A stretch of DNA of 33,688 bases from a virus (IMGVR_UViG_3300021139_000066:1-33688); one strand, 5' to 3'. Shown: positions 1-33,688, counted from the stretch's first letter. Program-made: numbers and translations. Notes: a model not told the origin generated them from the letters alone.

Positions 1-87
1 AGATACTATACTATGAGAGTAAAAATAAGTTCAGAGCTCGATCCGGTAAGAAAAGTGCTCCTCTCAATGTTAAAAAATCTGTTATAA
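1..87 (+). CDS. possible tail of an upstream gene (partial)
   Basis: Reading from base 1 gives 28 codons ending in TAA at 85-87, which overlaps the ATG of the next gene as TAATG, a junction style used repeatedly in this window. The peptide is basic and not recognisable. The frame of the downstream sigma-like gene is also open back to base 3, so these bases may instead be the 5' part of that gene. The left edge prevents a decision. Confidence 0.25.
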   Translation, partial: RYYTMRVKISSELDPVRKVLLSMLKNLL

Positions 88-374
88 TGGAAGAGAATTT
101 ACCTAAGAGTGAAATTTTAGAGGGATGTAAAAATAATAATAGGAAATATCAAGAGATCCTATATAAGGCATATTATCCTCTATTAATGGGAATGGTAAAA
201 GATTATATCAAGGATCCAGGTGAAGCAGAAAAATGTCTAAATCAAGGATTTTTAACAATCTTTAAAAGGATTGGAAAATACGATTACAAAACCCCTTTTG
301 AGGAATGGCTTTCTGGGTTTATAAGAAAGTCAATAAAGGAATATTTAAAAATAGCCAAAACTAATGTCAAATAA
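87..374 (+). CDS. ECF-type sigma factor region 2 fragment
   Basis: The 95-residue protein resembles region 2 of ECF sigma-70 factors from about residue 9 to 88. It has an ILEGCK start, a YKAYYPLLMGM helix, then a DYIKDPGEAEKCLNQGF stretch matching the usual 'RDREEAEDLLQEGF' segment, and a WL.GFIRKSIKEYLK end. In the family, region 2 binds core RNA polymerase and melts the -10 element. Region 4, which reads the -35 element, is absent: the protein stops at 95 residues instead of about 170-190, and the next gene does not resemble region 4. The ATG at 87 is chosen for the TAATG overlap, but the frame stays open to the window edge, so the gene may start further left. It could be a phage transcription modifier or a decayed remnant. 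Confidence 0.6.
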   Translation: MEENLPKSEILEGCKNNNRKYQEILYKAYYPLLMGMVKDYIKDPGEAEKCLNQGFLTIFKRIGKYDYKTPFEEWLSGFIRKSIKEYLKIAKTNVK

Positions 375-636
375 ATGTTACCCCTTTCCAGAGGGACTAT
401 TAGATAGGGAAGTAAAAAGAGGAGACCAGCCATCGGAACGATTGAAGAGGATGACAATGAAGGAATCACAATCTTGGGAAAGTGAGGCATTACAATTAGC
501 TATGAAGGAGATGATAGATAAAAGGGTAAAACCCACCTATCCTATCCTTCATGCTAATATGTTGGCTAAAGCAATTGACTGTGATATTTTATTTGACACA
601 CTAATACTTGGTAAAAATGGAAAGGGTAATACCTGA
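364..636 (+). CDS. hypothetical protein
   Basis: This 90-residue protein is not recognised. It starts inside the last codons of the sigma-like gene (11-nt overlap), which suggests translational coupling. It is charged and Met/Lys-rich and probably helical in the middle (ESQSWESEALQLAMKEMIDKR). It has no membrane segment and no metal-binding motif. It does not look like sigma region 4, so the two genes are probably not a broken single sigma gene. The 3' end overlaps the next gene by 20 nt. Confidence 0.6.
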   Translation: MSNKCYPFPEGLLDREVKRGDQPSERLKRMTMKESQSWESEALQLAMKEMIDKRVKPTYPILHANMLAKAIDCDILFDTLILGKNGKGNT

Positions 637-1039
637 ACTAGATAAGGCAATCTGCATGCCTTTGTTAGGATATAAAGGTGCTAAAACTCCAGAGAACTAT
701 ATAACTAAAATGGAATCTTTTGAAAGAAAGGTTGAGGAAAAATTTATAAACCTTCTTAAGAAAGTTAACATCAATGCCACTGTTAAAACAGATCCTTATT
801 CTCTGCCGTATAAGGAAGAAATAGTTTATACCTTACATGGAGAAAGCTATATGAATGGTCCTTATGAATATAGTAGGGTCTTTAGACATATGCTTAAGGA
901 AATCCTAAATAATGGATTATCGAAATTTCGCTTCTATTTCTATATTAATATCATAACCGAGATTCCAAATGATTTGAAAGGAATTAATAGGTTAACTGCA
1001 TCTTTCGGGAAGATAGAATATCGCCTCAGATATTATTAA
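617..1039 (+). CDS. hypothetical protein
   Basis: This is a 140-residue soluble protein of unknown function. I place the start at ATG 617 rather than the in-frame TTG at 608 because it gives a normal overlap with the preceding gene and a good start codon. A helical N-terminal half (ITKMESFERKVEEKFINLLKK) is followed by a segment that alternates hydrophobic residues (KFRFYFYINIITEI) and looks like beta strands. No catalytic motif is visible. It is the last gene of the first cluster; a promoter for the next operon follows directly. Confidence 0.65.
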   Translation: MERVIPELDKAICMPLLGYKGAKTPENYITKMESFERKVEEKFINLLKKVNINATVKTDPYSLPYKEEIVYTLHGESYMNGPYEYSRVFRHMLKEILNNGLSKFRFYFYINIITEIPNDLKGINRLTASFGKIEYRLRYY

Positions 1040-1084
1040 TCCTATACATCATTAATAAAAAAGTTTTATTGGGTATGAACTAAA

Positions 1085-1116
1085 TTTTTTTATGCAAAAA
1101 CTATTCATTATATTTG
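1085..1116 (+). promoter_or_regulatory. promoter, recurrent phage class
   Basis: A run of seven T (1085-1091), a 17-nt spacer, and TATATTTG (1109-1116), which matches the Bacteroidota -7 consensus TAnnTTTG. The same layout recurs at 11449, 18048, 26849 and 31248, with a looser copy at 11304. It drives the gene starting at 1137. TATAAATA at 1119-1126, like a T4 late -10 box, overlaps the expected transcription start and may be coincidental. Confidence 0.7.
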
Positions 1117-1136
1117 TGTATAAATAAGGAGATATA

Positions 1137-1577
1137 ATGAGCAGGTTCAAAGATAAGCAGGAATTTGACGAATTTGTGGCTGCACAAAGAGCTAAGGATG
1201 AGGCTGAATACAAGCGTAAACATGATGAGAGGTGGGCTAATTTAAGACCATTCGAAAAAGTAACTGATGTCCCAAATCTCCCAATTGTAGAAAAGGAGGA
1301 ATGGGACAATTTTTATGTTCCAAGATTAATAGCTGCTGGTGCAATACCTAAAAAGGATTTAAAAGATAAGGGATATTATCTGGGTGACTATCGCAGGGGT
1401 CATATTGCACAATGGAACGCAGAAGAAAATCGCTTCCATTATTGGAGAGAAAAATGGGGTGCTTGTTTCATAGATAAATGTGAACATTTTGAGGACCATA
1501 GTCGATATGCAGTTTTTGTTCCAATTGCCGAATCTACAGAGGCAGATTACAATCTAACAAATAAAAATCCAAGTTAA
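1137..1577 (+). CDS. hypothetical protein
   Basis: This 146-residue protein is the first gene after the promoter at 1109. AAGGAG about 7 nt before the ATG is one of the few Shine-Dalgarno-like sequences in the window. The N-terminal 40 residues are highly charged and predicted helical (RFKDKQEFDEFVAAQRAKDE). The middle part (YYLGDYRRGHIAQWNAEENRF) and the C-terminal part look globular and aromatic-rich. No known domain is recognised. It ends in TAATG, which couples it to the next gene. Confidence 0.7.
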   Translation: MSRFKDKQEFDEFVAAQRAKDEAEYKRKHDERWANLRPFEKVTDVPNLPIVEKEEWDNFYVPRLIAAGAIPKKDLKDKGYYLGDYRRGHIAQWNAEENRFHYWREKWGACFIDKCEHFEDHSRYAVFVPIAESTEADYNLTNKNPS

Positions 1578-1912
1578 TGGAAGTAATAGTTGCAGAATCT
1601 AGTGGGGGAAAGACCACTGAGTTAATCCAGCGCTCAGCCGAGACTGGTGCAGTTATTGTTTGTACTAATGTAGCTGCACAAGGTAACATCTTGAGGCTAG
1701 CATTTTCTATGGGTGTTAAAATACCTGATCCTGTTACTTATTCAAAGTTAGTAACACACGGGTACAATAGAAATGAACATAAGAATGGGATATTAATAGA
1801 CGATTTGGATTGTATGATAAACGATATATTCGGAAATAATGTTATTGCTGCTACGTTTCGGGATGAGATGAGAACTCCAGATAGCGATGTATTTTTTAGG
1901 AGGATTAAATGA
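1577..1912 (+). CDS. small putative P-loop NTPase-like protein
   Basis: The 111-residue protein starts with a strand and a glycine-rich turn (VIVAESSGGKTTELIQ, residues 3-18) that resembles a shortened Walker A motif (SGGKTT). A second strand follows (AVIVCTN) and a Walker B-like strand GILIDDLD appears near residues 71-78. The fold would be a minimal Rossmann-like NTP-binding unit without helicase or packaging domains. Its start overlaps the previous stop (TAATG). NTP binding is an inference from these motifs; the substrate and role are unknown. Confidence 0.6.
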   Translation: MEVIVAESSGGKTTELIQRSAETGAVIVCTNVAAQGNILRLAFSMGVKIPDPVTYSKLVTHGYNRNEHKNGILIDDLDCMINDIFGNNVIAATFRDEMRTPDSDVFFRRIK

Positions 1913-2004
1913 TTGTGAATAATATTTATGTTATCATGGCTTGAAATTAATTGAAGAGTTTATGATAAGATTAAAGAGTGATTAAACAACGCTCACATTT
2001 TAAC

Positions 2005-2298
2005 ATGGAATATAAAAACCTAGTCTTCCATGAGATCAGTGAAAGCGATTCTCAGGCAGTAGTCGATTTAAGTGACGGATATAAAATCCAAATTATTCGG
2101 GATGATATATCCGGTAATAGTGAATGCAATCTCTATACTCCCCAAGGGGAAGTACTAGATGCAGTGGAAAATGAGGGGCCGGAAGGTGTTGACTTTTTCA
2201 TTAAGGAATCCATTAAACTAATGGATGACATTAAGTTTTGGAGTTCTGCAATGGACGAGCATTTAATATTAGTTGAAAATCAAGAACTCTTAAAATAA
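2005..2298 (+). CDS. hypothetical protein
   Basis: This is a 97-residue acidic protein of unknown function. ATG 2005 is preferred over the in-frame GTG at 1978 because the nine extra residues look non-conserved and the ATG has an A-rich leader. The middle (DLSDGYKIQIIRDD, NLYTPQGEVLDAVENEGPEG) reads as a small beta sheet with turns, followed by a helix (FFIKESIKLMDDIKFW). The preceding 92 bases (1913-2004) contain no gene that I can support. Confidence 0.6.
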   Translation: MEYKNLVFHEISESDSQAVVDLSDGYKIQIIRDDISGNSECNLYTPQGEVLDAVENEGPEGVDFFIKESIKLMDDIKFWSSAMDEHLILVENQELLK

Positions 2299-2304
2299 TA
2301 ATCT

Positions 2305-2517
2305 ATGCCAAACAAAGTCGGAGAAGTAATAACAAAAGCAGAGTACTATAAGAACCATAAAGCATGCCCGGATTGTGATAACACAACATTACAAGTGTCT
2401 CCGGTATGCGTTATAGAAAAGAAAGGTGTGGATTTCGTTGATACACATAATACGGTAAAATGTAAATGTGGCTGGCGGGGAAAAGTAGACGAATTAATAG
2501 AACCATTAACATCCTAA
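2305..2517 (+). CDS. zinc-ribbon protein
   Basis: A 70-residue protein with CPDC near residue 22 and CKCGW near residue 53. The two Cys pairs about 30 residues apart are typical of a small zinc ribbon with a beta-hairpin core. Such proteins bind nucleic acid or act as protein adaptors, but nothing here shows the target. It sits 6 nt after the previous gene and 3 nt before another Cys-rich protein, so the two are probably co-translated. Confidence 0.6.
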   Translation: MPNKVGEVITKAEYYKNHKACPDCDNTTLQVSPVCVIEKKGVDFVDTHNTVKCKCGWRGKVDELIEPLTS

Positions 2518-2520
2518 AAT

Positions 2521-3024
2521 ATGGCAGATTTTTGTAATAAGTGCGCTAAAGAAATGTGGGGTGAAAAATCCGTACCAGAAATAGATGTTTATAAAATATC
2601 CGATGAATTGTGTTATGGCTGTATTGTGGAAGTCATGTGTGAAGGGTGTGAAATGACTGGTGTTTTAAAAGACGTAAGGGGTAATACATTTTTACTTTAT
2701 CCAGAAATGACAAGAGAAGGTCCTGAAGTTAAAAGGGTGGCTCTGAAAGACTGGGAAGGTAAATCTGCATTGTTAATAAGCGATACTGATAATTCGGGTT
2801 TTATAGGAGGGGTCCAGATAGGGTCTCCCCTTGGCTCATATAAGCTGAAGATTATTAAAGGTATAATTGAAGCACCCCAGAAGTATCATGTTATCCAAGA
2901 ATATCCGGATAAAAATAAAACTCAATATTCTTATTTAACAGGAGAAGAGATTATCAAAAAACATAGTGTTGACGTAAAGGAAAAATTTGAATGGATAGAC
3001 AAACAAAAAATGTTTGTTCCTTAA
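2521..3024 (+). CDS. zinc-finger-containing phage protein of unknown function
   Basis: A 167-residue protein. The first 50 residues carry CNKC (5-8), CYGC (about 32-35) and CEGC (about 41-44), a spacing that suggests a zinc site. I recall phage proteins of unknown function with a similar FCNKCAKEM / CEGC head. The rest (GNTFLLYPEM, SPLGSYKLKIIKGIIEAPQKYHVIQEY) reads as beta-rich and has no recognised domain. Its role is unknown. Confidence 0.6.
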   Translation: MADFCNKCAKEMWGEKSVPEIDVYKISDELCYGCIVEVMCEGCEMTGVLKDVRGNTFLLYPEMTREGPEVKRVALKDWEGKSALLISDTDNSGFIGGVQIGSPLGSYKLKIIKGIIEAPQKYHVIQEYPDKNKTQYSYLTGEEIIKKHSVDVKEKFEWIDKQKMFVP

Positions 3025-3049
3025 TAACCGAAATTAAAATACTTACTAT

Positions 3050-3457
3050 ATGGAAGATTTGAATATTGAAGATTTAAAACTAATAATGGGTGACGAAGCA
3101 AGGGATCTACCTCAATTCGCACACTTTTCCTGGTGCACTACTAGAGTTGAAGAGGATTGTCAAATATCCCCTGCAGAAGTAGATATGATCTATGAGGGAC
3201 TGGTAGTTCCAGAAGGAAAAACAACCGAAGCGTATTTGAAATTTTTCTACTGTTTGGTAGAATACATTAGATCTATTAAGCCTTATGAGGAATGGATTAA
3301 AGTGGAAGAAAGCGGGGAGAATTGGATGGAATATATTGCCCAGGCTGGTGAATACGTTGCAAAGTACGAAGAAGACCAGGAAAAGTGGATTTCAGACTTT
3401 AAAGAAAAAATGCGTGGAAACCCAGATACTTTTACCGAGACTGATAATTCACTATGA
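3050..3457 (+). CDS. hypothetical protein
   Basis: An acidic protein of 135 residues, not recognised. The second half is strongly helical (YEEWIKVEESGENWMEYIAQ and EEDQEKWISDFKEKM) and rich in Trp and Glu. There is no signal peptide or membrane segment. Only a short A/T-rich leader without a ribosome-binding site precedes it. Confidence 0.6.
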   Translation: MEDLNIEDLKLIMGDEARDLPQFAHFSWCTTRVEEDCQISPAEVDMIYEGLVVPEGKTTEAYLKFFYCLVEYIRSIKPYEEWIKVEESGENWMEYIAQAGEYVAKYEEDQEKWISDFKEKMRGNPDTFTETDNSL

Positions 3458-3476
3458 TAACTTAGGTGAATCACAA

Positions 3477-3668
3477 ATGGTAGAGGGGATTCTTATCAAG
3501 AAGTATGGTTATAGTAAATTGTGTGCAGAACATCTATCTCATTACTATTATACTATAATCTATGATAATGGTAATTTTGATCAAACTAATTCTATAGATA
3601 AAAGAATATCGATGGAAGTATTTGGTCATAAGTACATTTCTTCTACTGATTTTATAGAAAAATATTAA
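3477..3668 (+). CDS. small hypothetical protein
   Basis: A 63-residue protein with many Tyr residues ([15 protein letters not shown]). The reading frame is open further upstream, but that part overlaps the previous gene out of frame and looks like a shadow, so ATG 3477 is chosen, 17 nt after the previous stop codon. The function is unknown. It ends 8 nt before thyA. Confidence 0.55.
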
Positions 3669-3676
3669 CTTATTCA

Positions 3677-3994
3677 ATGAAGAATATAGAAGTCGAATAT
3701 CTTAACCTGTTACAGGATATACTTGATAACGGAAACAATAAAAAAGACCGGACTGGCACTGGTACATTATCTGTATTTGGTAGACAGATACGGCATAATA
3801 TGAAATTGGGGTTCCCATTATTAACCACCAAAAGGATGGCATGGAAAGGTATTGTACAGGAACTACTTTGGTTCCTTAAAGGAGATACCAATATTAAATA
3901 TCTTGTCGATAATGAAGTTCATATTTGGGATGGTGATTGTTATTCCCGATATTTAAAGGAATGTAAAAAAATAGAGGATAGTGGGGAAATGTAA
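3677..3994 (+). CDS. thyA: thymidylate synthase, N-terminal part of a split gene
   Basis: This is the first third of thymidylate synthase, which methylates dUMP to dTMP using methylene-tetrahydrofolate. The [11 protein letters not shown] motif at residues 25-35 (Arg25 binds the dUMP phosphate), FPLLTTKR, and [15 protein letters not shown] lead to WDGDC near residue 86, all in family order. The protein stops after 105 residues, just where an endonuclease gene is inserted. The rest of ThyA continues from about 4730 in the same reading frame. The last residues (KKIEDSGEM) are not conserved and may be a tail created by the insertion. Either the two halves form a split enzyme, or an intron is spliced out; the short non-coding flanks argue against a full group I intron. 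Confidence 0.9.
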
Positions 3995-3998
3995 TTTT

Positions 3999-4020
3999 TA
4001 TATCCATCACCAAGGATATA
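3999..4020 (+). promoter_or_regulatory. hairpin in front of the homing endonuclease gene
   Basis: TATATCC (3999-4005) and GGATATA (4014-4020) form a perfect 7-bp stem with an 8-nt loop, ending 6 nt before the endonuclease ATG. Hairpins that limit translation are known in front of phage homing endonucleases such as T4 I-TevI. A similar role here is inferred. Confidence 0.45.
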
Positions 4021-4026
4021 TAGAAT

Positions 4027-4743
4027 ATGAAAACTTATTATCTTTATATAAAAACTTCCCCATTAGGATTAAAGTATCTAGGGAAAACAACTAAAGACCC
4101 ATATAAATATATGGGTAGTGGTAAATTATGGTTGAGACATATAAAAAAACATAGCTTATCGTATAATGATATTAAAACTGAAATAATATTTAGTACAACT
4201 GATTTAGAAGATCTAAAAATAAAGGGTATTAGGATTAGTGAAGAATTAGATATAGTTAAATCCATAGAATGGGCTAATCTAAGAATAGAAAATGGGGATG
4301 GCGGAGATACCTCTAAATTTATTGATTTTTCAGCACCTATTTTCCATAAAAAGGGTCGAGCAGATCATTTAAATGGTATAGGATTAAATGAAGAGGAACG
4401 TAAAAAAATTTTCAATGATAGGAGTAAATTAATAAATTATAAAGATCCTGAAAGAAATAGAAAAATAAAAGAAAATACAAATTGGGAAAATTGGAGAAAT
4501 TCTATAAAAAATAGAAAAATTGAATATTCTAAATTTTTGTCAGATGTTCATAGAAAAAATAAAAAAGCAGTATATCAATATGATAAGGATTGGAATTTTA
4601 TACAAGAATTTGATTCTGCAATTGGAGCTGCTTTGGCTTTAGGTAGAAAAAAACATAATGCAGGAACAATAACATTATGCTGCAAAGGTAAGACAGAAAC
4701 AGCAATTGGATATAAATGGAAATATAAAAATGAAAGCAAATAG
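4027..4743 (+). CDS. GIY-YIG homing endonuclease inserted in thyA
   Basis: A 238-residue protein. The N-terminus (YYLYIKTSPLGLKYLGKT, then DPYKYMGSG and LWLRHIKKH) is the phage variant of the GIY-YIG nuclease core, with YLY and YLG in place of GIY and YIG. The C-terminus (KAVYQYDKDWNFIQEFDSAIGAALALG, then AIGYKWKY) matches the NUMOD1 DNA-binding module of homing endonucleases. The gene lies between the two parts of thyA, and its last 14 nt overlap the ATG of the second part (ATG 4730, stop 4741-4743). By family it should nick or cut an uninterrupted thyA allele and promote its own spread. It is Lys/Asn-rich and more AT-rich than its neighbours, consistent with a mobile gene. Confidence 0.85.
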   Translation: MKTYYLYIKTSPLGLKYLGKTTKDPYKYMGSGKLWLRHIKKHSLSYNDIKTEIIFSTTDLEDLKIKGIRISEELDIVKSIEWANLRIENGDGGDTSKFIDFSAPIFHKKGRADHLNGIGLNEEERKKIFNDRSKLINYKDPERNRKIKENTNWENWRNSIKNRKIEYSKFLSDVHRKNKKAVYQYDKDWNFIQEFDSAIGAALALGRKKHNAGTITLCCKGKTETAIGYKWKYKNESK

Positions 4744-5677
4744 AAAAGATTTACATGATTCTGGGAGACCATTAACAAAGGAAGAATTTATATCCAGAAT
4801 AAAAGAAGACAAAGCATTTTCAGAAAAATGGGGGGATCTTGGACCTATTTATGGAAAACAGTGGCGTAATTGGGAGATATTACCAGATCAATATTCTTAT
4901 GGGGATTATATAAAAGGGTCTGAAGAAAATAGGGAATCCTTAAAAAGATGGATAAAATTAAATCCAGAACTTTTAGTATCCCCAGAAGTTACTTTAACGG
5001 AGGAACAATTTATAAATAGGATTAAGAACGATAAAAAATTTGCTGAAAGATATAAAAATCCTATCTATAATTCCAAAGACCAAATTATAGAAATTCTAAA
5101 TCTGTTAAAAACAGATCCTGATAGCAGGAGGATTTTGGTTAGTGCTTGGAACCCTGGTGAATTGGACCAAATGGTCCTTCCCCCGTGCCATTATAGCTTT
5201 CAATTATATACAAGAGAACTAAAGCTAACAGAAAGATTAGCACTTGCATTTAAAAAGCTAACAGCAGGAAAGAAAGAATTCACTCCAATGGATTATGCAA
5301 ACGAAGAAGCAATTGAACCCCTAAATATTCCAAGGCGTGCAATTTCTTTAATGTGGAACCAGCGAAGTGTTGATAGCTTTTTGGGGTTACCATTTAATAT
5401 AGCTTCTTATGCTTTACTCCTTTGTATAATAGCCAAAGAAGTTAATATGGAGCCCGATGAATTAATAGGTAATCTAGGTGATACTCATATTTATACCAAT
5501 CACATGGATCAGGTTAAAGAACAATTGAAAAGAGAACCCCATGAATTACCTCAATTAGATATTAAATTACATTTTGAAAATAAGCCATCATTTGTTCCTG
5601 AATATTGGTTAGTTGAAGATTTTCAAATAGAGGGATACCAATATCATCCTGCTATTAAAGCACCATTAAGCAATTAA
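4730..5677 (+). CDS. thyA: thymidylate synthase, C-terminal part with two insertions
   Basis: This 315-residue part carries the catalytic core: GDLGPIYGKQWR, DPDSRR (about 130-134), SAWNPGELDQM, active-site Cys153 in LPPCH, WNQRSVDSFLGLPFNIASYALL, GDTHIYTNHMDQ and the C-terminal EGYQYHPAIKAP. ATG 4730 overlaps the end of the endonuclease gene; an in-frame TTG at 4706 is less likely. Compared with the ordinary enzyme it has about 60 extra residues between WRNWE and the IIEILNLLK helix, and about 35 extra residues after LYTRELKLTER. The first insert contains TLTEEQFINRIKNDKKF, a second copy of the segment RPLTKEEFISRIKEDKAF near the N-terminus. All key catalytic residues of this half remain, so an active enzyme assembled with the 3677-3994 product is plausible. 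Confidence 0.9.
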   Translation: MKANRKDLHDSGRPLTKEEFISRIKEDKAFSEKWGDLGPIYGKQWRNWEILPDQYSYGDYIKGSEENRESLKRWIKLNPELLVSPEVTLTEEQFINRIKNDKKFAERYKNPIYNSKDQIIEILNLLKTDPDSRRILVSAWNPGELDQMVLPPCHYSFQLYTRELKLTERLALAFKKLTAGKKEFTPMDYANEEAIEPLNIPRRAISLMWNQRSVDSFLGLPFNIASYALLLCIIAKEVNMEPDELIGNLGDTHIYTNHMDQVKEQLKREPHELPQLDIKLHFENKPSFVPEYWLVEDFQIEGYQYHPAIKAPLSN

Positions 5678-5679
5678 AA

Positions 5680-6633
5680 ATGAAACGAGAAGGATTTATT
5701 ATTACTTATTATGAGTCATCTTTAGAATCAAAAGCTCTATTAGAAAAATCTATTGAGTCTATTTCTAAGGAGAACTATTATTTGGTAATAGCTTCACATA
5801 CTCCATTATCTATTGAGCTTCAGGAGAAGTGCGATTTTTATATGTATCAGGAACAGGACATAGTAGATAATAGGAGATGGTCGCATGGTGTGGCAGAAAA
5901 TAATTTAATAGAAATGGCATTACATCATCTTAAATTTAAAGGGATAAATTGGACCTTTAAAATTTGTTATGATGCTCTAATAAATGACGTTTCTATTTTT
6001 CAGGGATGGAAAAAGGATTATAAATTTGGGTTCGTTTCCTGTCAATGGGGAGACCATATAATATCCAGTAATTCATTTTTTGCTAATGTTGATTTTGTAT
6101 TAAATAATATCAACTTCTATCATACAATAGAGGAGATGTTTAAGGTAAGTACTTATTTAGAAGATTGCTGGGAAAAGGATATTTTTATGAAAAAGGTAAG
6201 CAATCAAATATTTACCTATCCTACAAAAGAGAGTTTCTTCGGACCAAATAATAAAATGGATGAGGTTGCTTTGGATTACAATAAAATGGATTTTTGGTAC
6301 AATCAGGATGAGAAAAAATTCTATCTAAAAAACATTGGACCAGATATACATGCCGAACTAAAAATAGTTGATTATTTCACAGATCTTTGGATTTATCATT
6401 CAATGAACCATATACAAGGGGCGAATACGACAATGTGGGTAATGTCACCATTTTATATGGTGATGGATCGATGTGTGAATGGATTTTATATGGAAATAAC
6501 CATTAATGGATTTACAATAAGGAGGAATTTTGGTATAAAGGATTTTGATGAGAAACACCCTATGTCGAAAAAGTATAAATTAAAAGGTGGTTTAAATTTT
6601 AATCATTTTGTGGAAGGAAAGAATTTTTTATGA
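5680..6633 (+). CDS. putative glycosyltransferase-like protein
   Basis: A 317-residue protein starting 2 nt after thyA. The first part (GFIITYYESSLESKALLEKSIESI, then YYLVIASHTPLSIELQEKCDFYMYQ) resembles the nucleotide-binding start of GT-A-type glycosyltransferases found in phages, in which a strand-turn-helix is followed by a strand ending in SHT. INWTFKICYDALIND near residue 110 occupies the place of the usual acidic metal-binding segment, but no clear DxD motif is visible. The C-terminal half is rich in Trp, Tyr and Met. Possible targets are phage DNA bases or surface glycans; nothing here decides. The family call is from overall pattern and is moderate. Confidence 0.45.
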   Translation: MKREGFIITYYESSLESKALLEKSIESISKENYYLVIASHTPLSIELQEKCDFYMYQEQDIVDNRRWSHGVAENNLIEMALHHLKFKGINWTFKICYDALINDVSIFQGWKKDYKFGFVSCQWGDHIISSNSFFANVDFVLNNINFYHTIEEMFKVSTYLEDCWEKDIFMKKVSNQIFTYPTKESFFGPNNKMDEVALDYNKMDFWYNQDEKKFYLKNIGPDIHAELKIVDYFTDLWIYHSMNHIQGANTTMWVMSPFYMVMDRCVNGFYMEITINGFTIRRNFGIKDFDEKHPMSKKYKLKGGLNFNHFVEGKNFL

Positions 6634-6830
6634 AAAGGAAGAATAAGTATTTAGGTAAAATAATAGTATTAATTATACTTCTTATACCTCAATTGTTTTT
6701 TGTGGCTAAAAATTGGAAAGACCAAATGTTAGAAGGTAATTGGGTAGAATTACTCTTCTTAGAGTTTACTATTCAAGCACTTTACCATTATGTAACTAAA
6801 GAGGAGCAGGGAGAAGAAAAAACAAAATAG
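6630..6830 (+). CDS. small membrane protein
   Basis: A 66-residue protein with a basic N-terminus (KRKNKYLGK), a hydrophobic helix (IIVLIILLIPQLFFVA, about residues 11-26) and a second weaker hydrophobic stretch (WVELLFLEFTIQALYHYV). The charged tail probably lies in the cytoplasm. Its ATG overlaps the previous stop as ATGA. Function unknown. Confidence 0.6.
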   Translation: MKRKNKYLGKIIVLIILLIPQLFFVAKNWKDQMLEGNWVELLFLEFTIQALYHYVTKEEQGEEKTK

Positions 6831-6832
6831 AA

Positions 6833-7384
6833 ATGGCAGAAACGAAAAAAGGCGAAAAACCCCGTGGGGGGAGAAGGAAAAAAGAACCAGGATCCGTAAG
6901 TCCGGTTCTACCCACCCTTATAACAGAAGGACCAAAACCAGAGATACCAGAAGGTCCTATAGTAATGAAAGCAACTAATACAATTCTGGTAATGGAGGCT
7001 ACTAATTTCGAAATGAAAGCAGAACCCCCGGTCCCCCATACGGCCCCAAGGGAGGAACCGGAAATAAGGGACGATATAAAGGATCTGGAGGTTGCAAAAA
7101 AGATGCTAAAGATTAACCAGAGTGCTAGTGACCGAGGATTAGCATTTGATCTTTCCTTTAAAACAGTAAAAAGGTTAATGTCTTATAAGAAGTGCTATTA
7201 TACCAACAAGGAGTTTAAAGAAGATGGACCATTTGCCAGAAGCTTTGATAGGGTGGATAGCTCGAAGGGCTATATTGAAGGTAATGTTGTTGCTTGTACT
7301 GTGGATATTAATGGAAAGAAGAGCAATCTAAGTAATGAGGAAATTATAATCCTCTACGAAAAATTGATACTCAAGAAATTTTAA
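6833..7384 (+). CDS. His-Me finger endonuclease-like protein, probably degenerate
   Basis: The 183-residue protein has a Pro/Glu/Lys-rich, probably disordered first half (residues 1-80). The C-terminal part shows SASDRGLAFDLS, KKCYYTNKEF and then SFDRVDSSKGYIEGNVVACTVDINGKKS. That series matches a phage nuclease family in which the usual text is 'H..SLDRIDSSKGYV.GNVV....N..K'. The catalytic His that normally precedes the SLDRID segment is not seen (GPFARSFDRVD), so activity may be lost or changed. It may be a freestanding homing endonuclease relative re-used as a DNA-binding protein. Confidence 0.55.
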   Translation: MAETKKGEKPRGGRRKKEPGSVSPVLPTLITEGPKPEIPEGPIVMKATNTILVMEATNFEMKAEPPVPHTAPREEPEIRDDIKDLEVAKKMLKINQSASDRGLAFDLSFKTVKRLMSYKKCYYTNKEFKEDGPFARSFDRVDSSKGYIEGNVVACTVDINGKKSNLSNEEIIILYEKLILKKF

Positions 7385-7393
7385 TTAATAGTA

Positions 7394-7828
7394 ATGAAGT
7401 CAAATTGGCTAAGTTTGTTTAAACTAAACAAATTCGATTTTGGTGGGAGAATTGTGCATCAATTTGTCCTCTTTGAATGTAAGTTCCTTTTTAGTCTCCA
7501 CATTTTCTACTTCACTAAAAGTGGGCTTCGACAAGACCGATTCCACACCCACGCATTTAATGCTCTAAGTATTAAATTGTATGGTTCATATTTGGAATAT
7601 GTTTTGTTAGATGAAAAAACAGGAGAGCGTGAGATAGTCGAAAGAGATAATATCTTCAAATGGTTTCCAAGAGATTCCTATCATAGTATAGGCGAAAGCA
7701 AAAAAGGCTGTGTTACATTATTAATTTCTGGACCATGGAAAAAATACTGGAAAGAATGGATTGATGGTGAAGTTAAATGGTATACTTGGAATCGGAAAGA
7801 AGAAAAAGAAATAATAAAATCTATATGA
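7394..7828 (+). CDS. cupin-like phage protein
   Basis: A 144-residue, beta-rich protein. RFHTHAFNALSIKLYGSY (about residues 48-65) resembles the first metal-binding cupin motif with its paired His residues. FPRDSYHSIGESKKGCVTLLISGPW (about 90-115) resembles the second motif with a further His. It ends KWYTWNRK. I recall similar small proteins in other phages without a known role. Metal binding is likely; the substrate is unknown. It overlaps the next gene (ATGA at 7825-7828). Confidence 0.55.
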   Translation: MKSNWLSLFKLNKFDFGGRIVHQFVLFECKFLFSLHIFYFTKSGLRQDRFHTHAFNALSIKLYGSYLEYVLLDEKTGEREIVERDNIFKWFPRDSYHSIGESKKGCVTLLISGPWKKYWKEWIDGEVKWYTWNRKEEKEIIKSI

Positions 7829-8082
7829 AGGAATTAGAAAAAAATTTATCAAAGTATTTAGTGATTCTGCTACTTGCTGGTATATCTGCTTTTGGGTGTG
7901 CTATGAGTATGATAGACAGTAAAGGATCTTGGGTTGTTATGGATTGGGTATTTTTTATTGCAGCTATTATTGTTAATGGTACAATACAATCAGAAAGACA
8001 TTGGTTGGTAAGATATATGGGAGTAGCATTAATTTTTTGGCTTCCTATGTTATGTCTATTTTCATTAATCTTAAAACATTAA
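7825..8082 (+). CDS. small membrane protein
   Basis: An 85-residue protein with about three hydrophobic segments: YLVILLLAGISAFGCAMSM, WVFFIAAIIVNGTI and YMGVALIFWLPMLCLFSLIL. ATG 7825 is chosen because it overlaps the previous stop codon (ATGA); the frame's extension further upstream only shadows the previous gene. The function is unknown, and location in the host inner membrane is inferred. Confidence 0.6.
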   Translation: MKELEKNLSKYLVILLLAGISAFGCAMSMIDSKGSWVVMDWVFFIAAIIVNGTIQSERHWLVRYMGVALIFWLPMLCLFSLILKH

Positions 8083-8085
8083 TAA

Positions 8086-8892
8086 ATGGGACTAGATGTA
8101 TATCTCTATCACATTCCAGACAAAAAAGGAATTGATAGGAAGCAACAACTCTTTGAAGAGGAAAAAGAAAAAATATGGAAATCGGGTGGCGGTAGAAATA
8201 ATAAAGATCCAGAAATAACAAACCAATTAACAGAGGCAGTTGAAGCATTTGCAACCAATCTAGGATTGGATAAATGGGGAACTTCTCATGACAAAACCAA
8301 GATTGAATTACCCTCCAAGAAATATCCAGACCATATGTTTAAAATCGGGTATTTTAGGTCATCTTATAATGATGGTGGATTTGAGAGAGTTTTGTTTAAT
8401 CTAGGATTGGGTAATATGGATTGGATTTTTGGTGTGACCGAGGATAATCCGGGATATGAATTTGTTCCAAATTGGAAAGAAGCAAAGAAAAGGTCTAAAG
8501 AGATTCTCCGGCAATTTAAAAAGAAGCCAGCACTTAGATGTACTCAAGTTAGGATGAACGAATTAGCAATACCTAAAGTAAAAGATTCTGCTGACGCAAT
8601 GGAAGTGTTCATGAAAGAACTAGCCAGATTCAAGAATGAAAAGGGTGGATTTGGTGGATCTTATTCTAATTCAGAAGGAACCTTTTATCTGGATGAGCCT
8701 ATGAAAATAATGGCTTTAATTCCAGGGTCAACCCCGAGCTATTTTGGAAAGGGAAATACCTCTACAATGAATGTTGTATATGAATCTGATAATACGTTTT
8801 ATTTACAAGCATTAGAGATAATAGTAGAAACATGTGAATGGGTACTCAGCCAGAAGGATCCACAGCATTATTACTTAAATTGGTCTGGTTAA
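8086..8892 (+). CDS. conserved phage protein of unknown function
   Basis: A 268-residue soluble protein beginning MGLDVYLYHI. The segment HMFKIGYFRSSYNDGGFERVL near residue 85 is one I associate with widespread phage proteins of unknown function that share the MGLDxYL start. The C-terminus contains STPSYFGKGNTSTMNVVYES and a final helix (FYLQALEIIVETCEWVLSQ). No catalytic motif can be assigned. It starts 3 nt after the previous stop codon. Confidence 0.65.
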   Translation: MGLDVYLYHIPDKKGIDRKQQLFEEEKEKIWKSGGGRNNKDPEITNQLTEAVEAFATNLGLDKWGTSHDKTKIELPSKKYPDHMFKIGYFRSSYNDGGFERVLFNLGLGNMDWIFGVTEDNPGYEFVPNWKEAKKRSKEILRQFKKKPALRCTQVRMNELAIPKVKDSADAMEVFMKELARFKNEKGGFGGSYSNSEGTFYLDEPMKIMALIPGSTPSYFGKGNTSTMNVVYESDNTFYLQALEIIVETCEWVLSQKDPQHYYLNWSG

Positions 8893-8902
8893 ATTATATT
8901 TT

Positions 8903-9010
8903 ATGGGACGAAATCCACAAACTTCTTCCGAACCAGAATATACGGAGGACCCGATTAGAATTGCTGCCATTGCCCATGCGGAAAAATGTATTCAAACTTT
9001 TTACCGATAA
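8903..9010 (+). CDS. very small protein (35 residues)
   Basis: A short frame from ATG 8903 to TAA 9008-9010, which overlaps the ATG of the next small frame (TAATG). The peptide is acidic at first (SSEPEYTEDP) and then helical (IRIAAIAHAEKCIQTFYR). Out-of-frame alternatives here look worse. Together with the next frame it may be the remains of one gene, or two coupled micro-proteins. Confidence 0.4.
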   Translation: MGRNPQTSSEPEYTEDPIRIAAIAHAEKCIQTFYR

Positions 9011-9090
9011 TGGATCCAATGACCATGATGTTTTATCAGAATGCCATCGAGGATTTTATTATTGGTGCTAAATGGGCACTGGAAAATTAG
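9010..9090 (+). CDS. very small protein (26 residues)
   Basis: ATG 9010 overlaps the previous stop codon. The peptide ends FIIGAKWALEN, which resembles the C-terminal 'F..GAKWA.E' helix common at the ends of small phage proteins of Bacteroidota. It is probably real, either as a free micro-protein or as the separated C-terminus of the 8903 frame. Confidence 0.4.
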   Translation: MDPMTMMFYQNAIEDFIIGAKWALEN

Positions 9091-9102
9091 GATAGATAAG
9101 TA

Positions 9103-9378
9103 ATGGGAATTTATATTTTAAAGTTTATCGGAGTGATGGTCGCAATGATTATGGTTGATTTTTGTTGGGCCAAGTATTTTATTTATGTAGCTAAACATAA
9201 ACCTTTCCTATCGGCACTCTGGGGATCGGTTATTATATTATTTGGTGCTTTTACCACTATAAATTATGTAGAGGATAGAACATTGTTAATAGCTGCATTT
9301 TTAGGGGGATTTATTGGAACATATACAGCAGTTCTAATAGAGAAAAAGAAAAAAGACAAGGAAAATGGGAATGTTTGA
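9103..9378 (+). CDS. small membrane protein
   Basis: A 91-residue protein with three hydrophobic segments (ILKFIGVMVAMIMVDFCWA, FLSALWGSVIILFGAF and LLIAAFLGGFIGTYTAVLI) and a Lys-rich tail (EKKKKDKENG) that should lie in the cytoplasm. The third segment is Gly-rich, which suggests close helix packing. The function is unknown. It overlaps the following zinc-ribbon gene by 14 nt. Confidence 0.6.
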   Translation: MGIYILKFIGVMVAMIMVDFCWAKYFIYVAKHKPFLSALWGSVIILFGAFTTINYVEDRTLLIAAFLGGFIGTYTAVLIEKKKKDKENGNV

Positions 9379-9637
9379 TAGTGCCTATATTATTTGTAGG
9401 TGTCCTAATTGTGGAAAGGAGGAAGAACGCGAATGTCAGACAAAGGATACTGATTGTATGCTCGATGTTTTCCGTCCTGGAGATTTTGTTAGCAAACAAT
9501 TAAGGTATTTAGATTGTTGTGCAACGTGTGATTGTGGGGGGAAAGGAAAGAATAAAAGGGTATTTTTTGATCTCCATATAGAGATCGATATTGAAGGTAA
9601 ATTAACAGACAGGTATAAAATCATAGAAGAGGAATGA
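9365..9637 (+). CDS. zinc-ribbon protein
   Basis: A 90-residue protein beginning MGMFDSAYIICRCPNCGKEEE, with a second Cys cluster CCATCDCGG near residues 51-59. The CPNC plus CATC pair fits a zinc ribbon, and the MGMFD start followed by CPxC is a pattern I know from small phage proteins of unknown function. It overlaps both its neighbours (14 nt upstream, 4 nt downstream), so it is part of a coupled cluster. Confidence 0.6.
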   Translation: MGMFDSAYIICRCPNCGKEEERECQTKDTDCMLDVFRPGDFVSKQLRYLDCCATCDCGGKGKNKRVFFDLHIEIDIEGKLTDRYKIIEEE

Positions 9638-10719
9638 AAATTAATATATCAAATGCAACTTTTTCGTCCATAGTAGGAATTGGAGAAAAAATAATACAAG
9701 TAGAAAAAGAAACAGGAAGGAAATTTTTAAAACTCAACAGAGGGGTTAATATGGTAACTAATATTAATCTTGACGAGGTAGTTAAAAAGATAGATTACAA
9801 TTCTCCCGAGTATCAACTATACGCTCCTAATACTGGTATTTCTTCTTTGAAAGAAACAATCGCCAAAGAGTATCATTTTTCAAATCCCAAGAACATTTCC
9901 ATAACACCCGGAGGAATGCCAGCATTAGATTTGGTAATTCAATTGCTTCATGTGGAAAATATTTACTTTCCACAATTTTATTGGGGATCTTATTCTAAAA
10001 TGGCTACTATCAGAAAAAAACCATTTTCCTTTTATAATTCATTTTTGGATATGGATACTTCCAAATTAAATGATTCCTCCGGTGTGTTTGTGTGTGATCC
10101 AAATAATCCGACTGGAATTAAAATGGATGATAGATCTCTTTATCAGAAGATTTTAGATATACAAAATACTGGTGCAATTGTTGTATTTGATTCCCCATAT
10201 AGAAAACTATTTACTAATGACATATTCGGGTTTGACAATATGCCAAATGTAATAGTTACTGAATCATTTTCGAAGTGGATTGGATTACCAGGAGCAAGAT
10301 TGGGATTTATTCATTCTTCTAATGAAGATTTTAATAGAGAGCTTAATATCCGATTGCTATATGAGTTTAATGGAGTGTCATCTCCGTCTCAAGTTCTGGT
10401 AAATAAGTTATTAAGTACAGAGGAAGGAATAATTGCTATTTTGAATTTTAGAATTCATACCTGCCAGAATATCCAAAGAAACATATCTTATTTGAGTGAT
10501 AATGGATTCCTTCCTAATGAAATCTATGGAGAAACTAAACCACTTGGTATATTTGCAATAGTAAATAAAAGCGAGGATTTTTTATTCCAAAATAATATTG
10601 GAAGCGTAGGTCTCGAAAAATTTGTATATTACGAAAAGGATATGTATTCTTCGTACGCACGAGTATGTGTATCTGTACCACATGAAGATTTTGTAAATTA
10701 TTTTTCTAAAATTAAGTAA
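9634..10719 (+). CDS. PLP-dependent aminotransferase (class I/II, fold type I)
   Basis: A 361-residue protein with the main motifs of class I/II aminotransferases: Y63-A-P-N-T-G, TPGG at 91-94, CDPNNPTG (154-161, Asn158), FDSPYRK (Asp186 pairs with the PLP nitrogen and Tyr189 with its hydroxyl), SFSKWIGLPGARLGF with Lys214 as the PLP Schiff-base lysine and Arg222 as phosphate ligand, and Arg343 (YARVCVSVP) for the substrate carboxylate. The reaction would be transfer of an amino group to or from a keto acid; the substrate cannot be read from sequence. The protein is slightly shorter than typical (about 390). It overlaps the zinc-ribbon gene by 4 nt and is followed 5 nt later by a transglutaminase-like gene, so the pair may act together. 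A full-length aminotransferase is unusual phage cargo. Confidence 0.85.
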   Translation: MKINISNATFSSIVGIGEKIIQVEKETGRKFLKLNRGVNMVTNINLDEVVKKIDYNSPEYQLYAPNTGISSLKETIAKEYHFSNPKNISITPGGMPALDLVIQLLHVENIYFPQFYWGSYSKMATIRKKPFSFYNSFLDMDTSKLNDSSGVFVCDPNNPTGIKMDDRSLYQKILDIQNTGAIVVFDSPYRKLFTNDIFGFDNMPNVIVTESFSKWIGLPGARLGFIHSSNEDFNRELNIRLLYEFNGVSSPSQVLVNKLLSTEEGIIAILNFRIHTCQNIQRNISYLSDNGFLPNEIYGETKPLGIFAIVNKSEDFLFQNNIGSVGLEKFVYYEKDMYSSYARVCVSVPHEDFVNYFSKIK

Positions 10720-10724
10720 CTATA

Positions 10725-11102
10725 ATGAATGATACTAAATTAAAAGGAATAGTAGAGAAAGCAAAAGAGCTTGCCAAATATTTGGAATGTGATGGGTCTA
10801 CTAGGATCCTTAACTATTTACTAACAGAAAATAGAATCCCTCATACTGTACTGATGGGGGAAGCAGATTATAATGGAATACATCTACCTGTACATTTTTG
10901 GATTACGTCCGGTGATTATATTATAGATAATAAAAGCCATATGTATTTTGGAGAAGAAGTTCCGGAAGGTATGTTCAAAGAAAGCCCTGTTACTTATTCG
11001 GGCGCGCCCGTATCAATGGATACTTCAAAAACAATATTTGATATTTTAACATTCGACCATCAACCATATTTAGATGAACTACGAAAAAGAGCCCGTGAGT
11101 GA
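10725..11102 (+). CDS. transglutaminase-like / papain-like fold protein
   Basis: A 125-residue protein. LECDGSTRILNYLLTENRIPHTVLMG (from about residue 20) places a Cys at the start of a long helix, LPVHFWIT supplies a His in a strand, and DYIIDNKSHMYFG supplies an Asp. This Cys-His-Asp order is that of the transglutaminase/papain-like fold, and it resembles small phage proteins of that type. The activity (protease, amidase or transferase) is unknown. It lies directly after the aminotransferase. Confidence 0.5.
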   Translation: MNDTKLKGIVEKAKELAKYLECDGSTRILNYLLTENRIPHTVLMGEADYNGIHLPVHFWITSGDYIIDNKSHMYFGEEVPEGMFKESPVTYSGAPVSMDTSKTIFDILTFDHQPYLDELRKRARE

Positions 11103-11283
11103 TGAAGAGCTCAACTGGAGAAAAAGAGTAATAAAAAAAGCTTTACCCGCAATGCTTATTGTGGGTTTCTTTTGTGCTATTGGTGCGAACTCCTTAAAAG
11201 AGCACCCAATCTTAATGCTATTATCAGTAATGGGTTACATGATAATACTCCTTGCTATTCTTTTCTACCACATTAAACATTAA
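11074..11283 (+). CDS. small membrane protein
   Basis: A 69-residue protein with two hydrophobic helices (ALPAMLIVGFFCAIGA and ILMLLSVMGYMIILLAILFYHI) after a charged N-terminus. ATG 11074 overlaps the previous gene by 29 nt; GTG 11095 in the same frame is an alternative start with a smaller overlap. It is the last gene before the long promoter region ahead of the envelope module. Function unknown. Confidence 0.55.
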   Translation: MNYEKEPVSDEELNWRKRVIKKALPAMLIVGFFCAIGANSLKEHPILMLLSVMGYMIILLAILFYHIKH

Positions 11284-11303
11284 CACTTTCTTAACAAAAT
11301 AGA

Positions 11304-11335
11304 TTTTTTCTTTTGAATAAAAAGAATTATATTCG
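11304..11335 (+). promoter_or_regulatory. promoter, variant copy of the recurrent class
   Basis: T6 at 11304-11309, an 18-nt spacer and TATATTCG (11328-11335). The C in place of the last T is a mismatch to TAnnTTTG. The upstream TTTCTTAACAA also resembles the bases ahead of the copy at 31248. It is the first of two stacked promoters before the gene at 11503. Confidence 0.45.
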
Positions 11336-11357
11336 CGCACGTATCGTACGCGCGCAC
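11334..11357. promoter_or_regulatory. GC-rich imperfect palindrome at the predicted transcription start
   Basis: CGCGCACGTA (11334-11343) and TACGCGCGCA form an imperfect inverted repeat around TCG, in very AT-rich DNA. It begins on the last bases of the upstream promoter box, so it would cover the transcription start. It could be an operator or an RNA hairpin; which one is not decidable here. Confidence 0.45.
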
Positions 11358-11381
11358 TTCTTATTATTATATCAAAATTTC

Positions 11382-11413
11382 AAAGGAGTATGGAGTTCTT
11401 ACGTAAAACTCCT
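11382..11413 (+). repeat. inverted repeat between the two promoters
   Basis: AAGGAGT and ACTCCTT form a stem of about 7-8 bp with a 17-nt loop, between the two stacked promoters at 11304 and 11449. The bases after the right arm (CCTTTATAAAATCTTTA) are nearly shared with the region ahead of the promoter at 18048, so the right arm may belong to an upstream promoter element. Confidence 0.35.
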
Positions 11414-11448
11414 TTATAAAATCTTTATAATAATTTTAACGACTAATA

Positions 11449-11480
11449 TTTTTTTATTTAGAAAATAGTGTTTATTTTTA
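11449..11480 (+). promoter_or_regulatory. promoter, recurrent phage class
   Basis: T7 (11449-11455), a 17-nt spacer and TATTTTTA (11473-11480), a weak match to TAnnTTTG. The upstream half is very close to the copy at 18048: both have CCTTTATAA, AAATCTTTA, AAC.ACTA and then the T-run. It would drive the coiled-coil gene at 11503 and the module behind it. Confidence 0.5.
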
Positions 11481-11502
11481 CATTTCAAAATATATTTCAT
11501 TT

Positions 11503-12288
11503 ATGGGACTCAAAAACTTCTTCTTCGAGACGGTGGAGACAAAAGACACACCACCGTCACCGACGCCACAGCCAGCTCAGGGAGGAGCTGGAGGCAACAT
11601 CACATTCTCGAGGAGGTTACCAAGCTTAAGTGATAATAAGGCAGCAGCTTCTCCCACTGCCTCGTTTAATGACACCTTAAATAGCTTGTTACCCTCTGTC
11701 ACAAAGAAAGCTCCTGCCTCTGGAATTGACAAAAGTAAATTCCATGATCACTTTGACCAGGTGTTGGCTAATGCAGGAGCACCAACGCCAAATTATTTTA
11801 CATTTTCCCAGATGCTGGCAGAAATGGGAGAAGAATTACCAGATGCACCAAAATACAAAGGTGCGTTTGGAGCATTACGTGCACAGGGGCTTTCAAAGCA
11901 AGCCCTATTAAATAGTGCCAATGCCTATATAACTTTATTGGACCAAGATAACTCTGCATTCAAGGCGGAGGCATTAGGATCCCAAAAGGAAAGCCAGGAC
12001 CAAATCCAGGGGGTAAATAACTTGGTAGCAAGTAACAACATTGCAATGGAAAAGGTAAAAAATGAAGTTGCCCAACAAATTCAACAATTGGAGCAGGCTC
12101 GGGATATTAAGCTCAGGCAGCTACAAAAAGAAATTGACGACAACAAGGCAAAAATTGCACCACTGGAGGAAGCAGCAAGTAAAATTAATTCCCGCATAGA
12201 CGCATTCAAAGAAGCCTGCGACGATTATAAAGCTATGATAGCTTCCGACATCCAGAAAATTCAAATGCTTATTCCAGAAAAGCAGTAA
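11503..12288 (+). CDS. coiled-coil protein, first gene of the envelope module
   Basis: A 261-residue protein. Residues 1-75 are rich in Pro, Ala, Ser and Gly and look disordered. Residues 77-150 look globular and helical (FTFSQMLAEMGEELPDAPKY). Residues 160-255 form a long coiled coil (NEVAQQIQQLEQARDIKLRQ, EIDDNKAKIAPLEEAASKIN). There is no signal peptide or membrane segment, so a cytoplasmic place is inferred. It is a PspA-like shape only in the broad sense of a long helical hairpin; homology is not claimed. It heads the operon that encodes an inner-membrane coiled-coil protein and periplasmic binding proteins, and its codon use is richer in GC than that of the genes upstream. Confidence 0.65.
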   Translation: MGLKNFFFETVETKDTPPSPTPQPAQGGAGGNITFSRRLPSLSDNKAAASPTASFNDTLNSLLPSVTKKAPASGIDKSKFHDHFDQVLANAGAPTPNYFTFSQMLAEMGEELPDAPKYKGAFGALRAQGLSKQALLNSANAYITLLDQDNSAFKAEALGSQKESQDQIQGVNNLVASNNIAMEKVKNEVAQQIQQLEQARDIKLRQLQKEIDDNKAKIAPLEEAASKINSRIDAFKEACDDYKAMIASDIQKIQMLIPEKQ

Positions 12289-12355
12289 AAGTAAAATCAA
12301 ATACAAAACAATCAATTAACAATTATCAATTAACCAAAAAAAAGAAAACGTAAAC

Positions 12356-13342
12356 ATGGACACAAACGTATTCCCACAAACATCCGGCGGCGGAAAATCG
12401 TACTGGGGTAAACCCGAGGGAAAAATCGGGACAATCTTTGGCCTCCTCCTTTTTGGCTTCATAGGATGGAAGGTAATTCCGTATTTAACAACAATCCTGG
12501 AAAACTGGATTCATTTTGCAGTTACTCTGGGAATTGCAGCCGCGCTACTCTACATTCTGGTCATAGATCGTAGAATTTATCTGGCGTTCAAGTACATGTA
12601 TGACTGGTTTATTAAAAATGTGTTCGGCCTTGTATTCCGTTTAGATCCTTTCCTGATTGCGGAAGATTACATTAACGACATCAGGAAAGAAAGGGAAAAT
12701 CTGGAAACACAAATTAAAAATGTAAGTAGCCAGAAAGAAGAAACAATTGCAACCATTGAGGAGCAGAAAAAGGAAATGAAAAATCAGATAAATATTGCTG
12801 CTGCCGCACTCAAAAAGGGAATGACACAAGACATGGGTATTGCTAGTGCACAAGCAAAAAGGTTGGAAGACTTTGCCAATGATTTGCAGCCAATTGCGGA
12901 CAACCTCCAGAAAATTGAAACTTATCTTGAAGCAGTACACACCAATTCAGGTTACATGCTGCAGGATATGGAAAATGCTCTCAACATTAAGAAAGCCCAG
13001 TACAAAGCCGTTACCAAAGGTAATAATGCACTCAAATCTGCATTGGCTACTATGAAGGGAAATCCGGACAAGAGGATGCTAATGGAAAGTTCAATGGAAT
13101 ATCTGAAAGAGGATATAGCCGGCAAACTGGCCAATATGAAATATGCCATCAAGCAATCCTCTACTGTTATGAAGACCATTGATCTTACAAACGCCACAAT
13201 GGAAACAGAAGGCTTGAAAATGCTGCAGGAATACAGGCCAGAACTTTTCGCATATAAGGAAGGCGAAGCTCCTGCTGCTATTGTCGAAATGAATGCCAAT
13301 TCAACCAAGCCAATTACAAAGTACAACGACCTGCTGAAGTAA
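12356..13342 (+). CDS. membrane-anchored coiled-coil protein
   Basis: A 328-residue protein. Two transmembrane helices lie near residues 26-45 (GTIFGLLLFGFIGWKVIPYL) and 53-70 (FAVTLGIAAALLYILVI), followed by an amphipathic region (AFKYMYDWFIKNVFGLVFRL). A long coiled-coil region runs from about 105 to 280 (RKERENLETQIKNVSSQKEE). The topology would place the coiled coil in the cytoplasm, where it could contact the product of the preceding gene. It resembles the general plan of stress-response or TelA/XpaC-type membrane partners, but no clear family match is visible. The leader contains two copies of CAATTAACAAT/TCAATTAAC, a motif that recurs before other genes of this module. Confidence 0.65.
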   Translation: MDTNVFPQTSGGGKSYWGKPEGKIGTIFGLLLFGFIGWKVIPYLTTILENWIHFAVTLGIAAALLYILVIDRRIYLAFKYMYDWFIKNVFGLVFRLDPFLIAEDYINDIRKERENLETQIKNVSSQKEETIATIEEQKKEMKNQINIAAAALKKGMTQDMGIASAQAKRLEDFANDLQPIADNLQKIETYLEAVHTNSGYMLQDMENALNIKKAQYKAVTKGNNALKSALATMKGNPDKRMLMESSMEYLKEDIAGKLANMKYAIKQSSTVMKTIDLTNATMETEGLKMLQEYRPELFAYKEGEAPAAIVEMNANSTKPITKYNDLLK

Positions 13343-13414
13343 TCAGCCATTTAATCAATTAATCAATTAATCAATTAACAATTATTAACTAAACAACGTA
13401 AACAAAAAACGATC

Positions 13415-15238
13415 ATGAGTACACAATTAAGAATGACACCAGGAGGTAAGGGACTTATACTTCTGTTAATAGTAGGACTTTTAGGCGGAGGCTACTACTT
13501 TTGGAGCAAACACAAACCGATGAAGGTTGCACCCGCCGTAATAGTATCTCAGGGCGAAGTAGCAACACCAGATGCTCCTGAAGCATCTTTACCGCCGATG
13601 GATGCGAAAAAAATACCATTTCCAAGTGCTGATGTAACAGCCGGCACAATACATGGTACAGTTGCAGATATGGGATGGCAAGCAAGTACTGGGTTTAACT
13701 ATGCAAATGGAGGACCGCAGACGACAAAAGGCTCCATATTCGGCCAAATGGGATTTAGTATGACTATTGAACGTCAGAAAGATTGCAATCAATCCCAGGC
13801 AAAGGTAATTCAATTCTGTAAGGATTACCAAAAGAACCCTAATACACCATTTTATATGGCGACGTATATGGGAACTGGGGTTATGGGAGCGTTATATAAT
13901 ATAGACGTCGCTCTTAAAGCTGCTAATGTGCCAGAAGAATACTGGCCACAAGGTTTTATGATGCCAGGATCATCCCACGGAGAAGACCAGGTTATGGGAG
14001 CAAGGAAATATAAAGATGACCCCAACAACCTCAAAGGTGCAGTTATGATATGCGTAAAACTTGATGGCGACGAAGACTGCGGTTTCAAATATGCAGGTGC
14101 ATTTGGCCAGCCTGTTAATTCGAACGACAAAGTTTATGAACTACATGCACTTAATCTTCGCTTTGTCACAGACTATACAATAGCTGCCACTGATTATAAT
14201 GCAAACGTAAAAGAAAGTCGCAGGCTATTTATAGACGGTGTTGACCAAAAGAGAGATACCTTAGTAGGAATAGACCTTGTTGCTACCTGGACACCGGGCG
14301 ATGTTACTGTCCATAATGGGCCAAGAGGATCGGTAACCGTAACTATTGCATCTACATATGAATATGCTTCGATTATGCCAGCCGTAACTATCACATGTGC
14401 CAAATGGATACAAGATCATGAGGAAGTTGCAGAAAACTTAATTATCGGTACTGCTATCGCCGGAGACCAAATACGTTCATTCGAAGATGTTAAAAAGTTC
14501 GCATGTGGCATTAATGCAAAAATCTATAAGGAGGAAACCGAGGAATATTGGTACAAATATTTCAATGGCGTAAAACTACCAGTACCAGGTAAAGATGGAT
14601 TACCAGATTCTACAAATCACCTTGGAGGATCTCGTGTATATAATCTGGCGGACATGGCAAATATGGTAGGCATTATGATTAAAGGTATGACTGATAACAA
14701 TGATATTTATGGTTCTGTCTATAATACCTTCGGTGCGTTGCAACATAAATATTTTCCTGACGATCTTCCAACATATCCTACCTATGATAAGGGCTATAAT
14801 AAAGCGGTCTTATTCAACGTTACACAAAAACACCCCGAATTGTTAAAGGGCAAGGCTAATTTGCCATCGATGGAAGGTAAGATGACTAATAGAATAGGTA
14901 ATAAAGCATGGCATATTGAATTTGACCTCAATTCCGCAGAAGTAGCAGCTTCCTCAGATGCAGATATTGAAGCCATTTATCAGGAATTGAACACAACGCC
15001 TGAGGCCAAGGCATTGTTAATTGGTTACACCGACAATAGCGGTAGTGATGCTGTAAATACCCCATTATCCGCAGCCAGGGCAGCTTCTGTTAAAAAACGC
15101 CTGACCGATAGAGGTTTAGAAGAAAATCGTTTCTTCCCTACTGAAGGACGTGGATCAAGGGATGCGATAGCACCTAACACCACAGAAGAAGGACGTAGGC
15201 AAAACCGCAGGGTTCAAATCTCGCTCCTGACAAAATAA
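13415..15238 (+). CDS. periplasmic solute-binding (NMT1/TauA-like) protein fused to an OmpA domain
   Basis: A 607-residue protein with three parts. Residues 1-32 (MTPGGKGLILLLIVGLLGGGYYFW) form an uncleaved-looking membrane anchor. Residues about 75-470 match ABC-type solute-binding proteins of the NMT1/taurine type that I know in OmpA-linked form: MGWQASTGFNYANGGPQTTK, a VATWTPGDVTV strand, STYEYASIMPAVTI, AGDQIRSFEDVKKFA, YWYKYFNGVKLP and LGGSRVYNLADM. Residues about 485-607 are an OmpA-like peptidoglycan-binding domain (GYTDNSGSDAVNTPLSAARA, final GRRQNRRVQI, with the Asp and Arg that contact peptidoglycan). The protein would be held in the inner membrane and bound to the cell wall. It probably serves the ABC permease and ATPase encoded downstream. 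The ligand is unknown. A UUCG-loop terminator follows. Confidence 0.8.
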   Translation: MSTQLRMTPGGKGLILLLIVGLLGGGYYFWSKHKPMKVAPAVIVSQGEVATPDAPEASLPPMDAKKIPFPSADVTAGTIHGTVADMGWQASTGFNYANGGPQTTKGSIFGQMGFSMTIERQKDCNQSQAKVIQFCKDYQKNPNTPFYMATYMGTGVMGALYNIDVALKAANVPEEYWPQGFMMPGSSHGEDQVMGARKYKDDPNNLKGAVMICVKLDGDEDCGFKYAGAFGQPVNSNDKVYELHALNLRFVTDYTIAATDYNANVKESRRLFIDGVDQKRDTLVGIDLVATWTPGDVTVHNGPRGSVTVTIASTYEYASIMPAVTITCAKWIQDHEEVAENLIIGTAIAGDQIRSFEDVKKFACGINAKIYKEETEEYWYKYFNGVKLPVPGKDGLPDSTNHLGGSRVYNLADMANMVGIMIKGMTDNNDIYGSVYNTFGALQHKYFPDDLPTYPTYDKGYNKAVLFNVTQKHPELLKGKANLPSMEGKMTNRIGNKAWHIEFDLNSAEVAASSDADIEAIYQELNTTPEAKALLIGYTDNSGSDAVNTPLSAARAASVKKRLTDRGLEENRFFPTEGRGSRDAIAPNTTEEGRRQNRRVQISLLTK

Positions 15239-15247
15239 TTGGTTCCC

Positions 15248-15277
15248 CCAGCGAGGCTTCGGTCTCGCTGGTTTTTT
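15248..15277 (+). terminator. intrinsic terminator with UUCG tetraloop
   Basis: CCAGCGAGGC and GTCTCGCTGG pair around TTCG (15258-15261; one G-U pair) and are followed by TTTTTT at 15272-15277. It lies 10 nt after the stop codon of the solute-binding/OmpA gene. Transcription of the genes from 15300 on must come from read-through or a promoter I cannot see. Confidence 0.9.
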
Positions 15278-15299
15278 CAAATCCTTAATTTTAATCGTT

Positions 15300-15494
15300 A
15301 TGACAATAAAAGGATTAAAAGACGCTGGCTTTGAGGTTGAAAAAACTGGGAATAGAAGCTTTACAATTTCTAACAATGGCCAAAAAATTAAAATAGAAAA
15401 GGTAACAGATACTAAGTTCAGGTACAAGAACAACCCGCCGACTCCTTATATCGACGTATTGTTAAACCAAATCAATAATCGAGTCGAGGCATAA
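15300..15494 (+). CDS. small hypothetical protein in the envelope module
   Basis: A 64-residue basic protein of likely alpha/beta type: GLKDAGFEVEKTGNRSFTISNNGQ, a KIKIEKVTD strand, then a C-terminal helix (YIDVLLNQINNRV). No known domain. It sits between the terminator and the ABC permease gene. The alternation of short strands suggests a small globular adaptor; the role is unknown. Confidence 0.55.
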   Translation: MTIKGLKDAGFEVEKTGNRSFTISNNGQKIKIEKVTDTKFRYKNNPPTPYIDVLLNQINNRVEA

Positions 15495-15514
15495 AGCCAA
15501 TTAAAAAAATCCAA

Positions 15515-16384
15515 ATGGAAAAATCAAGAAGTATATTCGCACCAAATTTTATACTGAAGAGATCAAAACAATCCAGAATGATAATAACAATCGTTCAAAT
15601 TTTGGTAGTGCTTCTTTTTCTTCAGTTCCAAAGCAACGACTTGATACCAAGACCCTCTGATGTTGTTCCAGAGGGTCTTGTTGTCGTTGGAGCTCCAGAC
15701 TTTATGCAAAATTTCTGGATAACAGTATTCTTCCTCCTTCGGGGGATGGGAACAGCAACACTAATTTCACTATTCTTTTGTTACATTTATAAAATTGATG
15801 CCTTTAGGGGTTTCAGCGTATTGGTATCAAAATTAAGATACCTTACTTACGCAGGTTTTGTATTTGTATTAACCATGATGCTCCATGATAACGGAGCAAT
15901 TAAATTCTGGGTTTTAGTATGTGGTATAGTCCCTTACTTTGTTACTTCTCTTCTCGCATATATTGACGACATTCCTGATGAGGAATATCAATTGTGCTAC
16001 ACCTTAAAAATGAAAAGATGGGAAGTTCTTTATGAAACAATAATCCGTGGAAAACTACATCTTGCGCTTGAAGTTGTTCGCCAAAATTTTGCTATTGGGT
16101 GGATGATGATAAGCAGTCTTGAAATACTATGTTGGTCTAAGGGAGGATTAGGTACATTATTAACCACAGAAAATCGACACTTTAGAATGGGTAGAGTATT
16201 TGCTATTCTTGCCATTATACTAGGTGTAGCGTGGATATTTGATTACCTATTTAAAGTAATCGGAGTTTGGATATTTCCATATACTAATCCCGATAGGGCA
16301 AGAAAACTTTGGATAAATCAATTATTCCAATTATTCCGGACTAGAAAAATATTTCCTAAGCTTGCTAAAAAAACTTCCAAATGA
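15515..16384 (+). CDS. ABC transporter permease (SsuC/TauC-like)
   Basis: A 289-residue inner-membrane protein with about six hydrophobic helices. It has the cytoplasmic coupling (EAA) loop DEEYQLCYTLKMKRWEVLYE...GKLHLALEVVRQNFAIGWMM near residues 152-200, which in NitT/TauT-type permeases reads 'EAA..LGAS.w......lP.a'. The last 30 residues are basic (WINQLFQLFRTRKIFPKLAKK). The stop codon overlaps the ATG of the ATPase gene (ATGA), so a complex of the two is very likely. Codons for residues about 40-58 contain a long perfect inverted repeat (see findings). An ABC permease is unexpected cargo for a phage. Confidence 0.8.
   Translation: MEKSRSIFAPNFILKRSKQSRMIITIVQILVVLLFLQFQSNDLIPRPSDVVPEGLVVVGAPDFMQNFWITVFFLLRGMGTATLISLFFCYIYKIDAFRGFSVLVSKLRYLTYAGFVFVLTMMLHDNGAIKFWVLVCGIVPYFVTSLLAYIDDIPDEEYQLCYTLKMKRWEVLYETIIRGKLHLALEVVRQNFAIGWMMISSLEILCWSKGGLGTLLTTENRHFRMGRVFAILAIILGVAWIFDYLFKVIGVWIFPYTNPDRARKLWINQLFQLFRTRKIFPKLAKKTSK
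15634..15689 (+). repeat. intragenic two-part perfect inverted repeat
   Basis: CAAGACCCTCTG (15648-15659) and CAGAGGGTCTTG (15669-15680) form a perfect 12-bp stem with a 9-nt loop. Outside it, CAACGAC (15634-15640) and GTCGTTG (15683-15689) add a 7-bp stem across an asymmetric bulge. It lies early in the permease coding sequence and has no T-run, so it is not a classic terminator. Confidence 0.7.
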
Positions 16385-17211
16385 ACTATCAACTTAAAGA
16401 AGTATTAATCTCGGTCGAAAATCTCAATGTATCCTACGGTGATAAAGTTGCTCTACACAACATCAATTTCCAAATCAAAGATATAGTACTTCCTGAAACT
16501 GGAAAGGCTAAGGGTCAAATAATAGCAATCATTGGACCTAGCGGTTGTGGAAAATCCACCCTTTTCAAGGCACTCTCTGGATTTTTAGAATTGACAGAAG
16601 AAAATGGATGCAGTGGCTTTGTAAGAGTAGGAGTAGATCAACACCTTGTACAAATGGGAGAGGTTGGAGTGATTCCACAAAATTATCCATTGCTTAATCA
16701 CCGAACCATTTATGAAAATTTCCATATTGCCTTAAAGGGTAATAATAATAAGGACAGCGTGATAAGTGAGTATAGTAATTATTTTGACCTCTTTGACCAG
16801 CTGCAAAAGTACCCAAGCGAATTATCAGGGGGACAAAGACAACGGGCAGCAATACTCCAACAAATTCTTGCAGGTAATCAAATACTCCTTGCGGACGAGC
16901 CTTATTCAGGCCTGGATTTTGTAGTAAAGGACAAAGTTACCGAACTCCTAATAAAGGCTGCTGACATTACAGAGGAAAACACTATTATCATAGTTTCCCA
17001 TGATATAGAATCCGCATGTGCAATTGCCGACCATGTTTTCGTACTTGGATCTGATGGAGTAAATCCAGGATCAACAATACTTAAAACTTATGACTTTTTA
17101 GAAGAGGACCTTGCATATCATTCTGAGATACGTGAAATGCCGAGGTTTCGACAAATAATAGGTGAAATAAAAACCTTGATGTCCAATTCTTTAGTACACA
17201 CTATCCAATAA
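16381..17211 (+). CDS. ABC transporter ATPase
   Basis: A 276-residue nucleotide-binding subunit with every motif intact: Walker A GPSGCGKST (52-60), Q-loop Gln100 in IPQN, signature LSGGQRQR (148-155), Walker B ILLADEP (168-174), D-loop SGLD and His207 in VSHD. It matches the NitT/TauT (nitrate/sulfonate/taurine) branch in length and order. It hydrolyses ATP to drive the permease encoded just upstream, which it overlaps by 4 nt. An insert near residues 33-46 (KDIVLPETGKAKGQ) before the Walker A strand is somewhat longer than usual. The substrate is unknown. Confidence 0.9.
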   Translation: MNYQLKEVLISVENLNVSYGDKVALHNINFQIKDIVLPETGKAKGQIIAIIGPSGCGKSTLFKALSGFLELTEENGCSGFVRVGVDQHLVQMGEVGVIPQNYPLLNHRTIYENFHIALKGNNNKDSVISEYSNYFDLFDQLQKYPSELSGGQRQRAAILQQILAGNQILLADEPYSGLDFVVKDKVTELLIKAADITEENTIIIVSHDIESACAIADHVFVLGSDGVNPGSTILKTYDFLEEDLAYHSEIREMPRFRQIIGEIKTLMSNSLVHTIQ

Positions 17212-17234
17212 CAATTAAACAATTAAACAAAACA

Positions 17235-18005
17235 ATGAAACATTTTTTATCAATGCTCGTTTTAATTATCCTCGCCTCGACAGCAGTCCACGCCCAGGAT
17301 ATCTTGGTTCTCCGAAGTGGGAATACAATGAAGGTACAAGTAGTAGAGGTTGCAAAAAAGAACGTTCGGTATTATGATTGGGGGAGTAAAACACAAAGGG
17401 TATATGTAGTACCCGTTTCTGATATAATCTCAATTAAATATGCAAATGGTACTACACAAACATTTGACCAGGAAAAAACAGAAAAAGCTAGGGTAGATTC
17501 TTTCGGAAGACATACTAAAAGCTGGACCTTTAATGGCGGTGGGGGTATAATCCTTAGTAACACTTCTGTAGACAAATGGAAGGGTGGCGTAAGCGGCGGT
17601 TTGGAACATCAATTTGGTTACCAGATGACTAATAACGTTAATCTTAGTATTGGCGGGGAATTTATGTATTTTTCCTCTCAAACAGATACTTCTACGGTGA
17701 AGGAAAAGTCTGGGAATACATTGTATCGTATTAGTTATCTTGGAATTCCAATAACCCTCAATTTAGTTGAATTGGGAAAACCCAGCGGACTCTATTTCTC
17801 GGTTGAGGTATCACAGGGTGTTAGGTATTGTAATCAACTAGTAAAACAGAATCTTTCGTATGCTATCAAAGGTTCGTTCTCCGGAGGAGTAGGACTTAAA
17901 ACAGGCAGAACGTATTTCCAAATAGGGGCATACGCAGAATACATCTCCTTTGGTAGTAACTATGACGGGCTTGGATATGGAATAAGGGTAACAACCATCC
18001 GTTAA
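17235..18005 (+). CDS. outer-membrane beta-barrel protein with signal peptide
   Basis: A 256-residue protein. Residues 1-20 (MKHFLSMLVLIILASTAVHA) form a clear signal peptide, with cleavage after AHA-like VHA before QDIL. The next part (ILVLRSGNTMKVQVVEVAKK, then VRYYDWG and PVSDIISIKYANGTTQTF) is a short N-terminal domain common in secreted Bacteroidota proteins. From about residue 95, alternating strands (GGGGIILSNTS, GVSGGLEHQFGY, NLSIGGEFMYF, SFSGGVGLKTG, YFQIGAYAEYISFG) look like a small outer-membrane barrel, ending in a strand at IRVTTIR. It would give the module an outer-membrane part. A phage-borne barrel protein of this kind is rare. Confidence 0.75.
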   Translation: MKHFLSMLVLIILASTAVHAQDILVLRSGNTMKVQVVEVAKKNVRYYDWGSKTQRVYVVPVSDIISIKYANGTTQTFDQEKTEKARVDSFGRHTKSWTFNGGGGIILSNTSVDKWKGGVSGGLEHQFGYQMTNNVNLSIGGEFMYFSSQTDTSTVKEKSGNTLYRISYLGIPITLNLVELGKPSGLYFSVEVSQGVRYCNQLVKQNLSYAIKGSFSGGVGLKTGRTYFQIGAYAEYISFGSNYDGLGYGIRVTTIR

Positions 18006-18047
18006 AACCCCTTTATAATTATTTTATAAAATCTTTAACAACTATAA

Positions 18048-18079
18048 TTTTTTTATTCAGAATACAAATTGTATATTTG
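18048..18079 (+). promoter_or_regulatory. promoter, recurrent phage class
   Basis: T7 (18048-18054), a 17-nt spacer and TATATTTG (18072-18079), a full match to the TAnnTTTG box. Upstream bases AAATCTTTAACAACTA match those ahead of the copies at 11449 and 31248. It drives the two paralogous PstS-OmpA genes; the start codon is 43 nt downstream of the box. Confidence 0.75.
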
Positions 18080-18121
18080 CTGTATTAAATTAATTATTAA
18101 CAATCAAAAAACAAAAGCGTT

Positions 18122-19483
18122 ATGGCACTCAAAATGAAGACCGGCGGTAAAGTATTTTTCCTCGTATTAATCCTTGCAATAGCAGGAGGAGGATATTACA
18201 AATACTACACATCCCACCCCCACCCAACGAGCTCGGGTAATGATCAGGTAACATCCTCATCAGGAGCTACACAACAGACAGCAGAAGTCCCACAGAGCAC
18301 TTCTATTCTGAAAATTGCCGGTTCTAATACAATTGGCGACGTACTGGCACCAGCACTTTGTAAAGGCTGGATGGAAAGCACTGGTTATTCCAACGTCCAG
18401 ATACTTAATACCGGTAAGGATGAAAAGGCAGTAGTTGGAACGAAGAATGGAAAAACAGACCGTGTGGATATTTCAGCCCATGGAACAAGTACCGGCTTTT
18501 CATCCATCTCTAATGGCGGTGCCAGTATTTGTATGGCTTCTTCCAAAGACAACACCGGTAATTATAATGAACACGTTATTGGCCTGGACGGTATAGCAGT
18601 TATCGTCAGTAACAGTAGTTCTATCAACACATTAAGTATGCCGGATTTACAAAACACTTTTAGTAGTGGTAATTCCATATACAGAATGGACGATAATAGT
18701 GGAACCTACAAAGTTTTTAAAGAGGTTGCAATGGCTGGCCGCGAAATTAATGGCAATGCAAAAAAGTTCGCATCTGGAGCTGAGTTAGCAACTGCTATAA
18801 GTAGCGATGCAAATGGTGTTGGCTTTGCCAGCTACACTTTCCTTTCAACCTCGGGGATAAGAGCAGTACCAATCAGTATTAGCCCTGGTATGCCTGGTAT
18901 AATTCCAAACGCTTTGACCATCCAGTCGGAAAAATACCCTCTCTGCAGAAGGCTGTATATGTATACTCCGAAACAAGCAGACCAAACAGCAGGATCTTTC
19001 CTAAATTATGTAGAATCTGCCAATGGACAAGCGGTCGTACAAAACAGCGGCTTTATCAATCTAACGGTCAATGTTAATAATAATAACGATAATCCAATAG
19101 GTATGCCAGGAGATCCACCAGCTTATACTAACTTGATTAATACTGGTAAGAAGATAACTACAGAGTTCCGGTTCGAATTTGGGGGAACAACACTGGATAG
19201 TAGGGCACTGGCAGACGTAAGTAGGGTAATATCTTTCCTTTCCCAATCCGAGAATAGGGGTAAGAAATTAATACTCGTAGGCTTTACTGATAACGTAGGT
19301 GATGTAAACAAAAACACTGCACTATCGCTCACCAGGGCAAATACGGTAAAGAGTGTACTGACAGCAAGGGGAGCAGATGTAAAACAAGTACTCGGATTTG
19401 GGCCATTACGTCCGGTAAGAGGAAATGCTACACCGGAAGATCAGGCAAACAATAGGAGAGTGGAGGTTTGGTTGACTAACTAG
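18122..19483 (+). CDS. phosphate-type (PstS-like) binding protein fused to an OmpA domain
   Basis: A 453-residue protein. Residues 1-30 (MKTGGKVFFLVLILAIAGGGYY) form a membrane anchor very similar to that of the 607-residue protein. Residues about 60-310 match PstS-like binding proteins: LKIAGSNTIGDVLAPALCKGW, DDNSGTYKVFKE (the SGT motif that contacts phosphate in PstS), GVGFASYTFL and YPLCRRLYMYTP. Residues about 335-453 are an OmpA-like domain (EFRFEFGGTTLDSRALADVS, GFTDNVGDVNKNTALSLTRA, NNRRVEVW). It would be anchored to inner membrane and cell wall. Phosphate or a related oxyanion is the most likely ligand, by inference. The last codons lie inside a terminator hairpin. Confidence 0.8.
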   Translation: MALKMKTGGKVFFLVLILAIAGGGYYKYYTSHPHPTSSGNDQVTSSSGATQQTAEVPQSTSILKIAGSNTIGDVLAPALCKGWMESTGYSNVQILNTGKDEKAVVGTKNGKTDRVDISAHGTSTGFSSISNGGASICMASSKDNTGNYNEHVIGLDGIAVIVSNSSSINTLSMPDLQNTFSSGNSIYRMDDNSGTYKVFKEVAMAGREINGNAKKFASGAELATAISSDANGVGFASYTFLSTSGIRAVPISISPGMPGIIPNALTIQSEKYPLCRRLYMYTPKQADQTAGSFLNYVESANGQAVVQNSGFINLTVNVNNNNDNPIGMPGDPPAYTNLINTGKKITTEFRFEFGGTTLDSRALADVSRVISFLSQSENRGKKLILVGFTDNVGDVNKNTALSLTRANTVKSVLTARGADVKQVLGFGPLRPVRGNATPEDQANNRRVEVWLTN

Positions 19484-19498
19484 TCAACTAAACCTTTT
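19465..19498 (+). terminator. terminator hairpin overlapping a stop codon
   Basis: GGTTT-G-GTTGACT (19465-19477) pairs with AGTCAAC-T-AAACC (19482-19494), one G-U pair inside a 13-bp stem, loop AACT, then TTTTAT. The TAG stop of the PstS-OmpA gene (19481-19483) falls at the loop. Terminating ribosomes would melt it, so it may lower expression of the second paralogue or act in a translation-dependent way. Confidence 0.65.
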
Positions 19499-19546
19499 AT
19501 TCATATTTTAACAATCATCAATTAACAAAATCAACAAATTTCAATC

Positions 19547-20899
19547 ATGGCAATTCGTATGAAGCCCGCAGGAAAGATTATTACATTAGTACTGTTCATT
19601 GCAGCAGGAGTAGTAAGCTTTCAAATGTACCGGAATTACAAGGGCATTTCCGGAGACTCCCCAGGGAGCTTATTAACACCAAGTTCTTCCGATAACATTA
19701 TCCTAACAATTGCAGGTTCAACCGTTATGTCGGAAGACCTTGCACCGGAACTGGCACAAGGATATATGGAAGAGAACGGTTATGAAAATGTAACCATTAA
19801 CAATCGTGGAGCGGCTGGATCCGAAGTAACTGGAACTCTAAAAGGCAAAAAGGAAAGTATCCTAATCCAGCCAGTTGGAAATTCCGCAGGAATGACAGCC
19901 ATAAGCGAAAAGAAAGCAGACATAGCTATCTCTCTTCTCGAAGCACCGGCTAACAACAATGACGAAGAAAAGGAGGTCGGTATGGATGCAGTCGGTATTA
20001 TAGTCTCCAAAGATAATAAGAATGTTACTGCCCTATCCGTCGCAGAAATAGCAGATATATTTGAGGGAACTTCTTCCACAAAAATGAACCTTTATGTATT
20101 GGATAAAACAAATGAGTATTACGAATTCTTCGACCAGGAGATAATGGAAAAGAAGAGGATTAGCGCTACCGCAAAAGGATTTTCTGACGAGAAGGAATTG
20201 CTAGATGCGGTAGCAAAAGATCCAAATGGCATTGGATTTGTAGACTATGAGTTCCTTAAAAATACAGGAATAAGAGTTGTACCAATTAAAGAAACAGCTA
20301 CTTCTTCTCCAATACTTCCTAATGACTTAACTATACAAAGCGAGGAATATCCTTTGGCTATGCGTATTTATATGTATTCTTCCGAGAAGCCTGATAATCC
20401 TCATATACAAAAATTCCTCGATTGGATCGAAGAGGACGAAGGCCAGGATATTGTTGAAAAAACAGGTTTTGTTAATTTTGATGTGGAATTTATTGATGAT
20501 ACTAAAAATCCCGAAGTAAATGATACTGATCCCCCAGAGTATAAAAAATTAGCCGCAAACGGTAAAATGATTTCTACCGAATTCCGTTTCGAGTATGGAG
20601 GTTCAACATTGGATAGCCGGGCAAATGACGATATTGAAAGGGTTATTAAATTCCTTTCGAAGGATGAGAACAAAAGAAAATCCCTGGTACTTGTTGGCTT
20701 TACAGATAATCAAGGAAATCCTGCCGGAAATATAGGACTTTCTTTAAATAGGGCTAATACACTACGGGACGCTCTTAAATTACATGGAGCCAAAATATCC
20801 AGAACACTTGGCCTCGGATCAGCAATTCCACTACGTGATAATGGAACGGAAGAAGGAAGAGCAGAGAATAGGAGGGTGGAAGTTTGGGTTGAAAACTAA
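19547..20899 (+). CDS. second PstS-like/OmpA fusion, diverged paralogue
   Basis: A 450-residue paralogue of the preceding gene with the same plan: N-terminal anchor (MKPAGKIITLVLFIAAGVVSF), PstS-like domain (LTIAGSTVMSEDLAPELAQGY, GIGFVDYEFLKNTGIRVVPI, EYPLAMRIYMYSS) and OmpA-like domain (EFRFEYGGSTLDSRANDDIE, GFTDNQGNPAGNIGLSLNRA, ENRRVEVWV). Where the first paralogue has DDNSGTYKVF, this one reads LDKTNEYYEFF, so the SGT phosphate contact is lost and the ligand may differ or be absent. The protein is more acidic, with many Glu and Asp residues. The OmpA parts are more alike than the binding parts. A strong bidirectional terminator follows. Confidence 0.8.
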   Translation: MAIRMKPAGKIITLVLFIAAGVVSFQMYRNYKGISGDSPGSLLTPSSSDNIILTIAGSTVMSEDLAPELAQGYMEENGYENVTINNRGAAGSEVTGTLKGKKESILIQPVGNSAGMTAISEKKADIAISLLEAPANNNDEEKEVGMDAVGIIVSKDNKNVTALSVAEIADIFEGTSSTKMNLYVLDKTNEYYEFFDQEIMEKKRISATAKGFSDEKELLDAVAKDPNGIGFVDYEFLKNTGIRVVPIKETATSSPILPNDLTIQSEEYPLAMRIYMYSSEKPDNPHIQKFLDWIEEDEGQDIVEKTGFVNFDVEFIDDTKNPEVNDTDPPEYKKLAANGKMISTEFRFEYGGSTLDSRANDDIERVIKFLSKDENKRKSLVLVGFTDNQGNPAGNIGLSLNRANTLRDALKLHGAKISRTLGLGSAIPLRDNGTEEGRAENRRVEVWVEN

Positions 20900-20928
20900 T
20901 AGTAACAATTATCGATCTATATAAAAAA

Positions 20929-20956
20929 CCCTGACCATCCAAGGTCAGGGTTTTTT
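20929..20956. terminator. intrinsic terminator, bidirectional
   Basis: CCCTGACC (20929-20936) and GGTCAGGG (20943-20950) form a perfect 8-bp GC-rich stem with loop ATCCAA. The stem is flanked by A6 on the left and T6 on the right, so it can work on both strands. It ends the envelope module. Confidence 0.9.
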
Positions 20957-21035
20957 GTGGTGTTAAAAACTCTTGCGTTTCTCTCGAGAAACTTTGATTA
21001 CAGGTTTTGATATAATAATTATAACAAAACTTGAA

Positions 21036-21410
21036 ATGAACGCAACAGTAATTGACGACCCGATTTATTTTGAAATTCTCGCGGAGAGACAAAGGCAAGA
21101 GATGAAATGGGGTCAACAGGATCACCCTTCTGTTGACCCCATTTTGACGGGGAGAAATGGAGGTGCAACGCCAGATAGGCTCTGTCAGGAATACGAGATT
21201 CCTACAGAACACAGAGCAAAGTTTCTATGCGATAATGCGGCTGGTAAAAATGTGCTCACTTGGAGCCATATTTTAGTGGAAGAGCTTTCTGAAACTATTT
21301 CTGCATTTGACGACAAAACCCGAAGAGCAGAGCTTATACAAGTGGCCGCAGTAGCCATAGAATGGATTCAATCGATAGACAGGAAAAATAAAGAAAATGG
21401 TTCAAAATAA
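21036..21410 (+). CDS. MazG-like NTP pyrophosphohydrolase
   Basis: A 124-residue protein of the all-alpha NTP pyrophosphohydrolase type. ERQRQEMKWGQQDHP (about residues 17-31) and LVEELSETISAF...RAELIQVAAVAIEWIQ (about 80-115) match small phage MazG-like proteins; the paired Glu residues (EELSE) bind Mg2+. The reaction would be hydrolysis of a (d)NTP to the monophosphate and pyrophosphate, which can feed phage DNA synthesis or blunt the host stringent response. ATG 21036 is chosen; the frame is open further upstream, but those residues are not family-like. The coding sequence holds a perfect 15-bp inverted repeat (see that entry). Confidence 0.7.
   Translation: MNATVIDDPIYFEILAERQRQEMKWGQQDHPSVDPILTGRNGGATPDRLCQEYEIPTEHRAKFLCDNAAGKNVLTWSHILVEELSETISAFDDKTRRAELIQVAAVAIEWIQSIDRKNKENGSK
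21105..21144 (+). repeat. perfect 15-bp inverted repeat inside the MazG-like gene
   Basis: AAATGGGGTCAACAG (21105-21119) and CTGTTGACCCCATTT (21130-21144) are perfect reverse complements, with a 10-nt loop. The right arm ends in TTTTG, so as RNA it looks like an intrinsic terminator inside a coding sequence. It encodes part of the conserved KWGQQDHP segment. Confidence 0.75.
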
Positions 21411-21693
21411 TTATAGTATATCATTAATAAACTCTTATACCGAAGATCCTGCAAAGGATGCAGAAGAACTCTATACCTTACCTGTCCTATCAATCGAGGA
21501 GGAAAATGGAAAATGGTATTTTAAAGACTCTATTGGTAATAGAGCTCCGACTACAAAAGAGACTATTAAACAGTTTGTTTTTGGTTGTGAGAGAATTAAA
21601 GTATTTGGAGCAGTATATCTATATTTGATTTATTATCCACAACACAAACCTCCAACCCGTAAATTAGAGGAACTAAAAGCCAAATTAGCATAG
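21397..21693 (+). CDS. hypothetical protein
   Basis: A 98-residue protein overlapping the MazG-like gene by 14 nt. A beta-like first half (LPVLSIEEENGKWYFKDSIG) is followed by a helix with an aromatic core (FGAVYLYLIYYP) and a charged tail helix (RKLEELKAKL). Not recognised. Position and overlap suggest co-expression with the nucleotide hydrolase. Confidence 0.6.
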   Translation: MVQNNYSISLINSYTEDPAKDAEELYTLPVLSIEEENGKWYFKDSIGNRAPTTKETIKQFVFGCERIKVFGAVYLYLIYYPQHKPPTRKLEELKAKLA

Positions 21694-21695
21694 GT

Positions 21696-22433
21696 ATGTA
21701 TGATCCAGCAACAATCGCGGATTTTAAGCGGAGAATTAAGGAATTTCCTTTAGAGGAATTAAGGGATACTGGTTTGAAGTGTCCCATTGAAGGAGATCCT
21801 CTTTTCTACATAGGACAAATAGATGAAGAGGCTCCAGGTAGAATTACGTATTGCTCTATGAGAGATGGTATTTTTCAAAGAGTCTATACCAAAGAAAAAG
21901 AAGAACCTTATTATAAAACTAATTGGGATTCTTTTGATAGCCAAGGAGAGAGTAAATGGCCGGTCTATAGAAATAGATTTTTTGTTCCAGATTCTTCTGG
22001 TCTTTGGACAGAATTTAAGACTCATTTCACTTGGGCAAGTAATCAATCTACAATCTATCTTCCGGTAGATATGTCTGAGGAAGAGGTAAAAAAGACTATA
22101 GAGATTCTCCAAGATGAAGAAGGAGGAGTTGGTAATATAATGCCAATAGCAGCCAGGGTAGCAGCCAAAACAATTGGTATGGATTTGGTTGCAGTAACAC
22201 CGATGTCTGGACCTAAAATGTCATTGATGTATTTGGATTATACCTATCCTGGATTAAAGTATGAATACTCAAATAGGCAAACACCTAGAAGACCAAGAAG
22301 AAAAAAGAACATTCGATTTATAAAAAAGAAAAATGGAACAGATAGAATTATTCCTGGAAGGAAATCACGAATACACTTATACCAAGGAGGAAAAAGATGG
22401 AAAAGAAATCCATACACTCCATTACTCCAATAA
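21696..22433 (+). CDS. hypothetical protein with a probably frameshifted C-terminus
   Basis: A 245-residue protein, unknown. The first 205 residues look normal (FYIGQIDEEAPGRITYCSMR, IYLPVDMSEEEVKKTIEILQ). After RRPRRKK the last 40 residues are basic and unstructured (PGRKSRIHLYQGGKRWKR) and overlap the next gene by 101 nt. One base less in the A6 run at 22301-22306 would give a stop codon TAA at 22320-22322 (tail KRTFDL), 10 nt before the next ATG, as elsewhere in the window. A recent indel or a sequencing error is likely. Confidence 0.6.
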   Translation: MYDPATIADFKRRIKEFPLEELRDTGLKCPIEGDPLFYIGQIDEEAPGRITYCSMRDGIFQRVYTKEKEEPYYKTNWDSFDSQGESKWPVYRNRFFVPDSSGLWTEFKTHFTWASNQSTIYLPVDMSEEEVKKTIEILQDEEGGVGNIMPIAARVAAKTIGMDLVAVTPMSGPKMSLMYLDYTYPGLKYEYSNRQTPRRPRRKKNIRFIKKKNGTDRIIPGRKSRIHLYQGGKRWKRNPYTPLLQ

Positions 22434-22632
22434 TCCTATTTGGGAGGATAAAGTTCGCGGGCAAAAAGCATGTTGGCTAGTAGATGATGGGAATGGATTT
22501 GATATGAACTATACCGATTATGATTTGGCTAAGGGATATATTGATTACGCAGAAATGTCCCAACTCAAATATCTACTTGAAATAGTTGTCAAAGAGCCCA
22601 AAGCCGAATACTATAAAAAGGTAGATCTATAA
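22333..22632 (+). CDS. hypothetical protein
   Basis: A 99-residue acidic protein. ATG 22333 lies inside the extended 3' end of the preceding reading frame. The sequence has regular composition (KDGKEIHTLHYSNNPIWEDK, WLVDDGNGFDMNYTDYDLAK) and a C-terminal helix, so this frame is preferred over the overlapping tail. Similar to small phage proteins of unknown role; no domain named. Confidence 0.6.
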   Translation: MEQIELFLEGNHEYTYTKEEKDGKEIHTLHYSNNPIWEDKVRGQKACWLVDDGNGFDMNYTDYDLAKGYIDYAEMSQLKYLLEIVVKEPKAEYYKKVDL

Positions 22633-22874
22633 AATGACGGGATATTTAAAAAAGTTCAAAAATTTGAGCCTATTTCTTGCCCCTAATGATTTATATTAAA
22701 AATAATTTTGGATTTAAAATTTCAAGCTTAAAATCGACCAAAATGCACTTCCAAGGCGATTATTTTAATCAAATTTTGAGGAAAATTAACTAAATGCACT
22801 AATCCCCGAGGGCTGGAAAACTCTTTGACCTATAGATAAATATAGGATACAAAAAATTCAAAATAACAACAAAA
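22633..22874. other. 242-bp intergenic region
   Basis: No gene is supported here; a 21-codon frame from 22634 is probably chance. It holds two copies of AAATGCACT (near 22742 and 22792) and an inverted repeat CCTATA-GATAAA-TATAGG at 22829-22846, 29 nt before the next ATG. ATAAATA within that repeat resembles a T4-type late -10 box (low confidence). Confidence 0.5.
22829..22846 (+). promoter_or_regulatory. inverted repeat, possible operator or late promoter
   Basis: CCTATA and TATAGG flank GATAAA and form a short dyad. ATAAATA (22836-22842) resembles the T4 late promoter core, and its distance to ATG 22875 fits a leader of about 25 nt. No second site of identical sequence supports it. Confidence 0.3.
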
Positions 22875-23060
22875 ATGGAAAGGAATTTGTTAGAGCGTAT
22901 CCAGAAAGAAATAGAGTATATCCTGGAACACGAAGATGGTCTTAATCATCACGACAAGGTAGAATTACACAGATTACTCCAAGAGAAGAAAAAACACGAA
23001 GCCGCATTAAGTAAAATAGAAATAAATTTACAAAAGTTCACGGATGACATTATTCAATAA
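22875..23060 (+). CDS. small coiled-coil protein
   Basis: A 61-residue protein that is almost entirely charged helix (LERIQKEIEYILEHEDGLNH, then EKKKHEAALSKIEINLQ). It would form a helical hairpin around the GLNHHDK turn. The leader is A-rich (ACAACAAAAATG) with no Shine-Dalgarno sequence. Function unknown. Confidence 0.6.
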   Translation: MERNLLERIQKEIEYILEHEDGLNHHDKVELHRLLQEKKKHEAALSKIEINLQKFTDDIIQ

Positions 23061-23078
23061 TTTTTAAATATAACTTAA

Positions 23079-23306
23079 ATGGAATTATTAGGAAATCCAG
23101 TTTACATAACCTATAAGAATTGGAAAGGAGTTATTGGACATAGAAGAGTACATCCTATTAAAATATGGTATGGTGGAACAGAATTCCACCAGGAATTACA
23201 ATGGTTCCTTCATGCAATTGATATAGAAAAAGGAGAAGAAAGGAATTTTGCAATGAAGGATGTTATGATGTGGAACAATGATTCGGAACTAAGTCCAATA
23301 ATATAG
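23079..23306 (+). CDS. small WYL-like protein
   Basis: A 75-residue protein. ITYKNWKGVIGHRRVHPIKI, then WYGGTEFHQELQWFLHAIDI and ERNFAMKDV follow the pattern of small phage and bacterial proteins with 'RR..P..i.fG.TE.HpE.QWLL.A.D...g..R.FAl.di', whose strand order resembles a WYL domain. WYL domains bind ligands or nucleic acids, but the role of this short form is not known. Confidence 0.5.
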   Translation: MELLGNPVYITYKNWKGVIGHRRVHPIKIWYGGTEFHQELQWFLHAIDIEKGEERNFAMKDVMMWNNDSELSPII

Positions 23307-23307
23307 G

Positions 23308-23331
23308 TTGGTCGGCGTATGCTTCGACCAA
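23308..23331 (+). repeat. hairpin after the WYL-like gene
   Basis: TTGGTCG and CGACCAA form a perfect 7-bp stem with a 10-nt loop, starting right after the stop codon (23304-23306). It is followed by AT-rich sequence but no clear T-run, so it is at best a weak terminator or an RNA-processing site. Confidence 0.4.
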
Positions 23332-23383
23332 ATTAAATTTCATTCGATTACGTCTTTGAAGTTTAAAATAGTAAAACTAAGAA

Positions 23384-23587
23384 ATGGAAAGTAATAAGGA
23401 AGTACTCGCAATGACATTAGATGGTAAACCCCTCTATGAAGGTTCCAATTTTTGGTATATTAATAGTGACGAATCAGTACATGGAGCTATTATGACCAAA
23501 GATAGGGCAGAATATTACACAGGAAGGTATCGTATTTATAAATTCAAACACGCAGCTATATGCAACTCGAAAACCGGAGGAATGTAA
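23384..23587 (+). CDS. small hypothetical protein
   Basis: A 67-residue protein with beta-like text (LTLDGKPLYEGSNFWYINS-like strands, then RYRIYKFKHAAIC). Not recognised. Its stop codon lies in the loop of a small GGAGGA/TCCTCC stem (about 23577-23595) and it overlaps the next gene by 28 nt. Confidence 0.5.
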   Translation: MESNKEVLAMTLDGKPLYEGSNFWYINSDESVHGAIMTKDRAEYYTGRYRIYKFKHAAICNSKTGGM

Positions 23588-23907
23588 ATCCTCCAGTCTA
23601 CTATAAGATAGTAGAAAAAAAGAACTCCAACCTATATACATTATTCCACGGGATTGGGGGAACAAGAAAACTACCTATTGATACTTGGATAGAAGGTGAA
23701 ATTAGAGAAAATGTCATGGATGGACATGGAACTAAATACACCTCTGGAATTCATATTATAGAAGGTAAAGAAAATGCAGAAGAATATCTGAAGAGATTTA
23801 AAAGAACGGATCGGGTAATTGTCGAATGTCACGCAGAAGGGCTTAGAAGAAAAGAAAAGAGTAAGTCTTATGTTTATTTAGCAAATCGTATTAAAATAAT
23901 TAATTAA
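23560..23907 (+). CDS. conserved-looking phage protein of unknown function
   Basis: A 115-residue, beta-rich protein: YYKIVEKKNSNLYTLFHGIG, then LPIDTWIEGEI, KYTSGIHIIEG and an EYLKRF helix before VIVECHAEGLRRKEKSKSYV. I recall phage proteins with the same order of 'LFHG...SR.LP...W', 'SGFH' and 'V.C.A.G.r.KeHS...V.LA' whose role is unknown. The ATG at 23560 overlaps the preceding gene. Confidence 0.6.
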   Translation: MQLENRRNVNPPVYYKIVEKKNSNLYTLFHGIGGTRKLPIDTWIEGEIRENVMDGHGTKYTSGIHIIEGKENAEEYLKRFKRTDRVIVECHAEGLRRKEKSKSYVYLANRIKIIN

Positions 23908-23917
23908 ACCAAAACAT

Positions 23918-24358
23918 ATGAAAGTTTATTTAGCAGGTCCAATTACGGGCTATGATTATGGAACCGTTAACAATTGGAGAGAAGGAGTTGTAGAACATTT
24001 AAAGGACCACGGTCTTCATGGATACTCTCCAATGAGGGGTAAGAATTATCTAAGTAAGGAAGATATGATACAGGATTCCTATAGTGATTACACTATGAGC
24101 TCTATTACTGGTATCAATGTCCGCGATTTTAATGATTGTAAGACTGCAGATGCCATTTTGGTGAATTTATTAGGTGCCAAAAGGGTATCAATTGGTACAG
24201 TTATGGAAATAGCATGGGGTAGGGCATACCAAATTCCAGTCGTTTTAGTAATGGAAAAGGATAATATCCATTCACATGGTATGCTAGAATTTGGTAATAT
24301 TATCGCTCCAAATTTAGATGAAGGGGTAGAAGCAATTATCCAGATATTGAAACCGTAA
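23918..24358 (+). CDS. nucleoside 2-deoxyribosyltransferase
   Basis: A 146-residue enzyme of the usual family size. MKVYLAGPITG at the start is the nucleoside-binding loop. DFNDCKTADAILVNLLGAK (70-88) and SIGTVMEIAWGRAYQIPVVLVM (91-112) follow, with Glu97 as the likely nucleophile that attacks C1' of the deoxynucleoside. It exchanges bases between deoxynucleosides (salvage), in line with other phage nucleotide genes here such as thyA and the MazG-like hydrolase. It could instead act in making a modified base. Its stop codon lies within a small palindrome AACCGT-A-ACGGTT. Confidence 0.85.
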   Translation: MKVYLAGPITGYDYGTVNNWREGVVEHLKDHGLHGYSPMRGKNYLSKEDMIQDSYSDYTMSSITGINVRDFNDCKTADAILVNLLGAKRVSIGTVMEIAWGRAYQIPVVLVMEKDNIHSHGMLEFGNIIAPNLDEGVEAIIQILKP

Positions 24359-24372
24359 CGGTTGATATATAA
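24351..24372 (+). promoter_or_regulatory. palindrome and GATATATAA box ahead of the ParB-like gene
   Basis: AACCGT-A-ACGGTT (24351-24363) is a perfect short dyad covering the preceding stop codon, followed at once by GATATATAA (24364-24372), 3 nt before ATG 24376. A related GATATATAA box stands 3 nt before the ATG at 30700, and GAATATATAAGG stands 18 nt before the ATG at 28385. Function unknown; a promoter that close would give leaderless mRNA. Confidence 0.35.
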
Positions 24373-24375
24373 TGG

Positions 24376-25296
24376 ATGAAGAGTTATCTAGAATATACTA
24401 AATTATTAGAAGATACTAACGTTCCTATCTTACCTGCTGGCGATACTCCAAAAGATTCACCGGCAGAGGTCTATAAGGATATAATTAATTTGGATTATAA
24501 GGATTTTATTAACGTCTTGAGTAATGACGTTAAGAATCCTCGTATAGATCATTTGTTAAAGGCTGGATTAAAAGATGGTAAGCCAGACGATGAGAAAATG
24601 AAATTTACTAAGGAGATTATAAAAGTGAGTGATTTAAGACCAACCCAAAGAGAAATAGATCTAGATAAATCCTTAAAAGTACAATTAACCGCACAGTATC
24701 CGGATCAAATAGATATGATTTTAGATGGTAAATCTGTTGAAGTGAGGGGTCCAATAGTAACTTTAAATTCCAAATATATTATTGATGGACACCATAGATG
24801 GTCTCAAATTTATGCTATGAATCCCCAAGCTAATATGTCTTGTGTAAATATAAATTTTGATATAAGTCCGATAGAAGCATTAAAAACCGTCCAAATGGCA
24901 ATAGCTGCCGAAGTTGGGTCTGTTCCTGTCGAACATGTTGAGGGAAAAAATATGTACGATTGTAGAAAGTATGATATTTACAAATATGTAAAAAAACATA
25001 TTTGTAAATTAACCTATGACAAATTAGTAGAATTTAAAAAAATTCTTCCACACGAAGAACATAATATGGCTAATCAAACAGCAGCTAGGTATTTCTGGAA
25101 AAATATTCACACAATGCAAAAAATATCCCAGCCTGCCAAAGGATCCCCAGATAGAGGACTAATGCCACAAACGGAATATGCCCCCAACTGGGAAAAGACC
25201 TTAGCATCTGGTGAAATTAATTTCAAGGATCCTTTCAATTCTGTAAAAGAATCTAAAATTCCTAAATATAGTGATTTTATAAACTTAAAGCGGTGA
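24376..25296 (+). CDS. ParB/sulfiredoxin-like nuclease-fold protein with capsid-targeting N-terminus
   Basis: A 306-residue protein. Residues 1-12 (MKSYLEYTKLLE) resemble the T4 capsid-targeting peptide (MKTYQEFIAE) and end in a predicted prohead-protease site LLE|D. The IKVSDLRPTQREID segment (82-95) and IIDGHHRWSQIYAMNP (135-150) match the ParB/Srx fold, whose GHHR motif binds phosphate or nucleotides. The C-terminal half is helical and ends YSDFINLKR. If the targeting call is right, it is packaged in the head and could enter the host with the DNA. A perfect 14-bp inverted repeat lies at 24976-25009. Its 3' end overlaps the convergent terminase gene by 12 nt. Confidence 0.65.
   Translation: MKSYLEYTKLLEDTNVPILPAGDTPKDSPAEVYKDIINLDYKDFINVLSNDVKNPRIDHLLKAGLKDGKPDDEKMKFTKEIIKVSDLRPTQREIDLDKSLKVQLTAQYPDQIDMILDGKSVEVRGPIVTLNSKYIIDGHHRWSQIYAMNPQANMSCVNINFDISPIEALKTVQMAIAAEVGSVPVEHVEGKNMYDCRKYDIYKYVKKHICKLTYDKLVEFKKILPHEEHNMANQTAARYFWKNIHTMQKISQPAKGSPDRGLMPQTEYAPNWEKTLASGEINFKDPFNSVKESKIPKYSDFINLKR
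24976..25009 (+). repeat. perfect 14-bp inverted repeat inside the ParB-like gene
   Basis: ATTTACAAATATGT (24976-24989) and ACATATTTGTAAAT (24996-25009) are perfect reverse complements with a loop of six A. It is AT-rich and lies inside coding sequence (IYKYVKKHICKL). Confidence 0.65.
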
Positions 25297-26379
25297 TAAT
25301 CCCAATTTCTGTATATCGTCCGGGGTTAATCCCATAAACTTAGTGAGTATAAATTCTCTGTTAAAAAACGGGGCGCCTTCTCCAGTCTGGATCTCTAACA
25401 TTTTTTCGACACGAGCAAGCCTTTCTGTTATTAGCTCTAGCGTATTTCCTGTTGTTGTCTTTGCTGGATTATCTTCTTTCTTTTCTGGCTCCTCCTTTTT
25501 TTCCTCTGGAGCATTACCAAAAGAAAGGCCGTATTCCCTATCAAATAATTCTTGTGATCCAAGATTCATCGTTTCTGCCTTTTTCCACGCTTCATCTCTC
25601 CCCGGGACTAACCACCAGTCTATTCTATGTGGATAGAATACATTTTTTCCATTTATAGCATCATTATAAATTTCCCAGAACTTATTACGTCCATTTGGTG
25701 TAGATTGTACTATTAATTGTCCATCACTACTTGCTAACATTTGTCCAAATGCCATCATATAGACATCATTAAAACTATTATATGGTATATGAGCAGCTTC
25801 ATCAATATAGACAAGATCAAAAGTATAACCTAATGCAGGTCCTTTTGATGATCCTTTTGCTATTACCCTAGCCCCATTATCAAATACAACAGAGGTTTGA
25901 TTCCAAGCCTGAACTCCAGGCTTCATATAGAATGGTAAGTTTCTATAAATAGTTTTAATTTTGTCAAGAACCTCTACTCCACTATCCCTATTATTATTAA
26001 CTAATAATATCTTTTTTCCTTCTAAAATTTTACTCATACAATAGATAGCTTCCATAATGGTTTTACCCGTTTGCCTAGCTGCCATTGTAACAATAAACCT
26101 ATATTTCTTTTGGGCTGTTAAATATTCTTCCTGATACTTGTGTAGTTGGATTTGTTTAATTCCTTCATAAGTGTTCACTTTACAAAAGGAATTGGCAAGA
26201 TGAATAATATCTTCCTTTACTTTTGCAATAGATTCTAATTCTTCCACCGTTAGATCAAATAGTAGATTACCTTTCTTTAGTTCGATGTCATTTTGATAAA
26301 AAGGTGTTTCGTTAAATAGACTTGTATCATTACCTAAATCGTTTTTGATAAAGTCTATTATTTTGGTACTGTGGATCAT
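25285..26379 (-). CDS. terminase large subunit ATPase domain without nuclease domain
   Basis: A 364-residue protein with the T4 gp17-type packaging ATPase: adenine-motif region QLHKYQEEYL, Walker A AARQTGKT (about 100-107), GVEVLDKIKTIYRNLPFYMK, Walker B LVYIDEAA (189-196, with catalytic Glu) and coupling motif STPNG (226-230). The RNase H-like nuclease domain, which should follow from about residue 300, is missing. Instead there is a charged Glu/Lys linker, a short coiled coil (TLELITERLARVEKMLEIQT) and a FMGLTPDDIQKLGLSPL tail. The usual length is 500-610. Either the nuclease is encoded elsewhere (split gene) or this is a paralogue. It is on the minus strand with the 26381 gene, 1 nt apart. 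Confidence 0.8.
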   Translation of the reverse strand: MIHSTKIIDFIKNDLGNDTSLFNETPFYQNDIELKKGNLLFDLTVEELESIAKVKEDIIHLANSFCKVNTYEGIKQIQLHKYQEEYLTAQKKYRFIVTMAARQTGKTIMEAIYCMSKILEGKKILLVNNNRDSGVEVLDKIKTIYRNLPFYMKPGVQAWNQTSVVFDNGARVIAKGSSKGPALGYTFDLVYIDEAAHIPYNSFNDVYMMAFGQMLASSDGQLIVQSTPNGRNKFWEIYNDAINGKNVFYPHRIDWWLVPGRDEAWKKAETMNLGSQELFDREYGLSFGNAPEEKKEEPEKKEDNPAKTTTGNTLELITERLARVEKMLEIQTGEGAPFFNREFILTKFMGLTPDDIQKLGLSPL

Positions 26380-26380
26380 A

Positions 26381-26788
26381 TTAAAATAATTTTATTGTTT
26401 CGGGGTGTCCAATACTTCCATATCTTCCATCCTCCGTAATATCTAAGTTTTTAAATACGTAAGAAACCTTGATTCTCATACATCCTTCTCCTTCATAATC
26501 GCCGGCAAATCCGGTAGTACTAATAAACTCGGTTTCTCCTTCTAATTGGAAGTAAACATTTCCACTTTTGTCAAAATGCCTTATTCTAATTTCTTTGGAT
26601 GCCTTTAGACACTCAAAGTTTTCTATAAATTTTCCTTGGCTAACTTCCATATCAACCCAAAGAATTCGATCTTCTATTTTATAGGATATTACATACTCAG
26701 TTAAACCAATATAAGTAATACCACCGTCACAGAAGTTCATCTCAAATTGATTAAGGTAATATGGTTCTAATTTTTGTGATGGATACAT
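26381..26788 (-). CDS. hypothetical protein, co-transcribed with the terminase ATPase
   Basis: A 135-residue, beta-rich acidic protein (YVISYKIEDRILWVDMEVSQ, IRIRHFDKSGNVYFQLEGET, CMRIKVSYVFKNLDI). It ends 1 nt before the terminase gene start, so both belong to one minus-strand operon. The composition and strand pattern would suit a virion structural protein, but I recognise no family. Confidence 0.6.
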   Translation of the reverse strand: MYPSQKLEPYYLNQFEMNFCDGGITYIGLTEYVISYKIEDRILWVDMEVSQGKFIENFECLKASKEIRIRHFDKSGNVYFQLEGETEFISTTGFAGDYEGEGCMRIKVSYVFKNLDITEDGRYGSIGHPETIKLF

Positions 26789-26813
26789 GATTATTTTTTT
26801 TCTTATACAGGAA

Positions 26814-26844
26814 AAAATATAGAATGTTTCATATATATCAAAAA
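26814..26844 (-). promoter_or_regulatory. minus-strand promoter for the terminase operon
   Basis: Read on the minus strand: T5 (26844-26840), an 18-nt spacer and TATATTTT (26821-26814). The layout equals the recurrent plus-strand promoter, with T in place of the final G. It would start a leader of about 20 nt before the ATG at 26788. It overlaps back to back with the promoter at 26849. Confidence 0.4.
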
Positions 26845-26848
26845 TATA

Positions 26849-26880
26849 TTTTTTAATACAGAAACTTTTTATTATATTTG
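26849..26880 (+). promoter_or_regulatory. promoter, recurrent phage class, nearly leaderless
   Basis: T6 (26849-26854), an 18-nt spacer containing GAAAC, and TATATTTG (26873-26880). The RNA ligase ATG begins at 26889, only 8 nt after the box. With the usual distance from box to start, the mRNA would have a leader of only a few bases. Confidence 0.7.
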
Positions 26881-26888
26881 CTTTGTGT

Positions 26889-27536
26889 ATGAAATATAAT
26901 AGAACATATCATTTTCCATTTTCCCCTGGCGCTACTAGTGATGACAGGATAGCTCCTTCTGTGAGTAGATTAATTGGTGTACCGATAATTGGTACAGAGA
27001 AATTGGATGGTGAGAATACGGATGAAATGACTTTGGGTGTGTATGCTCGTAGTCATGCAGCATTTACCATATCTCCTTGGTCTCGGGCAGTAAGGGATTT
27101 ACATGCGAGGATAGGACATCAAATTCCAGAGGGTGTTCATATTTTTGGAGAAAACATGGAGGGTATTCATAGTATTGAATATGAAAGATTACGGTCTTAC
27201 TTCTATATGTTTGGGATTAGGGAAGAAATGAATTGGCTTTCCTGGCCAGAAGTGGAAGAATACGCTTTCTTATTCGATTTAATAACTGTTCCCGTTTTAT
27301 TTAGAGGAGTAGTTAATACTGAGAAAGAATTAAAGGAATTGGTAGAAAAATTAGCTAAGGAACCATCTGCATTAGGAGGAAAAAGAGAAGGTGTGGTATT
27401 TAGAACAGAAGCAGGTTTTCCGGATACTGATTTTGGTGAATGTGTGTTAAAATGGGTAAGAGAAGGACATGTTCAAACTGATGAGCATTGGACCCGAAAT
27501 TGGAAACGGGCTAAATTGTATTTCGATGGTGAGTGA
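26889..27536 (+). CDS. ATP-dependent RNA ligase (Rnl2-like family)
   Basis: A 215-residue nucleotidyltransferase. Motif I is TEKLDGEN with Lys38 as the nucleotidylated residue, followed by GVYARSHA, motif III HIFGENMEGIHSIEY, motif IIIa YFYMFGI, motif IV REGVVFR and motif V VLKWVREGHVQTDEHW. It seals RNA (or tRNA) breaks by an enzyme-AMP intermediate, as in phage repair of host nuclease damage. It is shorter than T4 Rnl2 (334) because the C-terminal domain is missing. ATG 26889 is chosen over an in-frame TTG at 26883 that would add only LC. Confidence 0.85.
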   Translation: MKYNRTYHFPFSPGATSDDRIAPSVSRLIGVPIIGTEKLDGENTDEMTLGVYARSHAAFTISPWSRAVRDLHARIGHQIPEGVHIFGENMEGIHSIEYERLRSYFYMFGIREEMNWLSWPEVEEYAFLFDLITVPVLFRGVVNTEKELKELVEKLAKEPSALGGKREGVVFRTEAGFPDTDFGECVLKWVREGHVQTDEHWTRNWKRAKLYFDGE

Positions 27537-27537
27537 A

Positions 27538-27789
27538 ATGAGAAAATGGGAGATTGAGCAAATCTTTAAGAAATATGGATGGTATCACAGTATAGAGAAC
27601 CCATATACATTCGTAAATTTTAACAGTGGTCATTTCGCAATTATTGGAGTACCAAAAATTCCAATTCAGGAACAAAAATGGAGTGTTTATATTTGGACAA
27701 AAGGTGAATATAATGGTATAAGTTATTATCGTTATGAAGATCTTCTAAAAAGATTAGAAATGTGGCCTCCATTCGAAAGAATTAAGTAA
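27538..27789 (+). CDS. small protein, tandem paralogue 1 of 3
   Basis: An 83-residue protein. The N-terminal helix (MRKWEIEQIFKKYG) is followed by strands (KWSVYIWTKGEYNGISYYRY) and the C-terminal signature LLKRLEMWPPFERIK. The next two genes share the C-terminal block: an aromatic strand, then YY/DL..(K/R)LE..P.FERIK. ATG 27538 is preferred, 1 nt after the RNA ligase stop codon; ATG 27526 in frame is an alternative. Function unknown. Confidence 0.65.
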   Translation: MRKWEIEQIFKKYGWYHSIENPYTFVNFNSGHFAIIGVPKIPIQEQKWSVYIWTKGEYNGISYYRYEDLLKRLEMWPPFERIK

Positions 27790-27790
27790 T

Positions 27791-28060
27791 ATGCAATCAG
27801 AAGAACCAGGAATAATATTAAAGGAATATGGGTTTACTTATGTTCCTTTAAAGAATAAAGTTTACTATAATCCGATTACTGAATACTATGCAAAGGTATT
27901 AGAAAATACCCCCGTGAATTCAAGTATTTTCAGTTATCGGAACAGGTATAGTGTTTATTTCTGGAAAAAAGATAAGCCAAGTGATGGCATAAATTATTTC
28001 AAACGCATAGATTTGATAAGAAAACTAGAAGAAGAACCAGAATTTGAAAGGATTAAGTAA
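27791..28060 (+). CDS. small protein, tandem paralogue 2 of 3
   Basis: An 89-residue paralogue of its neighbours: IILKEYGFTYVPLKN at the start, RYSVYFWKKDKPSDGINYFK in the middle and DLIRKLEEEPEFERIK at the end. The junctions before and after it share the bases ATTAAGTAATATG, as expected for gene duplication. Function unknown. Confidence 0.65.
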   Translation: MQSEEPGIILKEYGFTYVPLKNKVYYNPITEYYAKVLENTPVNSSIFSYRNRYSVYFWKKDKPSDGINYFKRIDLIRKLEEEPEFERIK

Positions 28061-28061
28061 T

Positions 28062-28346
28062 ATGTTTAGCCCCAAAAGTTTTAAATGTCCGATGTCCGAA
28101 AATGGCAAGGACAAGTTTGAAAGATTATATCATCTTCTTATAAAAGAGGGGTTTAATCGTATTGATCCCGATACGGATCTATACGAAGGTAGTAATGGAT
28201 TTTATCTCCAGGTTGGTTCTTCTGGCGGGGGAGATGGGTGGGTAGTTAATTTGTGGAACCCCGGAGCTAAACATCGAATTTATTGGGATTATTATCAATT
28301 AGTAAAAAGACTCGAGGAACTTCCGGTTTTTGAAAGAATTAAGTAA
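28062..28346 (+). CDS. small protein, tandem paralogue 3 of 3
   Basis: A 94-residue paralogue: FERLYHLLIKEGFNRIDPDT, GGDGWVVNLWNPGAKHRIYW, and the end QLVKRLEELPVFERIK. It is the most diverged in its N-terminal half. ATG 28062 is chosen because it reproduces the TAATATG junction of the previous pair; an earlier TTG (28044) would overlap the neighbour. Confidence 0.65.
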   Translation: MFSPKSFKCPMSENGKDKFERLYHLLIKEGFNRIDPDTDLYEGSNGFYLQVGSSGGGDGWVVNLWNPGAKHRIYWDYYQLVKRLEELPVFERIK

Positions 28347-28384
28347 TTGCCATTTGAATATATAAGGAAAAGGATATTAATCAA

Positions 28385-29371
28385 ATGGAAAGGATCAAAT
28401 ACTTTAGCGAATACCTTAATGAGGGCGACGATTTTGAAAATAAGTTAATGGAGGCTTTGTATATAGCATTACCATTAGAAGATAAGGAATACTTATCATT
28501 AAGTGATTTAACAGAGTACCAAATAAATGAGAGCTTTTTAGACTCCATTCAATCTAGGGGTAAAAAAGTTTTAGATAGGATTATTAGTATATCTAAGAAT
28601 ATTACTGATTTCTTATCCAAAATTAAAAGTCAACTTAGTACTCATTTGGTAAATTATTTTAGTGCAGCAAGGACTCATTTGAAGGAAAAGGTATTTAAAA
28701 ACCCAAAGTTAGAAAAGATAATAAAGGAAAAAATTAGTGCGGATAGAGTAGCTTTTTTAAATGATTTGAGAACTTGTAAAAATGTTTTCAATTTTTATAC
28801 TGATGACTTTTTTGCACCATTTATTAGTAAAATTATACATTCATTACGTAACCATTTCTTGAGTAAGAAAGTTACAGAATCTTTGATTAATGAAAAATTG
28901 AATGTTGATGTTGTTGATAAAGTTGTATTAACTATTACTGAAAAACCACCATTTCTTTGGTTAACTGATATTCATGAGTTGTCAACTAAGGGAACAGGTA
29001 AATTAATACAAGGCCTTTCCTATGTAACTAATAAACTAGGGGGTCCAGAATTTGTATTACCTGTTATCGCCTCGATCGTTGGATTATATCTTGAGCATGG
29101 TGTAGAAGGTATAATCACAATGGGAATTGCTAAGGTTATCGAATTCTTTACAATCCCTTTTGTTGCTATTGTAATAGAATTTATAGGTCATATAGCATTG
29201 TTATTAACAATATATGAACTTTGTGTAGAACTATCAACTTCTATAGATAAGTTTGAAGAAAGATATAAACACCATCACAATCATACTGAACCAGTAAAAC
29301 AAACAGTCAATGTCGACCAAGCAGGACCAGAAACGGTGGAAAAAGATATTCAATCAGGATTGCCTCAATAG
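28385..29371 (+). CDS. membrane-active internal protein with capsid-targeting N-terminus
   Basis: A 328-residue protein. Residues 1-13 (MERIKYFSEYLNE) resemble the T4 capsid-targeting peptide and end at a predicted protease site LNE|G. A helical middle (IISISKNITDFLSKIKSQLS) precedes a long hydrophobic region at about residues 220-285 (FVLPVIASIVGLYLEHGVEG, MGIAKVIEFFTIPFVAIVIE, FIGHIALLLTIYELCVEL), probably two or three membrane helices. The tail has HHHNHTEP. If packaged, it might be released with the DNA and enter the host membrane; this is inferred. GAATATATAAGG lies 18 nt before the start codon. Confidence 0.55.
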   Translation: MERIKYFSEYLNEGDDFENKLMEALYIALPLEDKEYLSLSDLTEYQINESFLDSIQSRGKKVLDRIISISKNITDFLSKIKSQLSTHLVNYFSAARTHLKEKVFKNPKLEKIIKEKISADRVAFLNDLRTCKNVFNFYTDDFFAPFISKIIHSLRNHFLSKKVTESLINEKLNVDVVDKVVLTITEKPPFLWLTDIHELSTKGTGKLIQGLSYVTNKLGGPEFVLPVIASIVGLYLEHGVEGIITMGIAKVIEFFTIPFVAIVIEFIGHIALLLTIYELCVELSTSIDKFEERYKHHHNHTEPVKQTVNVDQAGPETVEKDIQSGLPQ

Positions 29372-29624
29372 GGATGGCAATAAGTGTGTTTTCTGTCACG
29401 TTACAGAGAGTTTAGACGTACATCATATTACAGATAGGCATGAGATGCCAAATGGCGGTTTTGCACCTTCTAATGGCATTACCGTGTGTTCTGAGCATCA
29501 CTGGAACGCAGAGCAATTCCATATAACGGGAATATCACTTCCTGGATTTAGTCCAGAAGAACTTTATACAAAAATCGGGTCTTCTTATGAGAAGGCCTAT
29601 TTCGATTCAGAAAATTTACAATAA
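29310..29624 (+). CDS. HNH endonuclease
   Basis: A 104-residue HNH nuclease. GNKCVFCHVTESLDVHHITD contains the first zinc Cys pair (CVFC) and the catalytic HH. FAPSNGITVCSEHHWNAEQF supplies the Asn and the second zinc pair (C..HH). The short basic N-terminus (KQDQKRWKKIFNQDC) probably contacts DNA. It overlaps the preceding gene by 62 nt and the next by 1 nt (ATAATGG), so it is a compact freestanding endonuclease gene, possibly for homing. Confidence 0.8.
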   Translation: MSTKQDQKRWKKIFNQDCLNRDGNKCVFCHVTESLDVHHITDRHEMPNGGFAPSNGITVCSEHHWNAEQFHITGISLPGFSPEELYTKIGSSYEKAYFDSENLQ

Positions 29625-30685
29625 TGGCAATAAAAGATCCTTACGAAACGTTCCCTGTATACAAGGAACTAAGAGAAAGTTTGAACACAACCAAAGATGG
29701 TCGAGACCTCATGGCAATCCTCTATAAAAGAAAATTACCGGAAGGCTATCTTTTAAAAAGCACAGATAGGTTTTATATAGACCTCGGGAGTAAAACGTAT
29801 TTAAGAAAATTACCAGATGGGCGATGGTATTATACTGCATTGAGTGATGGGCGACCTTTTTCCCAAATGTATTATAATACAATGGAAGAAATGCTAAAGG
29901 ATGTTTGGATTAAAGGGGTTGTTAAAAGAGCTCCACATGATGTAAAACAAGCAGATTTTAGAAAATGGCTACAAGATCCGAATTGTCCCGCTCGTGGGAA
30001 GGAATTGAAAATACAGGATATAACAATAATGTATCTAGAATCCCTTGGGGAAGGTTACTATATTAAAAATGCGGACTCTATATTTGACGATCCAAAATGG
30101 AAAGAAATTTTTAATTTTATTGGAACAGAGAAAAAGATTAGTAATGATGGATTATTTAGACCAACATTAAGTCTAGGCCTTTTATTACCATGGGATGAGA
30201 AAGCACCAAATTTTGGTTTTTGGGAAAAACTACTATTACCTTATTTTGGTAATGATAAAACTCAATTAAGATTTGGAATGATTAGACAAAATATCCACAT
30301 TATTGTTAAATCCTCCCCAAAAATGGGTAAATTAACATGGGAACCTAGCAATGGATCCTATGAAATCTTAGTTGGTGCAAAAACCAAAGAAGAGATGGAG
30401 AAGAAGGTCATTGAAACCATTGTTAAAATTATAAAAGGATCTCAATTCATACTAGAACGGAATTATGAGGATAATCTAATTGCAAAATTAATGGTATCTT
30501 TATTTAGTGGAGCAGAGGAACCAACTAATCATTGGGCAAAGGGAATGGCAGATTTTGTTTTGGAAAATCCAACAATGCTCGAAAAGATTCCATCTAATTA
30601 TAGAAAGATAGTTATGCAAGAAGCAGGCATCTCTGAAGACCTGGCAGGCACTATAGAATATGCCAATTATATTGGGCTCCTATAG
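29624..30685 (+). CDS. hypothetical protein
   Basis: A 353-residue soluble protein, not recognised. It begins MAIKDPYETFPVYKELRESL, has beta-rich middle parts (LRKLPDGRWYYTALSDGRPF and FGMIRQNIHIIVKSSPKMGK) and a helical end (DLAGTIEYANYIGLL). It has no membrane segment or known catalytic motif. It lies between the HNH gene and a capsid-targeted gene, so a virion part is possible but unproven. Confidence 0.6.
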   Translation: MAIKDPYETFPVYKELRESLNTTKDGRDLMAILYKRKLPEGYLLKSTDRFYIDLGSKTYLRKLPDGRWYYTALSDGRPFSQMYYNTMEEMLKDVWIKGVVKRAPHDVKQADFRKWLQDPNCPARGKELKIQDITIMYLESLGEGYYIKNADSIFDDPKWKEIFNFIGTEKKISNDGLFRPTLSLGLLLPWDEKAPNFGFWEKLLLPYFGNDKTQLRFGMIRQNIHIIVKSSPKMGKLTWEPSNGSYEILVGAKTKEEMEKKVIETIVKIIKGSQFILERNYEDNLIAKLMVSLFSGAEEPTNHWAKGMADFVLENPTMLEKIPSNYRKIVMQEAGISEDLAGTIEYANYIGLL

Positions 30686-30699
30686 GGATATATAAACTA

Positions 30700-31215
30700 A
30701 TGAAACCTCTTAAAAATTTCGGTCGTTTTATAGTTGAAAATACACTATTTGATCCAGGTACTTTTGAAACTATGCTAAAGGATGCAATAAGACAAAAACC
30801 GGGTGATCCATTATATGTTGAAAAACAACTAGCATTGGGAACTGTTTCTCACATGAAAATGATTGCCAAGAAATTGGGGCTACATGTAATAGTTATTAGT
30901 GCAGAAACAATCACCGACAAAGGGAAGAGCTTTGCCAAATTTCTCCAAGAAGAACCTATAGAGAAAACCTTGGTCATTTTTAATGATATGGAAAGTGCTC
31001 CTGAAGAAACTATATCTTTTATAGAAAATTCCATCGGTGCAAGAAAGGTATTGGATACGCCAATATCGGATCTATATTATTTTGCAGAGGTTCATTTAAT
31101 TGATAAAGGAATTGCTAATTATAAAAATGACCAAACCTCTGTTGTTTATGACAATCCTGAATCCTCTACCATTATCAAACCTAGAAGTGGAAATGGGGGT
31201 GGAGTTATTAGTTAA
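30700..31215 (+). CDS. putative internal head protein with capsid-targeting N-terminus
   Basis: A 171-residue protein. Residues 1-13 (MKPLKNFGRFIVE) resemble the T4 capsid-targeting peptide and end at a predicted protease site IVE|N. The rest has an alpha/beta pattern (LGLHVIVISAETITDKGKSF, then TLVIFNDMESAPEETISFIE) that recalls part of an AAA+ core without a P-loop. The Gly-rich tail is RSGNGGGVIS. GATATATAA lies 3 nt before the ATG. Its stop codon lies in an AT-rich hairpin loop. Confidence 0.55.
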   Translation: MKPLKNFGRFIVENTLFDPGTFETMLKDAIRQKPGDPLYVEKQLALGTVSHMKMIAKKLGLHVIVISAETITDKGKSFAKFLQEEPIEKTLVIFNDMESAPEETISFIENSIGARKVLDTPISDLYYFAEVHLIDKGIANYKNDQTSVVYDNPESSTIIKPRSGNGGGVIS

Positions 31216-31235
31216 TAATAACTTTATATTTTCTT
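31203..31235 (+). terminator. weak terminator-like hairpin overlapping a stop codon
   Basis: AGTTATTA (31203-31210) and TAATAACT (31216-31223) form a perfect 8-bp AT-rich stem. The TAA stop codon (31213-31215) lies in the 5-nt loop, and TTATATTTTCTTT follows. Stability is low because the stem is AT-rich. Confidence 0.35.
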
Positions 31236-31247
31236 TAACAATTAGTA

Positions 31248-31279
31248 TTTTTTTATTCTGAAACTTTTATTTATATTTG
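31248..31279 (+). promoter_or_regulatory. promoter, recurrent phage class
   Basis: T7 (31248-31254), a 17-nt spacer with GAAAC, and TATATTTG (31272-31279). Upstream TTCTTTAACAATTAG matches the bases before the copies at 18048 and 11304. It drives the gene at 31306 and, by read-through, the vWA gene. Confidence 0.75.
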
Positions 31280-31305
31280 TATTCATAAAAATCAATTAAT
31301 TATTT

Positions 31306-31743
31306 ATGGACACAACAAAGGTTTTAACGCACAAGTTTTCAACTGGCCGTGAATTTACCGGTACATTTGAAGAGTTACAGAAGGTCGCCAAAGCATTGGG
31401 ACTTCCTATAACTGGCCTGGATCTCACTCCACGTGGCTATTACAATTCCAAAACTGACGGGCTGGTAAAAATCCAGGACATGCATTCGCACCACATCCGC
31501 CGGGCGTTGATTAAGCATACAAAAGACTATATGACTAATGTCTATGCCAACAAGGAGACAAACACCGAATTCCTGAAGAAGTATGCCGGCCTACTGGAAG
31601 ACCACGTTGCCCAGGACCTGCTCAATGAGCTGGTTAGTCGCGGCGATTCCATGACATCAACCAAAACCGAAACCCCAGTAGCGGTTGTTCACGCAGCCGT
31701 CGCCCCTAAGAAAGCAGCCAAAAAGGCCACTGCTAAAAAGTAA
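31306..31743 (+). CDS. hypothetical protein with Lys/Ala-rich tail
   Basis: A 145-residue protein. The first 110 residues look globular and helical (FEELQKVAKALGLPITGLDL, HIRRALIKHTKDYM). The last 30 end in AAVAPKKAAKKATAKK, a histone H1-like Lys/Ala tail that could bind nucleic acid or be a flexible linker. Codon use is richer in GC than in its neighbours, like the 11.5-20.9 kb module. It heads a two-gene operon with the vWA gene, 15 nt downstream. Confidence 0.65.
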   Translation: MDTTKVLTHKFSTGREFTGTFEELQKVAKALGLPITGLDLTPRGYYNSKTDGLVKIQDMHSHHIRRALIKHTKDYMTNVYANKETNTEFLKKYAGLLEDHVAQDLLNELVSRGDSMTSTKTETPVAVVHAAVAPKKAAKKATAKK

Positions 31744-31758
31744 TAGGAGGGTCAGACT

Positions 31759-32877
31759 ATGGAACCAAAAGTAATAATAAATGGACTTGATGTAGTAATC
31801 TCCTTCGATGATACGGGTAGCATGTATTCAGTCCGCATGCAGGTTCGGGCAAAAGCCAAAGAAACCGTAGATAAGTTATCAAAGGACATCCCGGGCATTC
31901 GCTTTGCCATCATTATCATGAACGACTATTGTGATGCACCAGATCATATGAAGATCCTGGACTTTACAACGGACATGAAAAAGGTAAAAACGTTTATTGA
32001 CCAGGATTCACCCCGCGGTGGTGGAGATTTACCCGAGTGCTACGAACTGGCACTTCATTCGGCCAGGAACCTTTCATGGAAAGCTGATAAGAAGGCTTTG
32101 ATAATGATCGGGGACGAGACGCCGCACATGAAAGGATACCAGGTACACTCCCGCAGAGGTGGCGGCCTTCAGACATGTATCCATGATTGGAAGGAAGAAG
32201 CAAAAGCCCTTGGAGAAATGGGTGTTGCCATATATGGCGTCCAGGCACTCGGTAATCGCGGCAGTAATTATTTCTACGATGGCATTTCTAAAATGACAGG
32301 CGGCATTAAATTGGATCTTTCTCAGTTCCAGCATATTGTTACCTATATCAATGCTATTGTTTACTCGCAGGCCGGACAACTGGAGGACTACCAGAAATCA
32401 GATCCATCATTCACCGGTAATTTGGCACTTCGGGCGATGTTCAACAAGCTTCGCGGTTTAACAACCGGCGCTGGAACACTATCAGACGAGAAAATAGAGC
32501 TTCTTTCAAAGTTTCAGGTAATGACGGTAGCGGAGGCAACGGTAATTAAACAATTTGTAGAAGACTCCGGCGCCACTTACAAGAAAGGCAGAGGATTCTA
32601 TCAGTTGATTGAAAGAACCGCAGATGGCAAGGCCAATCGCGAAATTATCCAGGCCAATAAGGAAGTAATATTTGTTGATAAGGTAACCGGTGAAGCAAAC
32701 GCAGATACCAATTGGTGCCGCGAACAACTCGGTGTTCCATTCGGAACTAAAGGCGGTGTATCACCACTGAGCCTGCCGGATATTATGAACAAGTACAAGA
32801 TTTTCGTTCAGTCAAATAGCTACACAAGGGTACTTGATGCAGGGACCTCCTTCTTATTTGAATTAGAAAAGAAATAA
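31759..32877 (+). CDS. vWA (von Willebrand factor A) domain protein
   Basis: A 372-residue protein. The MIDAS metal site is FDDTGSM (Asp17, Thr19, Ser21), with GGGD at 87-90 and ALIMIGDETPH with Asp119. This resembles the vWA type found with alpha-kinases and other bacterial conflict or stress genes. GVAIYGVQALGNRGSNYFYD and ISKMTGGIKLDLSQF complete the domain near residue 195. The C-terminal 170 residues are a separate helical and beta part with no clear family. A Shine-Dalgarno-like GGAGG stands about 11 nt before the ATG, rare here. It should act as a metal-dependent protein binder in the cytoplasm, as no signal peptide is seen. Confidence 0.8.
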   Translation: MEPKVIINGLDVVISFDDTGSMYSVRMQVRAKAKETVDKLSKDIPGIRFAIIIMNDYCDAPDHMKILDFTTDMKKVKTFIDQDSPRGGGDLPECYELALHSARNLSWKADKKALIMIGDETPHMKGYQVHSRRGGGLQTCIHDWKEEAKALGEMGVAIYGVQALGNRGSNYFYDGISKMTGGIKLDLSQFQHIVTYINAIVYSQAGQLEDYQKSDPSFTGNLALRAMFNKLRGLTTGAGTLSDEKIELLSKFQVMTVAEATVIKQFVEDSGATYKKGRGFYQLIERTADGKANREIIQANKEVIFVDKVTGEANADTNWCREQLGVPFGTKGGVSPLSLPDIMNKYKIFVQSNSYTRVLDAGTSFLFELEKK

Positions 32878-32891
32878 AAATCAGAAAGTAT

Positions 32892-32926
32892 AATAAGAAA
32901 ACCAGTTTCTAACTGGTTTTCTTATT
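32892..32926. terminator. bidirectional terminator with 16-bp stem
   Basis: AATAAGAAAACCAGTT (32892-32907) and AACTGGTTTTCTTATT (32911-32926) are perfect reverse complements with a 3-nt loop. It sits between the convergent vWA gene and the minus-strand endonuclease, whose stop codon (32909-32911) lies at the loop. Confidence 0.85.
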
Positions 32927-33688
32927 TTCAATATACCTTTTTCTAGAATCTCTCATTTTTTGTTTACTTTCTTCACTTCTTTTTTGCCCCTTGTTACTAT
33001 TTGCTATTTTATTTTTCCATTCTTCCGATTGTTTTCTTCCCTTTCTTTGTTCACTCCATAATTTTTTAGTTTCTTCTGTATATTTCCTCCCCTTTCCTGC
33101 TTCTGAAATTTTTTTACGTCCTTCTTCTGACATAATTTTCCCAGTATTTGTTTTAGCAAGTTTATCCCTAGTTTTTTTACTAACTGGTCTTCCCTTTAAT
33201 CCTTCTGAAATTTTATTTCTAATTTCTAAAGGAACTGTTTTCCCCTTACAATAACTATTTCCTTTATGAATATCTCCTATAATTTTTTTAGTTTCCTCTG
33301 TATGTTTTTTACCTAAATGTCCTATTCTATTCTTTTCATTATCTTCTTCAGATCTTTTCTTTCCCTTATTTCCAATACTAATTTTATCTTTCGTCTCTTG
33401 AGATCTCTTTCCAGGAGCGCCAATATAAGTACCATTTTTTCTTCTAGTTTCCACTATTTTTTGATAATGCTCTTCAGTTCTAAATTTCATACTTGTTCCG
33501 CCAAAACGATGTTTAGCAATATTATACATCATATTAGAAGATGTTTCCCAATAAAGATTTATCCAATATAGTTCTCTTTCATTTAATGTTTCTAAGTTAT
33601 CTATATTAGATTCTATAATTTCTTTTTTAAAGTTATCTCGGCCATATTTCCTTATAGCATATTTTATTCTAACTCCACTACCTAAATA
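32909..33688 (-). CDS. GIY-YIG homing endonuclease with NUMOD3 repeats (5' end outside the window)
   Basis: The minus-strand frame is open to the right edge, giving at least 259 residues. The first visible residues (YLGSGVRIKYAIRKYGRDNF, then KEIIES and a LNERELYWINLYW segment) are the second half of a GIY-YIG nuclease core. From the region beginning with MKFRTEEHYQ onward, short repeats of about 17-25 residues (SEE.K.KI..GNKGKK, TEETKK..., SEEGRKKISEAGKGRK) match NUMOD3 DNA-binding modules. The ATG codons near 33532 are internal, not the true start. By family, it is a freestanding or intron-linked homing endonuclease. Confidence 0.85.
   Translation of the reverse strand, partial: YLGSGVRIKYAIRKYGRDNFKKEIIESNIDNLETLNERELYWINLYWETSSNMMYNIAKHRFGGTSMKFRTEEHYQKIVETRRKNGTYIGAPGKRSQETKDKISIGNKGKKRSEEDNEKNRIGHLGKKHTEETKKIIGDIHKGNSYCKGKTVPLEIRNKISEGLKGRPVSKKTRDKLAKTNTGKIMSEEGRKKISEAGKGRKYTEETKKLWSEQRKGRKQSEEWKNKIANSNKGQKRSEESKQKMRDSRKRYIENKKTS

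Follow-up and report, generated by a model that had tools for sequence, protein, structure and literature searches.

Does this locus encode proteins that are brought into the phage head by T4-like capsid-targeting sequences (CTS), trimmed there by a gp21-type protease and delivered into the host? The window, that is the whole stretch of 33,688 nucleotides analysed here, is a 33.7-kb virus record of a giant uncultured T4-related phage. A preliminary description had proposed such sequences at three N-termini, belonging to genes that are named here after their start positions: 24376 (24376-25296, 306 aa), 28385 (28385-29371, 328 aa) and 30700 (30700-31215, 171 aa). Translation of the open reading frames returned all three, with exactly the peptides described (Table 1; arrows mark predicted cuts).

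Internal head proteins of the T4 type bear an N-terminal CTS of about 10-19 residues. In T4, gp21 cleaves after (L/I)xE, and mutants of the internal protein IPIII assign targeting to residues 4 and 7 and processing to residues 8 and 10 (PMC9026906). In all three window peptides residue 4 is hydrophobic or aromatic and residue 7 aromatic (the 4/7 rule), and the end is (I/L)xE, as LLE12, LNE13 and IVE13, respectively. Of the predicted proteins of the window, 3/50 fit the pattern M[KRE]x[LIVYF]xx[FY]..E at the N-terminus, compared with 1/227 internal methionines (p=0.019); a looser version fits 5/50 and 3/225 (p=0.006). No other window N-terminus combines the 4/7 rule with a Glu site; the sole further one with the 4/7 pair, that of a probable homing endonuclease at 4027, is without the Glu site.

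Table 1. Predicted features of the three tagged genes and of the neighbouring terminase (window coordinates)
Feature	Position	Strand	Remarks
Predicted late-promoter -10 element, ATATATA box GATATATAA	24365..24371	+	11 nt before 24376 ATG
Predicted capsid-targeting propeptide MKSYLEYTKLLE	24376..24411	+	Y4, Y7; cut LLE↓D13
Predicted mature part of 24376 product, ParB/sulfiredoxin-fold protein	24412..25296	+	AF2, fold matches, 49 viral loci
T4-type terminase ATPase domain	25285..26379	-	Pfam, PHROG and relatives search
ATATATA box	28358..28364	+	27 nt before 28385 ATG
Predicted capsid-targeting propeptide MERIKYFSEYLNE	28385..28423	+	I4, F7; cut LNE↓G14
Predicted mature part of 28385 product, helical, hydrophobic C-half	28424..29371	+	Alignment with G002 and LR745206 homologues
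ATATATA box GGATATATAA	30688..30694	+	12 nt before 30700 ATG
Predicted capsid-targeting propeptide MKPLKNFGRFIVE	30700..30738	+	L4, F7; cut IVE↓N14
Predicted mature part of 30700 product, possibly degenerate AAA+ domain	30739..31215	+	Inspection only; near VWA protein at 31759

The window phage and its relatives

The terminase of the window is of the T4 type, and its ATPase domain places the contig among the T4-related phages. The nearest terminases are those of phage PAU, of Tenacibaculum and Chryseobacterium jumbo phages and of three uncultured phages of 634-642 kb. A 46.8-kb contig (G001) encodes all three proteins at 100% identity and prolongs the sequence of the window phage, and a 61-kb contig (G002) represents a relative. 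The 634-kb genome LR745206.1 carries a head maturation protease (match to phrog_207, E=4e-30) together with a major head protein, and a gp21 relative was also found on the 374-kb contig G003.

The terminase large subunit has 364 aa in the window and 336 aa in G002 (55791-56801), ATPase part only, and 710-735 aa in LR745206 and PAU. Its nuclease half may have been split off or lost; the profile of the terminase nuclease family PF17289 gave no match, which is not proof of absence because the same model also misses the full-length terminase of LR745206. A 245-aa frame at 21696-22433, retained in G002, contains a piece of a T4-type major head protein (phrog_138, residues 147-190, E=6e-4) amid unrelated sequence. 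At 13415-20899 there is a run of OmpA-domain proteins, two of them with PBP_like_2 (periplasmic-binding) domains, adjoining an ABC ATPase and a protein that resembles ABC permeases; together they make up a transporter-like gene set carried by the phage. A thymidylate synthase at 3677-5677 is interrupted by the probable homing endonuclease (4027-4743), its two parts covering 2-90 and 82-265 of the profile. The endonuclease has a weak NUMOD1 match and an ATATATA box of its own; the arrangement is reminiscent of T4 td/I-TevI, and Rfam called no group I intron.

Tagged N-termini beyond the window

The same N-terminal pattern, sought in more of the genome on the 46.8-kb contig, was found at 6/64 N-termini and 0/294 internal methionines (p=3e-5). 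Scored against a profile of the LR745206 tags, the window peptides reach 3.4 bits (30700), 1.3 (28385) and 0.6 (24376), and the last is nearer to T4 IPIII (MKTYQEF) than to that profile. Because each lineage has its own tag and the profile transfers poorly, the 4/7 rule was used for comparison, matches at predicted N-termini being counted against internal methionines of the same genome. In LR745206 it fits 92/855 N-termini and 24/3297 internal methionines (p=4e-43), typical tags being MKYLKKYKLFE↓S and MKHLKKFNE↓S. The counts are 27/436 and 11/2439 (p=9e-15) for G003, which also holds MKRLKTFESFIVE↓N, close to the 30700 tag, and 6/64 and 1/294 for G001. T4 itself has a small excess (5/220 and 4/980), and the enrichment in G002 alone is slight (4/97 and 2/342). 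In phiKZ and crAss001, two phages without a T4-type protease (phrog_207 gave no match in either), N-termini are not enriched over internal methionines. Mel-JY01, which carries a homologue of 24376, has no MK-type N-terminal enrichment; its homologue begins MGILKQLLKE, which is another kind of tag, if one at all.

A pattern-free test in LR745206, counting proteins alike in their first 12 residues and dissimilar further in, gave 199 proteins, against 29 and 40 at offsets of 30 and 50. The codon use of these tags matches that of the genome, so that they are kept as peptides and not as copied DNA; an origin by DNA copying at gene starts was rejected on this ground. Pfam assigned no family to any of ten large tagged LR745206 proteins. 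One tagged gene of the window phage encodes a CHAP domain, and two AAA+ genes (CobS-like, PHROG 249) and a weakly CobT-like protein adjoin it (G001, 16599-21953).

Phage PAU (NC_019521) serves as a yardstick. The tag MK[TSG][LI]xxL[YF]E(xKLNE) is present on 19 of its 287 predicted proteins, among them the scaffold and four of the five internal capsid proteins (p=7e-5), as named in a record that does not state the basis of the annotation. Position 7 is Leu and not aromatic in the PAU tags, thus the tag differs between lineages. N-terminal sequencing has shown that the PAU major capsid protein is shortened from 585 to 520 residues (PMC5646251). The site LME64↓N in this protein predicts 521 residues, within one residue of the sequenced form, and INE44↓N is found in the corresponding region of the capsid protein of LR745206.

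Proteins behind the tags and the box before them

The preliminary description held that ordinary domain search would find none of the three proteins. This is true of the 28385 and 30700 proteins, which have no Pfam match, but the 24376 protein does match ParBc_2, at 20.4 bits and below the cut-off of 23.6. It is for this reason not filed under that family; its fold assignment rests on the AF2 model (pLDDT 85), in which a short helix and a linker of poor order (residues 1-27) precede a ParB/sulfiredoxin fold. The best VIA-align scores are to free serine kinase (Z 5.5), sulfiredoxin (5.1) and ParB (4.8); down to Z 3.8 all matches are members of the ParB/sulfiredoxin superfamily or its structural-genomics entries, and unrelated ones appear from 2.9. 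ParB/sulfiredoxin-fold domains are nucleases, NTPases or kinases, and the 24376 protein is likely a nuclease, nucleotidase or kinase of this fold acting early in infection.

Relatives of the 24376 protein are encoded at 49 viral loci and, with Mel-JY01, 29 are left once near-duplicates are removed; the motif IIDGHHRW is invariant in the family. An [IL]xE site is present in the first 30 residues of 23 out of 26 homologues, compared with a mean of 11.2 (maximum 19) in shuffles and 3.4 (maximum 10) in inner segments of equal length. The N-terminal extensions are unlike one another (MLKLKNLLRE↓A, MIKLKSLLLE↓T, MKNFYEMLKLIE↓Q and MRHLKKFNQLNE↓S are examples), and yet the site recurs, so that one mature domain bears different CTS-like heads. 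The poorly ordered C-terminal tail of the protein, SKIPKYSDFINLKR (25249-25293), is itself tag-like (KYSDFIN). In T4, the Alt protein undergoes processing at its two ends.

The 28385 protein is about 70% identical in G002. At the sites of both 28385 and 30700 the P3 and P1 residues are retained there, the former reading YLNE↓G in the window and YLDE↓N in the relative, with Leu at P3 and Glu at P1. The LR745206 homologue of 28385 has a distinct tag of its own, MKHIRNFDNYKKQRLLQE. A second cleavage-like site, INE49↓SF, with the last base of codon 49 at 28531, is conserved in G002, and LR745206 has LNE↓GF at this place; the 28385 protein is probably cut twice. Residues 2-122 have a weak match (E=0.006) to a PHROG annotated as virion structural protein, and the protein is likely a membrane-acting internal protein. 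An AF2 model built from two sequences was discarded (pLDDT 38), leaving no confident fold. The 30700 protein is 80% identical in G002, and its tag is nearly invariant, which adds little because the rest of the protein is equally conserved. Database searches with it gave no match, and no solved structure matched 28385 or 30700 by sequence. By inspection, and with no search in support, it resembles a degenerate MoxR/CobS-type AAA+ domain; its likely role is to interact with the host or to serve as an accessory to the phage's MoxR/VWA-like genes.

Over the window, G002 and the remaining part of G001, a box ATATATA starts 45 nt or less upstream of 12 of the 14 tagged genes and of 11 of the 190 untagged ones (p=1.4e-11). 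The tagged genes of both phages were chosen by eye on the basis of the peptides, and their upstream DNA was inspected only afterwards. With orthologue pairs counted once, it precedes 8/10 tagged genes; several of the untagged genes with a box look by inspection like homing endonucleases. In LR745206 the box TAATATAT lies within the same distance of 42/94 tagged and 98/761 untagged genes (p=3e-12), with 0 and 6 occurrences, respectively, in a control stretch at 52-97. It is also found upstream of gp21 (as TAATATA), of a portal-like gene and of several of the largest genes. By their distance upstream of the start codon, the TAATATA boxes of this genome form two groups, at about 11-19 nt and at about 25-42 nt; the nearer group is relatively commoner among tagged than among untagged genes (27/94 and 50/761). 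No clear box of the LR745206 kind was seen in PAU or G003.

The T4 late promoter is TATAAATA, and an element of this type is seen upstream of T4 gene 24. Both TAATATAT and the ATATATA box are similar to it, and the latter may be regarded as a putative T4-like late promoter element. Because its distance to the ATG is short, the messages of the tagged genes are suggested to be leaderless or nearly so.

Predicted head targeting and delivery, and known systems

The enrichment of tags alongside gp21/gp23, the (I/L)xE sites of the 24376 homologues, the tags of PAU and the promoter-like box all support a T4-like capsid-targeting function, and we consider it quite probable, judging from sequence, that the three proteins carry T4-style CTS. 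Peptide, enrichment, recurrence on homologues and box were computed directly. According to our model the tagged genes would be transcribed late, from promoters with the ATATATA box shortly upstream, and the N-terminal peptide (hydrophobic 4, aromatic 7) would bind the prohead core. A gp21-type protease would then cut behind the Glu of (I/L)xE, which is residue 12 or 13, and the mature protein would remain with the DNA in the head and most likely enter the host. The contigs of the window phage and of G002 are both genome fragments on which no gp21 was found, and the protease of the window phage is for this reason deduced from its relatives. Injection, rather than retention in the head, is less certain than targeting, but on balance it is what we predict.

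It is rather unlikely that the tag directs proteins to the head for a role in assembly or capsid retention with no injection. A tag of similar kind is present on the scaffold and annotated internal capsid proteins of PAU, and IPIII of T4 influences head assembly (PMC9026906). The tagged set is however large and variable, no orthologue of 24376 being present at the corresponding place in G002, and the tagged CHAP-domain and ParB-fold proteins look enzymatic and not like scaffold. The peptide could also sort proteins to, or mediate their interaction with, some phage structure other than the capsid core (replication compartment, membrane or chaperone), as might be suggested by the many LR745206 tags which end in FNE↓S and not in (I/L)xE. 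This we regard as improbable, given that the geometry equals that of the tested T4 CTS, that such tags are found on the PAU scaffold and internal capsid proteins, that (I/L)xE recurs and that the promoter-like box is common to gp21. Chance, meaning that amphipathic N-termini with IxE or LxE are common and three were chosen by eye, is very improbable: the 4/7 rule, with internal methionines and shuffles as controls, speaks against it, as do the test on homologues and the association with the promoter-like box, even if LxE is frequent (ten (I/L)xE sites in the 28385 protein alone) and the loose pattern already fits five window N-termini.

About a tenth of the predicted proteins of LR745206 are tagged, and with up to about a hundred tagged proteins in one genome a large unexplored protein set is probably injected into hosts. 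That large T4-related phages have spread a compact cassette of a late-promoter box near the ATG and a capsid-targeting peptide of 10-13 codons to the front of very many unrelated genes, and that one huge phage accordingly loads and injects ~100 different proteins, a delivered repertoire far exceeding that of T4, is a tentative proposal to which we give slightly less than even chances. With a readable tag, probable injected effectors could be listed for testing among the uncharacterised proteins that giant phages encode, and host-takeover or anti-defence proteins could be sought by tag and box rather than by homology. The principle is already known from T4; what is new, as far as we found, is the number of tagged proteins per phage and the link to a promoter box, and no account of CTS-like tags in huge phages was found in the open-access literature.

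Several known systems are related to the one described. In the phiKZ-like phage SPN3US many head proteins are reported to be cleaved after Glu and ejected (PMC10052503); their propeptides differ from the present ones, and phiKZ has no N-terminal tag enrichment in our analysis. For the delivered ParB domains of polyvalent proteins a function as NTP-regulated DNases has been proposed (PMC5512222). The DdrB-like ones share the ParB/sulfiredoxin fold with the 24376 protein, itself predicted to enter with the DNA, but the latter is a stand-alone protein of 306 aa with the IIDGHHRW motif, a CTS-like N-terminus and no polyvalent architecture. PAU is similar in having a lineage-specific tag common to scaffold and internal proteins and one of the T4-type terminases nearest to that of the window; it differs in tag residues 7 (Leu) and 8 (Tyr/Phe), and no homologues of the three window proteins were found in it. 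The closest parallel is with IPI-IPIII of T4, whose CTS MKTYQEFIAE is cut by gp21: a short N-terminal peptide with hydrophobic or aromatic residues 4 and 7 and (I/L)xE is shared by otherwise unrelated proteins. The window tags are of 12-13 residues instead of the 10 of T4, the mature proteins are unrelated as far as searched, a promoter-like box is close upstream of the tags in the window phage, and a relative has roughly 90 tagged proteins where T4 has a handful.
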